Assembly: GCA_022508565.1 (NCBI GenBank)
Contig: JAFLUY010000001.1
Span: forward strand, 1 to 64,000
Direction of reading: 5' to 3'
DNA from: Erysipelotrichales bacterium
GTDB taxonomy: Bacteria; Bacillota_I; Bacilli_A; RF39; UBA660
Length of the DNA stretch: 64,000 bases
Positions within the stretch are counted from its first letter, which is position 1. Each line of letters opens with the position of its first letter. Under the pieces are notes generated by a model that was given only the letters and a program-made list of their open reading frames with translations, was not told the origin of the DNA and searched no databases. Position numbers and translations under genes: made by a program. Shown piece after piece: positions 1 through 64,000 of this stretch.

Positions 1-15
1 GAAGTTATAAACTAA
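1..15 (+). CDS. 3' end of an upstream gene (last codons)
   Basis: Reading from base 1 gives Glu-Val-Ile-Asn and a TAA stop, immediately followed by a strong terminator hairpin. This is the expected layout for the tail of a gene starting outside the window. Only four codons are visible, so neither the reading frame nor a product can be confirmed. Confidence 0.35.
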   Translation, partial: EVIN

Positions 16-21
16 AATAAA

Positions 22-51
22 AATATCACTTCAATGAAGTGATATTTTTTT
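22..51 (+). terminator. Rho-independent terminator
   Basis: AATATCACTTC and GAAGTGATATT form an 11-bp stem with a 3-nt loop, followed by a T run. It ends the transcription unit entering from the left edge. Confidence 0.85.
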
Positions 52-90
52 GTTTGTAACATATACTTAATCTTGTTCATAAAATAAAGT

Positions 91-303
91 ATGAAAAGAA
101 TAAAAAAAGAAGATTATAAAAATGATGGTGTATATATTGATTTAGATATTAATTACATTCCATATCAAAAACTAATATACGATACAGAAAAATATTTAAG
201 TCGAAATAAAAAGTATTATTTTCATTGCAAACATGGAGTTAAGAGTAAGGAAGTCGTTATGAGTTTAACTGCAAAAGGGTATAATGTAACACAAGTAATA
301 TAA
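91..303 (+). CDS. Small rhodanese-like protein
   Basis: A 70-residue protein whose C-terminal half matches the end of a rhodanese domain: a beta strand (YYFHC), the active-site loop Cys-Lys-His-Gly-Val-Lys-Ser fitting CxxGxxS, a helix, and a final GYNVTQV strand. Rhodaneses move sulfane sulfur via a persulfide on that Cys. At about two thirds of the usual ~100 residues it covers only the second half of the fold properly, so it may be a minimal sulfur carrier or a degenerate copy. It is cytosolic, with no signal peptide. No good ribosome binding site precedes the ATG, so the start is uncertain. It stands alone after a terminator. Confidence 0.65.
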   Translation: MKRIKKEDYKNDGVYIDLDINYIPYQKLIYDTEKYLSRNKKYYFHCKHGVKSKEVVMSLTAKGYNVTQVI

Positions 304-351
304 AGACTTTAAAAACAATCAAATTTATTATATAATGTAATCGTGATAATT

Positions 352-966
352 ATGAATATATTAATAGGAAGCATTAGTGAAGTAATAAGTAATATTAGTA
401 GTTATACAGAATCATTTTTAAATAGTATAGGAATTTGGGGAGCTATCTTCAGTTGTTTACTAATAACAGTTGAATCGATTCTTCCTTTTTTGCCTGTGTG
501 TGTATTTATTACGTTAGTATTCTATAGCTTTGGGAGTGTTTTGGGTTTTTTTATTAGCTGGATATTCACTTGTTTAGGGTGTTTCTTATCTTTTACATTA
601 TTTAGATCAAAAATTAAGAATTGGTTTGAACGCAAATTTATAAAAAACAAATCAGGAGATAAAATAAAAAGACTGATGAAGCGTATCGATAATATATCTT
701 TATCCAGTTTAGCTATTTTAGTTGCAATACCATTTACTCCAGCAAGTGTTGTAAATGTTGCGGCAGGTTTATCTAATATGTCTTCAAAAAAATTTATGAC
801 GGCTATGTTAATTGGAAAAGTATTTATGGTTTATTTCTGGGGATATATTGGTACAACTCTATTAGAATGTTTAAAACACCCAGTTTATTTAGTAAGAATA
901 GCAATAATGTTAATTCTTGCTTATATAATAAGTAAAATAATCAATAAACACTTTAATTTGGATTAG
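352..966 (+). CDS. VTT/DedA-like integral membrane protein (TVP38/TMEM64 type)
   Basis: A 204-residue membrane protein with about five hydrophobic segments. Residues around 45-60 (ESILPFLPVCVFITLVF) and 120-140 (IPFTPASVVNVAAGLSNMSS) resemble the two half-hairpins of the VTT (SNARE-associated) domain, including the conserved Pro-rich re-entrant piece and the G-x-S-x-M segment. Family members are implicated in lipid translocation or membrane homeostasis; the substrate here is unknown. I chose the ATG at 352 over an in-frame GTG nine bases upstream because the GTG lies inside the GTGAT ribosome binding site. A TATAAT box at 331 leaves a leader of only about 10 nt. Confidence 0.7.
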   Translation: MNILIGSISEVISNISSYTESFLNSIGIWGAIFSCLLITVESILPFLPVCVFITLVFYSFGSVLGFFISWIFTCLGCFLSFTLFRSKIKNWFERKFIKNKSGDKIKRLMKRIDNISLSSLAILVAIPFTPASVVNVAAGLSNMSSKKFMTAMLIGKVFMVYFWGYIGTTLLECLKHPVYLVRIAIMLILAYIISKIINKHFNLD

Positions 967-974
967 GAGGAAGT

Positions 975-2054
975 ATGGGTTTAGAAATAGTTGTAATAGT
1001 CCTTTTAGTAATACTAATAATTTTAGGTATTATAAATATTATTAAAAAGAATAAAACAGATAATACAGAAATCATTAGAGAATTAGGTGATTTTAAAAAT
1101 AATATTACTAAAGATCTAGGAACTTTTAAATATGATTTATCAAAAGAAATGTTAAAAGACTTCACTGATTTAAATGAAAGAATAGAAACTCGTTTAAACC
1201 AAATCAATGATAAAGTAAACGAAAGATTAGAACAAAACTTTGAGAAGACTAATAAGACTTTTAATTCAGTTCTTGAGCGCCTTTCAAAAATAGATGAAGC
1301 TCAAAAGAATATCGATGTCTTATCAAAAGATATTATAAGCTTACAAAGTGTTTTAACTGATAAAAAGACGAGAGGTACTTTTGGTGAAGTAAATCTTAAT
1401 TATATTTTAACAAGTATTTTTGGAGAAAAAAGAGTTGTTTATGACATTCAACATAAACTACCTAATGATGCGATTGTTGATGCTTGTGTATTTGCACCTG
1501 ATCCTTTAGGTACAATATGCATAGATTCTAAGTTCCCATTAGAAAACTATGAGAGGATGACTGATAAGACACTTGATAAAACATCAAGAGAAACTGCCTT
1601 TAAATTATTTAAAAGTGATGTTAAAAAGCATATAGATGCGATAAGTACAAAATATATAATTGATGGTGTAACAGCAGATGAAGCAATCATGTTTTTACCT
1701 GCAGAAGCAGTATTTGCTGAAATTAATGCATATCATCCTGAGTTATTAAAATATGCTTATGAAAATAAGGTTTGGATTTGTGGACCAACTACCTTAATGT
1801 CAACACTTTCAACAATAAGTATGATACTTAAAAATATTGAAAGAGATAAATATACTAAAGTAATTCATGAAGAATTAAACAAGCTTGGAATTGAATTTAA
1901 AAGATACAAAGATAGATGGGATAAATTATCAAAAAGCATTGATTCAGTTTCTTCAGAAGTTAAAGATATTCATACAACTACGGATAAGATATCTAAGAAG
2001 TTTGAATCTATTAATTCAGTTAATATTGATTTACTTGAAAATAAAGAAGATTAG
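975..2054 (+). CDS. rmuC: RmuC family DNA recombination protein
   Basis: This 359-residue protein has an N-terminal membrane anchor (residues 4-24), a coiled-coil stretch (about 40-130) and the RmuC nuclease-like core from about 135 (KKTRGTFGEVNLNYILTSIF), with the conserved CIDSKFPLENYERM and VWICGPTTLMSTLSTI blocks. RmuC limits inversions and other rearrangements at inverted repeats. This is a family assignment; the substrate specificity is not well defined. The start follows an excellent AGGAGGAAGT site eight bases after the stop of the VTT gene, so the two are probably co-transcribed. The C-terminus is again coiled coil. Confidence 0.92.
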   Translation: MGLEIVVIVLLVILIILGIINIIKKNKTDNTEIIRELGDFKNNITKDLGTFKYDLSKEMLKDFTDLNERIETRLNQINDKVNERLEQNFEKTNKTFNSVLERLSKIDEAQKNIDVLSKDIISLQSVLTDKKTRGTFGEVNLNYILTSIFGEKRVVYDIQHKLPNDAIVDACVFAPDPLGTICIDSKFPLENYERMTDKTLDKTSRETAFKLFKSDVKKHIDAISTKYIIDGVTADEAIMFLPAEAVFAEINAYHPELLKYAYENKVWICGPTTLMSTLSTISMILKNIERDKYTKVIHEELNKLGIEFKRYKDRWDKLSKSIDSVSSEVKDIHTTTDKISKKFESINSVNIDLLENKED

Positions 2055-2070
2055 TTCTTCTTTTTTTTTT
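2044..2070 (+). terminator. Terminator after rmuC
   Basis: AAGAAGA and TCTTCTT stem with a 5-nt loop and a run of ten T. It begins inside the last rmuC codons. Confidence 0.75.
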
Positions 2071-2123
2071 GACTAAAAACTAATATTTTGATAGAATAAT
2101 CCCTCGGAATGCGTGGGGTTGAC

Positions 2124-2957
2124 ATGGAAATAGTAAGTAAAAAGGATTTAGATTTAAGGAATGCTAAAAAATTAAAAGTAGGTAGTTTTGAAAGCAATCT
2201 TTATGTAAAAGACGAATATCTTTATAAAATGTTTAAAATGTTAGTATTTTATAGATACGGTATAGAACGTTTAAGAGATAAAGAAATAAAAGTAAATATT
2301 CTAAGTGATGTAGAAATACCAGAAATAATTAAGCCTTCAAGAATTGTTAAGCCACGTAAAATTATAGAGGGATTAGAAATGCCTTATATCAAAAATACTA
2401 CAAATCTATATAGTTTTTTCGAATATAGTAGAGATATTTCTGAATATCTTAAAGTTGTCAGTAAAACATCAAAAGTATTAAAAACTATTCATGATGATCC
2501 AAGAGATATTGTAGTTTGTGATATGAATTTTGATAATATAATGTTTGATTCTGAATATAATATATATTTTTGTGATTCTGATAGTTATTCTGTTTCTGGT
2601 ATTCCCTCAACCTCAATTGGAAAAAGTTTGGATATTTATTGTAAAAATCGCTCACTTAGTCCAAAATCTGCTGATATTAGATATGATAATTTTCAAATGT
2701 TTATTAATTTTTTACAAATACTATTTGCAAAATATATTGAACATATAACTACAGAAGAATATGAAAGATTATGTGATGAAGTATCTTCATTAAGAAATAT
2801 GAGAAAATATTTTTATAAAACTTTAAAATCAGTAACTGTTCCAGAAGTTCCATATCTTCATGAGTTAATTGATGATGCTGATTTTGATTCTGTAATAAGT
2901 TATCAAATGCCAAAACTATACTGTAAAAGTAAAGGTATAGTTGACCATATCAATTGA
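2124..2957 (+). CDS. Small protein-kinase-like protein
   Basis: A 277-residue soluble protein that looks like a compact kinase fold. A candidate ATP-binding Lys lies in YLYKMFK (about residue 36). The catalytic loop is CDMNFDNIMFD (about 137-147), keeping the Asp and the Asn five residues later as in HRDxxxxN. It is followed by FCDSDSY in the place of DFG. No regulatory or membrane segment is present. It resembles the two proteins at 32796 and 33565 in layout, though not closely in sequence. It ends in TGA, and the unknown gene at 3004 follows after 46 bases. The ATG at 2124 was chosen because GTGGGG sits just upstream; an in-frame ATG exists at 2109. Substrate unknown; kinase activity is inferred from motif retention only. 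Confidence 0.55.
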   Translation: MEIVSKKDLDLRNAKKLKVGSFESNLYVKDEYLYKMFKMLVFYRYGIERLRDKEIKVNILSDVEIPEIIKPSRIVKPRKIIEGLEMPYIKNTTNLYSFFEYSRDISEYLKVVSKTSKVLKTIHDDPRDIVVCDMNFDNIMFDSEYNIYFCDSDSYSVSGIPSTSIGKSLDIYCKNRSLSPKSADIRYDNFQMFINFLQILFAKYIEHITTEEYERLCDEVSSLRNMRKYFYKTLKSVTVPEVPYLHELIDDADFDSVISYQMPKLYCKSKGIVDHIN

Positions 2958-3003
2958 CTATAAAATGTAAATGAACTAAAATAAGAAGTAAGGAGAGATA
3001 ACC

Positions 3004-4098
3004 ATGGCTTTCGTAGAAAAAAGAAAAGAAAAAGATGAAAATGACTTAACATCTTATGAATATAGACAATTGCAAAAGAAAAAAGAAAAACAAAAAGCAA
3101 AAGAAAGAAAAGACGCTATAGTTTTTGCAGGAATGCCTATTGAACAACAAGAAAGAATTCTACATCTTATAAATAATCCAACAACTATGACTACTTATAC
3201 ATTTAGACATCCTCAGAATCCAAGCATCAAACAAGATTGCTATGGTACTGAATATTCAGAATTTAATGGGTTAGAGGAACAAAGAGTAATTCATGGTGTT
3301 ATAAAAGTTTATGAATATACTCCTGGAGATAATCCAAGAGTCATTGTAGAAGATGATATCTATGTCTATCAACCTCGTTTTGTATCTAGAAGTGGGGTAA
3401 TGCTAGGTCCACGCTATAAAGAAGATGGATCTTTAGATAATAGTAAAGCATATGCTTATAAAGATATAACATCAGGTATGCCTTATATTACAGATATTCC
3501 AAAAAGAGAGATAATTTCTAATAGAAAAATAGATTTTGATTTAAGTAATGAAGCAAATTTCCAAGCTTCTTGTCAAGCAAACTTTAACGATAAGCATAAG
3601 GGGTTAAAAAAACTTATTCGTGTTGAATATGATAAGACTCCAAATGGACTACTTAGAAGTGTAGATATTAATAATGTTGAAGAATTAAAAGCTTTACAAG
3701 AATATATGGCGAGTAGAAGAAATCTTTATACTGCTGATAGACAAATTGAATACTATATTCAACTTGCTAAAAATGAACTTCAAAAAGTAGAAGAAGTTGA
3801 AAAAGAAGTTCAAGAAGGAGTTCATAATGTAACTGTTCAAGATAAGATGACAGAAAGATTACAATCAGTACCGACTACACAAGCACAAAAGAGCATTGAA
3901 GATGAAAATGCTAAAATCGTTAATGACTTTTATAAATATGGTAAAGTTCCAAGTTATTCATCTCCTTTATATCATCAAGGAGGAAGAGGAATGCCAGGTG
4001 GAAGGATGATGCCACCTCCTGGAAGAAGACCAGGGCCACATGGTCCAGGACATGGCCCAGGGCTTGGACCAGAAATAGGTGGAGGAAGAAGACGTTAA
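3004..4098 (+). CDS. Unknown protein with Gly/Pro/Arg-rich disordered tail
   Basis: I do not recognise this 364-residue protein. It begins with a highly charged Lys/Glu helix (residues 1-40), continues with a globular part (about 45-250) rich in Tyr and Asp, then a charged helical segment (250-310). It ends in a low-complexity tail (about 325-364) of Gly, Pro, Arg, Met and His that is clearly richer in G+C than its surroundings. No signal peptide or membrane segment is present. The ATG follows AAGGAGAGATAACC, a strong site. It lies 46 bases after the kinase-like gene, which could make it a partner or substrate; that is inference from position only. Confidence 0.75.
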   Translation: MAFVEKRKEKDENDLTSYEYRQLQKKKEKQKAKERKDAIVFAGMPIEQQERILHLINNPTTMTTYTFRHPQNPSIKQDCYGTEYSEFNGLEEQRVIHGVIKVYEYTPGDNPRVIVEDDIYVYQPRFVSRSGVMLGPRYKEDGSLDNSKAYAYKDITSGMPYITDIPKREIISNRKIDFDLSNEANFQASCQANFNDKHKGLKKLIRVEYDKTPNGLLRSVDINNVEELKALQEYMASRRNLYTADRQIEYYIQLAKNELQKVEEVEKEVQEGVHNVTVQDKMTERLQSVPTTQAQKSIEDENAKIVNDFYKYGKVPSYSSPLYHQGGRGMPGGRMMPPPGRRPGPHGPGHGPGLGPEIGGGRRR

Positions 4099-4123
4099 GA
4101 AGAATGAAAGTTCTTCTTTTTTT
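4097..4123 (+). terminator. Terminator
   Basis: AAGAAGAA and TTCTTCTT stem with a 6-nt loop followed by T residues, overlapping the stop codon of the preceding gene. Confidence 0.75.
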
Positions 4124-4206
4124 CAGCATTATTTGACATTCTTAAGACAAAAGTCATATTAATAATAAACCTACTATGATATAATTATTAATAGTAAGGT
4201 GATAAT

Positions 4207-4908
4207 ATGGAATTTATTGAATTTAAGAATGTATTTAAGGTTTATGAAAACGGTGTTACTGCCTTAGCTGATGCCAGTTTATCAATTGAAAAAGGTGAAT
4301 TTGTCTTTATTATTGGTCAATCAGGATCCGGTAAATCAACATTAACAAAACTTTTATATCGCGAAGAAAAACCTAACAAAGGTCAAGTATTTGTCGGCGG
4401 AATAAATGTTGGTAAATTAAAAAATGGTAATGTTTATAAACTAAGAAGAAAAATTGGTGTTGTTTTCCAAGACTTTAAATTACTTCCAAAATTAACAGTT
4501 TACGAAAATATTGCATATCCACTTGAAAGCTATGGAATGAAACCATCAGAAATTAGAGAAAAAGTTTTAAGAGCTACAGAAAGGGTTGGTCTTAAAGATA
4601 AATTAAGAAGTTTTCCTAATCAACTATCTGGTGGAGAACAACAAAGAGTATGTATTGCAAGAGCAATAGTAAATGAACCAAAGTTAATTATTTGTGATGA
4701 ACCAACTGGAGATTTAGATCCAAAAATTAGTAAAGAAATCATGGAAGTATTAAAAAAGATAAATGAGGATTTAGGGTCAACAGTAATTATGGCTACTCAT
4801 GATAAAGAAATCGTTAATAAAATGAAAAAAAGAGTAATTGTCATACATGATGGAGTAATTATTTCAGATAAAAAGAAAGGAAGTTATGTAGAAAATGAAG
4901 ATGTTTAG
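4207..4908 (+). CDS. ftsE: FtsE, cell-division ABC ATPase
   Basis: A 233-residue ABC ATPase with Walker A GQSGSGKST at residues 37-45, Q-loop FQDFKLLPKLTVYENI, signature LSGGEQQRV, Walker B LIICDEPTGDLDP and a switch His in MATHDKE. The FQDFKLLP loop and the order with ftsX and an M23 hydrolase identify it as FtsE rather than a generic transporter subunit. FtsEX uses ATP hydrolysis to switch on a cell-wall hydrolase outside the membrane at the division site. Its 3' end overlaps ftsX by 14 bases, indicating translational coupling. A promoter-like TATAAT lies at 4180, close to an AAGGTGATAAT site. Confidence 0.95.
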   Translation: MEFIEFKNVFKVYENGVTALADASLSIEKGEFVFIIGQSGSGKSTLTKLLYREEKPNKGQVFVGGINVGKLKNGNVYKLRRKIGVVFQDFKLLPKLTVYENIAYPLESYGMKPSEIREKVLRATERVGLKDKLRSFPNQLSGGEQQRVCIARAIVNEPKLIICDEPTGDLDPKISKEIMEVLKKINEDLGSTVIMATHDKEIVNKMKKRVIVIHDGVIISDKKKGSYVENEDV

Positions 4909-5785
4909 AATCATTAGAAAAAGCTTTAAAGATGCATTTAAAAGTGTTTTCAGAAATTTCTCATTAAGTATGGCTTCTATTTCTTGTACATCTATTACTT
5001 TAATAATTGTTGCTATATCACTTTTAGTAACTTATAATGTTAATTCTATTACCAAGGATATTGAAGATGTTTTAACAATTGTTGCATTTGTTGATACTAA
5101 TGCAACAGATGAAGATATCAAACGTTTAGATGAAGATATTTTTAATCTAAGTAATATCTACACAAACGAATATAAATCTAAAGAAGAAATTAAAGCACAG
5201 TTAAGTGAAGATGAAGATTTAAAACAAATCTTAGATACATTAGATGAAAACCCTGTACAATCAACTTTTGTTATAAGTGTTAAAGATGTTAGAAAAATAT
5301 CTGAAACAGCAAACCAAATAAAAGGAATGGATAAAATTGTTTCAGTTAAATATGGCGAATCTTTAGTTAATAAATTAATCTCTATGTTTGATATCATTAG
5401 AAATGCTTGTATTGTTGCTGTAGTTGCTTTAATCTTAGTAACGGCATTCTTAATTGGAAACACAATAAAAATAACAATTTTCTCAAGAAGAAATGAAATA
5501 GGAATTATGCGTTTAGTTGGAACAAGTAATTTTGTTATAAAACAACCTTTCTTAATTGAAGGTGCAGTATTAGGTTTAATTGGAAGTATTATTCCGGTAT
5601 TATTAACTATTTATGGTTATTCTTTCCTTTATGATTATGTTGGAGGAAAAGTATTTACTGATCTTATAGTTTTAGTTAAACCTAATGTAATTATCTATCA
5701 AGTAAGTCTAGTGTTATTGATAGTTGGTGTTATTGTTGGTATGTTTGGCTCTCTAAGAGCAGTAAGGAAGTATCTAAAAGTATAA
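4895..5785 (+). CDS. ftsX: FtsX, cell-division membrane protein
   Basis: A 296-residue FtsX. It has an N-terminal amphipathic stretch and a first membrane helix (about 20-45), an extracytoplasmic loop (about 46-165) that in this family contacts the hydrolase coiled coil, then three further membrane helices in the FtsX/MacB-type permease domain (RRNEIGIMRLVGTSNFVIKQPF is the conserved coupling segment). It partners FtsE and most likely the hydrolase encoded next, whose ATG overlaps the ftsX stop. An alternative ATG lies six bases downstream of the chosen one. Confidence 0.93.
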   Translation: MKMFRIIRKSFKDAFKSVFRNFSLSMASISCTSITLIIVAISLLVTYNVNSITKDIEDVLTIVAFVDTNATDEDIKRLDEDIFNLSNIYTNEYKSKEEIKAQLSEDEDLKQILDTLDENPVQSTFVISVKDVRKISETANQIKGMDKIVSVKYGESLVNKLISMFDIIRNACIVAVVALILVTAFLIGNTIKITIFSRRNEIGIMRLVGTSNFVIKQPFLIEGAVLGLIGSIIPVLLTIYGYSFLYDYVGGKVFTDLIVLVKPNVIIYQVSLVLLIVGVIVGMFGSLRAVRKYLKV

Positions 5786-6990
5786 TGAAAAGATTAGTTA
5801 GAATTTCTTTAATTATTATTTTTGCGATTTTTATATCAGTACCAACATATAATGTTTATGCAGCAAGTGATGCTCAAACATTAGCTGAATTAAGAAGAGA
5901 TTTGGCTGCTTATAAAGCACAAAAAAGTGAAAACACTAAAAAACAAAATGCTACTAAAGCAGAAATTAATAGTGCTAAAAACAGTGTTTCAAATAAACAA
6001 GTTGAAATAGAAGCAAACCAAAAAAAGGTTAATGATGCTATTCAAGAAAGTGAACAACTTGAAAAAGAAATAGCAAACGGTAAAAAAGAACTAGCTGAAT
6101 TAGTTCAAAATTATCAAATTGCTAGTGGTGATAATATCTACTTGGAATATATCTTTAAAGCAACGAGTTTTGAAGATTTAGTATATCGTTATGCGGTTAT
6201 GGAACAAATAATGAACTATCAAGAAAGTCTTATCTCTACTTGGAAAGATAAAATTGAGTATAACAAACAATTAAAAGTAGATCTTGAAGCTAGAGAAGTA
6301 ACTTTAAACCAGCAAATAAAAGATTTAGCAAAAGAAATTGATAATTTAAATGATGAACTTGAAGATTATTTTGATATTTCTTTATCAGTAGAACAAGACA
6401 TTAAATCAACTCAAGAATTAATTACAACTTATGAAAAAATGGGTTGTAAAGAAAATCAAAATTTACAAGAATGTATTGGTGAGCTTGGAGATACAAGATT
6501 AATTAGACCATTAAATAAAGGTGTTATTACATCTTTATGGGGATACCGTACACATCCTACTACAGGAGTTGCAAATACATTCCATAACGGAATAGATATT
6601 GGAGGTAATTCAGTTGGTACTTCGGTTTATTCGGCAGCAAATGGAATGGTTGGTAAAATAATCTATAAAGCATCATGTGGTGGTAACCAAGTTTATATTT
6701 ATCACAATATTAATGGTAAAAAATACACAACTGTTTATATGCATTTAAATTCAATTAATGTTAAATTAGGTCAAATAGTTAAAAATTCTTCAGTTATTGG
6801 AACTGTAGGAGGACAAAAGGGAACTGGAGATACATGTACCACAGGTGCACATCTTCACTTTGGAACAGGTTCTGGTTGGTATGGGTCTGATTATACAAGT
6901 AGTAGTACTTGGAAGGCTAAATCAATAAATCCAGCAACTTTAGTTTCTTTCCCTGGAAAAGGTAAATATTTCTATTCAAGAAATGGTTAG
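5785..6990 (+). CDS. FtsEX-linked peptidoglycan hydrolase (coiled coil + M23/LytM)
   Basis: A 401-residue secreted protein with a signal peptide (residues 1-26, cleavage near VYAAS), a long antiparallel coiled coil (about 30-220), and a C-terminal M23 LytM endopeptidase domain (about 245-390). The zinc ligands HNGID (HxxxD) and GAHLHFG (HxH) are intact, so it should be an active metallopeptidase cutting peptide crosslinks. The architecture is that of EnvC, and functionally of CwlO/PcsB, whose coiled coil binds FtsX. Start overlap with ftsX (TAATG) supports a dedicated FtsEX-hydrolase module. Residues around 220-235 contain two Cys (GCKENQNLQEC) that could form a disulfide. Confidence 0.93.
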   Translation: MKRLVRISLIIIFAIFISVPTYNVYAASDAQTLAELRRDLAAYKAQKSENTKKQNATKAEINSAKNSVSNKQVEIEANQKKVNDAIQESEQLEKEIANGKKELAELVQNYQIASGDNIYLEYIFKATSFEDLVYRYAVMEQIMNYQESLISTWKDKIEYNKQLKVDLEAREVTLNQQIKDLAKEIDNLNDELEDYFDISLSVEQDIKSTQELITTYEKMGCKENQNLQECIGELGDTRLIRPLNKGVITSLWGYRTHPTTGVANTFHNGIDIGGNSVGTSVYSAANGMVGKIIYKASCGGNQVYIYHNINGKKYTTVYMHLNSINVKLGQIVKNSSVIGTVGGQKGTGDTCTTGAHLHFGTGSGWYGSDYTSSSTWKAKSINPATLVSFPGKGKYFYSRNG

Positions 6991-6999
6991 GAGGATTTT

Positions 7000-7794
7000 A
7001 TGAAAGAAAGATTAATAAGTGGAATAATTATTGTTGCAATTGTTGCTTTACTATTATATGTTGGAGGAATTTTCTTCGATATAGGTGTTGGAATACTTGC
7101 AGTTTGTTCTTTTTATGAATTTATGAAATCAAAAAAAGATTTAATAGTTCCAACTTTAATGAAGATAGTAGCACTAATATGTATGTTGTTACTTATCTAT
7201 ATAAATGTTGATGGACATACATTTGTCTTTGGGCTTAACTTTGAGACAATATCACTTTTATTTTTACTTATATTAAGTCCAACTGTTTTCTTAACAAATC
7301 ACAAATATAAAGTAAATGACGCTTTCTATTTATCAGCTGTAACTTTATTTTTAGGAACAGTATTTAATTTATTTTTAGCTTTATACCATGATTCAGTTAT
7401 TTTATTTATCTTTATAATTCTCTTATCGTTTGCAACAGATACATTTGCATTCTGTGGAGGAAAATTAATTGGTAAACATACATTTACTAAAATTTCACCA
7501 AATAAGACAATTGAAGGATGTTTAATTGGATCAATTATTGGAACAATTATAGGTACAACCTATTATTCGACATTTATTTTAGATAAACCAAGTAATATAG
7601 TAACTATAACTGTTTGTATTTTTATTCTTACAGTTATCGGACAAATTGGAGATTTATTCTTCAGTTTAATTAAACGTGAAAATGGTATTAAAGATTTTTC
7701 AAATCTAATCCCAGGACATGGTGGTATCTTAGATAGAATAGATTCTATAATATTTATCCTTATCGCGTTTGTATTTATGATTAGATTCATGTAG
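7000..7794 (+). CDS. cdsA: Phosphatidate cytidylyltransferase
   Basis: A 264-residue polytopic membrane protein (about eight helices) carrying the CDS signature near the C-terminus: S-x-x-KR-x4-KD, then PGHGGILDRID. It makes CDP-diacylglycerol from CTP and phosphatidate, the precursor of anionic phospholipids. It lies 9 bases after the hydrolase and 9 bases before rseP, with GGAGG sites at both junctions, so it belongs to the ftsEX operon. The usual upstream partner uppS is absent. The CDP-alcohol phosphatidyltransferase at 24232 probably uses its product. Confidence 0.95.
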   Translation: MKERLISGIIIVAIVALLLYVGGIFFDIGVGILAVCSFYEFMKSKKDLIVPTLMKIVALICMLLLIYINVDGHTFVFGLNFETISLLFLLILSPTVFLTNHKYKVNDAFYLSAVTLFLGTVFNLFLALYHDSVILFIFIILLSFATDTFAFCGGKLIGKHTFTKISPNKTIEGCLIGSIIGTIIGTTYYSTFILDKPSNIVTITVCIFILTVIGQIGDLFFSLIKRENGIKDFSNLIPGHGGILDRIDSIIFILIAFVFMIRFM

Positions 7795-7803
7795 GAGGGT
7801 GTC

Positions 7804-9087
7804 ATGAGTAAGAAAGAGACAACAGAAGACAAAACAAAAAAGAAAAATGTAAAAGAAGAGATTAAAGAAGAAAAAGAACAATCTGCAATTGTTAGTTTAA
7901 TTGAATTACTTGCTATTATTGCTTTTGTAATTATTGTTCTAGTATTTTTCCCAAATACAGCTATTTGGAATATAGTAGTTTTATTGCTTATTTTAACAGT
8001 ATTAATATTTGTGCATGAATTTGGACATTTTATAACTGGTAAAATGTGTGGAGTTCATATCTATGAATTTGCCTTAGGTATGGGACCAAAAGTCTTAGGA
8101 TTTAGAAGAAAAAATGATCCTACTATCTATACTTTAAGAGCATTCCCAATTGGCGGTTATTGCCAACTTGCTGGGGAAGAATTAGAAGATGATGAATCTT
8201 TACCAAAAGATAAGTTCATGTGTAATAAAACTAAACTACAAAGATTATTAATTCTTGTTGCTGGTGTAACAATGAATTTTATTACTGCTTTTGTTTTACT
8301 ATTTTTAATTGCTATTTGTTTTGGTTCAACTGATCAGTCCAATATTATTGGTAATGTTGAAAAAGGTTCAGTTGCTTACGAAGCAGGAATAAGAGCAGGA
8401 GATAAAATAGTTAGTTGTAATGGTTATGAAATAACAACTTGGGATAAATTATCAGTTGTTACTGCTATGAAAAATAAAAATGATTATTATGAATATGTTA
8501 TTGAACATAAAGATGGAACAAGTGAGTCTTATAAATTAGTTCCAGCAGATTATATCATGTTTGATAATGAAGCTATACGTATAACAGATGAACATACAAA
8601 AGAAAAAATATTAGAGGAATATAATAAAAGCGAAGATGAAGTAGTAATCAGCCAAAAAATTGGTGTATCTGCACCATCCGAAAAAAAGTATGGATTTATT
8701 AATTCAATAAAATATGCAGCAATTAAGTTTAAAAGTATTGTCGTAACAATGTTAATGATAATCTGGGGACTTATTACTGGTAAGATTGGACTAAATGCTT
8801 TATCCGGTCCAGTTGGCATGTATTCAATTGTTGATGAAGCAGCAAAATATGGAATTGAAAATATTATTTATTTATCGGCATATCTTTCAATTAACTTAGG
8901 AGTTTTAAATATCTTACCGATACCTGCATTTGATGGTGGAAGAGTTTTATTTGTGCTTATAGAAGCAATTACAAGAAAAAAAGTTAATGCTAAAGTAGAA
9001 GCTATAATTCATTCAGTTTGCTTTGTATTATTAATGATTTTAATGTTATATATCACTTGTAAAGATATATTAAGACTTATTTTTTAA
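7804..9087 (+). CDS. rseP: RseP/RasP site-2 metalloprotease
   Basis: A 427-residue intramembrane zinc protease: HEFGH at residues 71-75, a PDZ domain (about 180-230), and the second metal-binding segment LNILPIPAFDGGRV near the C-terminus. It cuts membrane-spanning anti-sigma factors and leftover signal peptides. The N-terminus carries an unusual lysine/glutamate-rich cytoplasmic extension (about residues 1-26) and an additional hydrophobic segment (about 27-50) before the catalytic helix, where relatives usually start close to the HExxH helix. It is the last gene of the ftsE-ftsX-hydrolase-cdsA-rseP unit. Confidence 0.94.
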   Translation: MSKKETTEDKTKKKNVKEEIKEEKEQSAIVSLIELLAIIAFVIIVLVFFPNTAIWNIVVLLLILTVLIFVHEFGHFITGKMCGVHIYEFALGMGPKVLGFRRKNDPTIYTLRAFPIGGYCQLAGEELEDDESLPKDKFMCNKTKLQRLLILVAGVTMNFITAFVLLFLIAICFGSTDQSNIIGNVEKGSVAYEAGIRAGDKIVSCNGYEITTWDKLSVVTAMKNKNDYYEYVIEHKDGTSESYKLVPADYIMFDNEAIRITDEHTKEKILEEYNKSEDEVVISQKIGVSAPSEKKYGFINSIKYAAIKFKSIVVTMLMIIWGLITGKIGLNALSGPVGMYSIVDEAAKYGIENIIYLSAYLSINLGVLNILPIPAFDGGRVLFVLIEAITRKKVNAKVEAIIHSVCFVLLMILMLYITCKDILRLIF

Positions 9088-9112
9088 CATCGAATAATTC
9101 GATGTTTTTTTT
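9086..9112 (+). terminator. Terminator of the ftsEX-rseP operon
   Basis: AACATCGAAT / ATTCGATGTT stem with a one-base centre and eight T. Confidence 0.85.
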
Positions 9113-9173
9113 ATTTATTATTGTTTCTCTCATATAAATATGATAAAATTATATAAGAATAGAGGCGGTTGGG

Positions 9174-9758
9174 ATGAAAGCTTTTGAAACTTTTATCGAA
9201 AGTGATGCATTTTTTCCTGTTTTAGTGTTGTTACTAGTTGCATTAGTAATCGTCTTTATGTGGATTATTTTATCAAATAAAACTGAAGTTCAACAAAGAA
9301 GAGCAAAAAAGAACATTAAAATAGATGAAAGCGCTAAAATAAAGATCGTTTCAGATCAGCCTGCTAAAAAAGTACCTAAAAAGATTGATGAAGAAATAGA
9401 AAAACCATCAAGAAAAGAAATCGCGATAGTAGAAGAAGTAGGCGCTAAGCACAGTTATTTTAAAGATTATTTTTCAGATAAACAATCAGATATTGTTGAT
9501 GATAATAAAGAAGAAGTAGTAGAACCAAGAAATGAAGAAGATATTGAATTAGATAAAGATATTGATACTTTCTATGCAAATCAAGAATCATTTGAAGAGG
9601 AGGAAGATCCGATAAAGGTAGCAGAAAATATTAATACGGACCTTCTAGATTTTCCAGATTTGGACACAGATGCTTTTAATGGTATAGATATAGAAAGTGA
9701 AATTATTAATTCAGCAAATGAGTATATAAAAAACATTATGAACAAAAAAGAAGGTTGA
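9174..9758 (+). CDS. Membrane-anchored acidic protein of unknown function
   Basis: I do not recognise this 194-residue protein. One membrane helix (about residues 14-33) is followed by a short basic stretch (QQRRAKKN) and then a long, low-complexity cytoplasmic region dominated by Glu and Asp, probably disordered. The basic flank after the helix predicts that the tail is cytoplasmic. Such single-span acidic-tail proteins occur among division and topology-linked genes of Firmicutes, but no family motif is visible. A second acidic protein follows 4 bases after its stop. Start is supported by a GAGGCGG site. Confidence 0.7.
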   Translation: MKAFETFIESDAFFPVLVLLLVALVIVFMWIILSNKTEVQQRRAKKNIKIDESAKIKIVSDQPAKKVPKKIDEEIEKPSRKEIAIVEEVGAKHSYFKDYFSDKQSDIVDDNKEEVVEPRNEEDIELDKDIDTFYANQESFEEEEDPIKVAENINTDLLDFPDLDTDAFNGIDIESEIINSANEYIKNIMNKKEG

Positions 9759-9762
9759 TTAA

Positions 9763-9930
9763 ATGACAAAAATTCTTGAATTTGAATCTGTATATTTAGA
9801 ATTACCAGATGACTATGAACTTGATGAAGAAGAAAATATAGAAGAACAAGAAGAAATGACTATAACAACTAAACTAAGTTTAGAGGAATTACAACGTAAA
9901 CTTGAAGAAACTCAATCTTTACATTTATAA
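9763..9930 (+). CDS. Small acidic protein (55 aa), unknown
   Basis: An ATG at 9763 opens a 55-residue frame ending in TAA at 9928-9930. It starts four bases after the upstream stop, and the GGTTGATTAA site overlaps that stop. The product is acidic (runs of Glu and Asp in the middle) with a predicted C-terminal helix LSLEELQRKLEETQSL. A terminator begins at its stop codon, which fits a real last gene of a two-gene unit. No function can be assigned. Confidence 0.6.
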   Translation: MTKILEFESVYLELPDDYELDEEENIEEQEEMTITTKLSLEELQRKLEETQSLHL

Positions 9931-9954
9931 GACACATTTGGTTGTCTTTTTTTT
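9929..9954 (+). terminator. Terminator
   Basis: AAGACA / TGTCTT stem followed by eight or more T, overlapping the stop of the 55-residue gene. Confidence 0.75.
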
Positions 9955-9989
9955 GTGTTTATGATAAATTTTAATAAGGTGAGACTTGT

Positions 9990-11909
9990 ATGGCAACATC
10001 TAAAACAACGAAGTATGATGCAAACTCGATAAAGATTCTAGAAGGGCTTGAAGCGGTTAGAAAAAGACCAGGTATGTACATTGGTTCAACCGATAAAAGA
10101 GGTCTTCATCATTTAGCGTGGGAAATTATCGATAACTGTATTGATGAAATTATAAATGGTTATGGAAATACTGTTAAAATAAGATTAAATGGTGATGGTT
10201 CAATCACAATTGCCGATAATGGACGTGGTGTTCCAATTGGCAAACATGAATCAGGCAAATCAGCTGTTGAAGTCATATTTACTGTGCTACATGCTGGTGG
10301 AAAATTTGAAGAGGGAAACTATAAAGTAAGTGGAGGACTTCACGGAGTTGGGGCTTCGGTTGTTAATGCTTTATCAAAATGGATGGATGTAACTATTTAT
10401 CGTGATGGTCTAATTTCTAATATTCGTTTTAAAAACGGCGGAGAAGTTGCAAGTCCATTAAAGAAAATTGGTGAATCTAAAAAAACTGGTACATGTGTAA
10501 CATTTATGCCAGACTATGAAGTATTTAAAAATTGTCAATTCTCATTTTCAACAATATGTGAAAGAATGCAAGAAAGTGCTTTCTTATTGCCTGCTTTAAC
10601 TGTTGAACTTGAAAATGTCGACGAAAATAAAAAAGTAACATACCATTATGATAATGGTATATGTAGCTTTGTTGAATATATAAATGAAGATAAAAAAACA
10701 CTAAATGCAATTGTTCCAATTCATGGTGTTAAAAATGGAATTGAGGTTGATATTGCACTTCAATATACAGATACCTATAATGAATCAATTATCTCTTTTG
10801 TTAACAATGTTAAAACAGTTGATGGAGGATCTCATGAAGTTGGATTTAAAACTGGTATAACTAAAGTATTTAATGATTATGCTAGAGCAAATGGAATTTT
10901 AAAAGCAAAAGACACAAACTTTGATGGTTCAGACGTACGTGAAGGTTTAACTGCTGTAATTAATTTAAAGATTCCAGAAAAATTATTACAATTTGAAGGT
11001 CAAACTAAAGGAAAACTTGGTACACCTGAGGCAAGACCAGTAGTAGAAGCAGTAGTTTATGATACTTTAAAATTCTATTTAGAGGAAAATCGTCAAGATG
11101 CCCTAGTGATTGTTGATAAAATGGGAAAATCTAAATTTGCTCGTGAAGCAGCTAGAAAAGCTCGTGAAGAAGCAAGAAAAGGCAAATCTAAAAAAGAAGC
11201 AAGAAATTTATCTGATAAATTAACTCCTCCACAAGCAAGAAATCCTAAAATAAATGAATTATTCATTGTTGAGGGTAATTCGGCAGGAGGAACAGCTAAA
11301 AAGAGTCGTGATCGTAAATTTCAAGGAGTTTTACCTCTTCGTGGTAAAATCCTAAATACTGAAAAAGCCAATATAGCTGACGCTTATAAAAATGAAGAAA
11401 TCAATACTTTAATTCATTGCATTGGTGCAGGTGTTGGAGCAGAATTTGATATAAAAGATATCAATTATGATAAAGTAATTATCATGACTGATGCCGATGA
11501 TGATGGGGCACATATTCAATGTTTACTTTTAACATTCTTCTATAGATTTATGAGACCATTAATTGAAGAAGGACATTTATATATAGCAATGCCACCTTTA
11601 TTTAAAGTAGAAGAAGGAAAAGACATTCATTATTGCTATACTAATGAAGAATTTAAAGAATATACAAAAGATAAAGAACCAGGTAAATATCGTGTTCAAA
11701 GATATAAAGGTTTAGGCGAAATGAATCCTGAACCATTAAGAATAACAACAATGGCTCCAGAGACCAGAAACTTAATCAAAGTTAATATTACTGATGCAGC
11801 ATTAGCTGAAAAAAGAGTTTCAGTTCTTATGGGAGATTCAGTAGAGCCTCGTAAAGAATGGATAAATGAGAATGTTGATTTCTCATTAGAAGATGATTTT
11901 AGAATTTAA
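9990..11909 (+). CDS. parE: DNA topoisomerase IV subunit B
   Basis: A 639-residue type IIA topoisomerase ATPase subunit. The GHKL ATP site (EIIDNCIDE, DNGRGVP, GGLHGVGASVVNALS) is followed by the transducer, then the TOPRIM domain with EGNSAGGTAKKSRDR and DADDDGAHI, and QRYKGLGEMNPEPL. The C-terminal SVEPRKEWINENVDF is closer to ParE than to GyrB, whose ending usually reads RRxFIExNA. It decatenates daughter chromosomes with ParC. No parC follows, which is unusual because parE-parC is generally an operon; the partner must be elsewhere. Assignment to ParE rather than GyrB rests on the ending and is fairly, not fully, secure. Confidence 0.88.
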   Translation: MATSKTTKYDANSIKILEGLEAVRKRPGMYIGSTDKRGLHHLAWEIIDNCIDEIINGYGNTVKIRLNGDGSITIADNGRGVPIGKHESGKSAVEVIFTVLHAGGKFEEGNYKVSGGLHGVGASVVNALSKWMDVTIYRDGLISNIRFKNGGEVASPLKKIGESKKTGTCVTFMPDYEVFKNCQFSFSTICERMQESAFLLPALTVELENVDENKKVTYHYDNGICSFVEYINEDKKTLNAIVPIHGVKNGIEVDIALQYTDTYNESIISFVNNVKTVDGGSHEVGFKTGITKVFNDYARANGILKAKDTNFDGSDVREGLTAVINLKIPEKLLQFEGQTKGKLGTPEARPVVEAVVYDTLKFYLEENRQDALVIVDKMGKSKFAREAARKAREEARKGKSKKEARNLSDKLTPPQARNPKINELFIVEGNSAGGTAKKSRDRKFQGVLPLRGKILNTEKANIADAYKNEEINTLIHCIGAGVGAEFDIKDINYDKVIIMTDADDDGAHIQCLLLTFFYRFMRPLIEEGHLYIAMPPLFKVEEGKDIHYCYTNEEFKEYTKDKEPGKYRVQRYKGLGEMNPEPLRITTMAPETRNLIKVNITDAALAEKRVSVLMGDSVEPRKEWINENVDFSLEDDFRI

Positions 11910-11933
11910 AGCTTAATTGTTTAAGCTTTTTTT
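11909..11933 (+). terminator. Terminator after parE
   Basis: AAGCTTAA / TTAAGCTT stem with a TTGT loop and seven T. Confidence 0.85.
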
Positions 11934-12025
11934 CTTTGTTAATTTTACAATAATTACTAATAACAAAAATTGAAAAAATGTAAATAATATGATATCTTTT
12001 ATATATATGGTAGGAGAAATGGATA

Positions 12026-13216
12026 ATGAAAAAAAGAAATATAATTTTAGTAATTTTACTTATGTTAATTGGATTTGCAGCATTAGCAACAAATCTATAT
12101 ATTAACGGTACAGTAAATATTGGTTTTAATGAAGAAGACTATGTAATTATATTTACAAAAGCCAAAGTTGATGGCGTTGATAAAACAAAAGAACAAGGTG
12201 TTATAGAAGATGATGGTAGAACACTAAATTTTGAAACAAAAGAATTAACTCTAGTAGGAGACAAATCTATATTAGAATTTGATGTAACAAATAATTCTAA
12301 GAACTATGATGCAAAGGTGGAATTCAGTTGTGAACTTGAAAATCCACAATATTCAGAATACTACAGTTATTCAGAATCTTTACCAGAAATAGTAAGGGCA
12401 GGAAAGACAATAAGTGGCTATGTAGAAGTAAAATTAGAAAAATCAAGCGCAGAATCATTTGAAGAAAAAATAGTATGTACAATAAAAGCAACCGCTTTAG
12501 AAAAAACTGGAACTGAAGAATATGAAGAACCAATAGAAATAGAATATAGTATAGTTAGTGAAACAGGAACAATAAACGATATAGGAACAGAGATTCAAAT
12601 AGATGGAGAAAACTTCTACGTAATAGGAGAAAGCACAGATACTAATACAGTATATTTGCTAAGTAAATTAAATTTAAAAGTAGAATCAGGACGAAATACA
12701 AAGGAAGTTCAATTAGCACCAGAACAAGCTGATGTGTCAACATATTCTGATTTTGGTGCGCTATTTTCAAAATCAGCATATTGGACTACTTTATCATTAT
12801 GTACAAGTGGATATCCATGTAATTTAAATGGAAAATCATCAGAAGATGCTACAGCCATAAATGCAGCAATAGCCTATGGAAATAGATTTAAAGTAATTGG
12901 AAGATTAATGACAATAGAAGATCTAGATAAGTTAGTAACAATACCAGGAAGTGTAGAGAAGCCAAGTTCTGCAAAAATTACAAATAAATCAACAGACACA
13001 GACAGCAAATTATTTAATATAGTAAAAGGAACGGAATCAGGAACTGGTTTTTTAAATTATTATTTAGGTGATGCTAGCGATACTACCAACGTTTGGTTGA
13101 TTCGTGGTGCAGATGCTCTTTCTGACTTGTACAACTTCAATAGTGGTGCTATAGGAGCCGCTGGAGTTCGACCAGTTTTAGAAATATCTAAGACTTCACT
13201 AGTACTTGCAGATTAG
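12026..13216 (+). CDS. Exported surface protein with SipW-type signal and DUF6273-like C-terminus
   Basis: A 396-residue exported protein. The N-terminus (KKRNIILVILLMLIGFAALAT then NLYINGTVNIGF) resembles the SipW/TasA-type class of signal sequence. The middle (about 40-185) is beta-rich and acidic. The C-terminal domain (about 190-396) contains the loop CTSGYPC and ends with VWLIRG...GVRPVLEISK, which I recall as typical of DUF6273 and related sulfatase-modifying/C-type-lectin-like folds. From codon 348 (13067) the codon style changes sharply: 27 of 34 codons end in pyrimidine, against about 18 of 54 just before. Proposed role is cell-surface binding or display, by inference. It stands alone between two terminators. 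Confidence 0.7.
   Translation: MKKRNIILVILLMLIGFAALATNLYINGTVNIGFNEEDYVIIFTKAKVDGVDKTKEQGVIEDDGRTLNFETKELTLVGDKSILEFDVTNNSKNYDAKVEFSCELENPQYSEYYSYSESLPEIVRAGKTISGYVEVKLEKSSAESFEEKIVCTIKATALEKTGTEEYEEPIEIEYSIVSETGTINDIGTEIQIDGENFYVIGESTDTNTVYLLSKLNLKVESGRNTKEVQLAPEQADVSTYSDFGALFSKSAYWTTLSLCTSGYPCNLNGKSSEDATAINAAIAYGNRFKVIGRLMTIEDLDKLVTIPGSVEKPSSAKITNKSTDTDSKLFNIVKGTESGTGFLNYYLGDASDTTNVWLIRGADALSDLYNFNSGAIGAAGVRPVLEISKTSLVLAD
13067..13168 (+). other. Candidate variable region at the 3' end of the surface-protein gene
   Basis: These 34 codons include a long run of NNY codons (GAT, GCT, CTT, TCT, GAC, TAC, AAC, TTC, AAT, AGT, GGT, GCT, GCC, GCT). Each could come from AAY by changing adenines only. 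They lie next to the conserved GVRPVL end of the domain. This is what a diversity-generating-retroelement variable repeat looks like. No reverse transcriptase or template repeat is visible in the window, so this is a hypothesis. Confidence 0.35.
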
Positions 13217-13228
13217 TAAAATAAAATC

Positions 13229-13255
13229 AAGATGAATTAATAAATTCATCTTTTT
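13229..13255 (+). terminator. Terminator
   Basis: AAGATGAATT / AATTCATCTT 10-bp stem followed by T residues. Confidence 0.8.
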
Positions 13256-13298
13256 AAATTGTTAAAAAATATGGTAAAATATATTTAGAGGTATGCTT

Positions 13299-14567
13299 AT
13301 GGAAGAAGAAATAAAATACTATACAGTTTCACAATATAATCAAGCTATAAAGAATTTTCTTGATTCCAAAGAAGAATGTCAATATGTTCATATAAGAGCA
13401 GAAATTTCAAACTTCAAAGGACATACTAGAGGTCATTTATATTTTACTTTAAAAGATGAAGAATCGCGTATAAGTGCAGTTATGTTTTCAACTCCTGCAA
13501 GTAACTTAGACTTTGTACCCAAAGATGGCGATGAAGTACTAGTTGATGGAAGAATAAGTGTTTATGTACCAACTGGTGCATATCAAGTATATGTTGAAAA
13601 GATGAAATTATCTGGCAATGGGGATTTGCTTAAGAAGTTTGAAGAATTAAAGAAAAAATTAATGGATGAAGGTTTATTTGATGCAATTCATAAAAAGCCA
13701 ATTCCAAAATATCCTGCGCGTATTGGTATTGTAACTGCACCAACCGGAGCAGCAATCAGAGATATCTTATCAACAATAAAAAGAAGATATCCATTATGTG
13801 AAACAATTCTTTTTCCATCACTTGTTCAAGGGGAAGAAGCCAAGTTTGATGTTGTAAGGCAAATTGAGGCAGCTCAAGAATACGATTTAGATGTATTAAT
13901 AGTTGGCCGTGGTGGAGGATCTATTGAAGATTTATGGGCATTTAATGAAGAAATAGTTGCAAGAGCTATATTTGCATCTAAAATACCTATAATATCAGCA
14001 GTTGGTCATGAACCAGATTTTACAATAGCTGACTTTGTTGCTGATCTTAGAGCACCAACTCCAACAGGAGCAGCAGAAATGGCGGTACCTAATCTAGTTG
14101 ATCTTATTAATTATATAAATCAAATTGAAATAAGACTTAATAAAAATATTTCAAATAAGATAGAATTTTTAAAGAAACAATTTATTAGTTTAAGTGGAAG
14201 TTATGTTTTATCTAATCCGCTTGCAACATTTGAAATAAAAGAACAAAAACTTGATACTTTAATCAATCAAGCTAATCAATCAATATTACATAAACTTGAA
14301 AACATAAAAACTAAGTTTTCGGGACTTGCAAGTTCTAGAGTTTTACTAAAGCCAGAAGAATTATTTATTGCTAGTAATAATTCATTAGAATTATTAATAA
14401 ATAAACTCGAACTTTTAAATCCTCTAAGTGTTTTATCAAAAGGATATACAGTTGCAAGAGTAAATAATAAGATTATTAAATCTGTTAAAGATGTTAAGAA
14501 AAATGATAAACTTAATTTAAAATTTATAGATGGTGAAATAGAAACTGAAGTAAAGGAAGTGTTATAA
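13299..14567 (+). CDS. xseA: Exodeoxyribonuclease VII large subunit
   Basis: A 422-residue XseA: N-terminal OB fold (about 1-100, with ISNFKGHTRGHLYFTLKD), catalytic domain (about 120-320) including RIGIVTAPTGAAIRDI, VGRGGGSIEDLWAFNEE and SAVGHEPDFTIADFVADLRAPTPT, then a coiled coil and the C-terminal LNPLSVLSKGYTVAR segment. With XseB it degrades single-stranded DNA from both ends. The ATG at 13299 is preferred over one at 13293 because AGAGG sits at the right distance. xseB begins one base after its stop. In many Firmicutes nusB precedes this pair; here nusB is 45 kb away. Confidence 0.95.
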   Translation: MEEEIKYYTVSQYNQAIKNFLDSKEECQYVHIRAEISNFKGHTRGHLYFTLKDEESRISAVMFSTPASNLDFVPKDGDEVLVDGRISVYVPTGAYQVYVEKMKLSGNGDLLKKFEELKKKLMDEGLFDAIHKKPIPKYPARIGIVTAPTGAAIRDILSTIKRRYPLCETILFPSLVQGEEAKFDVVRQIEAAQEYDLDVLIVGRGGGSIEDLWAFNEEIVARAIFASKIPIISAVGHEPDFTIADFVADLRAPTPTGAAEMAVPNLVDLINYINQIEIRLNKNISNKIEFLKKQFISLSGSYVLSNPLATFEIKEQKLDTLINQANQSILHKLENIKTKFSGLASSRVLLKPEELFIASNNSLELLINKLELLNPLSVLSKGYTVARVNNKIIKSVKDVKKNDKLNLKFIDGEIETEVKEVL

Positions 14568-14568
14568 A

Positions 14569-14799
14569 ATGGCGAAGACAGAAGAAAAGAAATTTGAAGA
14601 ATTAATGACTGAATTAGAGGTAATTGTAAAAGATTTAGAAAATGGTAATACAGATTTAGATGAATCAATTAAAAAATATACAGAAGCTATGAAAATAGTT
14701 AAAACTTGTAATGATAAACTAAAGAATGCAACTGAAGCCGTTAATAAAGTATTACAAGAAAATGGTGAACTTGCTAATTTTGAAATCGAATCTGAATAA
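14569..14799 (+). CDS. xseB: Exodeoxyribonuclease VII small subunit
   Basis: A 76-residue helical protein with the XseB pattern: KKFEELMTELEVIVKDLENGN, LDESIKKYTEAMKIVKTCNDKL, and a short C-terminal acidic end. Several copies wrap the coiled coil of XseA in the holoenzyme. It is translationally coupled to xseA and followed by a strong terminator, so the operon has just these two genes. Confidence 0.95.
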   Translation: MAKTEEKKFEELMTELEVIVKDLENGNTDLDESIKKYTEAMKIVKTCNDKLKNATEAVNKVLQENGELANFEIESE

Positions 14800-14814
14800 T
14801 TAAAAAAAACAAGA

Positions 14815-14839
14815 AGACTAAGAATTTAGTCTTTTTTTG
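14815..14839 (+). terminator. Terminator after xseAB
   Basis: AAGACTAA / TTAGTCTT stem, GAAT loop, seven T. Confidence 0.85.
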
Positions 14840-14867
14840 TATAAATTTGTTATATTTTGGCACAATA
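14839..14867 (+). promoter_or_regulatory. Sigma-G-like promoter before spoIVB
   Basis: GTATA (14839-14843), a 17-nt spacer, and CACAATA (14861-14867). The B. subtilis forespore sigma-G consensus, as I recall it, is GHATR-17/18-CATWHTA; this has one mismatch (C for T) in the -10. The sequence continues TAAATGGTGG, as at three other sites in the window. Confidence 0.5.
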
Positions 14868-14881
14868 TAAATGGTGGTAGT

Positions 14882-15856
14882 ATGAAAAAAACAATAAAAA
14901 TGTTACTTATTTCACTATTATTATTTAGTCCAATAAATGTTTTAGCTTATTCAGATTATATAATACCTGGCGGAGAAAACGTAGGTATTGAAGTAAAATA
15001 TGAAGGAGTTTTGGTCATTGGTTTTTATAAAATAAATGATAAATATAATAAAAATGATATAGAGGTAGGAGATTATATTACTCATGTTGAAGATAAAGAA
15101 ATAAATACAATAGATGAGTTAGTAACTAATATTGAGAATTATCAGAAAGATGGTAAAGTTAATTTAACAATTAAAAGAGGAAACAAAACAAAAATAATTA
15201 ACTTTAATCTAGTATTAAAAGATAATGTCTATAAAACAGGTTTATATATAAAAGATTCAATTACTGGAATTGGAACACTTACATATATTGATCCAGACAC
15301 TGGTATTTATGGTGCTTTAGGTCATGAAATACTTGAGTCAACAACAAATAAACAAATTGAGGTAAGAAGTGGTTATATTTATCAAAGTGATGTTTCTAGT
15401 ATTGATAGATCAACTAATGGAAACCCAGGTACTAAAAATGCTAAATTTTTCTATAATAATAAATACGGAGATATTTTAAAAAATACAACCTATGGAATAT
15501 ATGGTAACTATAATTCTTTATCAAACAAAGACAAAGTTAAAGTAGCAGAACCAAGTGAAGTAAAAATAGGTGAAGCTACAATTCTTACTGTAACAGATGC
15601 ATCAACTGTAAAAGAATACAAAATAAACATTACCAAGGTTGATAAACAAGCAAAAATAAAAAATATTTATTTTGAAATAACAGATCAAGAGTTACTTGAA
15701 AAAACTGGTGGTATAGTTCAAGGAATGAGTGGTTCACCAATCATGCAAGATGGCAAAATAATAGGCGCTGTTACTCACGTAGTTGTTGAAAATGTCAAAA
15801 AAGGTTATGGTATATTTATAACTACTATGTTAACTGAAGGAGAAAGACAAGAGTAA
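14882..15856 (+). CDS. spoIVB: SpoIVB-type serine peptidase (S55)
   Basis: A 324-residue exported protease: signal peptide or anchor (residues 1-22, ending VLAYS), PDZ domain (about 35-110, GDYITHVEDKEI), then the S55 domain with His148 in GALGHEI and Ser285 in VQGMSGSPIMQDGKIIGAVTHV. Both catalytic residues are present. In spore formers SpoIVB is secreted from the forespore and starts pro-sigma-K processing. It is shorter than the B. subtilis protein (about 425 residues). Its usual neighbour spo0A is absent here. The ATG follows GGTGGT, and a frame extension upstream lacks a site. A sigma-G-like promoter lies just upstream. Confidence 0.88.
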   Translation: MKKTIKMLLISLLLFSPINVLAYSDYIIPGGENVGIEVKYEGVLVIGFYKINDKYNKNDIEVGDYITHVEDKEINTIDELVTNIENYQKDGKVNLTIKRGNKTKIINFNLVLKDNVYKTGLYIKDSITGIGTLTYIDPDTGIYGALGHEILESTTNKQIEVRSGYIYQSDVSSIDRSTNGNPGTKNAKFFYNNKYGDILKNTTYGIYGNYNSLSNKDKVKVAEPSEVKIGEATILTVTDASTVKEYKINITKVDKQAKIKNIYFEITDQELLEKTGGIVQGMSGSPIMQDGKIIGAVTHVVVENVKKGYGIFITTMLTEGERQE

Positions 15857-15870
15857 TGTTGTCTTTCTTT
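15843..15870 (+). terminator. Terminator after spoIVB
   Basis: AAAGACAA / TTGTCTTT 8-bp stem spanning the spoIVB stop codon, then CTTTTC. Confidence 0.7.
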
Positions 15871-15919
15871 TCATTTTTACGTATACATGATATAATTTAT
15901 ATACTAGGATGTGTTTAAT

Positions 15920-16735
15920 ATGATAAGAGTTTTAACTAAATCAGATTTAGAATTATTAATAATTTTTTATAAAAAAATAGATAAATTCAATGAAGAAAGT
16001 ATTAGAGCGTTATATGATACGATTAATGATACAAAAATACTTATTGGAAATGTTATAAATAATAAAATTTCATCTATTTTAACAGTTGGAATAATAAAAA
16101 ATAATTATTACCTACAGACTATTAACATGATAAATGACGATTATGAAGAAATAAAAGATTTAATCAATTATGCAGTTAGTGAATTAAGGCGCGATGAACG
16201 AGGATTAAATATTATTTATGAAAATTTTCCTTATAAAGAAATAATGCATGATATCATGATTGACGCTGGCTTTAAATGTAATTTTATGAACTTAGTTTAT
16301 GTTGCGGATTCAACAAAGGTAGAACTAATAAAACCAAATATTGCTTTAAACGATAAAAGTGAAGACGTTAAAAAATATATTTACAAAAGCATAGTTGATA
16401 TTATTAAGATTAATGATATATATTTTGGAACAGAGAGTCTAATTCCAGATATTAACACTATTAATTTAGAAAATACAAATGTTGCCGTAATTAGAAATGA
16501 TCAAGGCATTGTAGTTGGAACATTACGATTTGGAATAGTTTCAGATTCTTTATTCATATCTGGAATATATGCAGATAACGAAGAAATATATAAAGATTTA
16601 ATTACGCTTGTTAAAAATTTAACAAATAGAAACATTGAAGTAGGTGTTTTTCCCTCAAGAGTTAAACTGATTAATACACTTGAAAATCTAGGATTTAAAA
16701 AATTTCAAACAGATTATATTTTAAAACTAAATTAA
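15920..16735 (+). CDS. GNAT-like (two-domain) acyltransferase fold protein, unknown
   Basis: A 271-residue cytosolic protein with the alternating beta/alpha pattern of two weak GNAT domains. The second (about 125-271) has VAVIRNDQGIVVGTLRFGI as beta4-like strands and INTLENLGFKKFQTDYIL as the classic C-terminal GFKK element. The first (about 1-125) has a similar end, DAGFKCNFMNLVYV. The acetyl-CoA loop RxxGxG/A is not obvious in either, so it may not bind acetyl-CoA. I cannot name a substrate. ATG at 15920 is chosen because AGGATG lies upstream; an in-frame GTG at 15911 is inside that site. It is monocistronic. Confidence 0.5.
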   Translation: MIRVLTKSDLELLIIFYKKIDKFNEESIRALYDTINDTKILIGNVINNKISSILTVGIIKNNYYLQTINMINDDYEEIKDLINYAVSELRRDERGLNIIYENFPYKEIMHDIMIDAGFKCNFMNLVYVADSTKVELIKPNIALNDKSEDVKKYIYKSIVDIIKINDIYFGTESLIPDINTINLENTNVAVIRNDQGIVVGTLRFGIVSDSLFISGIYADNEEIYKDLITLVKNLTNRNIEVGVFPSRVKLINTLENLGFKKFQTDYILKLN

Positions 16736-16840
16736 CCAGAGTTTTCGCTTGTTTTTTGTAAAGTAAGAGTATAAAAATTAATTATAATAACAAATAAAGA
16801 CGAGTTTATACTATAATTAAATTAGAATAGAGGTAATAAT

Positions 16841-17197
16841 ATGAATACTGAAATTTTAACAAATAATGGTGTAGATATTAATAAAGGATTAGAATTACTA
16901 GGCGATATGGAAATGTATAATGATACTCTAAAAGATTTTTTAGAAGAATCGAATACACGTTTACCACAAATACTTGAATATTGTAATTCTAATGATATGC
17001 CAAACTACGCTATTTTAGTTCATGCTATGAAAAGTGATTCAAAATATTTAGGATTTGATAAATTAGCAGAATTATCATATAACCACGAAATGGCTAGTAA
17101 AGCAAATGATACAAACTATGTTAATGCAAATATTAATGAATTAATGACAGAAGCAAATAGAGTTATCGCAGTAGTAAAAGAATATTTGGGGGTATAG
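16841..17197 (+). CDS. HPt histidine phosphotransfer protein
   Basis: A 118-residue all-helical protein with a histidine-phosphotransfer motif HAMKSDSKYLGFDKLAEL. His61 is the phospho-acceptor, and the Lys three residues on and the Gly beyond match HxxKxxSxxxG. It has no kinase or receiver domain of its own. The receiver protein at 17200 follows after two bases, so they form a pair. A HPt protein normally shuttles phosphate between a hybrid kinase and a response regulator. No histidine kinase gene is in this window, so the phosphate source is unknown. Confidence 0.85.
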   Translation: MNTEILTNNGVDINKGLELLGDMEMYNDTLKDFLEESNTRLPQILEYCNSNDMPNYAILVHAMKSDSKYLGFDKLAELSYNHEMASKANDTNYVNANINELMTEANRVIAVVKEYLGV

Positions 17198-17199
17198 TT

Positions 17200-17898
17200 A
17201 TGCAAATAAAAGAAATATTTGAACATATTCCTTCAACTATTGCTTCTTTATTTTCATCTATTTACTGTGTAAGTAAAGATGATGATAAAGCATATTACAT
17301 TGAATATACCGGAAATGAGCTTAAAATTTTATCAGAAAACAAATATGATTATTTTAAAAATGAATTAAGTAAGTATAATAACTTAATTGAAGAAATTGAG
17401 AATAATTCTAGTGTAAAAAAAGTTGTTAATAATGAATTAATTGTTTATACAGAAACAAAAGATAAATATAAAATAGTTTTATTAAGTAAGTTAGTAGAAG
17501 ATGTTACTGATAATACTGATAAGCAAACTATTTTAATTGCCGATGATTCACCAATCATAACTAAGTTTTTCACTAAAACATTTGAAAATGATTTTAATGT
17601 ATTAGTTGCCGCAAATGGCGAAGAAGCAATTAAATTAATCAATGATAACTTAAATTCTAACTTAGTAGGTGCATTTATTGATTTAATGATGCCAGTAAAA
17701 AGTGGGTATGATGTATTAGAATATTTAAAAGAAAATAATTTATTTGAACAGCTACCTGTTTCAGTAATAAGTGGTGAAGATAGCCAAGATGGTATTCAAA
17801 AAGCAACATCATATGGAATTATTGATATGTTACAAAAGCCATTTGATGCTAATGCTGCTAGAGCTATAGTAAATAAAACAATACAACATAAAAAATAA
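17200..17898 (+). CDS. Response regulator: unknown N-terminal domain + C-terminal receiver
   Basis: A 232-residue protein. Residues 1-105 form an alpha/beta domain I do not recognise. Residues 110-232 are a receiver domain with the acidic pair in ADDSP (Asp115), the phosphorylated Asp161 in FIDLMMP, Ser in VISGED and Lys213 in LQKPF, so it should be phosphorylatable. There is no DNA-binding or enzymatic output domain after the receiver, and the domain order is inverted relative to usual regulators. The N-terminal domain must be the output or a docking module. It is coupled to the HPt gene. Confidence 0.85.
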   Translation: MQIKEIFEHIPSTIASLFSSIYCVSKDDDKAYYIEYTGNELKILSENKYDYFKNELSKYNNLIEEIENNSSVKKVVNNELIVYTETKDKYKIVLLSKLVEDVTDNTDKQTILIADDSPIITKFFTKTFENDFNVLVAANGEEAIKLINDNLNSNLVGAFIDLMMPVKSGYDVLEYLKENNLFEQLPVSVISGEDSQDGIQKATSYGIIDMLQKPFDANAARAIVNKTIQHKK

Positions 17899-17922
17899 GA
17901 CACAAATGTGTCTTTTTCTTTG
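17897..17922 (+). terminator. Terminator after HPt-receiver operon
   Basis: AAGACAC / GTGTCTT stem with a 4-nt loop and T run. Confidence 0.8.
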
Positions 17923-17951
17923 TCTAATTTTCACTAGTTTTGTCGAAGGCG

Positions 17952-17980
17952 TTGAAATATATTTTTAATATGTCTAATAT
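17952..17980 (+). promoter_or_regulatory. Toxin promoter, copy A
   Basis: TTGAAA (17952-17957), 17-nt spacer, TAATAT (17975-17980). The same arrangement (TTGAAA-17-TAGTAT) occurs in copy B. Predicted transcript start is near 17987, giving a leader of about 80 nt, unusually long for this genome. Confidence 0.7.
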
Positions 17981-18066
17981 ATTCACCCGAGGAGCGCGAA
18001 GATGCTTATCACTCTGACCTCAAGTTAATTATTCAAGGGGTTTTGGGAAGTAAAAGGAGTGATGTT

Positions 18067-18141
18067 ATGAGTAAGAACGAAATGTCCTTAGTGATATTTT
18101 TACTATTATTTATAATAATTTTTATCTTGTTTTATAAGTAA
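18067..18141 (+). CDS. Small hydrophobic peptide, probable type I toxin (24 aa)
   Basis: ATG at 18067 after a strong AAGGAGTGATGTT site opens a 24-codon frame with sequence MSKNEMSLVIF then a run of Leu/Ile/Phe and a final YK. A short polar head, a single membrane helix and a basic end are typical of type I toxins (BsrG/BsrE/TxpA and holin-like toxin families, which often begin M-S/T-x-x-x-x-L). Copy B encodes MSKNEMSLVIFLLLFIII identically for 18 residues and then diverges. The predicted action is insertion in the inner membrane when the antisense RNA is missing. Function is inferred from architecture. Confidence 0.7.
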   Translation: MSKNEMSLVIFLLLFIIIFILFYK

Positions 18142-18151
18142 TTATAAAATA

Positions 18152-18234
18152 AATAAAAAAGCATCTTTATTCATTTGAATAAGATGCATTAGACAACAGT
18201 GCTAAGCATTAACTTGAAATGTAACGCTTCTCAC
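18152..18234 (-). ncRNA. Antisense RNA (predicted antitoxin), copy A
   Basis: On the minus strand TTGAAT (18270-18265), an 18-nt spacer and TATAAT (18246-18241) form a promoter firing leftward. The predicted RNA starts near 18234. It forms a small 5' hairpin (AAATGT / ACATTT) and ends at the hairpin 18161-18187, which on this strand is followed by a T run. Length is about 80 nt. It runs into the 3' part of the toxin transcript, as in convergent type I systems (Fst/RNA II, BsrG/SR4). Confidence 0.65.
18161..18187 (-). terminator. Terminator of antisense RNA, copy A
   Basis: GCATCTT / AAGATGC plus ATTC / GAAT with one bulged base and an ATTT loop. T run only on the minus-strand side (18160-18151), so it should stop the antisense RNA but not efficiently the toxin mRNA. 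Confidence 0.7.
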
Positions 18235-18335
18235 ATTTACATTATACTATAATATACATTTATTATTCAATATATTGGATGAAAATACTAACTAAATTGA
18301 GTATTTTATGTTAATATATTGACGAGGTGATATTT

Positions 18336-19526
18336 ATGGGTAAAATCATAATTATCAAATATGGAGAACTAACAACAAAAAAAGATAATATAAACTTTTT
18401 TATAACAACTTTAAAAGATAATTTAAAAATGTCTTTGGAAAACTTTGATACAGAAATAAAATATGATAAAGGTCGTATGTTTATTTATGCGGATGAATCT
18501 GTTATTGAAAGTGTAATAGAAAAATTAAAAAAGACATTTGGAATTCATGAAATAAATATAGGTTATGAAATTGATGATACTGATATCGAAGTTGTTAAAT
18601 CATCTTTACTTGAGCTTATTAAAGATAAGACATTTGAAACATTTAAAGTAGTAACTAAAAGAAGTGATAAGACTTATCCAATAAATTCTATGGAAATATC
18701 ACGTATTTTAGGTGGCGTAGTCTTAAAAAATAAAGACAATGTTAAAGTAGATGTTCATAATCCAAAAACTATTATCAATGTTGAGATAAGATTAAATAAA
18801 GCTTATATCTATTTTGATAAGATTGAAGGTATTGGTGGATATCCTGTAGGAGTTGCCGGAAAAGGTCTACTTATGTTATCAGGAGGAATTGATTCACCAG
18901 TTGCCGGATATTTAGCATTAAAAAGAGGAGTTAGGATTGAAGCCTTATATTTTGAAAGCCCTCCACATACTAGTGAGGCAGCAAAGAATAAAGTAATATC
19001 GCTTGCACGTGAATTATCTAAATATTCTGGTTATGTTAAATTACATGTTGTTAATTTTACTAAAATTCAAGAATCTATTTTAAAAAATTGTCCTCATGAA
19101 TATTTAATTACTATTATGAGAAGAATGATGTATAGAATTTCTGAATCAGTAGCTAAAAGAAATAATTGTAAAATAATTATTAATGGAGAATCAATTGGTC
19201 AAGTTGCCAGTCAAACATTAACTAGTATGGCTTCTATTAATGAAGTTGTTAGTATGCCAGTTATAAGACCAGTGGCATGTTTAGATAAGATTGATATAAT
19301 AGATATTGCTAAGAAAATAGAAACTTATGAAATCTCTATTCAGCCATATGAAGATTGTTGTACAATTTTTGTACCAGATCATCCGGTTATTAATCCGGTT
19401 TCAGGCCTTTGTGTCGAATATGAAAAAATGTTTAATTATGAAGAGTTAATTCGTGAAGCAATTAAAACTATTGAAACTATTAAAATAGAAGATAAAATAA
19501 GCGAAGAATTTGAGAGTATATTATAA
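18336..19526 (+). CDS. thiI: tRNA 4-thiouridine synthase ThiI
   Basis: A 396-residue ThiI: N-terminal ferredoxin-like and THUMP domains (about 1-165), then the adenylating PP-loop domain with LLMLSGGIDSPVAGYL (about 175-190), the ESIGQVASQT block, and the C-terminal CCTIFVPDHP segment. It adenylates U8 of tRNA and inserts sulfur. There is no C-terminal rhodanese domain, as is usual in Firmicutes, so sulfur comes from a separate cysteine desulfurase. The usual nifS-type neighbour is absent. ATG at 18336 follows GAGGTGATATTT; the upstream in-frame GTG is part of that site. Confidence 0.95.
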   Translation: MGKIIIIKYGELTTKKDNINFFITTLKDNLKMSLENFDTEIKYDKGRMFIYADESVIESVIEKLKKTFGIHEINIGYEIDDTDIEVVKSSLLELIKDKTFETFKVVTKRSDKTYPINSMEISRILGGVVLKNKDNVKVDVHNPKTIINVEIRLNKAYIYFDKIEGIGGYPVGVAGKGLLMLSGGIDSPVAGYLALKRGVRIEALYFESPPHTSEAAKNKVISLARELSKYSGYVKLHVVNFTKIQESILKNCPHEYLITIMRRMMYRISESVAKRNNCKIIINGESIGQVASQTLTSMASINEVVSMPVIRPVACLDKIDIIDIAKKIETYEISIQPYEDCCTIFVPDHPVINPVSGLCVEYEKMFNYEELIREAIKTIETIKIEDKISEEFESIL

Positions 19527-19540
19527 GTAAACAAAACTTA

Positions 19541-19568
19541 AACATCTTGTTTTAAAGATGTTTTTTTT
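19541..19568 (+). terminator. Terminator after thiI
   Basis: AACATCTT / AAGATGTT stem followed by seven or more T. Confidence 0.85.
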
Positions 19569-19591
19569 ATATACTTATACTAGGTGATAAT

Positions 19592-20101
19592 ATGAATATT
19601 AAGGTGGTTATAGTTTGGTCATTTGCCATTGTTTTATTATTTGGTCTAGGTCTACTAGGTTATTTAAACCAAGACATACTTTTATTTAAAGATGAGCCAT
19701 ATGTACCAATAGTTGATGAAGGAACTTCATCAGTTACATGTACTAATATTAAAGATGCATATGAAAGTACTTATAGATTCTCGCTTAAAAATGATGTTAT
19801 AGATAGAATATCTATTATCTATAAAAACAAGGAAGAAAATATTGATGCTTATACATCAGCATCAAATATTAATCAAGCAATTACATCAGAAAAACTTAAT
19901 GGTTTGAGTGCTTTAATGAGTGGAGGAACATCTGATTTTTCATTAACAGTAATAGTAAACCCAAGTGACTATAATAAAGCACGTGTTGAAGAAATGACAG
20001 AGGATTATAGTCGCATTCTCATGGTAATTGATTCAATTACTGATCTTGATTCATATAAACAAGCAATAAATCAAGATGGGAATACTTACACTTGCGAATA
20101 A
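19592..20101 (+). CDS. Membrane-anchored extracytoplasmic protein, unknown
   Basis: A 169-residue protein with one N-terminal membrane helix (residues 4-26) and an extracytoplasmic domain of about 140 residues bounded by two Cys (VTCTN near residue 50 and YTCE at the end) that could form a disulfide. No lipobox and no recognised family. The AGGTGATAAT site supports the start. The coding sequence ends at the -35 element of the sigma-G-like promoter of the next small gene. Confidence 0.65.
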   Translation: MNIKVVIVWSFAIVLLFGLGLLGYLNQDILLFKDEPYVPIVDEGTSSVTCTNIKDAYESTYRFSLKNDVIDRISIIYKNKEENIDAYTSASNINQAITSEKLNGLSALMSGGTSDFSLTVIVNPSDYNKARVEEMTEDYSRILMVIDSITDLDSYKQAINQDGNTYTCE

Positions 20102-20124
20102 AACGATTAATACTACCCATAATA
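20096..20124 (+). promoter_or_regulatory. Sigma-G-like promoter before 56-aa gene
   Basis: GAATA (20096-20100), 17-nt spacer, CATAATA (20118-20124). It matches the GHATR / CATWHTA forespore consensus fully. The -10 overlaps a CCAT-N7-ATGG dyad shared with two other sites in this window. Confidence 0.6.
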
Positions 20125-20139
20125 TAAATGGGTGATATT

Positions 20140-20310
20140 ATGTTTGAAAAAACAAGTGATATTAAAGATAAAAGTGAATACCAGAAAATTGTAAGTGATT
20201 ACAACAATAATTATGGTTTTAACTTTGGTATTAATACAATTACAAATAAAATACTCAAAGATAAATTTGACAATATTGGCAATAAAGAGTTAAGTATTAA
20301 AAAAAGATAA
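20140..20310 (+). CDS. Small protein (56 aa), possible sporulation gene
   Basis: ATG at 20140 after GGGTGATATT; an in-frame ATG at 20128 overlaps that site and is less likely. The 56-residue product is hydrophilic, rich in Asn, Lys, Asp and Ile, with no membrane helix. I cannot place it in a family, and it lacks clear small acid-soluble spore protein motifs. Its promoter matches the forespore sigma-G consensus, so expression late in sporulation is the best guess. Confidence 0.6.
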   Translation: MFEKTSDIKDKSEYQKIVSDYNNNYGFNFGINTITNKILKDKFDNIGNKELSIKKR

Positions 20311-20326
20311 ATGATATCTTTTTTTT
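20301..20326 (+). terminator. Terminator
   Basis: AAAAAGATA / TATCTTTTT stem with T run, spanning the stop codon of the 56-residue gene. Confidence 0.75.
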
Positions 20327-20369
20327 ATGTGTTTATTTTGTTATAATACCTTTGAAAGGGTGAAAATTT

Positions 20370-21569
20370 ATGAAAATATTAACAGTTAACGCTGGTAGTT
20401 CATCATTAAAATTTAATTGTATTGAACTTCCAAGTCAAGAAGAATTAATCAGTGGATATTTTGAGAAAATAGGAATGGATGGAAGTTTCTATAGCATCAA
20501 AATGAATGGAGAAAAAGTTAAAAAACAAGCTGAGTTAAAAGATCATACTGATGCAGTATCTTATTTAAAGCAAGAATTACTTGATAATAATATAGTTGTA
20601 TCTCTTGATGAAATTGATGGTGTAGGTCATCGTTTAGTACATGGAGGAGACAAATTTAAAGATTCTGTATTACTAACTGATGAAGTAATAAAAGAGTGTG
20701 AAAAATTTAATGATTTAGCACCACTTCATAATCCTGCAATGATTAAATGTATTGAAGCATTTAAAAGTGCACTTCCAGAAACTCCAATGGTAGGTGTATT
20801 TGATACTTCATTCCATCAAACAATTCCAGAAATCAATTATTTATACTCAGTACCTTATTCATGGTATAAAGATTTTGGAATTAGAAAATATGGTTTCCAT
20901 GGAACTAGTCATAAATATATAACTAAGACTATGAAAGAACTATTAGGTAAAGATAGCATTAATATTATTAACTGCCATATTGGTAGTGGAAGTAGTATTT
21001 GTTGTATTAAAGATAGTAAAAGTGTTGATACAACTATGGGATTCAGTCCAAATGCTGGATTAATCATGGGAACTCGTTCAGGTGATATTGATTATTCAGT
21101 TATCCCATTCTATATGAGTAAAACTGGTAAGTCTATTACTGAAGTTGATAATATTTTAAATAAAGAAAGTGGACTTTTAGGTATAAGCGAAAAGTATTCA
21201 GATCATCGTGATATTGAAGACGCTATGGCTGAAGGAGACGAAAAGTGTATTTTAGCTAATGATATGTGCGTTAAAAGAGTAGTTGATTATATTACTAAAT
21301 ATTATGTAGAATTAGAAGGAAATGTTGATGCTATCGTATTCACAGCTGGATTAGGAGAAAACGCTCGTGAATTTAGGGAGAGTATTATTAATAAATTAAA
21401 CTGCTTAGGAATCAAAATAGATGCAGAGGTAAACATGGGTATTGCTTCTTATAAAGATATTCATGAAGGAAAAATATCGGCTGCTGATTCTAAAGTTCCA
21501 GTTTATGTAATTCCTACAAACGAAGAATTAATGATTGCTTTAGATACATTTGAAATAATTAATAATTAA
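20370..21569 (+). CDS. ackA: Acetate kinase
   Basis: A 399-residue acetate kinase. It begins MKILTVNAGSSSLKFN (the N-terminal phosphate-binding strand of the ASKHA fold) and contains GHRLVHGG, VFDTSFHQT, RKYGFHGTSHKY, NCHIGSGSS, MGTRSGDID and FTAGLGENA. It makes ATP and acetate from acetyl phosphate. The 3' end is 22 bases from the nrnA start with no terminator between, so the two are probably co-transcribed. A TATAAT box lies at 20341 and the leader is short. Confidence 0.97.
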   Translation: MKILTVNAGSSSLKFNCIELPSQEELISGYFEKIGMDGSFYSIKMNGEKVKKQAELKDHTDAVSYLKQELLDNNIVVSLDEIDGVGHRLVHGGDKFKDSVLLTDEVIKECEKFNDLAPLHNPAMIKCIEAFKSALPETPMVGVFDTSFHQTIPEINYLYSVPYSWYKDFGIRKYGFHGTSHKYITKTMKELLGKDSINIINCHIGSGSSICCIKDSKSVDTTMGFSPNAGLIMGTRSGDIDYSVIPFYMSKTGKSITEVDNILNKESGLLGISEKYSDHRDIEDAMAEGDEKCILANDMCVKRVVDYITKYYVELEGNVDAIVFTAGLGENAREFRESIINKLNCLGIKIDAEVNMGIASYKDIHEGKISAADSKVPVYVIPTNEELMIALDTFEIINN

Positions 21570-21591
21570 AGAATAGTTGGGTAGTGATATC

Positions 21592-22539
21592 TTGTCAAAT
21601 TCAATATATAAACAAATATTAAAGAAAATTAAAGAGTATGATGAAATAGTTATTGCACGTCATATTGGACCAGATCCAGATGCAATAGCTTCTGAAGTGG
21701 CGCTAAGAGAAATCATAAAATATAATTATCCTGAAAAGAAAGTTTTTGCTGTTGGTACATCTGTATCACGTTTTAAACATATTGGTTCTTTGGATAAAAT
21801 TGATGAGTCAATTCTTGCACATGCTCTTTTAATAATTCTAGATGTTCCGAAATTCGATAGAGTTGATTCGGCATATAAACCAAGATATGATTACACAATT
21901 AAAATAGATCATCATCCATGCGATGAAGTAGTATGTGATTTAGAACTTGTTGATACTGAATCTTCAAGTACATGTCAACTAATTACTGAACTAATTTATA
22001 ATACAAAACTAAAAATCAATAAAGATATAGCAGCAACTTTATATTTAGGAGTAGTAGCTGATTCAGATCGTTTCTTATTAAGTTATACAACTCCTAGAAC
22101 TTTAGAATTATGTGCAAAACTTTTAAATGATTATAAGTTTGATTTAATGCCTCTATATGATAATTTATATGAAAGAGGAATAAACGAAAGAAAATTCGAA
22201 GCTTATATTATAAATAATTTAACTATAACTGAAAATGGTTTTGGATACATAAAAGTAACAAATGAAATAATTAAAGAATATGGAGTTGATTCATCAACTG
22301 CTTCTAATATGGTTAATAATTTAAACTTTATTAAAGAACTTAAAGTTTGGGCTTTCTCATCATATGATGAAAAATCAGAACTATTTAAAATCAATATTAG
22401 AAGTCGTGGTATTGTTATTAATGAAATTGCTGAAAGGTTCAATGGTGGAGGGCATAAATTTGCATCAGGCGCAAGACTAAAGACGGAAAGTGATGTTGAC
22501 GCATTGTTTAAAACATTAGATGATGCTTGTAAAGAATAA
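21592..22539 (+). CDS. nrnA: Oligoribonuclease / pAp phosphatase NrnA (DHH-DHHA1)
   Basis: A 315-residue DHH-family enzyme. Motifs are HIGPDPDAIASE near the N-terminus, KIDHHPCDE (DHH), VVADSDRFL, and GGGHKFASGARL in the DHHA1 domain. NrnA degrades nano-RNAs 2-4 nt long and dephosphorylates pAp. TTG at 21592 is taken as the start because GTAGTGATATC lies directly upstream as at other genes here; no ATG is nearby. A rare start codon may lower translation. Confidence 0.9.
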   Translation: MSNSIYKQILKKIKEYDEIVIARHIGPDPDAIASEVALREIIKYNYPEKKVFAVGTSVSRFKHIGSLDKIDESILAHALLIILDVPKFDRVDSAYKPRYDYTIKIDHHPCDEVVCDLELVDTESSSTCQLITELIYNTKLKINKDIAATLYLGVVADSDRFLLSYTTPRTLELCAKLLNDYKFDLMPLYDNLYERGINERKFEAYIINNLTITENGFGYIKVTNEIIKEYGVDSSTASNMVNNLNFIKELKVWAFSSYDEKSELFKINIRSRGIVINEIAERFNGGGHKFASGARLKTESDVDALFKTLDDACKE

Positions 22540-22543
22540 AGAT

Positions 22544-22573
22544 AAGGAATTAGATTTAATCTAATTCCTTTTA
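22544..22573 (+). terminator. Terminator after nrnA
   Basis: AAGGAATTAGAT / ATCTAATTCCTT 12-bp stem, 3-nt loop, short T run. Confidence 0.85.
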
Positions 22574-22625
22574 TTATTTAATGAAAAAATAGTTTTTTTT
22601 TAGTATAATGTAAGTAGGTGATAAA

Positions 22626-23561
22626 ATGAAAAACTTAAGAGTAGTTTTTATGGGTACTCCAGATTTTGCTGTACCAGTATTAAAAAAATTAATTGAGTGT
22701 ACTAATGTTGTTTTAGTTGTTAGTCAACCTGATGCAATCACAGGAAGAAAAAAAGTCTTAACTAAAAGCCCAGTTAAGGTAGTTGCAGAAGAAAATAATA
22801 TTGAAGTTTTCACACCGGAAAAATTAAGAAATGAATATGAATATGTAATAAATGCAAAACCAGATATTATTATCACTTGTGCTTATGGACAAATTGTTCC
22901 GGCTTCTATTCTTGATTATCCTAAATTTGGTTGTATAAATGTTCATGCATCAATCTTACCTAAATATCGCGGCGCTTCTCCAATAAGTGAAGCTATTAAA
23001 AACGGTGAAGAAAAAACTGGTATAACAATCATGTATATGGATGAAGGAATTGATACTGGTAATATTATTGCATCAAAAGAAATGCCAATAGAAGAAACAG
23101 ATACGCTTGGAACTTTATCTCAAAAGTTAAGTGTTCTAGGTGCTAAAACTTTAATTGAGACATTACCAAACATTATAGAAGGTAAAAATGCTAGTATTAA
23201 ACAAGATGAAGAATTAGCTACATATGTTAAAATGTTAAAAAGAAGCGATGAGAGAATAGACTTTAACAAAACCAGAAAAGAAGTTTATAATTTTATTCGT
23301 AGCTTAAATCCAGCACCATCAGCAAATGCCATCATTAATGGAGAAGAATGGAAGATTCTTGAATCTCGTGTTGGAGAAGAAAAAAATGTTGAAGTAGGAG
23401 TTATTACGTCTGTTAATAAAGATAGCTTTGCTATTGGATGTAAGGACGGAGAAATCTTAATAACAAGAGTCAAAATGGCCGGTAAAAAAGAAATGTTAGT
23501 TCGTGATTTATTTAATGGCTATGATAAGAATAAATTACTGAATCAAAAAGCAGGTGATTAA
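22626..23561 (+). CDS. fmt: Methionyl-tRNA formyltransferase
   Basis: A 311-residue Fmt with a Rossmann-like formyltransferase domain: MGTPDFAVPVL at the N-terminus, and NVHASILPKYRGASPISEAI with the catalytic Asn and His, followed by TGITIMYMDEGIDTGNI. The C-terminal OB-like tRNA-binding domain starts near residue 205. It formylates initiator Met-tRNA. The usual partner def (deformylase) is not adjacent. The next gene begins right after its stop. Confidence 0.96.
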   Translation: MKNLRVVFMGTPDFAVPVLKKLIECTNVVLVVSQPDAITGRKKVLTKSPVKVVAEENNIEVFTPEKLRNEYEYVINAKPDIIITCAYGQIVPASILDYPKFGCINVHASILPKYRGASPISEAIKNGEEKTGITIMYMDEGIDTGNIIASKEMPIEETDTLGTLSQKLSVLGAKTLIETLPNIIEGKNASIKQDEELATYVKMLKRSDERIDFNKTRKEVYNFIRSLNPAPSANAIINGEEWKILESRVGEEKNVEVGVITSVNKDSFAIGCKDGEILITRVKMAGKKEMLVRDLFNGYDKNKLLNQKAGD

Positions 23562-24215
23562 ATGAAGAGAAAAAATGAAGAAGTAGAAAATGAAAAAGTA
23601 AAGGTAAGTAAAATAAAACTTCTAAGAATGAACTATAAAGAAAATCCTGCTTTTAGAGCATTAGTAAAATTACTATTATACTTTATTTTCTTTGCTGTCA
23701 TTATTTCGGTTGTTGCGTTTAATGATATACCTTCAGAAAGTAATTTGAAAGATACTACCAAAAATCCAGCTGAAGAAGTAGTAGAACCAAAAAATTATAA
23801 AGATATGTTAAATGAAACAGTGCTTAATAATAATTTTTTTAAATATGAAATAAATATTAATGGAGAAATTAAAATACTAGAATATACAATTTTAAATAAT
23901 AATTTTAATGGCACTTTAGAAACAAGCAATGGAGTTACTAAATTTGAGTTTAAAGATAATAACTTCTATGAAATAAGATTTAACGAAGAAATACAAAATA
24001 ATGAATTGTTTAATGGATTAAATCTAGAATACATAAATATCTATTCATTAATATCATTGGTTTCAAACAGTAAAGCATTAAAAATGATAAATGATGATAA
24101 AACAGTTTATAATTATACAATTGATGCATCAATTATAAGTGTAACAACTAACGAAGAAAAAATAGAAAAAATAGAAATAACTGAAGAAAATAGTATATAT
24201 TCTATATTAGTTTAA
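23562..24215 (+). CDS. Single-span membrane protein of unknown function
   Basis: A 217-residue protein with a basic cytoplasmic N-terminus (about 1-35), one membrane helix (about 36-56) and an extracytoplasmic domain rich in Asn, Ile and Glu. No family is recognised. Its ATG follows the fmt stop directly, and it is 16 bases from the phosphatidyltransferase gene, so the three are one operon. It may act in envelope work, by position only. Confidence 0.7.
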   Translation: MKRKNEEVENEKVKVSKIKLLRMNYKENPAFRALVKLLLYFIFFAVIISVVAFNDIPSESNLKDTTKNPAEEVVEPKNYKDMLNETVLNNNFFKYEININGEIKILEYTILNNNFNGTLETSNGVTKFEFKDNNFYEIRFNEEIQNNELFNGLNLEYINIYSLISLVSNSKALKMINDDKTVYNYTIDASIISVTTNEEKIEKIEITEENSIYSILV

Positions 24216-24231
24216 CTATAGGAGGATGAGC

Positions 24232-24924
24232 ATGAAAAAGTTCGTTAATGCACTAACAATTAGTAGATTACTTGCAACGTTTATAATGCCAGTTCTTTGG
24301 TTTCATATAAATCCAATTTATTTAATTATTCTTGTCTCTTTAATATTATTAACAGACTTCTTTGATGGATTTTTAGCAAGAACGTTTCATGTTCAAAGCT
24401 TATTTGGAATGATTATGGATGTTGTAGCTGATAAAGCTTTTGGAATAATGATAGTTTTAATATTATCTGGAATAAATCCAATATTTTATATTCCATTATG
24501 TCTAGAAATCTTAATCGCGCTTATTAATTTAACTGCAGCTATCCTTGGAGCTAGAACAAAATCATCATTCTTAGGAAGAACCAAGATGTGGTTCTTAGGA
24601 ATATCTATCTTCTTTGGAATACTTGCAATTTTCAAAAGTGAAATACTAGGTTTTATCCATGTTGAAATTATTTTAGATTTCTTAAATTACTTAGTTATAA
24701 ATATTGATAGTATTTTATTTGGATCTGTATTCTTAACAGCTGGTACTGAATTTATGGTTGCTATAGATTATCTAAGACGTATTTTAAAAGAATTAAAAAC
24801 TAAAAAAGAAAAAGTTAACTATAAATTAAAACCAAAAGATGAACTGATGATTGCTTTGTTTGATACAAAACATTATACAGAGCATAAATATGAACCTATA
24901 TCAAATCATATATTTACAAAATAA
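24232..24924 (+). CDS. CDP-alcohol phosphatidyltransferase (PgsA-like)
   Basis: A 230-residue polytopic protein with the full CDP-alcohol signature DG-x2-AR-x8-G-x3-D-x3-D, running from DGFLAR to the final Asp of MDVVAD (about residues 45-67). It joins CDP-diacylglycerol to an alcohol. In Gram-positives the commonest product is phosphatidylglycerophosphate (PgsA), but the C-terminal cytoplasmic tail of about 50 residues is longer than in typical PgsA, so another alcohol is possible. ATG at 24232 follows AGGAGG at proper distance; the ATG at 24226 touches the site. Confidence 0.85.
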   Translation: MKKFVNALTISRLLATFIMPVLWFHINPIYLIILVSLILLTDFFDGFLARTFHVQSLFGMIMDVVADKAFGIMIVLILSGINPIFYIPLCLEILIALINLTAAILGARTKSSFLGRTKMWFLGISIFFGILAIFKSEILGFIHVEIILDFLNYLVINIDSILFGSVFLTAGTEFMVAIDYLRRILKELKTKKEKVNYKLKPKDELMIALFDTKHYTEHKYEPISNHIFTK

Positions 24925-24934
24925 ATATTTACCC

Positions 24935-24963
24935 TTTACATGGTTAATTATCTTTGTTATACT
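24935..24963 (+). promoter_or_regulatory. Sigma-A promoter of the rimP-nusA-infB operon
   Basis: TTTACA (24935-24940), 17-nt spacer, TATACT (24958-24963). Start is expected near 24970, leaving a ~54-nt leader that contains a terminator-like hairpin. Confidence 0.8.
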
Positions 24964-24978
24964 TTATTTAGCAGATTT

Positions 24979-25005
24979 AAGTGGGCAGAAATTCCCACTT
25001 TTGTT
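24979..25005 (+). terminator. Leader hairpin (attenuator) of rimP-nusA operon
   Basis: AAGTGGG / CCCACTT stem with an 8-nt loop followed by TTTGTTATTG. It sits between the promoter and the rimP ribosome binding site, so it would attenuate the operon rather than end the previous one. Autoregulation by NusA, which acts on such hairpins, is a natural hypothesis. Confidence 0.6.
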
Positions 25006-25023
25006 ATTGTTTAGGAGGAATTT

Positions 25024-25275
25024 ATGGATAGTATATTAGCAAAAGTTGAAGAAATCATCACTGAGCCAATGAAAGCATTAGACATAACTGTTGATTCTGT
25101 AACCTGGGAAAAAGAAGGCAAATACAATTACTTAAAAATCGTACTTGATAAAACATCAGGTTTAGACATTGATGCAATTGTCGAAGCAACAAACATTATT
25201 AATCCTATTCTTGATGAATATGATTTAATTGAAGACGAATATATATTAGATATATCTAGTAAGGAAAGAGGTTAG
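25024..25275 (+). CDS. rimP: Ribosome maturation factor RimP, N-terminal domain only
   Basis: An 83-residue protein matching only the N-terminal alpha/beta domain of RimP (YLKIVLDKTSGLDIDAIVEATNIINPILDE and the final YILDISSKERG). Normal RimP is about 150 residues, with a C-terminal SH3-like domain starting exactly where this one ends. nusA starts 5 bases after the stop, so there is no space or remnant for the missing half. The position in the rimP-nusA order makes the identity clear. It may still bind S12 or be partly functional. An AGGAGG site precedes the ATG. Confidence 0.85.
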   Translation: MDSILAKVEEIITEPMKALDITVDSVTWEKEGKYNYLKIVLDKTSGLDIDAIVEATNIINPILDEYDLIEDEYILDISSKERG

Positions 25276-25279
25276 AATT

Positions 25280-26398
25280 ATGAACGGAAAAGAATTTATA
25301 AAAGCATTAAAAAATATTATTGAAGAAAAAAATATAGATGAAGATACAGTTTATGATGCTATGGAACAAGGTCTTATTACAGCTTATAAAAAGAACTATG
25401 ATTCAAAAACTAATGTTAAAGTTTTAATTGATCGCGAGTCTGGTGAATTTAGAGTAATAAGATACTTTGTTGTAGTAGATGATTATATTGAAGGAGAAGA
25501 ATCAACTGATGAGGAAGGAAATATCATCTATTTAGATCCTGAAATAAATGAAGATGCTCAATTACTACTTGAAGAAGCTAGGGAAATAGTTCCAGACATT
25601 AAAGTTGGAGAAACTATTGAAGAAGAAGTTACACCAAAAGATTTTGGACGTGTTGCAGCTTCTACTTGTAAACAAGTAGTTACTCAAAAAATTAGAGAAG
25701 CTGAAAGAAATTCAATTATTGAAGAATTCTCTGATAAACAAGATGAATTAATGGTTGGTATTCTCGCTATGGAAGATGTAAGAAATTACTATGTTGATTT
25801 AGGTAGAACTCGTGCTATTTTACCAAAATCTGAAATGATTCCTGGTGAAGAAGTTAAAATGGGCTCATCAATTAAAGTATATATAACAAAAGTTGAAGCA
25901 ACAAATAAAGGACCACTTGTATTATGTACAAGAAAACACTATGGCTTTGTTAAACGTTTATTTGAAACTGAAATACCAGAATTACAAGACGGTACTTTAG
26001 AATTACATGCAGTAGCTCGTGAAGCTGGTGTTAGAAGTAAAGTTGCAGTATCATCTACAAATGATAGAATTGATCCAATCGGTACTTGTATTGGAGAACG
26101 TGGTTCGCGTATTTCTAATATCTTAAGTGAGCTTAATGGCGAAAAAATCGACTTAGTTTTATGGAGTGAAGATAATGCTGAATTTATTAAAAATGCTTTA
26201 TCTCCAGCTAAAGATGTAATTGTTTCAATAATTGAAGAAGAAAAAGCAAGAGAAGCTTTAGCTATTGTTACTGATGAAAACTTAAGTTTAGCTATTGGTA
26301 AAAAAGGAATCAATATTAAACTTGCAAGTAAGTTAACTAAGTTTAAAATAAATATCAAAACTATGACTCAAATTCAAGAAGAAGGAAACGCTGAATAA
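25280..26398 (+). CDS. nusA: Transcription termination/antitermination factor NusA
   Basis: A 372-residue NusA with an N-terminal RNA-polymerase-binding domain (about 1-125), S1 domain (about 135-200), and KH1 and KH2 domains (about 205-345; IGTCIGERGSRISNI and LAIGKKGINIKLASKL). It ends after KH2 and lacks the C-terminal acidic repeats of E. coli, as in Bacillus. It modulates pausing, termination and antitermination. The stop overlaps the next ATG (TAATG). Confidence 0.97.
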   Translation: MNGKEFIKALKNIIEEKNIDEDTVYDAMEQGLITAYKKNYDSKTNVKVLIDRESGEFRVIRYFVVVDDYIEGEESTDEEGNIIYLDPEINEDAQLLLEEAREIVPDIKVGETIEEEVTPKDFGRVAASTCKQVVTQKIREAERNSIIEEFSDKQDELMVGILAMEDVRNYYVDLGRTRAILPKSEMIPGEEVKMGSSIKVYITKVEATNKGPLVLCTRKHYGFVKRLFETEIPELQDGTLELHAVAREAGVRSKVAVSSTNDRIDPIGTCIGERGSRISNILSELNGEKIDLVLWSEDNAEFIKNALSPAKDVIVSIIEEEKAREALAIVTDENLSLAIGKKGINIKLASKLTKFKINIKTMTQIQEEGNAE

Positions 26399-26649
26399 TG
26401 AAAAAAATACCAATGCGCATGTGCATTGTATCTAGGGAAAGATATCCTAAAAAAGATCTTATCAGAGTTGTAAAAACGGATACTGGAGTTATAGTTGATG
26501 AGACAGGCAAAGTTAATGGACATGGAGTATATCTAAAAAAAGAACTATCCATAATAGAAACAGCTCAATCAAAAAAAATACTTAACCATGCCTTAGAAAC
26601 AGAAGTGCCTGATAGTTTATTTGATGAATTAAAAGAACTAATAAAATAA
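26398..26649 (+). CDS. rnpM: YlxR/RnpM RNA-binding protein
   Basis: An 83-residue YlxR protein, MRMCIVSRERYPKKDLIRVV near the start, with GHGVYLKKE typical of the fold. In B. subtilis it binds RNase P RNA and modulates its activity (renamed RnpM). It overlaps the nusA stop. The L7Ae-like ylxQ gene that normally separates it from infB is absent here. Confidence 0.92.
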   Translation: MKKIPMRMCIVSRERYPKKDLIRVVKTDTGVIVDETGKVNGHGVYLKKELSIIETAQSKKILNHALETEVPDSLFDELKELIK

Positions 26650-26672
26650 AAAAAGAAAGAAGAGGTGTTTAT

Positions 26673-28796
26673 ATGACAGTTGAAAATTATGCACAAGAGA
26701 TGGGTTTTGCTGTTCAAGATGTTTTAAATAAATGTAATGAACTAGGTATTAAAGTATCATCGAGAGATGATGTCTTAGATGATGAAGCTATTATCATGCT
26801 TGATAATACAATGAACTTAATCAGTACTAATGAAGAACTTAATTTTGAAGAAACTGATGCAATTGATGATGTTGTTGAAGATTTAATGTTAGATGATAAC
26901 TTAAAATCTATTGATAAAAAACATACTGTATCAAAAGAAAAAGTTAAGAAAAAGACCGAAATACAAAATTCCAATAAAGAATTCCTAAACAAGAAAAAAC
27001 AAATGTATAAGAATAAAGAAAAATTAACAAGCAATACTGTATCTACTCAAGATGATACCATAGTTGTTTATAAAGAAGGAATGAGTGTTCAAAATCTTGC
27101 AGATGAGTTAGGTGTTCCAGGTGTAGATTTAGTTAAAAAGCTAATTACTTTAGGTATGATGATTAGTTTACCTCAAGCAATTGATTTTGAAACAGCTGAA
27201 CTTTTAGCAAGCGAATATAATAAAACTCTAAAAAGAGAAGAAACTCAAGATATATCTAATTTTGAAAATTTTGAAATTATTGATCGTGATGAAGACTTAC
27301 GTCCACGTCCACCAGTAATAACAATCATGGGACATGTTGACCATGGTAAGACAACTTTACTTGACTATATTAGAAATTCTAATGTTGTTGATGGTGAAGC
27401 TGGAGGAATTACTCAACATATTGGAGCATACCAAATTGATTATAATGGTGATAAATTAACATTTATTGATACCCCAGGGCATGCTGCATTTACTGAAATG
27501 CGAGCTCGTGGAGCATCAGTTACAGATATAGTTATCATAATCGTATCTGCCGAAGATGGTGTAATGCCACAAACTAAAGAAGCAATTGATCATGCTTTAG
27601 CAGCCGAAGTTCCAATCGTTGTAGCAATCAATAAAATTGATAAGCCAGCTGCAAATCCAGATCGTATCATGACTGAAATGAGTGAATACTCAATTACTCC
27701 AGAAGAATGGGGTGGCACAACACCATTTGTTAGAATTAGTGCTAAAACTGGAGAAGGAGTTGATAAACTTCTTGAAACAATTTTAGCTATAGCTGAAGTA
27801 TCTGAGCTTAAGGCTAATCCAACAAGATATGCATTGGGCACAGTTATTGAATCAAGAATTGATAAACAAATGGGCGGAGTTGCTACTATATTAATCCAAA
27901 ATGGTACTTTAAGATTAGGAGATCCAATTGTTGTTGGTACAAGTTATGGACGTGTTAGAACTCTAAGAAATGACTTAGGTAAAGATATTGTTGAGGCTGG
28001 ACCTTCAACACCTGTGGAAATCACTGGTTTATCTGATAATCCATCAGCAGGAGATAAATTCATGGCATTTGAATCTGAACATGAAGCTCGTTCTATTGCT
28101 GAAAAAAGAGCAATTCAAGCTAAAGAAAGAAGTTTTGTAAAACCAACACTTTCATTAGACGAATTATTTGCTCAAATCCAATCAGGTGTAAAAGAGATAA
28201 ATGTTGTACTAAAATGTGATGTTCGTGGTTCAGAAGAAGCTGTTAAAAATTCATTAGAAAAAATTGACGTTGAAGGCGTTAAAATAAAAATTATTAGAAG
28301 TGGCATTGGAACTATTACTGAATCTGATATAGTTTTAGCTCACGCAAGTAATGCAATTGTTATTGGATTTAATGTTGTACCTAATAATAAAACTAGAGAA
28401 GTTGCTAAAGAATATAATGTTGAAATGCGATTATATACAATAATTTATAAAGTTGTTGAAGAAATGGAAGCAGCTATGAAAGGTATGTTAGATCCAGAAT
28501 TCGAAGAAGTTGTCTCTGGTACTTGTGAAGTAAGACAATTGTTTAAATATTCTAAAGTTGGAACTATTGCCGGTGTAATGGTAACAAGCGGTCTAATTAA
28601 GAATAATTCAAAAGTACGAGTTATACGTGATGGTGTAATAATTTATGATGGTATTGTTTCATCACTTCAAAGAGGAAAAGACTCTGTTAAAGAAGTAAAA
28701 AATGGTTTTGAATGTGGTTTAACTATTGAAGGTTATAATGACATTAAAGAAGGAGATACATTCGAAACTTACGAAATGGTCGAGGTTAAAAGATGA
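26673..28796 (+). CDS. infB: Translation initiation factor IF-2
   Basis: A 707-residue IF-2: a short N-terminal IF2_N domain (about 1-50), a charged Lys-rich linker (about 85-125), a second IF2_N (about 130-185), and the GTPase domain from about residue 210 with GHVDHGKTT (G1), DTPGHAAF (G3), NKIDKP (G4) and [11 protein letters not shown] (G5). Domains II-IV follow. It delivers initiator tRNA to the 30S subunit. Its TGA stop overlaps the rbfA ATG, which also shows that TGA is not read as Trp. Confidence 0.98.
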
Positions 28797-29140
28797 GTGT
28801 TAAAATAGAAAGAATCTCAAGTGAAGTTTTAAGAGTTTTATCAGAAATTATGCTACTTGAAGCAAAAGATGAAACTTTAAAACATATAACTATAACCGAT
28901 TGTGTAGTTACAAATGATTTAAGTTTTGCAAATGTTTATTACACATATATGGGTGATGAACCATTAGAAGATGTTAAAAAGAATCTTGAAGTTGCAGCTC
29001 CATATCTTAGAACTGTACTTGCAAGTAAAATAGAATTACGTCATACACCAGAGTTGAGATTTTTCTATGATGAATCTATTGAATATGGACAAAATATAGA
29101 AAGAATTATTAATAAACTACATGAAAATGAAAAAGAGTAA
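28793..29140 (+). CDS. rbfA: Ribosome-binding factor A
   Basis: A 115-residue KH-type protein with the RbfA pattern ([55 protein letters not shown]). It helps mature the 30S subunit, like RimP. It overlaps infB by four bases (ATGA) and ends the operon before a strong terminator. Confidence 0.96.
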   Translation: MSVKIERISSEVLRVLSEIMLLEAKDETLKHITITDCVVTNDLSFANVYYTYMGDEPLEDVKKNLEVAAPYLRTVLASKIELRHTPELRFFYDESIEYGQNIERIINKLHENEKE

Positions 29141-29160
29141 TAGAAATATTACTTTTTTTT
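29136..29160 (+). terminator. Terminator of the rimP-rbfA operon
   Basis: AGTAATA / TATTACT stem, GAAA loop, eight T; overlaps the rbfA stop. Confidence 0.85.
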
Positions 29161-29169
29161 GTAAAAATT

Positions 29170-29322
29170 ATGAACTTACTAAAAGCACATTTTTATATTA
29201 ATGTGAATACAGATGAAGGAAACTTCATAAAAAATGGAACATTCAATATTTCAGTGTTCGATGCTACCAAAAAGTTTGGATTTGCACCTAACTATACTGA
29301 GTTAGGTACTGTTTTAATTTAA
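29170..29322 (+). CDS. Short ORF (50 aa), possible gene fragment
   Basis: An open frame from ATG 29170 to TAA 29320-29322 encoding 50 residues, with a beta-rich sequence (FNISVFDATKKFGFAPNY). There is no ribosome binding site before the ATG, which lies ten bases after a terminator T run. A second terminator follows at 29349. It may be the remnant of a larger gene or a fortuitous frame. The rest of 29323-29448 contains nothing else I can name. Confidence 0.25.
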   Translation: MNLLKAHFYINVNTDEGNFIKNGTFNISVFDATKKFGFAPNYTELGTVLI

Positions 29323-29348
29323 GGTCAAAGATAATTAATTTTAATGAA

Positions 29349-29380
29349 AATAACAGAAGTGAAAAATCTGTTATTTTTTT
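29349..29380 (+). terminator. Terminator
   Basis: AATAACAGA / TCTGTTATT 9-bp stem followed by seven T. Its presence downstream of the short ORF suggests that the region 29160-29380 is or was transcribed. Confidence 0.75.
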
Positions 29381-29448
29381 ATGCTTTTCAGCGTATAATC
29401 GATATAAATAAAGTTTTTTTCTACTTCAATTAATTCTCTTTTCAAAAC

Positions 29449-29477
29449 TTGCTAAATTTTCCGATTTATGCTATTAT
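29449..29477 (+). promoter_or_regulatory. Sigma-A promoter
   Basis: TTGCTA (29449-29454), 17-nt spacer, TATTAT (29472-29477), upstream of the transglutaminase-like gene. Confidence 0.65.
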
Positions 29478-29504
29478 ATACAGCAATTTATGGGGGTATT
29501 TGTG

Positions 29505-30977
29505 ATGTCTAGAAAAATATTAACTATAAATTTTGATGATGAAACAAAAGAATATACTGATGGGTGTGTCTTTCCTAGTGACATCTATACTTTTTTATGT
29601 TTATCAAATACGAATTTTAAAGATAAATTAACAAGTGAAGAATTTTATCAAAAAATCAAAGAGAATTTAGAACATGATTTAAAAGTTCCATATGATGAAG
29701 AATCTGCAATATTTATCAAAAAGGAATTAGATAAGATTAATGCATGCCCAAAAGAAGAATATTTAAATGATTATAAAACAGTTAAATTTGAGTCTGATAA
29801 ACCACATGATTATTTAACATTCATTAAGGAAAACTTAGATTTCTTAAGTGATAAAGATATTATTTTACCAGGTTTATTTAATCTAACAGATGATGATTAT
29901 TTACATGTCACAAATCCAAGTAAAAATATGAAAGAATATTTTCCAAATGCAAATATTTATCTAAATGTTGATGGTGATTGTTTAATTTCAAGTTTAGATG
30001 ATTATAAAAAAGCTTATGAAAAAATCTATAATATAGTAAATTTAATTAAATCATTAAACTTAAGTCCATTAGAACAAGTAATGTTTGCTTATGATATTTG
30101 TAAAGATAGACAATTTAAACAAGGAACAACCGAAGAAGAAATGTATAAATCTTGTGATTTAATAAGCTCATTAAATGATGAATTTATTATATGTGCTGGA
30201 TATGATGCAATATTCAGAGCAATTTTAACTAACCTTGGCATTTCTTCTAAATCTGTTATCTTAGAAGGAACTTCCGAATTTAATAAAGAAGGTCACGTAA
30301 GAACTGCAGTATATATTGATGATCCAAAATATAATGTAGAAGGTCACTATTTCTTTAATGTTACAGCAGATGCTAAAAAAGATGAATCAGATGATTATAA
30401 AAATAAATATGGTTTCTTTGCTCGAACTTTTGAAGAAATTATTTTAGCTGATAAACTAAAAGGTTTTGCTATGACAGAAGAAAAATACTTATATCCAAAT
30501 TATATTTATGAATTATTTAAAGGATTAAAAGATACTTATTCTTACACTGATTTTATTAAACTAAGAACTAGTAATAAATTTAATTTTTATTTAAAAAACT
30601 TAGGAATTCCTCAAGTGAAAATTCAAAGCGAAGGAAATAAAAAAGAAGATTTAATGAAAGCTTTAGAAAGAATATATGAATCATTTAATAGACCAGTTGA
30701 ACCTGAAACTTTCGTTGAACTTTTATATAATGTTAGAAAAGCAGAGTATTGTTTAAATCCAAATAGTACTCCATTTTCAATTGAAGATTTAAAAGAGGGA
30801 GTAAAGATAAATCAATTCTCTCGTATATTCTTGGATCAACAAACAAAAGAATATATAGCCAATGTTTTACAAATTACTGAAAGAGAATATTTAGAACGCG
30901 AACAAGATAGATTATTTAGAAAAACATTAACACAAGAAAAAGAAATTGATATAACAGCAACTAAATTAATTAAATAA
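29505..30977 (+). CDS. Cytosolic transglutaminase-like protein, unknown
   Basis: A 490-residue soluble protein. The middle (about 215-300) looks like a transglutaminase/papain-like core: FIICAGYDAIFRAILTNLGI supplies a helix-initiating Cys, GHVRTAVYIDD a His on the next strand, and FNVTAD a possible Asp. Flanking regions are helical and unknown. No signal peptide, unlike most bacterial transglutaminase-fold proteins, so it may act on cytosolic proteins or be a peptidase-like scaffold. ATG at 29505 is chosen since GGGGGT sits upstream; an in-frame ATG at 29490 overlaps this site. Monocistronic. Confidence 0.5.
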   Translation: MSRKILTINFDDETKEYTDGCVFPSDIYTFLCLSNTNFKDKLTSEEFYQKIKENLEHDLKVPYDEESAIFIKKELDKINACPKEEYLNDYKTVKFESDKPHDYLTFIKENLDFLSDKDIILPGLFNLTDDDYLHVTNPSKNMKEYFPNANIYLNVDGDCLISSLDDYKKAYEKIYNIVNLIKSLNLSPLEQVMFAYDICKDRQFKQGTTEEEMYKSCDLISSLNDEFIICAGYDAIFRAILTNLGISSKSVILEGTSEFNKEGHVRTAVYIDDPKYNVEGHYFFNVTADAKKDESDDYKNKYGFFARTFEEIILADKLKGFAMTEEKYLYPNYIYELFKGLKDTYSYTDFIKLRTSNKFNFYLKNLGIPQVKIQSEGNKKEDLMKALERIYESFNRPVEPETFVELLYNVRKAEYCLNPNSTPFSIEDLKEGVKINQFSRIFLDQQTKEYIANVLQITEREYLEREQDRLFRKTLTQEKEIDITATKLIK

Positions 30978-31053
30978 ATTAATAAATTTATATAAAAAAA
31001 TATTTTTCTTATCGAGTATTAGTGATATAATTTATATAAGGTGGGTAAAAATT

Positions 31054-31872
31054 ATGGGAATGAACAGCAATGGATTTAATCACAATAACATTTATAGAAA
31101 TAACTATGTAGATTTTGAAAAGAAATCAGACGGTCATAACGAGGAGTTATCAACTCCAAATGCCCAAATTAATGAAAATACTTTTGTTGCAATATCAGAT
31201 ACTAATTTTGGCTCAACATTAGAACAATCTCACTATTTAGACTGTGTCTTTGATTATGTTGAAACATATGGTATACATGATATTGTTCATTGTGGAAACT
31301 TACTTCAAAGTACTTTTGCTCCTTTAAGTGAGCAATATAATACTGCTCATAGACAAGTAAATCATGTACTTGAATTATTTCCTGAAGATATTGATACTAA
31401 AGTACATATATTACTAGGTGCCAATGATTTTCATGCACTTAAAAGGAAACCACATGTATATAAAATATTAGAATCTAGAAGAAGTTTTAATATAATGGGA
31501 TATAAAAAGGCTAATATTAAGTGGGGAGAATATATATTTTCCGCTTTCAGTTATATTCAAAGCGTACGTTCTAGATGTCCCGATATAAAGACAGATTTTA
31601 ATTTATGTGGCACTACACATTCTTTGAGTATTGAAGGAAAAGATATTTTTATGCCGCCATTATCTATGGATGTGAGAAATGTCCACAATGAAAACTTTTA
31701 TCCAGGATTTATAGTTGTTCATAAAAACGATAATGAAATAATATTCACTTATTATGCATTTATTGAAGGGCGTTATATTACTAAATCAGAAGAAGTAATC
31801 AAACCAGATAATAATGTTAGACCAACAAATCTTGGAGAAGTTTTAAAACTAAGACCAAACATTAAAAAATAA
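31054..31872 (+). CDS. Degenerate metallophosphoesterase-fold protein
   Basis: A 272-residue protein with the order of calcineurin-like phosphoesterase motifs but with altered metal ligands: DTNFG instead of DxHG, HCGNLLQ instead of GDxxD, LLGANDFH instead of GNHD, and GTTHS instead of GHTH. The first 40 residues are Asn-rich and probably disordered. Most metal-binding residues are changed, so it may be a catalytically inactive sensor or scaffold. It lies 11 bases before truB and is likely co-transcribed with it. Confidence 0.6.
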   Translation: MGMNSNGFNHNNIYRNNYVDFEKKSDGHNEELSTPNAQINENTFVAISDTNFGSTLEQSHYLDCVFDYVETYGIHDIVHCGNLLQSTFAPLSEQYNTAHRQVNHVLELFPEDIDTKVHILLGANDFHALKRKPHVYKILESRRSFNIMGYKKANIKWGEYIFSAFSYIQSVRSRCPDIKTDFNLCGTTHSLSIEGKDIFMPPLSMDVRNVHNENFYPGFIVVHKNDNEIIFTYYAFIEGRYITKSEEVIKPDNNVRPTNLGEVLKLRPNIKK

Positions 31873-31883
31873 GGTGTGATAAA

Positions 31884-32723
31884 ATGAACGGAGTTTTACT
31901 AGTTAACAAAGAAAAAGACGTAACATCAAGAGATGTAGTAAATGACTTAGTTCATTTTTTTAATACAAAAAAAATTGGTCATACTGGAACACTTGATCCA
32001 ATCGCGACAGGTGTTTTAGTTGTAACTATTGGTAAGTATACAAAACTAAATGATGTCTTAACAAGTACCTATAAAGAATATATTGCAACAATGAAGTTAG
32101 GAATTAAAACAGATACTTTGGATATCACAGGTAAAGTTATAGAAGAAAAAAATGTTTCACTAACAGAAGAAGAAATAACAGGATGTTTTAAACACTTCAT
32201 TTGTAAATATGAGCAAGAGGTACCATTATATTCAGCAGTAAAAGTCAATGGCAAAAAGTTATACGAATATGCCAGAAAAAATGAAAGTGTAGAATTACCA
32301 AAAAAAGAGGTTGAAATAAAAAGAATTGAATTATTATCAATGAATGAAAGTGAAGTAATATTTAAATGTTTAGTTTCAAAAGGAACATTTATTAGAAGCT
32401 TAATTCGTGATATTGGTGAATATTTAAATATACCAACTACTATGTCAGATTTAATAAGAACTAAACAAGGAAAGTTTAATATTGAAGATTCTTTTGCAGT
32501 TGATGATATAAGAAAAAATAAATATAGTTTACTAACTCTCAAATATTTATTAGATGTTGAAGAAATTGAATTAGATGAAGAGCTTTTCAAAAAAATAATT
32601 AATGGTCAAAAATTTGACTATAAAAGTCAGAAAGATTTTCTTCTATTTACCAAGAATAATGAAGAAGTTGCTCTTTACAAAAAAGATAATGACATTTATA
32701 GAATGTTTATAAAACTTATATAA
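31884..32723 (+). CDS. truB: tRNA pseudouridine-55 synthase
   Basis: A 279-residue TruB with the catalytic block KKIGHTGTLDPIATGVL (Asp in TLDP), then YKEYIATMKLGIKTDTLDITG, VPLYSAVKVNGKKLYEYAR and a C-terminal PUA-like part. It makes pseudouridine 55 in the T-loop of tRNAs. The normal partner ribF is not adjacent. Confidence 0.96.
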   Translation: MNGVLLVNKEKDVTSRDVVNDLVHFFNTKKIGHTGTLDPIATGVLVVTIGKYTKLNDVLTSTYKEYIATMKLGIKTDTLDITGKVIEEKNVSLTEEEITGCFKHFICKYEQEVPLYSAVKVNGKKLYEYARKNESVELPKKEVEIKRIELLSMNESEVIFKCLVSKGTFIRSLIRDIGEYLNIPTTMSDLIRTKQGKFNIEDSFAVDDIRKNKYSLLTLKYLLDVEEIELDEELFKKIINGQKFDYKSQKDFLLFTKNNEEVALYKKDNDIYRMFIKLI

Positions 32724-32746
32724 GGAAAGTTTATAACTTTCTTTTA
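32723..32746 (+). terminator. Terminator after truB
   Basis: GAAAGTT / AACTTTC stem with a 3-nt loop and TTTTA tail; moderate strength. Confidence 0.6.
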
Positions 32747-32792
32747 ATTTGACTAATATTATAGATAACATTATAATAAACCGCAGGTGATT
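32746..32792 (+). promoter_or_regulatory. Duplicated promoter, copy 1
   Basis: A 47-base block identical to 33515-33561. It contains TTGACT (32749-32754), a 17-nt spacer, TATAAT (32772-32777) and the CGCAGGTGATT ribosome binding site. This is one of the strongest sigma-A promoters in the window. Confidence 0.9.
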
Positions 32793-32795
32793 TTT

Positions 32796-33503
32796 ATGCA
32801 GTACTATAATCACGAAGGTAAAATAGTTAGTTATAATGAAGAAAAAAGTACAAAAAAAATAGAAGCACGAACCGCTGAAATTCACTTCTTTAATGGTTAT
32901 ATACTTAAAAAGTATTATGGATATACAGATCCAGTAAATCGTATAGTTTTAGATGTTTTTGAAATATTAGATAGAATTGATGACAGACATTTACTAAAGG
33001 TAACTGAATTACTTATTAGAAAAGATAGATATAAAGAAGAGGCATCCCTTAGATATAATTTTACTAATTATCGAATTGATGCATATACAATGCCAATAAT
33101 AAGAGATGATAAAGTCGATTTATTTGATATAAGTATTGAGTATATTCTTGAAATGATAGAAGAATTACAAAATCTTTTTAAAGTTTTAAGTACTTATCAC
33201 ATTGAAGTACAAGATTTAACTGATGAAAATGTTATTTTACAAAAAAATAACATAGTCCTTATCGATTGGGATAGATATAGAATATCCAAACGTGATGAAC
33301 ACGATATTTTAATTAACAATATTGATGAACTTGTAACATTATTTTATGATTTATTATATTACAAATGTAGAAATAATAGAGAATGTGAAAAAATTGGCAA
33401 GTTATTATCTATAAATATTAATAATAGTAAATCTTTATCTTTAAGATTTAAAGATGAACTTAAAGGATATAAAACAATTAATGAATACTTACATAAAAAA
33501 TAA
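32796..33503 (+). CDS. Small kinase-like protein, tandem copy 1
   Basis: A 235-residue protein resembling a minimal protein kinase. It has FNGYILKKYY (possible ATP Lys), a short N-lobe with RIDDRHLLKVTELLI, the catalytic-loop-like VQDLTDENVIL (Asp and, five residues on, Asn), NIVLIDWDRY in the DFG place, and a helical C-lobe. The next gene encodes a diverged paralogue of equal length (both start YYNHEGK and share HLLK, NIVLIDWDKY and EYxxK ends). A GTG at 32787 in frame is part of the ribosome binding site; ATG at 32796 is used. Substrate unknown. Confidence 0.6.
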   Translation: MQYYNHEGKIVSYNEEKSTKKIEARTAEIHFFNGYILKKYYGYTDPVNRIVLDVFEILDRIDDRHLLKVTELLIRKDRYKEEASLRYNFTNYRIDAYTMPIIRDDKVDLFDISIEYILEMIEELQNLFKVLSTYHIEVQDLTDENVILQKNNIVLIDWDRYRISKRDEHDILINNIDELVTLFYDLLYYKCRNNRECEKIGKLLSININNSKSLSLRFKDELKGYKTINEYLHKK

Positions 33504-33514
33504 GTATTCTTTTA
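33483..33514 (+). terminator. Weak terminator between kinase-like genes
   Basis: GAATACTTA / TAAGTATTC 9-bp stem with a 9-nt loop and a short T run. Confidence 0.5.
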
Positions 33515-33561
33515 AATTTGACTAATATTATAGATAACATTATAATAAACCGCAGGTGATT
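33515..33561 (+). promoter_or_regulatory. Duplicated promoter, copy 2
   Basis: Identical over 47 bases to 32746-32792: TTGACT (33518-33523), 17-nt spacer, TATAAT (33541-33546), CGCAGGTGATT. The promoter and ribosome binding site are conserved perfectly while the proteins have diverged widely. Confidence 0.9.
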
Positions 33562-33564
33562 GGC

Positions 33565-34272
33565 ATGGAGTACTATAATCATGAAGGAAAGTTAGTTTCC
33601 TATAATCAATCCGAAAGTAAAGAATCAATGAACGGTGGTTGTTCAACTCTTTATGTGTTTGATAATTATATTTATAAAAGATACCTTATTTTTGTACCCA
33701 AAGAGAATCGTGTTAACTTTGATATTTTTAATGTATTAAATAAAATTGATAATCGTCATTTATTAAAAATTAAGGAATTACTAATTGAAAAAGAAAAATA
33801 TGATATCAATAAAACTTCAAAAGAAAACTTTTCTAAAACACCACCTGATGCCTATATTATGCCAATACTAAAAAGAGATAACAGTAATATATTTGATAGA
33901 AAAGTTGAGTTTATTTTAGAAATGCTATCAGAAATAGAAGAATTGATAGAAATAATTACTAATGAACATATTCTTTTACAAGATATTAAATTATCTAATG
34001 TAATTGTAGAAGAGAATAACATTGTATTAATTGATTGGGATAAATATAAATTTGTTAGTTATGAATTAAGCAGAATATTAAGTGCCAACCAATATCAAGT
34101 TATAATATTATTTATTGCATTATTAACACATAACTGTGAAAGTTTTGCTCAAAAAAGAATAATCATGGGTTTATTCGATAATATTTCGGTTGGTAAAGAG
34201 TCTTTAGCTCCACAATTAAAAAGAAGTTTAAATGGATGTCAAACAGTTCGCGAATATATTTATAAGCACTAA
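33565..34272 (+). CDS. Small kinase-like protein, tandem copy 2
   Basis: A 235-residue paralogue of the preceding gene. It keeps YYNHEGKLVSYN at the start, YIYKRYL (possible ATP Lys), NRHLLKIKELLIEKEKY, the catalytic-loop-like LQDIKLSNVIV (Asp and Asn spaced as in kinases) and NIVLIDWDKYKF. It is closer to a canonical kinase catalytic loop than copy 1 (D-I-K-x-x-N). Function and substrate unknown. ATG at 33565 is chosen because the upstream GTG is inside the AGGTGAT site. Confidence 0.6.
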   Translation: MEYYNHEGKLVSYNQSESKESMNGGCSTLYVFDNYIYKRYLIFVPKENRVNFDIFNVLNKIDNRHLLKIKELLIEKEKYDINKTSKENFSKTPPDAYIMPILKRDNSNIFDRKVEFILEMLSEIEELIEIITNEHILLQDIKLSNVIVEENNIVLIDWDKYKFVSYELSRILSANQYQVIILFIALLTHNCESFAQKRIIMGLFDNISVGKESLAPQLKRSLNGCQTVREYIYKH

Positions 34273-34307
34273 TTGTTCATGATATAATGCAATTAAGAGG
34301 TGAACAT

Positions 34308-35003
34308 ATGAGTAAACCAGTAATTGGCATCATTACAAAACATAAGAAAGAAGATAATGTTAGATTAGATACTTTTATTCGTGATGAAGTACAACAAGCT
34401 ATTTTTGATAATGGCGGAATAGCTATTGGAATACTGCCACCAAATGAAGGTAAAGTTCATGCAACTAATGATTGGGCGGTTAATTTAACTACAGAAGAAA
34501 AACATAATTTTTATGAACAGCTTGCATTATGCGATGGAATTATTTTGCAAGGTGGAAACTACTTAGATGAATATGAATGTTTTATAGCAAAACATTGTTA
34601 TGATTATAACATTCCAATTCTTGGAATCTGTGCAGGCAAACATATTTTAGTTCGCGCGGTAGGCGGGGAAATAACAAGTGTTGGAAATGGTAATCATTAT
34701 TCGGAAGAAAAATATGTACATAGTATTACAGTTGCTAAGAATTCAAAATTCTACGAAATTGTTGGTGCACCATCTTTAATGGTTAACTCTAGACATAAAA
34801 ATAGAACTCTTAATACACCACTAGATGTTGTTGCTGAATCACCTGACGGAGTAATTGAAGTAGAAGAAGATAAATCAAAATTATTTTATTTAGGCGTTCA
34901 ATTTCATCCAGAAAGTTTATATAAAAAAGATGAAGCAATGAATAATATCTTTGTTAGTTTTATTAAGGCATGTGAAGAATATAGAAATTCTAAAGATAAC
35001 TAA
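34308..35003 (+). CDS. Peptidase C26 / class I glutamine amidotransferase-like (PuuD type)
   Basis: A 231-residue gamma-glutamyl hydrolase-type protein: PVIGIITKHKK at the start, LQGGNYLDEYE, the nucleophile Cys in ILGICAGKHILVRAVGG, and the His-Glu pair in GVQFHPESLY. The triad is complete. Relatives hydrolyse gamma-glutamyl-GABA or other gamma-glutamyl compounds; the exact substrate cannot be read. ATG at 34308 follows AAGAGGTGAACAT. A TATAAT lies at 34283, so the leader is very short. Confidence 0.85.
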   Translation: MSKPVIGIITKHKKEDNVRLDTFIRDEVQQAIFDNGGIAIGILPPNEGKVHATNDWAVNLTTEEKHNFYEQLALCDGIILQGGNYLDEYECFIAKHCYDYNIPILGICAGKHILVRAVGGEITSVGNGNHYSEEKYVHSITVAKNSKFYEIVGAPSLMVNSRHKNRTLNTPLDVVAESPDGVIEVEEDKSKLFYLGVQFHPESLYKKDEAMNNIFVSFIKACEEYRNSKDN

Positions 35004-35023
35004 TAATAATTAGTTATTTTTTT
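34996..35023 (+). terminator. Terminator
   Basis: ATAACTAAT / ATTAGTTAT stem followed by seven T. Confidence 0.8.
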
Positions 35024-35110
35024 AATTATTTATGTCAATTAAGTCTTATTTTATTGCCTAGTAACAGTCAAAATTGTTATAATATAGAAGTACTGGAAAG
35101 GATTGATTTT

Positions 35111-37747
35111 ATGAAATATGTATATTTATTCCAAGAAGGTAATGCAAACATGCGTGAATTACTTGGAGGAAAAGGTGCAAACTTAGCCGAAATGGCAAAT
35201 TTAGGATTACCTGTTCCTAATGGATTTACAATTACAACAGAAGCATGTACTGCCTACTACAATGATGGCAAAGAGATTAGTGAAGAAATTAAAACACAAA
35301 TCTTTGATGCTTTAAAAAAATTAGAAGAATTACAAGGTAAAAAATTTGGAGATGTAAATGACCCACTACTTGTATCTGTTCGTTCTGGAGCAAGAGCTTC
35401 AATGCCAGGTATGATGGATACAATTTTAAACTTAGGTTTAAATGATGAATCAGTAGAAGGATTTGCAGCTAAAACTGAAAATCCAAGATTCGCTTATGAT
35501 TCATACAGAAGATTTATTCAAATGTATTCAGATGTTGTTATGGAAGTGCCTAAAAATTTCTTTGAAAAAATAATTGATGATATTAAGCACGAAAAAGGTG
35601 TAAAATACGACACTGAATTAACGGTAGAAGATTTAAAAGAATTAGTTGTAAGATTTAAAGCTGTTTATAAAGAACACATGAATGGGGCAGACTTCCCACA
35701 AGATCCTGTTGAACAATTAATGGGAGCCGTTAAAGCAGTATTCCGTTCATGGGATAATCCAAGAGCGATAGTATATCGTAGAATGAATGATATTCCATCT
35801 TCATGGGGAACAGCTGTAAATGTTCAATCGATGGTATTTGGTAATATGGGTAATACTTCTGGAACAGGAGTTGCATTTACAAGAAACCCATCTACTGGAG
35901 AAAAAGGGATTTATGGTGAATACTTAATTAATGCTCAAGGTGAAGACGTTGTTGCTGGTGTTCGTACTCCAGAACCAATTTCAAAACTTGAAACTGATTT
36001 ACCTGAATGCTACGCTCAATTTATGGATTTAGCAAACAAACTAGAAAACCATTATAAAGATATGCAAGATATGGAATTTACTATCCAAGAAGGTAAATTA
36101 TATTTCTTACAAACAAGAAATGGTAAACGTACTGCGCAAGCAGCAATTAAAATTGCTTGTGATTTAGTAGATGAAGGTATGATTGATGAAGAAGAAGCAG
36201 TAATGCGTATTGAAGCTAAATCTTTAGATCAATTATTACACCCATCATTTAATGCTGATGCCTTAAAGAATGGCGAAGTTATTGGTGAAGCCCTACCTGC
36301 AAGTCCAGGAGCTGCAGCTGGTTATGTAGTGTTTACAGCTGAAGAGGCTAAAAGATTAGGCGTTGGTGGAAAAGGAGACAGGGTTATCCTTGTAAGACTT
36401 GAAACTACACCTGAAGATATTGAAGGTATGGTAGCTGCTCAAGGTATTTTAACAGTTCGTGGAGGTATGACTAGCCATGCAGCAGTTGTTGCTCGTGGTA
36501 TGGGTACTTGCTGTGTATCTGGATGCGGTGAAATTAAAATAAATGAAGAAGAAAAATATTTTGAATTAGGTGGATATACATTCCATGAAGGAGATTATAT
36601 TTCTCTTGATGGTTCTACTGGTAAAATATATAAAGGTGATATTGAAACAGAAGAAGCAACTGTTGCTGGTAACTTCGGTAGAATTATGGCATGGGCTGAT
36701 GAACACCGTAAATTAGGTGTAAGAACAAATGCTGATAACCCAAGAGATACTAAAAAAGCTGTTGAACTTGGAGCCGAAGGTATTGGTTTATGTCGTACAG
36801 AACACATGTTCTTTGAAGATGAAAGAATTCCAGCAATTAGAAAAATGATTATTGCTGATACTGTTGAAGAAAGAGAAAAAGCACTAGATGCATTAATTCC
36901 TTTCCAAAAAGGTGACTTTAAAGCAATGTATAAAGAATTAAAAGGATTACCAATGACAGTTCGTTATTTAGATCCTCCTCTACATGAATTCTTACCTCAT
37001 GAAGAAGAAGCAATAGCAGAACTTGCAAAGGATATGGGAATTACTAAAGAAGAATTAAAACAAAAAATTGATGATTTACATGAAGCTAACCCAATGATGG
37101 GACATCGTGGTTGTCGTTTAGCAGTTACTTATCCGGAAATTGCTAAAATGCAAACAAGAGCTTTAATGGAAGCAGCTATTGAAGTTAAAGAAGAAGATGG
37201 ATACGATATTATTCCTGAAATCATGATTCCTTTAGTTGGTGAAGTTAAAGAATTAAAATTTGTTAAAGATGTAGTTGTTGAAACTGCCGAACAAGTTAAG
37301 AAAGAAAAGAATTCTGATATAGAATATCATATCGGTACAATGATTGAAATTCCAAGAGCTGCTATTACAGCTGATGAAATTGCTGAAGAAGCTGAATTCT
37401 TCTCATTCGGAACAAATGACTTAACACAAATGACATTTGGTTTCTCAAGAGATGATGCAGGTAAATTTTTAGATTCGTACTATTCAACTAAGATTTATGA
37501 ATCCGATCCATTTGCTAAATTAGATCAAACTGGTGTTGGAGCACTTGTTAAAATGGCAGTAGAAAAAGGAAAAACTACTAGACCAAACATTAAGTTAGGT
37601 ATTTGTGGAGAACATGGTGGAGAACCATCAAGTGTTGAATTCTGTCATAATGTAGGATTAACATATGTTTCTTGCTCACCATTTAGAGTTCCAATTGCTA
37701 GACTTGCTGCTGCACAAGCTGCAATCAAAGAGAGTCGTAAAAAATAA
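35111..37747 (+). CDS. ppdK: Pyruvate, phosphate dikinase
   Basis: An 878-residue PPDK: N-terminal ATP-grasp domain (about 1-340, GGKGANLAEM and SVRSGARASMPGMMDTILNLG), the phosphohistidine domain with GGMTSHAAVVARGMGTCCV (His, and the Thr two residues before it that is the regulatory site in other PPDKs), and the PEP/pyruvate TIM barrel (about 515-878) ending SPFRVPIARLAAAQA. It interconverts pyruvate + ATP + Pi and PEP + AMP + PPi; in anaerobes it often runs in glycolysis. ATG at 35111 after GGAAAGGATTGATTTT is used rather than an upstream in-frame start. Confidence 0.97.
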   Translation: MKYVYLFQEGNANMRELLGGKGANLAEMANLGLPVPNGFTITTEACTAYYNDGKEISEEIKTQIFDALKKLEELQGKKFGDVNDPLLVSVRSGARASMPGMMDTILNLGLNDESVEGFAAKTENPRFAYDSYRRFIQMYSDVVMEVPKNFFEKIIDDIKHEKGVKYDTELTVEDLKELVVRFKAVYKEHMNGADFPQDPVEQLMGAVKAVFRSWDNPRAIVYRRMNDIPSSWGTAVNVQSMVFGNMGNTSGTGVAFTRNPSTGEKGIYGEYLINAQGEDVVAGVRTPEPISKLETDLPECYAQFMDLANKLENHYKDMQDMEFTIQEGKLYFLQTRNGKRTAQAAIKIACDLVDEGMIDEEEAVMRIEAKSLDQLLHPSFNADALKNGEVIGEALPASPGAAAGYVVFTAEEAKRLGVGGKGDRVILVRLETTPEDIEGMVAAQGILTVRGGMTSHAAVVARGMGTCCVSGCGEIKINEEEKYFELGGYTFHEGDYISLDGSTGKIYKGDIETEEATVAGNFGRIMAWADEHRKLGVRTNADNPRDTKKAVELGAEGIGLCRTEHMFFEDERIPAIRKMIIADTVEEREKALDALIPFQKGDFKAMYKELKGLPMTVRYLDPPLHEFLPHEEEAIAELAKDMGITKEELKQKIDDLHEANPMMGHRGCRLAVTYPEIAKMQTRALMEAAIEVKEEDGYDIIPEIMIPLVGEVKELKFVKDVVVETAEQVKKEKNSDIEYHIGTMIEIPRAAITADEIAEEAEFFSFGTNDLTQMTFGFSRDDAGKFLDSYYSTKIYESDPFAKLDQTGVGALVKMAVEKGKTTRPNIKLGICGEHGGEPSSVEFCHNVGLTYVSCSPFRVPIARLAAAQAAIKESRKK

Positions 37748-37758
37748 AATAACTATCA

Positions 37759-37787
37759 GACTAAGATTTAAAAATCTTAGTCTTTTT
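37759..37787 (+). terminator. Terminator after ppdK
   Basis: GACTAAGATT / AATCTTAGTC 10-bp stem and five T. Confidence 0.9.
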
Positions 37788-37803
37788 GATTGAACACTAA
37801 AAA

Positions 37804-37851
37804 TATCTATAATTTGTTAATGATTATTTTGAAATGAAAATAATATAGATA
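37804..37851 (+). other. Long hairpin in intergenic region
   Basis: Outer stem TATCTAT / ATAGATA (37804-37810 with 37845-37851) and inner stem ATTATTTT / AAAATAAT (37823-37830 with 37837-37844), with a 12-nt one-sided internal loop. It lies about 60 bases before the lipoprotein gene. Not a terminator, as no T run follows; it may be a DNA- or RNA-level regulatory element. Confidence 0.4.
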
Positions 37852-37911
37852 GATTTACTTTTTAACTATTTCGTGATATGATTTTTTATAAAGAAAGATG
37901 AGGAATATAAA

Positions 37912-38394
37912 ATGAAGGTTTTAAAAAAATATTGTTTAATAATTATGATTATGGTATGTTTAGTTTTAACCGCTTGTGCAAAAGCATCTAAAGAACAAAA
38001 TGTTGCAGGAACATTAGAAGAAATAATGACAAAAGTATATGCTAGTGTTCCGGAAGAAGAAAGACCAATGGCTTTAACTAATATTGAAGTGACTGATGAG
38101 AATATTGAAGGTTTTTTAGGTACTTCAGATATTGAATATGATAGTATTTTAGCATCTGAATCGATGGTTGGTTCAATAGCTCATTCTGTTGTTTTAATTC
38201 GTACAAAAGAAAATGCTGATGTAAATGCAATAAAGGCAAAAATTAAAGAAAACATTAATCCACGCAAATGGGTATGTGTAGGTGTTGAACCAGAAGATGT
38301 GATAATTGAAAATAAGGGTAATCTAATTATTATAATTGTTATTGAAGATGAAAATATTAGAAATAACATTAATAAAGAATTTAAAGGTCTTTAA
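37912..38394 (+). CDS. Lipoprotein, DUF4358-like
   Basis: A 160-residue lipoprotein: signal peptide with lipobox LTAC (Cys at about residue 22), then a small alpha/beta domain with SVVLIRTKENADVNAIKAKI, RKWVCVGVEPEDVII and NLIIIIVIED, which I recall as the DUF4358 pattern. It is anchored in the outer leaflet. It precedes MBOAT and DHHW genes by a short gap with a terminator; DUF4358 genes are often next to such acyltransferase pairs, so a role in that machinery is likely but inferred. Confidence 0.75.
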   Translation: MKVLKKYCLIIMIMVCLVLTACAKASKEQNVAGTLEEIMTKVYASVPEEERPMALTNIEVTDENIEGFLGTSDIEYDSILASESMVGSIAHSVVLIRTKENADVNAIKAKIKENINPRKWVCVGVEPEDVIIENKGNLIIIIVIEDENIRNNINKEFKGL

Positions 38395-38408
38395 TTAGAC
38401 TTTTTTTC
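38383..38408 (+). terminator. Terminator
   Basis: AAAGGTCT / AGACTTTT stem (one G-T pair) with T run, spanning the lipoprotein stop. Partial read-through into the MBOAT gene, 28 bases on, is likely. Confidence 0.6.
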
Positions 38409-38422
38409 TTGTAGGAGGATTT

Positions 38423-39802
38423 ATGGTATTTTCAAGTGTTCTTTTTATATATTATTTTTTACCAATTGTAATTATTTTTTATTTTATTGTTCCAAGTAAA
38501 TTTAAAAATTTTGTTTTGCTTTTATTTAGCTTAATATTTTACTTTTTAGGAGAACCTAAATACGTAATTATATTAATTTCTTCTTGTTTAATTAATTATT
38601 ATTTATCTAAGTTATTAGGAAAAAGTAAACAACGTAAAATAGTATTATTTGTAGCTATCTCTTATAATGTAATTCAGCTTTTAGTTTTTAAATATATTGA
38701 CTTTTTTATAACTAATCTTAATAACCTTTTCAATCTAGAATATCCTTTAACTTATATTATAATGCCAATAGGTATTAGTTTTTTTACATTTCAGAATTTA
38801 GGATACATAATTGATGTCTATTTAAAAAAACATGAACCATCAAACCGCTTGATTGACTATATGACATATATATGCCTATTTCCACAGTTAATAGCAGGTC
38901 CTATTGTAAGATATATTGATATTGAAAGAGATCTTAAAAATCGCAGTAATTCTTATGCAAAAATTTCAAGAGGAATAAAAAGATTTGTAATAGGCCTATC
39001 TAAAAAAGTTTTAATTGCTAATGTTTTAGGCGAATTTGTTAAATTAATAATTACAGAAACAGTTCTTGCTTCCTGGATAAAACCTATTTTATTTACACTA
39101 CAAATATATTTTGATTTTTCAGGATATTCTGATATGGCGATTGGTCTTGGTTATATTTTTGGTTTTCATTTTAAAGAAAACTTTAATTATCCTTTAATTG
39201 CTAATTCTATAACAGACTTTTGGCGAAGATGGCATATATCTTTATCAAGTTGGTTTAAAGATTATGTCTACATCCCATTAGGTGGAAGTAGGGTAAATAA
39301 ATTTAAATGGTTTAGAAATTTGTTTATTGTTTGGTTTTTAACAGGATTTTGGCATGGTGCTAATTGGAACTTTATTTTATGGGGATTATACTTTTTTGTT
39401 ATTTTGGTTATTGAAAAATTATTCCTGCATAAATACTTGGATAAAACCAAAGTAATTAAATATATTTATACTTTATTTATAGTTATGCTTAGTTTCTTAA
39501 TATTTAGTACAGATTCGATTTCAAATATTTTGTTGGAATTAAAAAATATGTTCTTTATAAGTAAAATTCCTTTTTCTGATAATGTCATAATTTATTATTT
39601 AAGAAGCTATATGGTAAATATTATTGTTTCAATTATATGTTCAACGCCATTAATAAGTAAGATTGCTAATAAATTAAAAGAGGGGAGACTAAAAAAATTA
39701 TATATTTTTATAGAACCTCTAATTTATCTTGGCTTACTTATTTTATCAACCGCATTCCTAATTGATGCTTCATTTAATCCGTTTTTATACTTTAGATTTT
39801 AG
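38423..39802 (+). CDS. MBOAT family membrane O-acyltransferase
   Basis: A 459-residue polytopic protein of the AlgI/DltB/PatA MBOAT type, with about 11 helices. Motifs are MPIGISFFTFQNLGYIIDVY, PQLIAGPIVRY, FDFSGYSDMAIGLGYIFGF, SITDFWRRWHISLSSWFKDY and GFWHGANWNFILWGLYF with the catalytic His. It transfers an acyl (often acetyl) group across the membrane to a cell-surface polymer. The dlt genes are not around, and the following DHHW protein suggests polysaccharide acetylation. The stop is 9 bases before the next ATG. Confidence 0.92.
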   Translation: MVFSSVLFIYYFLPIVIIFYFIVPSKFKNFVLLLFSLIFYFLGEPKYVIILISSCLINYYLSKLLGKSKQRKIVLFVAISYNVIQLLVFKYIDFFITNLNNLFNLEYPLTYIIMPIGISFFTFQNLGYIIDVYLKKHEPSNRLIDYMTYICLFPQLIAGPIVRYIDIERDLKNRSNSYAKISRGIKRFVIGLSKKVLIANVLGEFVKLIITETVLASWIKPILFTLQIYFDFSGYSDMAIGLGYIFGFHFKENFNYPLIANSITDFWRRWHISLSSWFKDYVYIPLGGSRVNKFKWFRNLFIVWFLTGFWHGANWNFILWGLYFFVILVIEKLFLHKYLDKTKVIKYIYTLFIVMLSFLIFSTDSISNILLELKNMFFISKIPFSDNVIIYYLRSYMVNIIVSIICSTPLISKIANKLKEGRLKKLYIFIEPLIYLGLLILSTAFLIDASFNPFLYFRF

Positions 39803-39811
39803 GTGACTTTT

Positions 39812-40876
39812 ATGAAAGAAAAATTAATAGTAATTCTATTTGCAATTTACATATTTGCATTCTCAATTTTAGGAATAGTACTTCCTAAAGATATTTATAG
39901 CTACAATGAACGAAGAAAATTAAAAGAATTTCCTTCATTAACACTAGACAATACTTATGTTAATAAATTAGATGCATATTTACTTGATCACTTTCCATAC
40001 CGGGATTTTTTTCGAAGTATAAAGGCTAATTTTAATTATAAAGTTTTAGCTCAATTAGATAACAATAAAATAGTTATTAAAGATGAGTATATTTTTAAAT
40101 TAAACTATCCAACAAATCAAAAATCAATTGAAAACTATAAAAAAAATATTAAAAAGTTATTAGAAAATTTTACAGAAAATAATAAAGTTTATATGGTGAT
40201 CATTCCTGATAAAAATTATTATTTAAAAGATGATAACTTATTAAAACTAGATTATAATTATTTAGAAAAAGAATTAACAAAACTAGATATTAATTATATT
40301 GATATTAAAAATCTTTTAAACTTAGAAGATTTTTATAAAACTGATACACATTGGAGACAAGAAAGACTTATGAAGATTGTCCAAGAACTTAATAAACAAA
40401 TGAATATTCCATACGAAGAACAAGATTTTAAAGAAAATGTTTATTCTTCTTTTTATGGTGTTTATTATGGTGAATCAGCAATTAATAAAAAGCCAGATAC
40501 TCTAATTTATTTAAATAACTCTTTATTAGATTCATTAAAAGTAACATATTTAGAAAATCCAAAGTTAACTACAATTTATAATTTAGATAAATTAAAATCT
40601 AAAGATAGTTATGAGGTTTTCTTAGATGGTGCAAGTTCATTTATTGAAATTATTAATGAGAATAGTCTTACTGAAAAAGAATTAGTTGTTTTTAGAGACT
40701 CTTTTGGTAGTAGTATTGCACCTCTTCTAACACCATATTATAAAAAAATAACTTTAATAGATAATCGCTATATTGATAGCAATCATTTTCTTGAAAAAAT
40801 AATATTTAAAGATCAGGATATATTATTTTTAAATAGTACACTTTTAATAAATGAAAGTTATACTTTAAAAGGCTAA
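39812..40876 (+). CDS. DHHW (AlgJ/AlgX-like) extracytoplasmic protein
   Basis: A 354-residue protein with an N-terminal membrane anchor (about 1-25) and a SGNH-hydrolase-related domain. Features are DHFPYRDFFRS (about 60-70), DTHWRQ (the Asp-His pair) and VVFRDSFGSSIAPLL (the Ser loop). Such DHHW/AlgJ-type proteins accept the acyl group from a MBOAT partner and pass it to a glycan. Pairing with the upstream MBOAT is strong positional support. ATG at 39812 after AGGTGACTTT is used; the GTG at 39803 lies in the site. Confidence 0.85.
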   Translation: MKEKLIVILFAIYIFAFSILGIVLPKDIYSYNERRKLKEFPSLTLDNTYVNKLDAYLLDHFPYRDFFRSIKANFNYKVLAQLDNNKIVIKDEYIFKLNYPTNQKSIENYKKNIKKLLENFTENNKVYMVIIPDKNYYLKDDNLLKLDYNYLEKELTKLDINYIDIKNLLNLEDFYKTDTHWRQERLMKIVQELNKQMNIPYEEQDFKENVYSSFYGVYYGESAINKKPDTLIYLNNSLLDSLKVTYLENPKLTTIYNLDKLKSKDSYEVFLDGASSFIEIINENSLTEKELVVFRDSFGSSIAPLLTPYYKKITLIDNRYIDSNHFLEKIIFKDQDILFLNSTLLINESYTLKG

Positions 40877-40896
40877 GCTTTATTCTTAGCTTTTTT
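40868..40896 (+). terminator. Terminator after MBOAT-DHHW
   Basis: AAAGGCTAAG / CTTAGCTTTT stem and T run. Confidence 0.8.
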
Positions 40897-40967
40897 ATTT
40901 ATTTAAAAGAAAAAGAAGACATTTTATCGATTGTTTGATAGAATATAGGCAATTGGGGCGAAATAAT

Positions 40968-43900
40968 ATGGCAAATACAAAGAAAAACACACAAAATGAA
41001 GATTATGATACTATCTTATCTGCTAGTTGCTTGCAAGATTATTTAAAAATTATCAAAAAAACAAAACCAGCTACTAGGAAAGAAAATGATGAGATGTTTT
41101 CTAAATATCAAAACGGCGATTTGGCAATCAAAGATTTAATAATTAAAAAGAATCTAAGTTTAGTAGTATCTATAGTGTTTGAAATTGGTGGAAATTTATC
41201 TGATGAACAAAAACTTGAATATATTGAAAGTGGAACTATCGGACTTATAGAAGCTGTTGATGCATTTGATCCAAGTAGAGGAACTGCTTTTTCAACCTAT
41301 GCAACATATTATATCGAAATGAGAATAAACAGTTACCGTTATCATAATAAACGTTTAATAAGAAGACCAGCTTATATGGAAGTAGCCTTAGCTAAATATA
41401 ATAGGTTGATAAGTGAATACGAAAAAGCTGGAAAACCATTACCATCTAGAGATGAAATTTGCACAATCCTTGAAATCTCCAAAGAAGTTTTAAAAAGAAT
41501 AGAAGAAGATTATAAATTAGAAGCAAGCAGTTTAGATGCAGCTGTCAAAAATGATGATGAAAAATCTGACGACCTAAGCGAGTTTGTAGGTGTAGAAGAA
41601 TCGGGCTTTAATTCTCTATTGGACGAAATAATTCTAGAAGAAATTATAAAAACTCTTAAATATAATACTAATGAATACGAATATTTTATTCTTTACTATA
41701 GAATGATAAGTTCAGAACAAAAATCTTGTGCTGAAATTGGAAATTACTTTGGTTTATCAAGAGTAGCAATTTATAATGTTGAGATGAAATTAAAATCAAA
41801 AATAAAAGAAATGTTTGATGAAAATCATGTTTTAAAAAGAGAATTTATAGATGAAGTAAAAATGAAGTTCCCATTTGAAAGTATTAAAGTTACTCCAACA
41901 TTATTAGAAAACTATACTTTGTATTTCTATTTAAGGGAAAATTTTTTTGCAAAAGATCAAATTATCTTAAAAGAAAAGTTAATTAGTAACCTTACTTTTG
42001 ATATTAGAAGAGTAGCATCTGAGATTATGGAAAGCGAAGAATATGTTCGTGAGAAAAGTATAGATATTGATAGACTTATCAGAAAAACTACAAATGATAT
42101 CCGCTACCAATTATTTTCTAATAACCTTATAAAAAGTTTAAAAAATAAAATATATTTTCTAGATTTAGATTCGGATTTAAGTGATTATTTTGATATAAGA
42201 AAAATAATAAATGATTATTGGCAAGATAAATCACTTAATGAAGTATTGGAAGCATCATCTTTATATAATATTCAAAGTGATGAAAATTTAATGAATTTAA
42301 TTAATAAGTTTTATGGGTTTGTTCCCAAAAAAGATATTAGCTTTAATAAGGAACGTTTAGAAAGAGATGTTAATTACAGTCTATATGGTTTTGCAAAAAA
42401 AGATTTGCCTATTGAAAAATTTTATTCAGCGTTTTTAGAAAATCAAAATAAATTTACTTCTAGAGAAAGAGACTTTTTAAATGCCTATATATTTAAAAAA
42501 GAAGAAGTATCTGAAGATCCTTCTAATTCATGTATGATCTATGATTCATCTGTAATTGATAAATTAGTTCTTCTTTACTATAAAACAGAAAATTATAAAA
42601 ATGATAATTTTAGTTTAGAAAAGTATAAGTTCGTGCGTGATGAATGTATGAATAATATAGGGGAAAGAGGAATTATGCTTCTAGATCTTTATTATGGCCT
42701 TAATGGGGATAGTATGCTGATTAGAGAAATGGCTGAATTTTTAAAAGAATATGAAGATGAAGTAGAAAAAGATTTTAGAAGAGCCAAAAATAATGCCATA
42801 TCAATATATCTCGGCACTAGTCAATATAGTTTTGAAAAAGATAAAGATATTTATGCAAGTATTTTAAATGACGAAAACTTTGTCTTAGGGAGTCCTCATT
42901 TGGAAATAGCTAAAATGTTTTTCTTAGATGGAAAAACGTATGATGAAATTGCAAATCTATATGAGATAACACCTAAGCTTACCCAAAGAAGAGTATCAGA
43001 GTTAAATAAATATGCATGCACAGTTATGGATTATTATCGCTTTGGTATTACAAGTACAAAAAAGAATTACCCAAAAGAATTTTTAATTAGTATTTTAAAT
43101 AAAACTGAATATGATGAAGAAATGAAAGATATTTTAACTACTTATATAGATAATAAAAGTTCTGTTATTACAGCAGAAATTTATCAAAAAGATCTTGAAG
43201 AAGTTCGAAATATCATAAGAAGATTTAATAATTTAGTTAATAAGATTGCTATTTCGGAAGTTGATGTAACTAAAGAAGATGTAGAAGCAGCTGTTTTAGA
43301 ACATGATTCAACAAATATATTAAGCGAAAGAGAAAGAATTATTCTCTCACTTAATTATGGTTTAAAAAACATATATAATCCATCTGGCAAAAAGAAATAT
43401 CCTATAGATATAGCAGAGCAATTGGAAATTAATAGTAATATTGGTTCTGTAATAAAAAAAGCCAAAGAACATGTATCTGCACACAAGTTAGGTCTATTAA
43501 AAACAGCAATAGATTTTATTGATCGTAATAAGTTAGAAACTGTGCTTAGAGATCAGAGACTACCATTAAATGAAGAAGATAAAAATATAATTATTAATGC
43601 TTATGGTTTATATGATACAGAGTATTTATCAATTAAAGAAATTTCTTTAAAGTATAATCTTAGAGAACCAATAGCAAGAAAAAGATTATATAGGGGGATA
43701 ATAACTATAAATAAATATCTAAATCAAGAAATTGATAAGGCAGTTTTATTTGAAGTAGACATAGAGCCTTATTTAAAATATTTTATTATAGAAGATAGGG
43801 AAATTTTAACTCTTTTATATAAAGATAAATTAACTCAATTAGAGATACAACAGAAATATAATCTATCCCATCATCAATTTGATCTTTTAATGCAAAAGAT

Positions 43901-44615
43901 GCTTATGCACTTAAGTGATTTAAAATCAGGTTTGGCAACTGGTATTGATTTTGATTATTTTTGGGATAATGCCCTAGAGGAAGATATACCATTTTATGGT
44001 AATAAAGAGTTAGCAGTTGAGTTATGTTTCTTACATTATGAAAAAAGATTGACGCGAAGTGATATTGTTAAATATCATCACCCAGAATTAAGTGACAACG
44101 CAGTAGGTGAGTTGATAAGATCATTTACCGTTGCAATTATCAAACATCAACATGGTATAAGAAAAGCAAATGATTTTTCTTATGAGGAAGTTGCTGATTA
44201 TTACAATAGACATAAAGATAGTCTTGGAGCTGTTAATACAAAGATTTATGGACTTTATTTCAAGAAAGTTCAAAAAAATGGTCCTTTTGCTAAAATACGA
44301 CCAAGAAAACTTATTACATATGATTTAATAAAGGAAAAATTCCCTGATCATTTTAGATTAGATAATACTAATCCAGATCAAGTAAGAGAAATTTTAGGTG
44401 ATTATGGAGATACGCTTTCGGAAGAGTCAAGAGAAACTCTAGAATCGTTATTTGGTGTAACCCATGCTAATTTGTTAAGTGATGAAGAATGGGAGCAAAT
44501 TATTAATTTCTTAGGATTTCTTCAAATAAGGATTGAAAAAGATAATCAAAAAATAAAAAAAGATGTTTTAGAAGAAAGTAATAAAACAAAAAAGAGAAAA
44601 GAATTAAAACAGTAA
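40968..44615 (+). CDS. Giant sigma-70-family protein with repeated sigma-4-like modules
   Basis: A 1215-residue protein. Residues about 20-60 match sigma region 1.2 (YL..I...AT..E, then AIKDLIIKKN). Residues 60-138 are a full region 2 (LSLVVSIVFEIGG, GTIGLIEAVDAFDPSRGTAF, STYATYYIEMRIN, RLIRRPAYM). Region 3-like 158-182 and sigma-4-like 230-282 (IGNYFGLSRVAIYNVEMKL) follow. Then come further helix-turn-helix-like units near 564-612, 642-684, 783-842 (LSERERIILSLNYGL), 866-918, 941-983 and 1012-1057, ending in a Lys-rich tail. Primary sigma factors are 350-600 residues. It is monocistronic and intact. Promoter recognition is plausible but untested; the repeats could bind several -35 sites or partners. 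Confidence 0.8.
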   Translation: MANTKKNTQNEDYDTILSASCLQDYLKIIKKTKPATRKENDEMFSKYQNGDLAIKDLIIKKNLSLVVSIVFEIGGNLSDEQKLEYIESGTIGLIEAVDAFDPSRGTAFSTYATYYIEMRINSYRYHNKRLIRRPAYMEVALAKYNRLISEYEKAGKPLPSRDEICTILEISKEVLKRIEEDYKLEASSLDAAVKNDDEKSDDLSEFVGVEESGFNSLLDEIILEEIIKTLKYNTNEYEYFILYYRMISSEQKSCAEIGNYFGLSRVAIYNVEMKLKSKIKEMFDENHVLKREFIDEVKMKFPFESIKVTPTLLENYTLYFYLRENFFAKDQIILKEKLISNLTFDIRRVASEIMESEEYVREKSIDIDRLIRKTTNDIRYQLFSNNLIKSLKNKIYFLDLDSDLSDYFDIRKIINDYWQDKSLNEVLEASSLYNIQSDENLMNLINKFYGFVPKKDISFNKERLERDVNYSLYGFAKKDLPIEKFYSAFLENQNKFTSRERDFLNAYIFKKEEVSEDPSNSCMIYDSSVIDKLVLLYYKTENYKNDNFSLEKYKFVRDECMNNIGERGIMLLDLYYGLNGDSMLIREMAEFLKEYEDEVEKDFRRAKNNAISIYLGTSQYSFEKDKDIYASILNDENFVLGSPHLEIAKMFFLDGKTYDEIANLYEITPKLTQRRVSELNKYACTVMDYYRFGITSTKKNYPKEFLISILNKTEYDEEMKDILTTYIDNKSSVITAEIYQKDLEEVRNIIRRFNNLVNKIAISEVDVTKEDVEAAVLEHDSTNILSERERIILSLNYGLKNIYNPSGKKKYPIDIAEQLEINSNIGSVIKKAKEHVSAHKLGLLKTAIDFIDRNKLETVLRDQRLPLNEEDKNIIINAYGLYDTEYLSIKEISLKYNLREPIARKRLYRGIITINKYLNQEIDKAVLFEVDIEPYLKYFIIEDREILTLLYKDKLTQLEIQQKYNLSHHQFDLLMQKMLMHLSDLKSGLATGIDFDYFWDNALEEDIPFYGNKELAVELCFLHYEKRLTRSDIVKYHHPELSDNAVGELIRSFTVAIIKHQHGIRKANDFSYEEVADYYNRHKDSLGAVNTKIYGLYFKKVQKNGPFAKIRPRKLITYDLIKEKFPDHFRLDNTNPDQVREILGDYGDTLSEESRETLESLFGVTHANLLSDEEWEQIINFLGFLQIRIEKDNQKIKKDVLEESNKTKKRKELKQ

Positions 44616-44668
44616 ATAAATAATTAAAAAAATAATAATTATGATATAATTTAATTGAAGGTGATGTT

Positions 44669-45208
44669 ATGAAAATTTTAAAGAACGATTTGCAAAATGA
44701 ATTAAACTTAAGAACTGAAAAAGATTATCCAGTAAAAGGTGTTGAATTTATTGATATCACTCCTTTAGTGCTACAAAAGGATACTTTAAAAGAAATTACT
44801 GATAAATTTGTAATTGAATTAGGTGATAAAAATGTTGATTATATTGTAGCACCTGAAGCTAGAGGATTTCTATTTGGTGCAGCAGTTGCTAATGAATTAA
44901 ATGTAGGTCTAATATCTGTAAGAAAAAAAGGAAAATTACCTCCATCAACTGTTGCAAGACAAGTAAGCTATGAAAAAGAATACGGTGCTGATATTTTAGA
45001 ACTTCCAAAATTAGTAAACGATACTTATGAAAATAAGAATTTTTATATAATTGATGATATATACGCTACAGGTAATACTCTAAAAGCTATTAAGGAAGCC
45101 ATAATTGCTTTAGGTGGTAATGTTGTTGGCGAAGGAGTAGTTATGAACATCGTTGAATTAAATAATAATAAAGAGTTATTCTCTTTAATTGATATTAATG
45201 AGGATTAA
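44669..45208 (+). CDS. apt: Adenine phosphoribosyltransferase
   Basis: A 179-residue type I phosphoribosyltransferase with YIVAPEARGFLFGAAVANEL, VRKKGKLPPST and the PRPP loop FYIIDDIYATGNTLKAI. It salvages adenine to AMP. It has its own promoter (TATAAT at 44644) and a GAAGGTGATGTT site. In many Firmicutes apt precedes relA; here an unknown gene follows after a terminator. Confidence 0.94.
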   Translation: MKILKNDLQNELNLRTEKDYPVKGVEFIDITPLVLQKDTLKEITDKFVIELGDKNVDYIVAPEARGFLFGAAVANELNVGLISVRKKGKLPPSTVARQVSYEKEYGADILELPKLVNDTYENKNFYIIDDIYATGNTLKAIKEAIIALGGNVVGEGVVMNIVELNNNKELFSLIDINED

Positions 45209-45220
45209 GTTATATTATTT

Positions 45221-45251
45221 CACTTACAAATGAGTTTTGTAAGTGTTTTTT
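45221..45251 (+). terminator. Terminator after apt
   Basis: CACTTACAAA / TTTGTAAGTG 10-bp stem and six T. Confidence 0.9.
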
Positions 45252-45308
45252 CTTGCAACTATTTACTAGACTTTGATACAATAATTATAAGAAATGGGTG
45301 GTTTTAAG

Positions 45309-46676
45309 GTGGCAACAAGAAAAAAAGTTGACAAAGTAAAAGAAGAATTTGAAAGAAAAATTGAAATATTTAAAAAGAATAATGCAGCATTATGTGATAT
45401 GCTTGCACTTTATAGTTATTTTGTAATTCATGAAAAAAATTTTGATCCAGCAGGTTATATTACACTAGAAGCGGTAATTAAAGATTTAGAAGATCCAGAT
45501 ATTAACGTTCCTTTCAAGGCAGACACTTTAGAATCTATGGTTGATTATTGTTGGGAACAAGAACGTGATTTGCTAAGAGAACTAAAGGAAACTAAATATT
45601 ATAAAAGATTAGAATCTAAAATACGTGAGGATTACCGTACAAACCAAATAAGAATGTTCTTTGCAGTTGATCATACTTGTTCAAAGCAAGAATTATTAAA
45701 AAAGCCATATGATTTCATTGGGAATTTATGTGAATATTCATGTAATTTTATAAGCGAAATTTTATGTTCCGATATGCCAGTGAATAAAAAAATAGATGTT
45801 TTTTATGATGTGTTAATGTATTATATCAAAAACTACTATAAATCAAAATTGGAACATCTTTTAAGTCCAACGGGTGCTGGTCATGATTTATCAAGAACAA
45901 AATATACAGATAAAGAAAAAAAGATAAATAAACTATTAGAATCTTTTAAAAATGCTATGGATAAAGATATAGAAAGAAAAAAGAATTTATTTGAAGCAAT
46001 AGCGACTACAGATGCATCTATTAGTGCTAGGGTAGATATTCTTTGCTATCTAGAAAGCAATAACATAGTAGATTTTATGAATCTAACACATACTGTAAAA
46101 ATTGATGGCCAAAAAATGAAAGGATCTATAATTACTTGCATTAGCAATAATAATCTAGATAACTTGAAACAACTATATGAATTGGATGAATATAATAATC
46201 TATCAGAAAAAATTAGACGAGTTGATGATCTTTATATTTTATCATCAATAAGCATATTTCAACTTGCTTCATTTATTAAATTATCAAATTATAATACAAG
46301 TATAGAAGATATTAGATTGATAGCAAAAAGAGTATTAGAATATCAAATTGATTTAGGAAGAGTACGTGAAGATGTAATAGCTGATATAAAGGATGCAATT
46401 ATTCATAAAGCCAGAGATAAAAAGGAATTTAAAATTTATTGTGAATTAGCTGATTTATTTATAAAAGAATCAGATTATAAACAATATAAAAAAGATCAAG
46501 AAGAAAAAGAAACTCAAGAAGAGAAAATTAGAGAACAACAAATTGCGGAATTAGAAAATGCTCAATACCAATTATACTTGAGACTTTATAATATGAATGA
46601 ATCATTACAAGAACAAGTACCAGGTAAGAAAGTAATTAAAGAATTAACATTTAAAAAGCCAAGTAGCGAAAATTAA
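45309..46676 (+). CDS. Unknown mostly helical protein (455 aa)
   Basis: I do not recognise it. It is a soluble, almost wholly helical protein without signal peptide, Cys-rich near residues 120-150 (DHTCSKQ, NLCEYSCNF), with a charged coiled-coil C-terminus (about 395-440). It stands alone between terminators. GTG at 45309 is taken as start because GGGTGG lies seven bases upstream; the ATG at 45294 overlaps that site and would add five residues. Loosely similar in composition and length to the unknown at 61543, but I cannot show homology by eye. Confidence 0.65.
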   Translation: MATRKKVDKVKEEFERKIEIFKKNNAALCDMLALYSYFVIHEKNFDPAGYITLEAVIKDLEDPDINVPFKADTLESMVDYCWEQERDLLRELKETKYYKRLESKIREDYRTNQIRMFFAVDHTCSKQELLKKPYDFIGNLCEYSCNFISEILCSDMPVNKKIDVFYDVLMYYIKNYYKSKLEHLLSPTGAGHDLSRTKYTDKEKKINKLLESFKNAMDKDIERKKNLFEAIATTDASISARVDILCYLESNNIVDFMNLTHTVKIDGQKMKGSIITCISNNNLDNLKQLYELDEYNNLSEKIRRVDDLYILSSISIFQLASFIKLSNYNTSIEDIRLIAKRVLEYQIDLGRVREDVIADIKDAIIHKARDKKEFKIYCELADLFIKESDYKQYKKDQEEKETQEEKIREQQIAELENAQYQLYLRLYNMNESLQEQVPGKKVIKELTFKKPSSEN

Positions 46677-46677
46677 T

Positions 46678-46712
46678 AAAAAGACAGCTTATAAATGAAG
46701 TTGTCTTTTTGT
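46678..46712 (+). terminator. Terminator
   Basis: AAAAAGACAGCTT / AAGTTGTCTTTTT 13-bp stem with one G-T pair. Confidence 0.8.
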
Positions 46713-46739
46713 TTGTATTTTTAATTTTCAACCATAATA
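46711..46739 (+). promoter_or_regulatory. Possible sigma-G-like promoter before oxidoreductase
   Basis: GTTTG (one mismatch to GHATR), 17-nt spacer, CATAATA (46733-46739, full match). The -10 lies in a CCAT-N7-ATGG dyad as at 20117 and 50815. The weakest of the four. Confidence 0.4.
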
Positions 46740-46753
46740 TTAATGGTGATATT

Positions 46754-48196
46754 ATGGAAAGCAAAAGTGTTTGGAAAATAAATGAAGCGAATGACTTCAA
46801 ATCGTTAAACAGAAGTATAAATGTTGATATAGCTATTATTGGTGGTGGAATAACTGGTTTATCATGTGCTTATTTTTTAAAAGATGAAAAATTTAAAGTA
46901 GCCTTATTTGAAAAAGATAAACTTTATTCATCAGTTACAGCTAGAACAACAGGAAAAATAACATTTTTACAACAAGGTCTTTTAACAAAAATTAAACACA
47001 TTTATAACACCAATACGGCTATTTCATATTATAATTCTCAAAAAGAAGCAATTAATATTCTTGATAGCATTATAAAAAAGGAAAATATTGACTGTGATCT
47101 AAAAAAGGTTAGCAGTTATTATTTTACAAATGATAAAGCTAAAGTTAAAAAAATTAAAGAAGAAAAAGATATTTTAGAAAGATGTGGAGAAGAAGTAACT
47201 TATAATTATAATTTACCTGATGGATTAAACCTTGAATTTGGTATAAGTTGTGATAATACTTATGTTTTTAATCCAACAAAGTATTTGAATTCTTTAAGTC
47301 AGATTATAAAAGATAAAATAAGTATTTATGAAAATAGTAATGTAACTAAAATTAATAGATTAGATAATCATTTTGAATTAATTGTTAATAATCATAAAGT
47401 AAAGTGTAAGAAAGTCATTATAGCCTCACACTATCCATACTTTTTATTTCCATATCTTATGCCGCTTAAGTGTTATTTGGAAAAGTCATATATCGGAGCA
47501 TACAAAGATGAAAGTGACATAAACTTTAGTGCCATTAATGAAGGCAAACCAACTTTATCAATAAGATATGTTGAAGATGATATTCTCTATAAACTAATAC
47601 TTACTAATTCAGATAATTTGGCTATTAATAGTAATGATCAAAAAAACTTTTCCGTACTTATGCAAGGGAAACCATCATACCTTTGGTCAAATGTTGATAT
47701 AATAACTAAAGATTATATGCCGTATATTGGTGCAATTGAAGAAAACTTATATATTGCAACTGGTTACAATACTTGGGGAATGACTAATGGAACTTTAGCA
47801 GGTTCTATTATAAAAGACATAATTATGAATAAAGATAATGAATATATTAAATTATTTTCTGCCAAAAGGCATGATAACTTAAATACTCTAATTAGATATC
47901 CCTTATTTATTGCATCGAGTGCATATTCATTTATATCATCAAAATTAGTGAAAAATAAATCATGGTATAAAAGCAATATAGAATTTAAAAAGATAAATGG
48001 TGAGAATGTTGGCATTTATCATGATGAAAATGGTGCTTATTATATAGTTAAAAATAAGTGTCCACATCTAGGTTGTAGTTTGATATTTAATGAAATAGAA
48101 AAAACATGGGATTGTCCATGTCATGGTTCTCGTTTTGACCTATCGGGTAAGTCAATTTGTGGTCCAGCTAATTATGATATAACTTTTAAAGAATAA
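46754..48196 (+). CDS. FAD-dependent oxidoreductase with C-terminal Rieske domain
   Basis: A 480-residue protein. Residues about 20-375 are a DAO-type FAD domain (IAIIGGGITGLSCAYFL dinucleotide site, then TARTTGKITFLQQGL, and IATGYNTWGMTNGT near its end). Residues about 400-480 are a Rieske [2Fe-2S] domain with CPHLGCSL and CPCHGSRF ligands (CxH...CxxH). This fusion is known in Bacillus (YhfW-like) and its substrate is undefined. The Rieske cluster could pass electrons to FAD. ATG at 46754 follows GGTGATATT. The promoter is sigma-G-like, suggesting late-sporulation expression, by inference. Confidence 0.87.
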   Translation: MESKSVWKINEANDFKSLNRSINVDIAIIGGGITGLSCAYFLKDEKFKVALFEKDKLYSSVTARTTGKITFLQQGLLTKIKHIYNTNTAISYYNSQKEAINILDSIIKKENIDCDLKKVSSYYFTNDKAKVKKIKEEKDILERCGEEVTYNYNLPDGLNLEFGISCDNTYVFNPTKYLNSLSQIIKDKISIYENSNVTKINRLDNHFELIVNNHKVKCKKVIIASHYPYFLFPYLMPLKCYLEKSYIGAYKDESDINFSAINEGKPTLSIRYVEDDILYKLILTNSDNLAINSNDQKNFSVLMQGKPSYLWSNVDIITKDYMPYIGAIEENLYIATGYNTWGMTNGTLAGSIIKDIIMNKDNEYIKLFSAKRHDNLNTLIRYPLFIASSAYSFISSKLVKNKSWYKSNIEFKKINGENVGIYHDENGAYYIVKNKCPHLGCSLIFNEIEKTWDCPCHGSRFDLSGKSICGPANYDITFKE

Positions 48197-48197
48197 A

Positions 48198-48233
48198 AAT
48201 AACCTTTATTAGGTTGTTTTTTTGTCGTTATTT
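48198..48233 (+). terminator. Terminator
   Basis: AATAACCT / AGGTTGTT stem with a TTATT loop and seven T. Confidence 0.7.
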
Positions 48234-48243
48234 GTCGAGTGTA

Positions 48244-48272
48244 TTGAAATATAAATAGTAATTGTATAGTAT
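48244..48272 (+). promoter_or_regulatory. Toxin promoter, copy B
   Basis: TTGAAA (48244-48249), 17-nt spacer, TAGTAT (48267-48272), at the same place as in copy A. Confidence 0.65.
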
Positions 48273-48355
48273 ATTCACTCGAGAGACACAAGATGCTTAT
48301 CACTCTAACCTCAAGCTAATTATTTAAGGTAATTAAGTAGTAAAGGAGTGATGTT

Positions 48356-48436
48356 ATGAGTAAAAACGAAATGTCATTAGTGATATTTTTACTTTTATTT
48401 ATAATAATTTTGATGTTGCTCTATAGTTTACTATAG
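48356..48436 (+). CDS. Small hydrophobic peptide, probable type I toxin (26 aa)
   Basis: ATG after AAAGGAGTGATGTT. The first 18 residues are identical to copy A (MSKNEMSLVIFLLLFIII), then LMLLYSLL and a stop. It lacks the C-terminal Lys of copy A. Synonymous differences within the identical part (for example AAG/AAA, TCC/TCA, CTA/CTT) show that selection keeps the peptide. Probable membrane-acting toxin; not tested. Confidence 0.7.
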   Translation: MSKNEMSLVIFLLLFIIILMLLYSLL

Positions 48437-48442
48437 AACAAA

Positions 48443-48522
48443 TAAAAAAAGCATCTTACTCATTTGAATAAGATGCACACACCATAGTGGTAAGCATTAG
48501 CTTGAAATGTAATGCCTCTCAC
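48443..48522 (-). ncRNA. Antisense RNA (predicted antitoxin), copy B
   Basis: Minus-strand promoter TTGCAT (48558-48553), 18-nt spacer, TATAAT (48534-48529); RNA from about 48522 to the hairpin 48451-48476, followed on this strand by seven T. Same design as copy A. Confidence 0.65.
48451..48476 (-). terminator. Terminator of antisense RNA, copy B
   Basis: GCATCTTA / TAAGATGC, plus TC / GA after a mismatch, ATTT loop; T run on the minus strand. Confidence 0.7.
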
Positions 48523-48634
48523 ATTTACATTATATCACAACAAGAAAAAAATATGCAATAATAATATTTACAAAAACAAAACAAATGTATGTAATATTTA
48601 ATAGAACTATGATAAAATTAAATAAGGTGAATTT

Positions 48635-50812
48635 ATGAACTACATCAAGGGAAAATATAAAAATTCAATATTTACATCTGAATCCGGCTATACAGTTGGT
48701 CTTTTTCGTTGCAAGGAATCTGATGTCGAAGAAGATTTAGTAAATAAGACTATTACGTTCACCGGTTTTTTTCCTGAGCTTAATACTGAAGATACCTATA
48801 TTTTTTATGGCAATTATATTTATCATGAAAGATACGGATATCAATTTCAAGTAAGTGAATATGAAAGAATTGAACCAGAGGGAAAAGATGCAGTAGTTGA
48901 ATTTTTAAGTTCATCATTTGTTAAAGGTTGTGGAGAAAAAACAGCCAAGAGAATTGTTGATACTTTAGGAGATCAAGCAATCGCATTGATTAAGGAAGAT
49001 AAAAATAATCTTCTTAAATGTAAAATATCAGTTCTTTCTGCTGAAAAAATATATAATTCAATCATTTCCTACTATGATTCTGATGAATTAATAATATATT
49101 TAAAAGGCCTAGGTTTTTCAGTTAAAGAAATAACAAGAATAATAAGTCTTTATGGCAACAATGTCAAAAAAATAATAGAAAATGATTTATATTCTCTAGT
49201 TGACTTTATCGAATTTGCCAAAATTGATAAAGTATATTTTAAAGTCTTTGAAGAAACTAATGATATGAGACGACTTGCGTGTATAATTGAAGCAATGAAA
49301 AGACTTACTTTTGAATTGGGTGACACATATTCATATAAGGAAGAAATATATCAATATGTCCTAGCTAATTTCAAGATCGATTTATATGATTCTTTTGATG
49401 AATTAGCTTTTAATTTAAGTGAAGTAGGTAAAATAAAAATAGTTGATAACAAATATTATTTATATGATGTTTATTGTGATGAATTATATATTAGGGATTC
49501 ATTATTTACACTTGCAAGTTCTGATACTAGAATGATTAATAGCTTTGATGATTATTTAGCATCAATTGAAAGAGAATTTGATATTACTTATAATGACGAA
49601 CAAAAGAAAGCTATAAAAGAAGTACTAAATAATTCTTTAACAATAATAACAGGTGGTCCAGGTACTGGAAAAACGACAATTATTAATGGTTTAATTCGAA
49701 TGTATCAATATATCAATAATTTAACTGGTCTTCAAATGGGGAGAAAAGTAGCACTACTTGCGCCAACCGGAAGAGCAAGTAAAAGAATGAGTGAGACCAC
49801 TAACTTTGGAGCATCAACTATTCATAGATATCTAAAATGGAATCATGAAACGAAAGCTTTCGGCGTTAATGAACTTAATAAAAATGAACATGAATTTATT
49901 ATAGTTGATGAAACAAGTATGGTTGACAATGAGTTGCTTGCAAATCTTTTAAGAGGAATTCACCATAATGTAAAAATTGTATTCGTAGGTGATGAACACC
50001 AATTACCATCCGTTGGTCCAGGAAATATTTTAAAAGACATAATTGCATCAGATATGTTTGCTCATGTACGTCTTTCAAATATTTACCGTCAAAGCGAAAA
50101 CTCTTATATTCCTGTTTTGGCAAGTGAGATAAAAAATGTTTCAGATTCAATTGATTTAGAAAATAAAAAAGATGATTATAACTTCTTAAAGTGTGATCGC
50201 ATGAATGTTAAAAGCATGTTAAAAACTATTATTAATAGATGTATCGATAAAGGTTTAGATGAAAAGGAAATTCAAGTGCTTGCTCCAATGTATAAGGGTG
50301 AAAATGGAATTGATAATCTTAACTTTATCTTACAAGATTTATTTAATCCGCCATCTTTAAAGTTAAATGAAGTTCATATTGGTAGTATAATTTATCGTGA
50401 AAACGATAAGATAATAAATTTAGTCAACAATATTGATCAAAATATATTTAATGGAGATATAGGTTATATTGAAAGTATAAATACGAATAAATCATCAGAA
50501 TTTATGAAAATAAATTTTTATGGTAATCATGTAACTATAAAAAAAGAAGAAGTTCCAACCATTAGACATGCTTATGCGATGAGCATTCATAAAAGTCAGG
50601 GTAGTGAATTTAATCATGTCATAATTCCAATGACAAAAGAATATAATAGAATGCTTTACAATAAGCTTCTATACACAGGAGTATCTCGTGCTAAAAAATC
50701 TCTTGTTATAATTGGAGATCCAGAAGCATTTACATATGCCGTTAATAATTCTTATAGCAAAGAAAGAAAAACCTCATTAACTGAATTAATAATGAATAAA
50801 TATCGAAATTAA
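48635..50812 (+). CDS. recD2: RecD2-type ATP-dependent DNA helicase
   Basis: A 725-residue SF1B helicase of the RecD2/TraA type. It has an N-terminal OB-like domain (about 1-85), HhH segments (about 90-200), Walker A TGGPGTGKTT (about residue 341), motif II VDETSMVDNEL, GDEHQLPSVGPGN, and motif VI-region AYAMSIHKSQGSEF and YTGVSRAKKS. It unwinds DNA 5' to 3', with roles in repair when RecB and RecC are absent. It is monocistronic. Confidence 0.95.
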   Translation: MNYIKGKYKNSIFTSESGYTVGLFRCKESDVEEDLVNKTITFTGFFPELNTEDTYIFYGNYIYHERYGYQFQVSEYERIEPEGKDAVVEFLSSSFVKGCGEKTAKRIVDTLGDQAIALIKEDKNNLLKCKISVLSAEKIYNSIISYYDSDELIIYLKGLGFSVKEITRIISLYGNNVKKIIENDLYSLVDFIEFAKIDKVYFKVFEETNDMRRLACIIEAMKRLTFELGDTYSYKEEIYQYVLANFKIDLYDSFDELAFNLSEVGKIKIVDNKYYLYDVYCDELYIRDSLFTLASSDTRMINSFDDYLASIEREFDITYNDEQKKAIKEVLNNSLTIITGGPGTGKTTIINGLIRMYQYINNLTGLQMGRKVALLAPTGRASKRMSETTNFGASTIHRYLKWNHETKAFGVNELNKNEHEFIIVDETSMVDNELLANLLRGIHHNVKIVFVGDEHQLPSVGPGNILKDIIASDMFAHVRLSNIYRQSENSYIPVLASEIKNVSDSIDLENKKDDYNFLKCDRMNVKSMLKTIINRCIDKGLDEKEIQVLAPMYKGENGIDNLNFILQDLFNPPSLKLNEVHIGSIIYRENDKIINLVNNIDQNIFNGDIGYIESINTNKSSEFMKINFYGNHVTIKKEEVPTIRHAYAMSIHKSQGSEFNHVIIPMTKEYNRMLYNKLLYTGVSRAKKSLVIIGDPEAFTYAVNNSYSKERKTSLTELIMNKYRN

Positions 50813-50822
50813 GTCCATACTA
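50793..50822 (+). promoter_or_regulatory. Sigma-G-like promoter before 45-aa membrane protein
   Basis: TGAATA (50793-50798), 17-nt spacer, CATACTA (50816-50822). This equals the B. subtilis sigma-G consensus TGAATA / CATACTA as I recall it, with no mismatch. The -35 lies inside the end of recD2. Confidence 0.65.
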
Positions 50823-50839
50823 TAAATGGAGGTTATACG

Positions 50840-50977
50840 ATGAAAAAAATAATGAGTGCAATAACTTTATCTACAACCTTAGGTTGTATTGCTGCAGCCA
50901 GCTATATGATGATGAAAAAGAAAAATAAAAACATGTTAGATATTATTATTGAAGAAATAGAAACAGTAAAACAATAA
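50840..50977 (+). CDS. Small membrane protein (45 aa), possible sporulation gene
   Basis: ATG at 50840 after GGAGGTTATACG. The 45-residue product has a membrane helix (about 5-25, AITLSTTLGCIAAASYMMM), a Lys cluster (KKKNKN) and an amphipathic acidic end (MLDIIIEEIETVKQ). The topology is probably N-out/C-in. No family recognised. Forespore-type promoter and a shared terminator support it as a real gene. Confidence 0.7.
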   Translation: MKKIMSAITLSTTLGCIAAASYMMMKKKNKNMLDIIIEEIETVKQ

Positions 50978-51001
50978 GAGAGTCAAATATTTGACTCTCT
51001 T
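50978..51001. terminator. Bidirectional terminator
   Basis: Perfect 24-base palindrome AGAGAGTCAAAT / ATTTGACTCTCT between convergent genes; U-rich on both sides though not strong. Confidence 0.75.
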
Positions 51002-51936
51002 TATTTTAATTCTAAATAAATTGATTTATTAAAGGTATGATCTTCAATATCAAATTCTTCTAAAGTTTCAGTATTTATTAAATAAAATTTATGAAGTAAT
51101 ATGTCTTTTGCATACCCACCATCATTTGGATTATCAACTGGGTCATCCCAAGTTAAGTCTAAGTGCACCCAAGCATCATTTAGATATAAGACATTCCATA
51201 CATGAGTAGAACTAGCAACTTTAAAATTTGGGATCTTAAGCCTGTCTAATACTAAAGCCATTGCATCAGTATAACCAGAACATATGGCATATCCTTCAAA
51301 TAAAACTCCATTTGCTTTTGATGAATCATGAGTAGTTGTTCCAGTCTTTAATTCTTCCTCATATGCTTGATCATACTTAGTATTATTAATAAAGTAATCG
51401 TGGAATGCATAAATTATATCTTCTTTATCCATCTCGCTTGTAACTAACAAGTTCCATAAGTCATCCAATTTGGCATTTATTTTTCTTATATCTTCATCAC
51501 TGTAGATACGTTCAGTTATGATAGTAACTTCACCAGCTGTGTCATATTGAACTTTTAATGTTTTAAAATTGTTAAATGGTGATACAAAATTTCCTAAAGT
51601 TGTTAATATATCTAGGGAATTAGAATCACTTATTTTATTAACATCATCTAAACAATCTTGATATTCAACCGGGCAATAGAAAGTAAAAGTTTCATATCCA
51701 TAATCTAGAACTGTATAAAAAATATTTATAAGTTCTTGAAAATTATAGGGAACAAAATCATCTGTAATACTGACATATTTATAATTTGCATCTTTTGCAT
51801 AAAAGTTTTTATCAGTTAAGACTACTTTTTGAGTTGAATAAAAGTATGAACTTATTTTATCTGTTATAGTTGGTAACTTATAAATAGATGCACCCATAAG
51901 TAATAAACAGATAATAATAGTTAAAAATCTTTTCAT
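51001..51936 (-). CDS. Exported transglutaminase-like protein
   Basis: A 311-residue protein with an N-terminal signal/anchor helix (about 3-22) and a C-terminal transglutaminase core. Cys lies in GYAICSGYTDAMALVLDRL, His in STHVWNVLYL and Asp in HLDLTWDDP, a complete triad. It may crosslink or cleave cell-surface proteins. The start at 51936 is set by GGAGGG just upstream on the minus strand; a longer frame to 51966 lacks a site. It is the first of two minus-strand genes here, downstream of rpsT. Confidence 0.85.
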   Translation of the reverse strand: MKRFLTIIICLLLMGASIYKLPTITDKISSYFYSTQKVVLTDKNFYAKDANYKYVSITDDFVPYNFQELINIFYTVLDYGYETFTFYCPVEYQDCLDDVNKISDSNSLDILTTLGNFVSPFNNFKTLKVQYDTAGEVTIITERIYSDEDIRKINAKLDDLWNLLVTSEMDKEDIIYAFHDYFINNTKYDQAYEEELKTGTTTHDSSKANGVLFEGYAICSGYTDAMALVLDRLKIPNFKVASSTHVWNVLYLNDAWVHLDLTWDDPVDNPNDGGYAKDILLHKFYLINTETLEEFDIEDHTFNKSIYLELK

Positions 51937-51970
51937 AAGTCCCTCCACTATAATAATATCATGCATACAT

Positions 51971-52002
51971 AAAAAAAAGAAATGATTATTTGCTCATTTC
52001 TT
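51971..52002 (-). terminator. Terminator of rpsT
   Basis: On the minus strand AAGAAATGA / TCATTTCTT followed by T run; includes the rpsT stop codon. Confidence 0.8.
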
Positions 52003-52252
52003 TAACTTTTTTATTTAATCTTGACTTTTGTCTAGCACAAGTATTCTTTTTCACTAATCCTTTAGAACAAGCTTTGTCTATATTAGCTATAACAGTTTTA
52101 AGTTCTTTGTTTGCAAGTTCTACGTCTTTATCTTTGATTGCTTTTTCGCATCTCTTAATAGAATTTTTTACTTTAGCTGTATATTCATTATTAGCTATAG
52201 TTTGAACTTTATCTGTTTTTATAGATTTTTTAGAACTTTTAATATTAGCCAT
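51986..52252 (-). CDS. rpsT: 30S ribosomal protein S20
   Basis: An 88-residue Lys-rich helical protein with the S20 pattern: MANIKSSKKSIKT at the start, NSIKRCEKAIKDKD, and GLVKKNTCARQKSRLNKKVKE at the end. It binds 16S rRNA early in 30S assembly. It has a separate promoter and terminator, and GGAGCG as ribosome binding site. Confidence 0.96.
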   Translation of the reverse strand: MANIKSSKKSIKTDKVQTIANNEYTAKVKNSIKRCEKAIKDKDVELANKELKTVIANIDKACSKGLVKKNTCARQKSRLNKKVKEMSK

Positions 52253-52430
52253 TATTTTCGCTCCTTCCTTAAATACATCTAAAATTTTATCAAAAAACTA
52301 GGTAAAAAGCAAACCTTTTTATATAAATTTATGATAAAAATAATTATTTAAAATAAAATATTCAATTATTAATATTCATATGCCCAATTATTACATAAAT
52401 GAATAGTTATAACAAATAATTAATATTTAC

Positions 52431-52459
52431 TTGCAATTTATGCAAAAAAGTTATATTAT
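52431..52459 (+). promoter_or_regulatory. Sigma-A promoter of CYTH-radical SAM-LysR operon
   Basis: TTGCAA (52431-52436), 17-nt spacer, TATTAT (52454-52459), about 20 bases before the CYTH ATG. The rest of 52253-52430 is AT-rich with only the divergent rpsT promoter expected. Confidence 0.7.
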
Positions 52460-52480
52460 ATGCACCCAAGAGGTGATTAT

Positions 52481-53020
52481 ATGACTAATCCTGAATATGA
52501 ATGCACCATTTTAGATGCAGATATAGATGCATTCAAATCCAAGTTAGAAAACCTTAAAATAAAAACATGTGGGGAAGATTTTCAAAAAAGATATGTGTAC
52601 GATTTTGAACCAGTTAATCCAAATTCGTGGATAAGACTTCGTACTAATGGAGTTACAACAACTCTTGCCGTTAAAGATATTAAAGATAAAAATTCCATTG
52701 GTGGTACTCATAAATTGGAAATCGATGTTGATAATTTTATTGTCACAAACGAGATATTAAATCGTTTGGGTTATAAAGCTCGTAATTATCAAGAGAATAA
52801 AAGGGAAATTTATGAATATGGTAAGGTTTTAGTTAAAATTGACTATTGGCCACTAATCCCTCCATATATCAAAATAGAAGGATCGTCTGAAAGTGAAGTA
52901 TTAGAAGCAATAAAGTCTTTAGGTTTAGAATCGGAAAAAATAACAACTCTAGATGTAGAATCTATATATAAGGAAATATATGGTATAGATCTACTTAATA
53001 TAAGGGAGTTAAGATTCTAA
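52481..53020 (+). CDS. CYTH-domain protein (CyaB/thiamine-triphosphatase type)
   Basis: A 179-residue CYTH protein with an N-terminal acidic strand (YECTI in place of the ExExK motif), WIRLRTNG, TLAVKD, THKLEIDVDN, and KIDYWPLIPPYIKIEG. CYTH enzymes form an eight-stranded tunnel that cleaves triphosphates (ThTP, PPPi) or makes cAMP. The N-terminal ExExK is imperfect, so activity is uncertain. It overlaps the next gene (TAATG) and likely handles a nucleotide or triphosphate in its pathway. ATG at 52481 follows AGAGGTGATTAT. Confidence 0.75.
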   Translation: MTNPEYECTILDADIDAFKSKLENLKIKTCGEDFQKRYVYDFEPVNPNSWIRLRTNGVTTTLAVKDIKDKNSIGGTHKLEIDVDNFIVTNEILNRLGYKARNYQENKREIYEYGKVLVKIDYWPLIPPYIKIEGSSESEVLEAIKSLGLESEKITTLDVESIYKEIYGIDLLNIRELRF

Positions 53021-53829
53021 TGAAAGTTTGTTGGAATTTAACTAATCTTTGTAATGAAAACTGTTATTTCTGTTTTCGTGAATTACAAGAAAAACCTAAA
53101 TCTTTAGAAGACAATATTGCAATAATAAATAAACTAAAAAATTTAAATGTTACTAGAATTACTTATGCTGGAGGAGAACCATTAATATATCAAGGTATTG
53201 AAGAATTACTTGCATATTCTCATGAACTAGGAATTGAAAACGCTTTAATTACTAATGGAAGAAATTTAAATGTTGATAATTTAGATAAGTACTTAAAGCA
53301 TGTTGATAAGATTACATTCTCAGTTGATTCACCAAATGAATATGTAAATAAGCAAATTGGTAGGGGAATAGATCATTATAAGCATATTAAGAGTTTACTT
53401 CCGAATATTAAAGAGAGATTCCCTGATATAGTTATTGAGATTAACTCAGTTGCCATTAGGGATAATCTTAAAGAACTTGATTATATGCTAGAAGCTATTG
53501 GTAGTGAAATAGTATTCTATGGCTTAAAGAAGTGGAAGATATCAAGATTCTGCCCATTAAGAGGCTATGCTAAAGAAAGAAAAAGTATTTATAATTTAAC
53601 AGAAGAAGAATTCTTGGATGTTGAAAAGAAATACAGTAGTTTACGTGCTCCTTTTGCCATCGATGTAAGAAATACTGATGCCATTGATGAAAATTTAATA
53701 GTATCACCAGCAGGCGCATTAAAAAAATCAAAAAATTGTGAAGAATTCGTAATCGTTGAAGATATTTTAAAGACATCAAAAGTAGCGATCGAAAAATCTT
53801 TAAAATTAAGAGGTGGATATAATGTATAA
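53020..53829 (+). CDS. Radical SAM protein (short, no SPASM domain)
   Basis: A 269-residue radical SAM protein with the cluster motif CNENCYFC (CxxxCxxC) at about residues 14-21, TYAGGEPLIY (GGEP SAM loop) and a TIM-barrel core. No auxiliary Cys cluster follows; the only later Cys (RFCPLRGYAK, KNCEEF) are isolated. Substrate unknown. The start is fused to the CYTH stop, and its 3' end overlaps the LysR gene, so the three are tightly coupled. Confidence 0.87.
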   Translation: MKVCWNLTNLCNENCYFCFRELQEKPKSLEDNIAIINKLKNLNVTRITYAGGEPLIYQGIEELLAYSHELGIENALITNGRNLNVDNLDKYLKHVDKITFSVDSPNEYVNKQIGRGIDHYKHIKSLLPNIKERFPDIVIEINSVAIRDNLKELDYMLEAIGSEIVFYGLKKWKISRFCPLRGYAKERKSIYNLTEEEFLDVEKKYSSLRAPFAIDVRNTDAIDENLIVSPAGALKKSKNCEEFVIVEDILKTSKVAIEKSLKLRGGYNV

Positions 53830-54712
53830 TAGTAATTTAAACTTAAATCTCTATAAAATATTTTATGATGTAGCTCAATATGGTTCTGTCTCAACAGCCT
53901 CTAAAAATTTAATGATTAGTCAACCTGCCATATCAAGATCAATAAAAAAGCTAGAAGAAGATTTAGATGTAACATTATTTTATCGTACTCTTAATGGTAT
54001 GGTCTTAACTGAAAAGGGAAAAGAATTACTAGGTTATGTTGAAGAAGCATGTAACAGTTTAATAATAGGTGAGAGAACTATGATGGAAACGAATAGTTTA
54101 GTTAAGGGAAAACTATCAATTGGGGTTCCATCTCATATTGCATCATTCTATCTTTATGAAAAGATTAAAGATTTTCATGCAAACTATCCACAAATTGAAA
54201 TATCTTTAATTAGTAGACCTACAAATGATTTAATAAAGTTACTTGAAAATCATGAAATCGATTTTATAATTGAATCATCACCAATTCAAGCTAACGAAAA
54301 AGAATTGCATATTGAAAATCTTTTACACTGGTATTATGGTTTTGTTGCACTTTCAAGTGATGATTTTGATATAAAGAGATTAAGTGATTTAGAGAATACT
54401 CCAGTTATACTTCCAATTGAAAAGAGTTTTGATCGTCAAAGATTAAATGAAATTTTAATTGATTCTGGAGTTACATTACAAAATGTTTTAGCTATTGAAA
54501 ACAATGATATGATTAAAGAAGCAGTAATACAAGGTAATGGAATCGGTTATGTATTGCTTGATTCTGTTAAAAAAGAAATCGATGAAGGTATACTAAAAGT
54601 AATACCTATTGAAAAAAATTTACCTTATGTTACTTTAAAAATAGTTTATATAGATAAATATTTAACAAAAGCACCAAAGGTATTCATTGAAGATTACTTA
54701 AAAAATTGTTAA
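53822..54712 (+). CDS. LysR-type transcriptional regulator
   Basis: A 296-residue LysR regulator with a winged HTH at the N-terminus (NLYKIFYDVAQYGSVSTASK, QPAISRSIKKLEEDL, LFYRTLNGMVLTEKGKEL) and two periplasmic-binding-like halves for effector sensing (about 90-290). It is the last gene of its operon and probably controls its own operon. ATG at 53822 follows AGGTGGATATA within the end of the radical SAM gene; an in-frame GTG at 53813 lies in the site. A dyad follows its stop (54735-54755). Confidence 0.93.
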   Translation: MYNSNLNLNLYKIFYDVAQYGSVSTASKNLMISQPAISRSIKKLEEDLDVTLFYRTLNGMVLTEKGKELLGYVEEACNSLIIGERTMMETNSLVKGKLSIGVPSHIASFYLYEKIKDFHANYPQIEISLISRPTNDLIKLLENHEIDFIIESSPIQANEKELHIENLLHWYYGFVALSSDDFDIKRLSDLENTPVILPIEKSFDRQRLNEILIDSGVTLQNVLAIENNDMIKEAVIQGNGIGYVLLDSVKKEIDEGILKVIPIEKNLPYVTLKIVYIDKYLTKAPKVFIEDYLKNC

Positions 54713-54734
54713 TAATTAACACTTACTTATATAG

Positions 54735-54755
54735 GGTATAACTTTAAGTTATACC
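54735..54755. promoter_or_regulatory. Dyad downstream of LysR gene
   Basis: GGTATAACTT-T-AAGTTATACC, a perfect 10-bp inverted repeat with a one-base centre; a related half-site TAAGTTATAA follows at 54762. It has no T run, so it is more likely a protein-binding site than a terminator. It may be bound by the LysR protein or by a regulator of the transcript starting near 54829. Confidence 0.5.
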
Positions 54756-54793
54756 TATTCTTATAAGTTATAATCTATATCGAAAATTGGTAT

Positions 54794-54822
54794 TTTACAA
54801 AAACATTAAAAAAAATTATTAT
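54794..54822 (+). promoter_or_regulatory. Sigma-A promoter of orphan transcription unit
   Basis: TTTACA (54794-54799), 17-nt spacer, TATTAT (54817-54822). No protein start with a good site follows before a terminator at 55210. Confidence 0.65.
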
Positions 54823-54828
54823 ATATCT

Positions 54829-55241
54829 AACTTGAAAAGGTGAAGTTCTACCCTTGATATAGGTAATAAACTAAATAAACTACAACTCTTCATTTATCAA
54901 GTAAAAAGAATAAAAAGGTTTAAAGAATAAAAAGGGGTAAAAAAATTGTAGGTATCAATTGTTGATGTAGCTTGTTGATAGTCGAATAATATAAAAAAGA
55001 CCAATAATAATTTCTTAACTACAAAAACAAACCATATAAATTTTTTCAAAGAATGCAAATAATTTTGCGCAATACACTATTCTTTGAATCTTTGTATAAA
55101 ATCAATATCTTGACTATATTAACAATTGATATTTGATATTGATTAGAATAAAAAAGGGAATAAAGAGAATAAAAAGGAAAATGAATAAAAAAGGGGAAAA
55201 AGGGGTGAAAATAGAAGTTTTTAAACTTCTATTTTTATTTT
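54829..55241 (+). ncRNA. Candidate structured non-coding RNA (~410 nt)
   Basis: The gene-free stretch 54713-55269 holds a promoter, a predicted ~410-nt transcript and a strong terminator. The core can fold as a long-range 18-bp helix (TATCAATTGTTGATGTAG at 54953-54970 with CTATATTAACAATTGATA at 55114-55131, two G-U pairs). It encloses a perfect 10-bp helix (55045-55054 with 55079-55088) and a small GCAAA/TTTGC hairpin inside. Five copies of GAATAAAAA(A)GG flank it: 54908, 54925, 55146, 55167 and 55183. It lacks signatures I know for RNase P RNA, tmRNA, 6S or SRP RNA. Confidence 0.5.
55210..55241 (+). terminator. Terminator of the orphan transcript
   Basis: AATAGAAGTTT / AAACTTCTATT 11-bp stem, 2-nt loop (or larger after fraying), T-rich tail. 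Confidence 0.85.
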
Positions 55242-55269
55242 GCCTAAATATAATTAACTAGGTGAGAAA

Positions 55270-56397
55270 ATGAGAAAGTTAATTATAATAACATTACTTT
55301 TATTGATACCTGTTAATGTTTTTGCAATTGAAACAAGTGCTAAATCAAGTGTATTAGTAGAAGTAAGTTCAAAAAATGTCTTAGATGAAAAAGAAAAAGA
55401 TTTAGAACTTCCGATGGCAAGTATGACTAAAATGATGACATTATTACTAGTAATGGAAAAATTAGATCAAAAGAAAATTTCCTTAACAGACATGGTAGCA
55501 ATAAGTGCAAAAGCTGCTGGTATGGGAGGTAGTCAAGTTTATCTGGAAGAAGGAACATCTTATAAACTAGAAACTTTGTTAAAATCAGTAGCAATTGCTT
55601 CAGCTAATGATTCGGCTGTTGCTTTAGCTGAGTATGTTGCTGGTTCAACTGATGAATTTATTCGTCTTATGAATGAAAAGGTTAGTAGCTTAGGTTTAAA
55701 ACATACAGCTTTTAAAAATGTTCATGGGCTTGATGAAGAAGGACATTATTCATCTGCTTATGATATGGCTATGATAGCGTTGGAATTATTAAAACATCCA
55801 GCAATTTTAAATTATACAAAGATATATGAAGACTATGTAGAACACCCAAACGGTAATAAAACCTGGATAGTAAACACTAATAAGCTAATTAATTATTATG
55901 AGGGCGTAGATGGTCTAAAAACAGGATTTACAGATAATTCTGGTTACTGTATTACTGTAACAGCTAAAAGAGGTAATATGCGTTTAGTATCTGTTGTTAT
56001 GGGTGAAGCAGATAATAAGGTGCGAAATCAAGACATTATGACTCTTTTAAATCATGGATTTTCAAATTTCAAATTAGAAACAATAATTGACCCAAATACA
56101 AATTTAGGTTTTGCCAATATTCGATATGGTGCAAAAGATAAAGTGCCAGTAAAACTAGAAAATGATGCTGTTGATTTAGTTAATATTAATGAATCTAATA
56201 ATTATTCTTATGAAATAATTAAAGATGATGTAAAAGCTCCACTAAAAAAAGGTAGTATTGTTGGACATGTTAATATATATTCTAATGATAAAAAGATAAA
56301 AGAAATAAACTTAATAATTGAAGAAGAAGTAAAAAGAGCCAATATTTTTACTTTATATCATCGAAACTTAAATAAATTATTAAAAGGGGCCTTATAA
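55270..56397 (+). CDS. dacF: D-alanyl-D-alanine carboxypeptidase (DacF/PBP5-like)
   Basis: A 375-residue low-molecular-weight penicillin-binding protein with signal peptide (1-18, ending VFAIE). Its active-site motifs are SMTK (Ser51, Lys54), SAND and KTGFT, followed by a C-terminal beta domain and an amphipathic end with KRANIFTLYHRNLNKLLKGAL for membrane attachment. It trims the pentapeptide of peptidoglycan. The dacF name (spore cortex type) is a guess; it could equally be dacA-like. AGGTGAGAAA precedes the ATG. Confidence 0.9.
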   Translation: MRKLIIITLLLLIPVNVFAIETSAKSSVLVEVSSKNVLDEKEKDLELPMASMTKMMTLLLVMEKLDQKKISLTDMVAISAKAAGMGGSQVYLEEGTSYKLETLLKSVAIASANDSAVALAEYVAGSTDEFIRLMNEKVSSLGLKHTAFKNVHGLDEEGHYSSAYDMAMIALELLKHPAILNYTKIYEDYVEHPNGNKTWIVNTNKLINYYEGVDGLKTGFTDNSGYCITVTAKRGNMRLVSVVMGEADNKVRNQDIMTLLNHGFSNFKLETIIDPNTNLGFANIRYGAKDKVPVKLENDAVDLVNINESNNYSYEIIKDDVKAPLKKGSIVGHVNIYSNDKKIKEINLIIEEEVKRANIFTLYHRNLNKLLKGAL

Positions 56398-56400
56398 CAT

Positions 56401-56429
56401 TTGACAATTATTTAAAATTTTCTTATAAT
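56401..56429 (+). promoter_or_regulatory. Consensus sigma-A promoter of ABC exporter leader
   Basis: TTGACA, 17-nt spacer, TATAAT: a perfect match to consensus, the strongest in the window. It starts a ~180-nt leader with a small ORF and a terminator. Confidence 0.9.
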
Positions 56430-56461
56430 TTACTTGAATTTAAAGAGAAAGGAGTGGGAAA

Positions 56462-56545
56462 ATGATTAAGTTAAATTCACTAAACAATATAAGTTTTTAT
56501 AAAGCAGTAAATAGTGAGATGGAATTATCATTTATCTCACTCTAA
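56462..56545 (+). CDS. Leader peptide (27 aa) of ABC exporter
   Basis: ATG after AAAGGAGTGGGAAA, a strong site. The 27-residue product (MIKLNSLNNISFYKAV...) is rich in Ser, Asn, Ile and Leu and has no signal peptide. The ORF contains AGCAGTAA, which can pair with the first arm of the downstream terminator, and a hairpin (AGTGAGAT / ATCTCACT). Ribosome position on it could decide termination. No run of a single amino acid codon is present, so antibiotic-induced stalling is likelier than amino-acid sensing. Confidence 0.65.
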   Translation: MIKLNSLNNISFYKAVNSEMELSFISL

Positions 56546-56593
56546 AAAATAACTTTATTTATTTTTGATTACTGCTATTTTAGCAGTTTTTTT
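56503..56593 (+). promoter_or_regulatory. Terminator/antiterminator switch (attenuator)
   Basis: Terminator ACTGCTA (56571-56577) / TAGCAGT (56581-56587) plus T run. Competing helix AGCAGTAA (56503-56510, in the leader ORF) with TTACTGCT (56569-56576). A third hairpin, AGTGAGAT (56513-56520) / ATCTCACT (56534-56541), lies between. The two main helices share bases and cannot coexist. Confidence 0.6.
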
Positions 56594-56612
56594 CACGTTT
56601 AGGAGGTAAATT

Positions 56613-58361
56613 ATGGAACATAAGAAAAAGAAAAACATAAAAAATGAATTTAAACCTCTATTACGTTTTATTAAAGAAGATAAATTTAAAATAATACTTG
56701 CAATAATTATTTTAATGATTGTTGCAATATCTGAAACCTTAACAGGTTATTTAAATGGTCGAGCTGTTGAGGCAATAACAAAACTCAATTTAAAAGAAGC
56801 ATTTTTATTCTTAGGTATTTATTTTGGCTTAGGAATAATAGTTGAAGCATTCTTAAATAATTATTCATCAAATATGCTTCAAAAGATTGAATCAAGATTA
56901 ACAAGAAAACTAGGATATCATACTTATATTAAAGCTTTAAATCTTCCGGCAGTTGCTTATGAAGAAAAATCAAGTGGTGAAATAATTAATAGAATTTCAA
57001 ATGACGCTGATTCACTATCATTTGTTATAGGTAGAGTATTAAATATGATAACTTACCTTTTAGGTACAGTTGCTATATTTATCTATGTTATCTTTAAATC
57101 GTGGATAGTAGCTCTTGAAATAACTGTTTTTATAATTATATTTTCACTTGTTGTTAAAAAGTTTAATGTTAAGTTAAAAGAAACTTATCAAGCTCGTAAA
57201 AAAGAACATGATAGATTTATCACTTTAGTAAATGAATCAATTAGAGGAATAAGAGAATTAAAAACACTAGGCATAAAGAAAAAACTTATTTCAGATGTTG
57301 CTGATATTAATAAAGATATCTATAAAGCATCCTCTAAAGAATTAGATGTTTATAGAACATATAGTTTAATTACAAGATCGCTAAGAAGTATGTTAGAAGT
57401 AGGAGTATTTTTAACTTGTTGTGTTGAATTATATTATGGTAGAACATCCCTTACATTCTTTATTGCGATGACCTACTATGTATATAGATTCACATGGATT
57501 ATCGACAGTGTCACTGATTTTACACAAACATATCAAAGTGTTGTCGTTTCTTTAGAAAGAGTTAATGAACTTTTAGAAAATAGACTTTATGAGGATGTAT
57601 TATTTGGTGATAAAGTAATTAAAGATCCAATTGGTAAAATTGAATTTAAAAATGTTACATTTAACTATCCAAAAGAGAAAGTAACATTAAAGGATTTCAA
57701 TTTAACTATTGAACCAGGTAAAAAGATCGCTATAGTTGGAGCTTCTGGTCAAGGTAAAACAACGTTATTTAACTTATTAACTAGAATATTTGATCCAAAA
57801 AAAGGGGAAATTTTATTAGATGGAATTAATATTAAAGATTTAACTGAAGATGAACTAAGACATCATATTTCAATAATAAGACAAGAACCATTTATCTTTA
57901 ATCGTTCAATTATTGATAATTTTAGATTATTAGATGAACATATTAAACTATCTGAAGTTAAAAAATATACTCAAATGGCTTATTTAGATGAATATATTGA
58001 ATCATTACCTAAAAAATATAACACTATTTTAGGTGAAGGCGGAGTAAACCTTTCAGGTGGTCAAAAACAAAGACTAGCTATAGCTAGAACTTTATCAAAA
58101 GATTCAAAAGTTATTCTATTTGACGAAGCAACATCAGCTTTAGATAATAATTCTCAAGAATTTATAAAAAAAGCAATAGATGATTTAGTTAAAGACCATA
58201 CAGTAATTATTGTTGCCCACAGATTATCAACAATACAAGATGCTGATGTCATCTATGTTGTTGATAAAGGCACTATTGCCGAATCAGGAACTCATGATGA
58301 GTTAATGAAAAAATCAAAAATTTATAAAAACTTATATAAGACTGAATCTTTAAATTCATAA
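56613..58361 (+). CDS. ABC exporter, fused membrane and ATPase domains
   Basis: A 582-residue type IV half-transporter: basic N-terminus, six membrane helices (about 25-320), then the ATPase domain with Walker A GASGQGKTT (about residue 376), Q-loop RQEPFIF, signature NLSGGQKQR, Walker B VILFDEATSALD and switch His in VAHRLS. It works as a homodimer, or as a heterodimer with another half. No second half is adjacent. It is controlled by the leader attenuator, which suggests a drug or peptide as signal or substrate. Confidence 0.93.
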   Translation: MEHKKKKNIKNEFKPLLRFIKEDKFKIILAIIILMIVAISETLTGYLNGRAVEAITKLNLKEAFLFLGIYFGLGIIVEAFLNNYSSNMLQKIESRLTRKLGYHTYIKALNLPAVAYEEKSSGEIINRISNDADSLSFVIGRVLNMITYLLGTVAIFIYVIFKSWIVALEITVFIIIFSLVVKKFNVKLKETYQARKKEHDRFITLVNESIRGIRELKTLGIKKKLISDVADINKDIYKASSKELDVYRTYSLITRSLRSMLEVGVFLTCCVELYYGRTSLTFFIAMTYYVYRFTWIIDSVTDFTQTYQSVVVSLERVNELLENRLYEDVLFGDKVIKDPIGKIEFKNVTFNYPKEKVTLKDFNLTIEPGKKIAIVGASGQGKTTLFNLLTRIFDPKKGEILLDGINIKDLTEDELRHHISIIRQEPFIFNRSIIDNFRLLDEHIKLSEVKKYTQMAYLDEYIESLPKKYNTILGEGGVNLSGGQKQRLAIARTLSKDSKVILFDEATSALDNNSQEFIKKAIDDLVKDHTVIIVAHRLSTIQDADVIYVVDKGTIAESGTHDELMKKSKIYKNLYKTESLNS

Positions 58362-58385
58362 AAGAGTCTATTTAGACTCTTTTTT
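58361..58385 (+). terminator. Terminator after ABC exporter
   Basis: AAAGAGTCTA / TAGACTCTTT stem and T run. Confidence 0.85.
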
Positions 58386-58423
58386 CGTATTATTAAATGT
58401 GATACTATAAAAGTGGTGATAAT

Positions 58424-59068
58424 ATGTTATTAAGAAAAAGAGTAGGTGCTTTTTTAATTGATATATTTTTAGTATGTATGATTTCAATTGCTTTAGGAAA
58501 CTTGAGTTACTTAAATCCTTATAAAGATAAGTATGAAGAGGCATCAACCGAGTATAAGGATATTTATTATGAATATGAAGAGACTTTGTTTAATGAGTCA
58601 TCAAGTTTTGAATCATTAGATAGTATATATGAGTTTTTAGAAACTGGTATAATACCAGCTTTAAAAAATATAGAAAAATATTACATATTTTATTCTCTAT
58701 GGTATTTAATTATTTATTTTCTATATTTTGGAATATTTACTTATTTTAATGAAGGACAAACACTTGGTAAGAGAGTATTTAAGATTAGAGTTGTAGATAA
58801 AGGTGATAATAAATTATCGTTTAATAAGGTAATAAGAAGATGTTTAATTAATGGAACTAATCTTTATTATGGAATTAACATAATTATAATTTTAAAAATA
58901 TTGGCAACGTTCATAAAAAATGTTAATGTTTTTGCAATTACCTATGTAATATTAGAGTTATTAGGTATTGCACTTGAACTTTCTTTACTTATAACTTTAT
59001 TCATAAGTAGAGGTAAAAAACTTACTAATGATTTTTTTGCTGGAACGGAAGTAATAGAAGTTAAATAG
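58424..59068 (+). CDS. RDD family membrane protein
   Basis: A 214-residue membrane protein starting LLRKRVGAFLIDIFLVCMI (the Arg and Asp of the RDD pattern) with GQTLGKRVFKIRVVDKGD in the middle and about four helices. RDD proteins have been tied to ion transport in a few bacteria; the role here is unknown. Own promoter (GATACTATAAAAG before GGTGATAAT). Confidence 0.85.
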   Translation: MLLRKRVGAFLIDIFLVCMISIALGNLSYLNPYKDKYEEASTEYKDIYYEYEETLFNESSSFESLDSIYEFLETGIIPALKNIEKYYIFYSLWYLIIYFLYFGIFTYFNEGQTLGKRVFKIRVVDKGDNKLSFNKVIRRCLINGTNLYYGINIIIILKILATFIKNVNVFAITYVILELLGIALELSLLITLFISRGKKLTNDFFAGTEVIEVK

Positions 59069-59122
59069 TAATTTACATTTTATTTTAATATGCTATAATT
59101 ATTGATGTGGAAGAGGGATACT

Positions 59123-59521
59123 ATGGCTGTTACAAGAAGTGAACTAAGAGAAAAAGTAATGACAATTCTTTATCAAATATCTTTATATACTAGTAATAAA
59201 ATTGAATTTGATATCGATACTATTATTAGTGAGAACATAGAAATAGAAAATGAATTTGTTAAAGAGATGGTTTACGGAGTAATAACTTATAAAGACACAT
59301 TAGATGAAATCGCTAATAAACTTTTATCTAATTGGACAATAGATAGACTAGACTCAATGGGTAGAGAAATACTAAGAATGGGTATCTATGAAATGAAATA
59401 TACTGATACTCCTGATTTAGTAGTAATAAATGAAGCAATCGAGCTTGCTAAAAAGTACAGTGATGATTCAGTAAGAAAAATGATTAATGCTGTACTTGAT
59501 AAATTAATTAATGAAAAATAA
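59123..59521 (+). CDS. nusB: Transcription antitermination factor NusB
   Basis: A 132-residue all-helical NusB: TRSELREKVMTILYQI, LSNWTIDRLDSMGREILRMGIYEM, and VVINEAIELAKKYSDDSVRKMINAVLDKL. It binds boxA with S10 for rRNA antitermination. ATG at 59123 follows AGAGGGATACT; the longer upstream frame begins with TTG and has no site. It is separated from its common partners xseA and xseB. Confidence 0.94.
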   Translation: MAVTRSELREKVMTILYQISLYTSNKIEFDIDTIISENIEIENEFVKEMVYGVITYKDTLDEIANKLLSNWTIDRLDSMGREILRMGIYEMKYTDTPDLVVINEAIELAKKYSDDSVRKMINAVLDKLINEK

Positions 59522-59550
59522 AAGTATAATATAAACTATTATACTTTTTT
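59521..59550 (+). terminator. Terminator after nusB
   Basis: AAAGTATAATA / TATTATACTTT stem and T run. Confidence 0.85.
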
Positions 59551-59631
59551 CTTGCAGTAAATAATCTGTAAATCTGATTTGGAAATTAAGCAATAATGTG
59601 TTAGAATATATACCCAACAGGAGGAAATTCT

Positions 59632-60336
59632 ATGATTGAAAGAATAGGATCAGACAAAAAGATAGATTTATCTAAATTTTTATATGAAAAACTTCATGGA
59701 GGACTTAATGGTCAAGTTATACGTTATTTCTTGAGTCATGACCTTATGAGTTCACTTGGAAAAGTTGAAGAATATGCAGATATTACTATATATGATGAAT
59801 TAGAAAACGAAGTAACTTTTAACTCTATTTATGATATGCATGCGAGTTTTGCTGCAAGAGAAGTAGATGGTGCAAAAGAAATTGTTGGTATCATGAATGG
59901 AGAAGAAGTATTTAAGTTAAGCGATAAAAATAATATTATTACCAATGAAATAGTTCGTGATTGCAAAGACGGAGAAGAAAAATATACTTATGTTGTTAAT
60001 GGTCAAGACAATAGTTATTCATTAAGCGTTGCAAAAAGAAGTTATGAATTAGATGAAGAAGAATTTAAAACTGTTTTTGAAATTCGATTAGGATCAATTG
60101 GAACTAGAATAAACAATTTTGAAATATTTGAAATATTGAATTGCACTCCATCAAAGGATGATTCAAAAAAATCATTCTTAATGCGACTTGCAAACGCTTT
60201 AAAAAATAATATTGTTAAAATTCCATGTACTGAATTAGAAGAATACAAAGATTATTTAGAATTAATCTTCTACAGATTAGAATCAGAATATAATCGTATT
60301 AATAATAAAAACAAAAATAAAGCATTACAACAATAA
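59632..60336 (+). CDS. Unknown soluble protein (234 aa)
   Basis: I do not recognise it. It is a cytosolic protein with a short helical N-terminus, a beta-rich centre (about 45-135: ITIYDELENEVTF, EEVFKLSDKNNIIT, KYTYVVNGQDNSYSL) and a helical C-terminus ending in an Asn/Lys tail. GGAGGAAATTCT precedes the ATG. It converges on the gene at 60346 with a shared terminator. Confidence 0.65.
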   Translation: MIERIGSDKKIDLSKFLYEKLHGGLNGQVIRYFLSHDLMSSLGKVEEYADITIYDELENEVTFNSIYDMHASFAAREVDGAKEIVGIMNGEEVFKLSDKNNIITNEIVRDCKDGEEKYTYVVNGQDNSYSLSVAKRSYELDEEEFKTVFEIRLGSIGTRINNFEIFEILNCTPSKDDSKKSFLMRLANALKNNIVKIPCTELEEYKDYLELIFYRLESEYNRINNKNKNKALQQ

Positions 60337-60362
60337 AAAAGGTTATTAATATAACCTTTTTT
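60335..60362. terminator. Bidirectional terminator
   Basis: AAAAAAGGTTAT / ATAACCTTTTTT perfect palindrome with TAAT loop; serves both convergent genes. Confidence 0.9.
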
Positions 60363-60807
60363 GTTTGAATTCAACTACTTTATTTTCTTGAGTAAGTTTT
60401 TTACGCATTAAATAATATTCATATAAATTATCAGCAGCTTCAAATAATTCGTGATTATCACTAACTGCAGGTGTATCTTCAGGTAATTCTTGAACACCCT
60501 CGGGTAATTCTAAATCATTATCTTCATTTTCATTAACTACATCTATCTTAGCTTTATAGATTACATCATAATACATTGTATTAGTGTTTACTTCGCCAAC
60601 TATAAAACCATCTTCATCTCGTTTAAGTGGTTTTATAACATCGCCAGTGGCAAAATCAATAACATCTCCATCCATGAATATCACTGGGCGAAGTTCATCA
60701 TCTGCACTTAATTTACGAACCACAAATCCGCCAGTTTTTGGATTATAATCATCAAATATCATAATTCTACAAATAAGTATTCTATCTTTTGGCACTTTAT
60801 ATTCCAT
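60346..60807 (-). CDS. Unknown acidic protein (153 aa)
   Basis: I do not recognise it. A beta-rich N-terminal half (about 1-90, PVIFMDGDVIDFATGDVI; possibly an SH3-like barrel) is followed by an acidic linker (about 92-118, NENEDNDLELPEGVQELPED) and a C-terminal helix (NLYEYYLMRKKLTQENKVVEF). Start supported by AAGGAGAAAAT on the minus strand. The stretch 60808-60932 between it and the next gene holds divergent promoters. Confidence 0.65.
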   Translation of the reverse strand: MEYKVPKDRILICRIMIFDDYNPKTGGFVVRKLSADDELRPVIFMDGDVIDFATGDVIKPLKRDEDGFIVGEVNTNTMYYDVIYKAKIDVVNENEDNDLELPEGVQELPEDTPAVSDNHELFEAADNLYEYYLMRKKLTQENKVVEFKQKRLY

Positions 60808-60932
60808 GATTATTTTCTCCTTCTTGGTTAGTATTATAACATAATATATGGTTTACATCATATATATTATTATAAGTTGCATTAACAATTTACTTATGTT
60901 AAGATAACAAACAATTTATGGGGGATGTAGTT

Positions 60933-61451
60933 ATGGAGAATAAAAAATATCTAAGATATATAAAAAGATTAGAAAAAAAGAAAAAGATATTTTTATATAA
61001 TCATTTTACTAAGTATATCATTGATTATAAAATAGAAGGAAATAATATTAGAATACTCTCTAATATAGGAACATCTAGAGTGGTTAAGAATACAAAAGAG
61101 AATCAAAGAAAATTAAATCGCATTATTGTTGAAAGCAAAGTTAAAATAGCCAGTAAGATAGATGAATATGGAAATGCTAGTACAGAAAGATTATTAGTGT
61201 TACTAATAAATATAACGTTTTTAGGTATTTCTGGGATGCTTGTGCCATTAACATTCTTTATTGGAAATTATATTTTATTTTTATTATCGATATTTTTATT
61301 TTCCTTTTCGACTATATCAACATCAATAATTACATTTGATTACTATATATTATTAAAAGAAATAAAAAATTTAAAACAAATTACTGGTTATAAAAAAGAT
61401 ATGGAAATAAATTTATCACTTCCAAATCTTAAATCATTTAAAACAAGATAA
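60933..61451 (+). CDS. Unknown protein with two membrane helices (172 aa)
   Basis: Residues 1-85 are basic and cytoplasmic, with two hydrophobic segments at about 85-105 and 110-135, then a short basic tail (TGYKKDMEINLSLPNLKSF). No family recognised. ATG at 60933 is preferred because GGGGGATG lies upstream; the ATG at 60918 overlaps that site. Confidence 0.6.
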   Translation: MENKKYLRYIKRLEKKKKIFLYNHFTKYIIDYKIEGNNIRILSNIGTSRVVKNTKENQRKLNRIIVESKVKIASKIDEYGNASTERLLVLLINITFLGISGMLVPLTFFIGNYILFLLSIFLFSFSTISTSIITFDYYILLKEIKNLKQITGYKKDMEINLSLPNLKSFKTR

Positions 61452-61480
61452 TTATTGTAGAATATACAATAATTTTTTTT
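61450..61480 (+). terminator. Terminator
   Basis: AATTATTGTA / TACAATAATT stem and eight T. Confidence 0.85.
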
Positions 61481-61542
61481 AATCAAAACTTTACAAAATC
61501 GATTTAATTTTATATAATATGCCACTAGACAGAGGGGTTATT

Positions 61543-62895
61543 ATGGAAGAATTAGTTAAAAAATTAGAAAAACATATTAATATGCGATTACAAGGTATTG
61601 CAGTTTTAAATACAATTTATACATCAGGTGTAATAAATGGTGCTTATACAGAAGATGCATATAAAAAAGGAACAGAGAGACTAAGACTAGATAATGGAGG
61701 CTTAAATACCATTTTATATGCTTTACAAAATAATAAAACGGTAGAAATATACCATGATTTTGCTTTTTTAAGTAAAACTTTACTTGAAGCTGGATTTTCA
61801 GATAAAGAATGTGTGGATTTTATTATATATATGTTAAAACAAAATTTAAAACAAGGTGAAAAATGCGCCAAAGAAGGTATTGATGGCAAACTATTACTGG
61901 AGTTTGATTTTAAAACAATGCCAAAGGAAAAAGTAAGAGAATTGGTTAAGAATAAGCGTATCATTGACTTAATAAATTTTACTTACGAAAAATTAGAACC
62001 TGGTGAAAAGAAATTTATAGTAGAGTTACACGAAAATTTAGATAAATTTCTTATCGATTGTGATCCTTATAGAGAAAAATATAATTTTATTTTAAAACAT
62101 TACGAAGAAATGTCATGTGTTGATGATGTTGAATTTATCATAGACGGATTAAAAGATATAAAGGTTACTGATGAACTAATTGATTTTGTTAGAAAATATT
62201 TATATAAAAAAGCAAGAAGAGCACAATTTAAACCAGTAAAACCTGAAGTGGTAGTTGAACAACCAAAAGAAGAACCTAAAAAAGAAGTAAAAAAAGTAGA
62301 ATCTCAAGTTATAACTAAGAAAGATACAGCTAAATATCACAAGAAACCAGAATACCTGACTGAACAAGATGTAAGAGACTTAAAGAAGTTTATTAAAAAG
62401 TATTATGACCTATACAATGTAACACTTTTTGAAACTCCAGATTATGAAAATTTATTAAAGTGTTTAGATGCAATGGAAAAATTAGAAACCGATAAATACC
62501 AAGTAAGAAGATTCTTAGAAGATAATTTTAAAACTATCTTAAAAGATGATGAATATATTAAAACATATGATGAATTGATCATGTTACTTCATTATTTAGT
62601 AAAATATGAAGTTGAAGATAAAAAGACAGATAGTCTAATAACTAAATATAGATCTTTAAAAGAACACTTTGAAAATCCGGTAGCAGAAGCAATTCATTAT
62701 ATAGATGAATTTGCTTACTACGATCAAGTATTAGGTAATGAATTAAGAGAATACCTTGAACAAATATTCATACCAAATGAAGAAGGATATGAAACTATAA
62801 AAGGTATGATCGAAGCTTATATTGAAGACTTTAAAGAATATCAAGAAAGACTTGACTATGAAAAACAATTAGCCAAAAATATTAAAAGTAGATAA
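61543..62895 (+). CDS. Unknown mostly helical protein (450 aa)
   Basis: I do not recognise it. Two helical halves (about 1-220 and 260-450) are joined by a charged linker (about 225-258, Pro/Lys/Glu/Val rich). No signal peptide or membrane helix. ATG at 61543 follows AGAGGGGTTATT; the frame upstream to 61519 overlaps the promoter TATAAT at 61513. It resembles the unknown at 45309 in size, helicity and isolated position. Confidence 0.65.
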   Translation: MEELVKKLEKHINMRLQGIAVLNTIYTSGVINGAYTEDAYKKGTERLRLDNGGLNTILYALQNNKTVEIYHDFAFLSKTLLEAGFSDKECVDFIIYMLKQNLKQGEKCAKEGIDGKLLLEFDFKTMPKEKVRELVKNKRIIDLINFTYEKLEPGEKKFIVELHENLDKFLIDCDPYREKYNFILKHYEEMSCVDDVEFIIDGLKDIKVTDELIDFVRKYLYKKARRAQFKPVKPEVVVEQPKEEPKKEVKKVESQVITKKDTAKYHKKPEYLTEQDVRDLKKFIKKYYDLYNVTLFETPDYENLLKCLDAMEKLETDKYQVRRFLEDNFKTILKDDEYIKTYDELIMLLHYLVKYEVEDKKTDSLITKYRSLKEHFENPVAEAIHYIDEFAYYDQVLGNELREYLEQIFIPNEEGYETIKGMIEAYIEDFKEYQERLDYEKQLAKNIKSR

Positions 62896-62909
62896 CATCT
62901 ACTTTTTTT
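62884..62909 (+). terminator. Terminator
   Basis: AAAAGTAGAT / ATCTACTTTT stem and T run. Confidence 0.85.
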
Positions 62910-62936
62910 GTTATACTCATTTTAAGGATGATTATA

Positions 62937-63398
62937 ATGGAAAAAACACAAGTAATGCGTATTTTAGATAAAAATAAAATTGAATATAATACTTATACTT
63001 ATGAAGGAGTAGTATCTGGTTTAGATGTAGCTGAATATTTAAATTTAGATAAATCAAGAATGTTTAAAACTTTAGTAACTATTTCAAATACAAAAAACAT
63101 CTATGTCTTTTTAGTAAGTGTAGATTCTGAGTTGGATTTAAAAAAAGCCGCACAAGTAGTTGGTGAAAAAGGGTTAGATATGTTACCATCTGCAAATTTA
63201 CTAAATACTACTGGTTATATTCATGGTGGCTGTTCACCAATTGGCATGAAAAAAACTTTTAAGACAGTTATAGATGAAAGTGCAAAAATGCATGAAACAA
63301 TCTACTTTAGTGCTGGTAAAATCGGTTTCCAAGTAGAAATGCATTTAGACGATTTAGCTAAAGTAATTGATTTTACTTTGGCTGACATATCAAAATAA
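62937..63398 (+). CDS. ybaK: Cys-tRNA(Pro)/Cys-tRNA deacylase (YbaK/EbsC)
   Basis: A 153-residue YbaK-fold protein: KSRMFKTLVTISNTKNIYVFLV with the conserved Lys near residue 45, GYIHGGCSPIGMKK, and IYFSAGKIGFQVEM. It hydrolyses mischarged Cys-tRNA(Pro) and related species in trans. ATG at 62937 follows AAGGATGATTATA. Confidence 0.92.
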   Translation: MEKTQVMRILDKNKIEYNTYTYEGVVSGLDVAEYLNLDKSRMFKTLVTISNTKNIYVFLVSVDSELDLKKAAQVVGEKGLDMLPSANLLNTTGYIHGGCSPIGMKKTFKTVIDESAKMHETIYFSAGKIGFQVEMHLDDLAKVIDFTLADISK

Positions 63399-63462
63399 GA
63401 ATTGTTAAAAGTATTAAAAAATGATATTATCAATATAAGATATGAATAAAGGATGGAAAGTT

Positions 63463-64000
63463 ATGAAATTATATAACAACCGAGCATTAACAACTTATTT
63501 TATACTTCAACCAATTATTGATATTATAACTGGTATAATGAAATATAATACTAGTTTAACTATATCTTTAGCGATGATAGTACGATTCTTATTTATTATC
63601 TATTGTGCTATTTATCTTATTAAAAGTAAGAATAAAAAGATTTTTATTTTTGCTCTCATTTGGCTTATTTACTGTACAATATCAACAGTTGGTAATTTTT
63701 ACATAAAGAATAACTTTAGTATTGTTCATCATATATATAATTTATTTAGGGTTGCTTATTTTCAAATAACTTTATTATTCTTTTATATGTATATGAAAAA
63801 TAATAAGAGCATTGATACTAAAGTATTTACGAGTATGGGATTAATCGTTGGAGTATCTTTTATAATTTCCTTAATTACAAATACTTCATTTTGTTCATAT
63901 GCTGAATTCGATAATTGTTTAGAAAGAGGATATCAAGGATATTTCTTCTCAGCCAATGAATATGGGTCAATACTTATTGCTTTACTAGGATACCAAATGA
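63463..64000 (+). CDS. O-antigen-ligase-like polytopic membrane protein (5' part)
   Basis: The frame opens at ATG 63463 (AAGGATGGAAAGTT upstream) and runs off the window edge without a stop after 179 codons. About five hydrophobic helices are visible, with a short periplasmic piece SYAEFDNCLERGYQGYFFSANEYGSILIALLG. The ANEYG segment resembles the Wzy/O-antigen ligase family of Firmicutes. It would add to surface polysaccharide synthesis. Confirmation needs the rest of the gene. Confidence 0.65.
   Translation, partial: MKLYNNRALTTYFILQPIIDIITGIMKYNTSLTISLAMIVRFLFIIYCAIYLIKSKNKKIFIFALIWLIYCTISTVGNFYIKNNFSIVHHIYNLFRVAYFQITLLFFYMYMKNNKSIDTKVFTSMGLIVGVSFIISLITNTSFCSYAEFDNCLERGYQGYFFSANEYGSILIALLGYQM

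Follow-up and report, generated by a model that had tools for sequence, protein, structure and literature searches.

Do four promoter-like sites scattered over 64,000 nucleotides of contig JAFLUY010000001.1 (the whole stretch analyzed, here called the window) belong to a forespore regulon, and what do the genes behind them do? A first-pass annotation had proposed that they resemble sigma-G promoters and mark an overlooked sporulation regulon, with a repressor operator as the alternative, since three of the sites share a CCAT-N7-ATGG dyad. By direct reading and a scan of the window, we confirmed the four sites and their 17-bp spacers at the positions below, and also the dyad at three of them (the 56-aa, Rieske, and 45-aa genes).

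14839..14867, + strand: sigma-G-type promoter of spoIVB; GTATA (14839-14843), 17 bp, CACAATA (14861-14867); ATG at 14882
14882..15856, + strand: spoIVB, SpoIVB peptidase S55 with PDZ, 324 aa (PF05580, E 4e-73; TIGR02860, 303 bits)
20096..20124, + strand: sigma-G-type promoter of a 56-aa gene; GAATA (20096-20100), 17 bp, CATAATA (20118-20124); ATG at 20140
46711..46739, + strand: sigma-G-type promoter with a weak -35, FAD/Rieske gene; GTTTG (46711-46715), 17 bp, CATAATA (46733-46739); ATG at 46754
46754..48196, + strand: FAD oxidoreductase with C-terminal Rieske domain, YhfW-like, 480 aa (PF01266, E 4e-28; PF00355, E 6e-14)
50793..50822, + strand: sigma-G-type promoter of a 45-aa gene, kept in congener G021; TGAATA (50793-50798), 17 bp, CATACTA (50816-50822); ATG at 50840
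50840..50977, + strand: 45-aa protein downstream of recD2 (homologue in congener G021)

Sigma-G-type promoters in the window and across the family

All four sites read CAYAMTA-TWAATGG, followed immediately by the SD and start codon. Within the window, which has a GC content of 27%, our scan found CAYAMTA with a close SD and start codon at precisely these four sites, and the remaining CAYAMTA sites carried no SD tag. The spacer of B. subtilis sigma-G promoters is 17 or 18 bp long. The -10 box (CAWAMTA/CATWHTA) is exact at three sites and differs by one base at spoIVB (CACAATA), and a GNATA -35 element stands at 17 to 18 bp before the spoIVB, 56-aa, and 45-aa genes, with the Rieske GTTTG being off consensus. 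These boxes directly match the B. subtilis SigG consensus GNATA/CAWAMTA, as given in the portion of PMC3416734 available to us, where the SigF consensus is GTATA/GGNAANAMTR.

In the assembly to which the window belongs (1.69 Mb, 37 contigs), the pattern CATAMTA-N3-7-GGNG-N4-12-ATG matched 7 times, including 3 matches in the window, versus 2 for the reversed pattern; one of the 7 heads a gene for a 36-aa basic peptide and one heads no long frame. Elsewhere in this genome, the motif heads spoVAC, followed by spoVAD and spoVAE (both named from their sequences), a DUF5698 gene with cotJ-like genes nearby, and, from the family-wide pattern scan, a LysM/amidase_3 gene.

Searching 41 family genomes without regard to genes, we obtained 152 matches to CATAMTA-N4-8-GGTGA-N2-7-ATG in 36 of them (one site being counted twice), versus 4 for the reversed pattern. 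Because reversal destroys the SD and is therefore too weak a control by itself, we added a permuted -10 box (CTAAMTA), which matched 24 times in 19 of the 41 genomes. We read 137 distinct site-protein rows and kept 128 after dropping 9 that encode fewer than 25 residues; among the matches listed, those outside the 137 rows comprise six at Rieske genes, two at spoIVB, two at genes of the 56-aa protein's family (YGYN, below), and six in G002/G017. A K-H-A-T-R -35 element, for which the pattern does not select, lay at exactly 17 bp in 49 of the 128 sites, versus a mean of 3.5 sites over 24 other offsets.

We clustered the genes behind the family matches with blastp and ran one representative per named cluster against Pfam. 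The clusters among the 128 were DUF421/YetF (20), SpoVAC/AEB (10), UvdE (6), SpoIID domain (5), DUF5698 (5), ABC_trans_CmpB (5), GerA (4), the 56-aa family (4), FAD/Rieske (3), FtsW/RodA (3), SSPI (2), and DUF1540 (2); many singletons are unnamed, and some have no obvious spore role. The enrichment at sporulation genes that the annotation had anticipated was thus borne out, in that matches found blind to genes cluster at spore genes. Nor was the motif equally at home before housekeeping genes: the permuted-control sites (20 of 24, judged by reading) sit before unrelated genes, and K-H-A-T-R occurred in 0 of the 13 that were readable for it. Many canonical SASPs of the family, which serve as an independent positive control, have a GTATG-17-CATTCTA promoter.

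Locus by locus, CATAMTA occurs at most 60 nt upstream of spoIVB at 20 of 29 family loci, versus 1 of 29 for the reversed upstream sequence (one of 30 loci, where the contig begins at the gene, was omitted), and upstream of the FAD/Rieske gene at 15 of 30, versus 0 of 30. Neither the 56-aa nor the 45-aa product has a confident Pfam match; judged from its sequence, the latter is probably a single-span membrane protein, and G040 encodes a similarly built 55-aa protein with a sigma-G promoter, also beside recD2. In about a dozen genera (L059, L063-L065, L068, L070, L072, L075, L077-L079), a conserved ATAATGTAGTCTGTRA-like element lies between the spoIVB -10 box and the SD, possibly a regulator site or a leader element.

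Given the 152 matches versus 24 for the permuted box, the unselected -35 at 17 bp, and the spore genes downstream, the sites lie beyond chance, and we conclude with high confidence that those of the window are sigma-G-type forespore promoters. The same three lines of evidence make it extremely improbable that they are ordinary SigA (or other) promoters, alike through A/T richness and a fixed SD distance, even though the window's base composition and the TATAAT-like cores inside CATAATA would suit that explanation. A closer competitor, though still an unlikely one, is that SigF rather than SigG reads the window promoters. The consulted part of PMC3416734 assigns both spoIVB and yhfW of B. subtilis to SigF, and TGGCACAATA at spoIVB matches the SigF box GGNAANAMTR at 8 of 10 positions; SigF may also act at spoIVB. 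Against SigF as the general reader, GG is not enriched at -3/-2 among the 128 sites (G at 15% and 12%), C at -1 together with CATAMTA fits SigG, and classical SigG genes (SASPs, spoVA) carry the same type of box.

The repressor operator suggested by the annotation is very unlikely. In its favor are the dyad at three of the four window sites and a co-occurrence of C at -1 with ATGG that is slightly above expectation in the family (20 versus 14.4, p = 0.03). Yet the distance from the -10 box to GGTGA varies from 4 to 8 nt, the -10 box and the SD account for the two dyad halves, and one-sided changes at the 56-aa gene keep G.U pairs, unlike a DNA palindrome. A general operator is therefore unsupported, and at the 56-aa gene the dyad behaves as an RNA hairpin.

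The annotation had also left room for sigF and sigG to be missing from the genome, and relatives of both were found. A SigG relative lies at C35:42522 (best NCBIfam match SigG, 337 bits, under the curated cut-off of 372), and a short sigma factor adjoining a SpoIIAA-like protein scores about 100 bits against the SigB/F/G (cut-off 234) and SigF (cut-off 321) models. SigE is encoded beside SpoIIGA, whose match is below its curated cut-off, and SigK is also present. Since most scores fall under curated cut-offs, these assignments are based on best match and neighborhood. At locus L324 (G000:C18, 88-1028), a SpoIIAA-like gene is directly followed by a SigF-like gene, with no SpoIIAB between them. 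This fits the pattern of PMC10868615, which, in the part accessible to us, predicts that members of the uncultured order RF39 form spores, with spoIIAB reduced or absent and spoIIGA present. The window itself holds a 1226-aa ORF (40935-44615, + strand) whose residues ~28-300 match sigma-70 of the RpoS/RpoD type (102 bits), followed by ~900 residues without a family match, save for a stretch near residue 954 that weakly resembles sigma region 4.

In our model, RNA polymerase with SigG would bind K-H-A-T-R and CATAMTA 17 bp apart and start transcription about 7 nt downstream of the -10 box, so that the mRNA would begin almost at the SD; both the binding and the start point are deduced from the promoter letters. 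In the forespore this would switch on spoIVB, which signals to the mother cell, the YhfW-like oxidoreductase, the recD2-linked small membrane protein, and the 56-aa protein. The regulon shares with that of B. subtilis both the GNATA/CAWAMTA promoter (PMC3416734) and the targets spoIVB, spoVA, ger, and ssp. It differs in belonging to an uncultured Bacilli family, in having promoters that abut the SD, and in a SASP/GPR part that is lost or altered in the window's genus. Forespore Rieske enzymes have a precedent as well: the part of PMC3416734 that we consulted already lists B. subtilis yhfW, an FAD/Rieske gene, as SigF controlled; the excerpt of PMC7317962 at hand reports that deleting yhfW slows germination. 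The two enzymes share FAD/Rieske domain architecture, on which the likeness rests, and forespore control, although the promoter is of SigF type there and has a SigG-like box here.

The forespore regulon claimed by the annotation is therefore real, but it is the known one in an unstudied family and was not overlooked. It is a well-supported sigma-G regulon of an ordinary kind in an uncultured family of gut Bacilli, with an unexpected twist at the 56-aa gene, which is the new part. The promoters supply a sequence rule for the forespore regulon of a large uncultured family, which helps to predict spore formation without culture.

The 56-aa gene at a SASP locus

The neighborhood of the 56-aa gene raises the possibility that its product is related to the SASPs.

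18327..19526, + strand: thiI, syntenic anchor (PF02568)
19592..20101, + strand: 169-aa gene between thiI and the 56-aa gene (no Pfam match)
20140..20310, + strand: 56-aa YGYN family protein, candidate diverged alpha/beta SASP (synteny; hhalign to SASPs)
20299..20325, + strand: possible terminator after the 56-aa gene, A/T-rich stem with T-rich 3' arm (fold), unflagged by the consensus terminator scan
20370..21569, + strand: acetate kinase-type gene, second anchor (position and sequence), which we take to be ackA

In 21 family genomes, a canonical alpha/beta SASP lies directly after thiI. A 47-67-aa protein stands there instead, or beside thiI, in the window's genus (eight readable genomes; in a ninth the contig ends within thiI) and in G007, G020, G024, G029, and G034. 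In G012 a homologue adjoins ackA, which brings the genomes with a thiI- or ackA-linked protein of this kind to 14. The hallmark of the family, with exceptions, is [YF]-x-N-x-YG[YF]N-[LIF]. CATAATA precedes the gene in the eight genus genomes read and in G024 and G029, and the 169-aa gene occupies the same place in those eight but is absent there in G020, G024, and G029. At L169 (G083), a 56-aa homologue has AATATA after the SD rather than an in-frame ATG; either a rare start codon or decay of the gene may explain this.

Canonical SASPs and GPR are both missing from the genus by our searches: none of the 9 genus genomes gave a SASP with PF00269, which matched in 8 of 10 other family genomes, and the GPR search came up empty in the same 9 but matched in 24 of 28 others. 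A GPR match was present in all 21 genomes with a thiI-linked SASP, partial in G008 and G013. Among the 13 YGYN genomes searched for GPR (of 14, G034 being left out), 10 had none (G007, G024, and the window's genus) and 3 had a weak partial match (G012, G020, and G029). G005 and G011 showed neither a SASP nor a YGYN protein next to thiI and gave no GPR match. The weak GPR-like proteins of YGYN genomes (L226 in G012:C22, G020:C6, and G029:C1) may be GPRs in the course of being lost; the gene of the one in G012 is preceded by a sigma-G-type promoter.

We compared a profile of the 14 YGYN sequences with 41 SASPs, a target picked through synteny rather than a library search. The hhalign score was 26.9 (E 4.2e-5), with the alignment spanning about 27 columns at the end of helix 1, where a segment of the 56-aa protein matches the SASP stretch KYEIANELGVNLG. 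Column shuffles of the profile averaged 8.3, and 0 of 600 reached the observed score. The six members from outside the genus scored 25.6 by themselves (0 of 600 shuffles) and the eight genus members 17.8 (0 of 400), and a 10-member profile was weaker (2 of 500). A second conserved SASP motif, GSVGGEITKRLV (GSVGGEITKR), falls outside the aligned columns. AlphaFold models of the 56-aa protein were too poor (pLDDT 58-60) to support a fold search; a PDB search with the YGYN profile gave no match. SASPs carry the GPR cleavage motif E-I/F-A, which is absent from the YGYN proteins. With E values allowed up to 10, PF00269 still matched neither the 56-aa protein nor any of eight relatives, and by membership the protein does not count as a SASP.

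Two readings of these results compete. We lean slightly toward the 56-aa protein being a strongly diverged alpha/beta SASP. With the alpha/beta SASPs (SspA-D; PDB 2Z3X), the YGYN proteins share the thiI-linked locus, a sigma-G promoter, and the end of helix 1, with [KR]YE..NE[YF]G.N[LI] in the out-of-genus members; they differ in lacking the second motif, the E-I-A GPR site, and a PF00269 match and in having an N terminus of their own. A serious contender is that the SASP gene gave way here to the gene of a small forespore protein unrelated to SASPs. Displacement would account for a similarity confined to some 27 columns, for the YYK..D motif at the N terminus, and for the silence of Pfam, but it sits poorly with the likeness of out-of-genus KYEYFNEYGYNFD to SASP KYEIANEFGVNLG and with a score that none of the 600 shuffles attained. 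If the protein is a diverged SASP, this putative SASP would hold the SASP locus and keep the helix-1 end without the GPR cleavage motif, and its binding to DNA is so far a prediction.

A bolder and less likely reading is that spore DNA packaging in the genus has passed from the canonical SASP/GPR pair to a fast-changing, GPR-independent SASP derivative, the YGYN family, which an RNA lock with part of the -10 box as its loop, described below, would keep out of growing cells. The locus may show what becomes of a spore DNA-packing protein after loss of the protease that removes it during germination. In the portions available to us, PMC3533761 describes SASP genes as easily lost, and PMC10868615 infers by reconstruction that every SASP had disappeared at an ancestral node, with which our clear PF00269 matches conflict if the family lies below that node. 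Among the papers listed by our open-licence searches on SASP loss or divergence, no title or abstract start described YGYN proteins.

A hairpin around the -10 box of the 56-aa gene

The dyad at the 56-aa gene forms part of a longer structure.

20108..20140, + strand: hairpin around the -10 box (fold -12.4 kcal/mol, z -3.6, 0 of 200 shuffles)

Its core stem pairs 20114-20120 with 20128-20134 and takes in the SD, GGGTGA (20130-20135). All eight genus genomes show a 6-12-bp hairpin here, with the bulk of the -10 box in its loop and the SD in its 3' arm; in G020, G024, and G029, which lack the upstream 169-aa gene, the hairpin is absent. Across the eight, 87.5% of cells are paired, versus 37.5-51.3% when partners are slid by 1-3 columns. 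Five of the twelve pairs have changed on both sides and all one-sided changes lead to G.U, counts that come from eight related sequences, which are few, and from a structure drawn from one of them. This tolerance of G.U favors RNA over a DNA operator.

The left arm lies ahead of the predicted SigG start point and would be missing from a SigG transcript, so that folding would be open to read-through mRNA alone. In the genus with the upstream 169-aa gene, the hairpin may thus stop translation from read-through mRNA, so that the protein would be made only from the SigG transcript; we entertain this reading while stopping short of favoring it, as both the block and the SigG start point are predictions from sequence. 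We doubt that the hairpin serves the 169-aa gene as a weak intrinsic terminator and is no lock on the ribosome site. The consensus scan does flag it as terminator-like, but congeners such as G078, G079, and G081 have no T run 3' of the stem, and all eight genus genomes place the SD within it. Should the lock be real, the gene would provide an uncomplicated case, backed by covariation, in which a developmental promoter also serves as a translational lock.

We also considered such a dyad or lock for the family as a whole and rejected it. Pairing was as good with arms swapped between sites as with the native arms (mean stem 5.31 against 5.24, with 46 of 200 swaps reaching it), complementarity between the -10 box and the start codon was not above shuffles (300 of 2000), and SD accessibility was the same with swapped upstream sequence (p = 0.98). 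Stems of at least 8 were in slight excess across the family sites (10 versus 3.9).

A literature search on promoter-loop hairpins surfaced the B. subtilis sigG case (PMC5942855). There too, in the part of the paper available to us, a proposed hairpin would keep read-through mRNA from being translated, and it cannot form in the mRNA that starts at the gene's own sporulation promoter. Compared with that account, the hairpin described here belongs to another gene, has a shorter stem of 6-12 bp, is found in this genus only, and has part of the -10 box itself as its loop.

Follow-up and report, generated by a model that had tools for sequence, protein, structure and literature searches.

A giant sigma-70-like protein with an array of extra region-4-type units in uncultured Bacilli of the order RF39

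The gene and its surroundings

The window, i.e. the whole 64-kb stretch of DNA analyzed here, harbors a gene for a giant sigma-70-like protein of 1,215 aa. It is a single uninterrupted gene, for which a frame check returned 0 internal stops, and the coordinates and the length that an earlier note had read from the letters alone proved exact (Table 1). Its neighbors are ordinary chromosomal genes, encoding PPDK, an MBOAT/DHHW pair, a phosphoribosyltransferase, and RecD2 (recD2). Since a terminator-like hairpin with a T tail is located directly upstream, between the DHHW gene and the giant gene, the arrangement suggests that the latter forms a separate transcription unit; hairpins of this kind are seen once in this upstream region versus 0.7 times expected from shuffles. 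Promoter-like sites upstream of the gene, including a weak one with an extended TG, are no more frequent than in shuffles. A conserved operon partner was considered and rejected, as the neighbors vary by genus (OBG/rpmA, parB/uvrB, recD2) and none is common to all. The host genome additionally encodes a standard SigA (370-residue frame) and three more sigma-like genes, and RNA families were searched for in the 64-kb window with no hit.

Table 1. Features of the giant sigma-70-like gene and its upstream region
Feature	Position	Strand	Residues	Remarks
Terminator-like hairpin and T tail	40867..40895	+		between upstream DHHW gene and giant sigma gene
Weak promoter-like site	40916..40944	+		AAGACA-17-TAGAAT, extended TG; chance possible
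Possible ribosome-binding site	40955-40958	+		GGGG; ~10 bases 5' of the giant-gene ATG
Giant sigma-70-like gene	40968..44615	+	1,215 aa	ATG 40968, stop 44613-44615
Sigma region 2	41124..41345	+	53-126	Pfam Sigma70_r2 at 59-121; AF2 helices
Probable sigma region 3	41370..41519	+	135-184	RpoS/RpoD models align through; AF2 helices
Canonical sigma region 4	41604..41825	+	213-286	hhalign 98.8% to SigA region 4
Unit A	41898..42098	+	311-377	97% to own region 4, 53% to SigA region 4
Helical spacer	42099..42608	+	378-547	AF2
Unit 1	42609..42821	+	548-618	hhalign 94%; recognition helix start acidic
Unit 2	42825..43049	+	620-694	hhalign 87%
Unit 3	43065..43265	+	700-766	hhalign 87%
Unit 4	43266..43496	+	767-843	contains LSERERIIL start; hhalign 95%; basic recognition helix
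Unit 5	43515..43730	+	850-921	hhalign 94%; most basic recognition helix, net +4.7 over family
Unit 6	43743..43937	+	926-990	96-97% to units 1, 2, 3; best Pfam Sigma70_r4 stretch 943-967
Unit 7	43941..44159	+	992-1064	most diverged; 95% to unit 2, 90% to unit 5, 85% to unit 1
C-terminal helical tail	44160..44612	+	1065-1215	

The sigma core

Residues ~17-286 constitute a sigma-70 core with regions 2 and 4 and, between them, a probable region 3. Full-length NCBIfam models of RpoS/RpoD match residues 17-289 (best E 4e-29), a family profile search aligns PDB SigA chains with residues 16-278 (E 3e-56), and the AlphaFold model matches the sigma-S fold over residues 17-292 (Z 17, 247 aligned), where the superposition rmsd of 24.5 A is an effect of domain placement. 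Pfam Sigma70_r2 is recognized in the window protein with 28.9 bits, above its cut-off of 24, and is found in 10 of 12 family members; Sigma70_r3 is found in 4 of the 12 only.

In E. coli sigma-70, D403, Q406, E407, and N409 bind the beta-prime coiled coil, and W433, Q437, and T440 are involved in melting and reading the -10 element. The numbering and the roles of the diagnostic residues were assigned from this protein. Among 25 giants, the core-binding positions are kept in 22 (D403), 21 (Q406), 21 (E407), and 14 (N409) members and the -35 residues in 15-18, while the -10 positions are kept in 4 (W433), 12 (Q437), and 5 (T440). Because the core-binding residues are mostly kept and the -10 residues widely lost, the family looks like a group of factors that still dock on the polymerase with an altered promoter reading, and the copy in the window is an extreme case. 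In the latter, 11 of the 13 textbook positions for core binding, -10, and -35 recognition are changed (among the core-binding ones D403E, Q406E, E407S, and N409T), and Y430 and R584 alone are kept. The 'complete sigma core' of the earlier note holds for the fold, with a caveat as to the diagnostic residues of this copy.

Such extensive changes might indicate that the protein is no longer a sigma factor and instead serves as a sigma-derived DNA-binding repressor or organizer, with the fold of the core kept and its use lost. The retention of the core-binding residues across most of the family argues against this reading, as do several members (e.g. L112, L059, and L093) in which a near-canonical region 2.4 is kept; selection, treated below, bears on it as well.

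An array of region-4-type units

Behind the core, the chain comprises eight extra four-helix units related to region 4, namely unit A and the tandemly arranged units 1 to 7 (residues 548-1064), which follow each other at a spacing of ~65-85 residues. These extra units are homologous to one another and to region 4 of SigA. The earlier note had counted about six sigma-4-like modules: the modules are real according to profiles, Pfam, and AlphaFold, and its starts near residues 564, 642, 783, 866, 941, and 1012 correspond to units 1, 2, 4, 5, 6, and 7, whereas the units at 311-377 and 700-766 had escaped it. The check that it had proposed for the C-terminal part, profile and structure analysis in windows, detected region-4-like HTH units with three independent approaches (hhalign, Pfam, AlphaFold).

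The sequence evidence comes from a region-4 profile of 24 SigA-like proteins that was compared via hhalign with a family alignment of 27 sequences, cut into windows of 80 columns. The windows at ~555-606, 633-687, 703-751, 784-836, and 853-904 matched with 84-95% and the one at 324-365 with 53%; in the control, 42 column-shuffled windows gave a single value of 16% and otherwise ≤1.5%. Profiles of unit against unit link unit A and units 1 to 7, most pairs reaching 60-97% and some pairs with unit 4 or unit 7 being weaker, as compared to ≤8% for 66 shuffled unit pairs. Unit 6 matches region 4 of SigA with 30%. For unit 7, hhalign gave no direct match to the SigA region 4 profile, and the AF2 model displays the four-helix pattern here as well. 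A possible degenerate unit, B, lies near residues 420-475 (24% to SigA region 4, 85-88% to units 1 and 5), and the C-terminal tail contains no unit recognized by AF2 or by an hhalign search for a unit 8. When fragments devoid of the canonical region 4 are scanned, Sigma70_r4 still ranks first among the Pfam families for 9 of 10 members (lowest E 4e-18); its score exceeds the Pfam cut-off for most members, and generic HTH families score lower. In the same kind of search, SnoaL, TPR, and WD40 domains are absent from the extension, which matches region 4 and HTH families.

Structural predictions agree with this picture. An AlphaFold model of residues 1-1196 (mean pLDDT 82) shows the same four-helix pattern nine times along the chain. 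Because the fold matches of the whole model were dominated by the sigma core, which filled the match list, the array was modeled and searched alone (residues 530-915, pLDDT 84). Unit 1 resembles region 4 of WhiG (Z 8.5, rmsd 1.9) and of SigA (Z 8.3, rmsd 2.1), with 60 aligned residues each, and unit 2 matches a YlxM-type HTH (1xsv; Z 10.1, rmsd 2.6, 71 aligned) and region 4 of SigH (Z 8.0, rmsd 1.5, 55 aligned). Unit 3 matches KorA on operator DNA (Z 8.5, rmsd 2.1, 63 aligned) and unit 5 region 4 of SigA on DNA (3n97; Z 8.0, rmsd 1.4, 51 aligned). Foldseek alone gave no match of E <0.001 for the array, and a viral structure search with the array gave nothing below 0.098. Since the Z values of the array are near a level that common helical arrangements also reach, the sequence evidence outweighs these structure matches.

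Distribution and inheritance of the family

A single family of uncultured Bacilli (CAG-1000, order RF39) accounts for all full-length relatives found; 16 of its 386 sampled genomes carry the array, corresponding to 12 of 252 good genomes and 10 of 150 genera. A scan of the class (395 genomes) yielded full matches in two genomes, namely that of the window itself and another one of its family, along with one further match elsewhere that is short, weak, and stop-interrupted. One full-length relative belongs to Candidatus Coprovivens excrementavium, whose genus has been placed in this order and family (PMC8035907). The search for homologues of matching length that the earlier note had suggested was successful, as intact homologous ORFs of 1,180-1,230 aa exist in most of ~10 genera. 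One genome of the window's genus (G007) has about six paralogues, some of them cut by contig ends, and in one case two giant copies are encoded in one locus (L058). The lengths of the giants vary by whole units: L062 is devoid of residues 693-842 (two units), and L040 harbors a duplicated block (191-437).

Several genomes encode stand-alone relatives of 411-436 aa that end after unit A, and their existence marks the array as dispensable. In the tree, these short proteins nest inside the giant clade, which fits an array lost repeatedly. As the main split is the same in the core tree and in the array tree, both parts have been inherited together, and a recent exchange of arrays among cores was rejected on the same grounds. 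Two candidates for a natural two-gene form, in which the array seemed to be a gene of its own, were dismissed too: the junction is a frame change in G117 and an in-frame TAA in G083, so both are broken copies.

An origin from phages, plasmids, or viruses was likewise rejected. In tblastn searches of phages and plasmids, no record covers at least 80% of the query and only the sigma core is matched; IMG/VR yielded neither a full-length relative nor a viral contig, and PHROGs no match for the extension of the window protein. The giant genes reside on chromosomes between housekeeping genes.

Selection on array and core

The array is under purifying selection that equals or exceeds that on the core. 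Between the window copy and its nearest relative (L054), identity amounts to 66% in the array and 50% in the core, at dN/dS values of 0.19 and 0.32, respectively. The pair L095 and L111 displays a similar pattern (identity 75% and 63%, dN/dS 0.26 and 0.39), and for L059 and L093 the dN/dS of array and core are about equal (0.38 and 0.35). These identities and dN/dS values imply that the array is not a passenger. As the dN/dS of the core is still 0.32-0.39, the sigma core is not free to decay, which argues against a repressor or organizer that has given up the sigma function. The stronger constraint on the array in the lineage of the window would suit such a protein; taken together with the residues considered above, this reading is regarded as improbable.

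Another view would see a decaying or selfish expansion devoid of a cellular role, to which the stop in G083, the frame change in G117, the patchy distribution, and the many paralogues in G007 could be attributed. The long intact frames in most of the 10 genera, dN/dS values over long regions that mostly range from 0.17 to 0.4 in the family, the chromosomal location, and the lack of full-length matches in phages or plasmids speak against it, making this view very improbable.

Signals of DNA contact

Within the array region, the extra units have recognition helices of more basic character than the remaining helices (p = 0.0002), an effect that is clearest for units 3, 4, and 5. The giant protein as a whole is acidic (pI 5.4), and so is the start of the recognition helix in units 1 and 7. 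Conservation within the array peaks at helix 928-938, which is the first helix of unit 6, not its recognition helix. Array positions equivalent to DNA contacts are no better conserved than control polar residues, either among four close relatives (0.53 vs 0.57) or among 12 members (0.18 vs 0.32); the conservation of contact positions was therefore rejected as a proof of DNA binding. The values are compatible both with paralogues of diverging specificity and with a lost DNA contact and decide for neither. The earlier note had proposed that the array contacts several -35 elements, provides exchangeable regions 4, or organizes DNA at multiple sites; all three proposals are weakened by the unexceptional conservation of these positions and by the acidic nature of some recognition helices.

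The same observations can be accommodated if the protein is a genuine alternative sigma factor and its array forms a solenoid of region-4 folds for protein interaction or autoregulation, with DNA binding mostly lost. The array would then gate the sigma core, as do the TPR, WD40, and SnoaL extensions in ECF42, ECF57, and ECF41. Apart from the contact positions and the acidic features, including the conserved helix outside the recognition position, the array-less relatives nesting among the giants, as if the array had repeatedly been lost, are in line with this idea, and a regulatory role is common among the C-terminal extensions that sigma factors carry (PMC8999054). It is at odds with the basic recognition helices in units 2-5 and with Sigma70_r4 as the specific best match above the Pfam cut-off for most members; moreover, variable contacts are also expected from diverging specificities, as exemplified by sigma-I (PMC10575876). 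An array for regulation or protein binding is the second most probable reading and has to be taken seriously, although it is less likely than not.

Comparison with known systems

Group 1/2 sigma-70 factors (SigA/RpoD, RpoS) share regions 2 and 4, and probably region 3, in the same order with the giant protein. Their chain ends after region 4, whereas the giant adds ~930 residues with eight region-4-type units. Sigma-I factors are proteins of ~250 residues and have one replacement C-terminal HTH domain, in contrast to the added array of the giant. They (e.g. SigI1 and SigI6) are comparable to it in being paralogues of Bacilli/Clostridia that differ in the specificity residues of the HTH, and non-conserved HTH residues of sigma-I paralogues make major-groove contacts (PMC10575876). 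A module fused behind the sigma part is also known from other factors; these are two-domain proteins (regions 2 and 4) with unrelated regulatory modules of up to ~400 residues (PMC8999054), whereas the giant core probably possesses region 3 and its extension consists of region-4 relatives.

MzaA of the MZA anti-phage system is likewise a large protein with a sigma core and matches the giant protein in PADLOC (E 6e-12) and NCBIfam (NF041931, E 9e-18). Its extra part precedes the core, whereas that of the giant follows it. Identity with MzaA was rejected, since only the sigma core is matched (model positions 397-513 of 683 and 447-702 of 726) and the NCBIfam score is 64.5 bits versus a cut-off of 800. 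YlxM/UPF0122 and KorA, whose folds are shared by units 2 and 3, are single-domain proteins of ~100 residues, unlike the giant.

A putative sigma factor with extended promoter contacts

The preferred explanation, to which close to an even chance is given, sees in the giant an alternative sigma-70 factor that uses its array to extend or replace promoter contacts, a mere subset of the units probably touching DNA; binding of both RNA polymerase and DNA is inferred here. The N-terminal core would dock on RNA polymerase through region 2, like other sigma factors, and the array would continue from the -35 position along the promoter DNA upstream of it, along the polymerase flank, or along both. In the window copy, units 2, 4, and 5 with their basic recognition helices may touch DNA and would thereby supply the promoter specificity that the core, with its degraded -10 and -35 readers, has lost, while the remaining units might serve for spacing or docking. 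Each paralogue would then be a factor of its own with a distinct promoter set. This explanation draws on the sigma core seen by profile and fold, the three lines of evidence for the extra units, the conservation of the whole length, the purifying selection on the array, the pattern of kept core-binding and lost -10 residues in the family, the basic recognition helices, the joint inheritance of core and array, and the standard SigA of the same genome. Opposed to it are the ordinary conservation of the contact-equivalent positions, the acidic nature of the protein, the changed diagnostic residues of this copy, and the array-less relatives, nor was a target promoter found.

A more specific and doubtful version is a composite-promoter sigma factor, in which region-4 units follow successive turns of the upstream DNA and specificity results from the combination of units. 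If so, gain and loss of units between paralogues, as in L062 and L040, would rewire regulons.

Significance

In the usual view, sigma factors contact the promoter at two main places, for which they have a single region 2 and a single region 4. A search of openly accessible journal papers yielded no description of a sigma factor in which region 4 is multiplied, and as far as searched, the conserved giant family was previously undescribed. With region 4 multiplied in one chain, the family would demonstrate that the module lends itself to arrays in the manner of zinc fingers or TAL repeats, and it raises the question of how many units of the array read DNA. RF39, an uncultured gut lineage with small genomes and several oversized sigma lines, would be a place where transcription initiation has been rebuilt, and the family suggests a new mode of bacterial promoter recognition or of RNA polymerase regulation.

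Sigma-like genes besides the giant factor

Besides the giant factors, the family CAG-1000 harbors a second, distinct line of oversized sigma-70 proteins of 713-1,211 aa (loci L044, L045, L046, L047, and L048), with approximately 150-220 residues preceding the core. In several of these proteins, the core is followed by repeats centred on a motif like 'LFDLRFGDNLDERYAP', present in three near-identical copies in the L045 protein. The giant-family profile yielded no reliable array match in this line. Another enlarged sigma-like protein (L003, a 516-residue frame), with additional sequence N-terminal to the sigma core, is encoded in the window's own genome.

The adjacent pair at L097 (genome G005; also L052) encodes products of 459 and 470 aa, which match the profile up to approximately residue 460, past the extra unit A, and lack the array.

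In the window, a lysine/glutamate-rich 460-residue protein without a Pfam match is encoded two genes downstream of the giant sigma gene; a further gene combines an FAD-dependent oxidoreductase and a C-terminal Rieske [2Fe-2S] domain in a single chain.

Coordinates of the genes described
Feature	Position	Strand	Remark
Second-line genes, L044	1669-5301 and 5346-8108	+	
Second-line gene, L045	1638-4493	-	
Sigma-like protein, L003	G000:C12:112686-113258		
Adjacent sigma-like pair, L097	6139-7515 and 7497-8906	-	giant-family profile match
460-residue protein, window	45294-46676	+	
Oxidoreductase-Rieske protein, window	46709-48196	+	
Broken giant copy, L088 (G117)	7842-12750	-	frame change soon after residue 404
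Broken giant copy, L090 (G083)	52-4880	-	in-frame TAA within region 4
Giant paralogue, L062	5125-8016	+	residues 693-842 absent
Giant paralogue, L040	3-3800	-	residues 191-437 present twice

Broken and rearranged giant copies

Each of the two broken copies (L088 and L090) is adjoined by one to two more sigma-like genes. The whole-unit loss in L062, together with the block duplication in L040, indicates that the array of giant paralogues changes by units.
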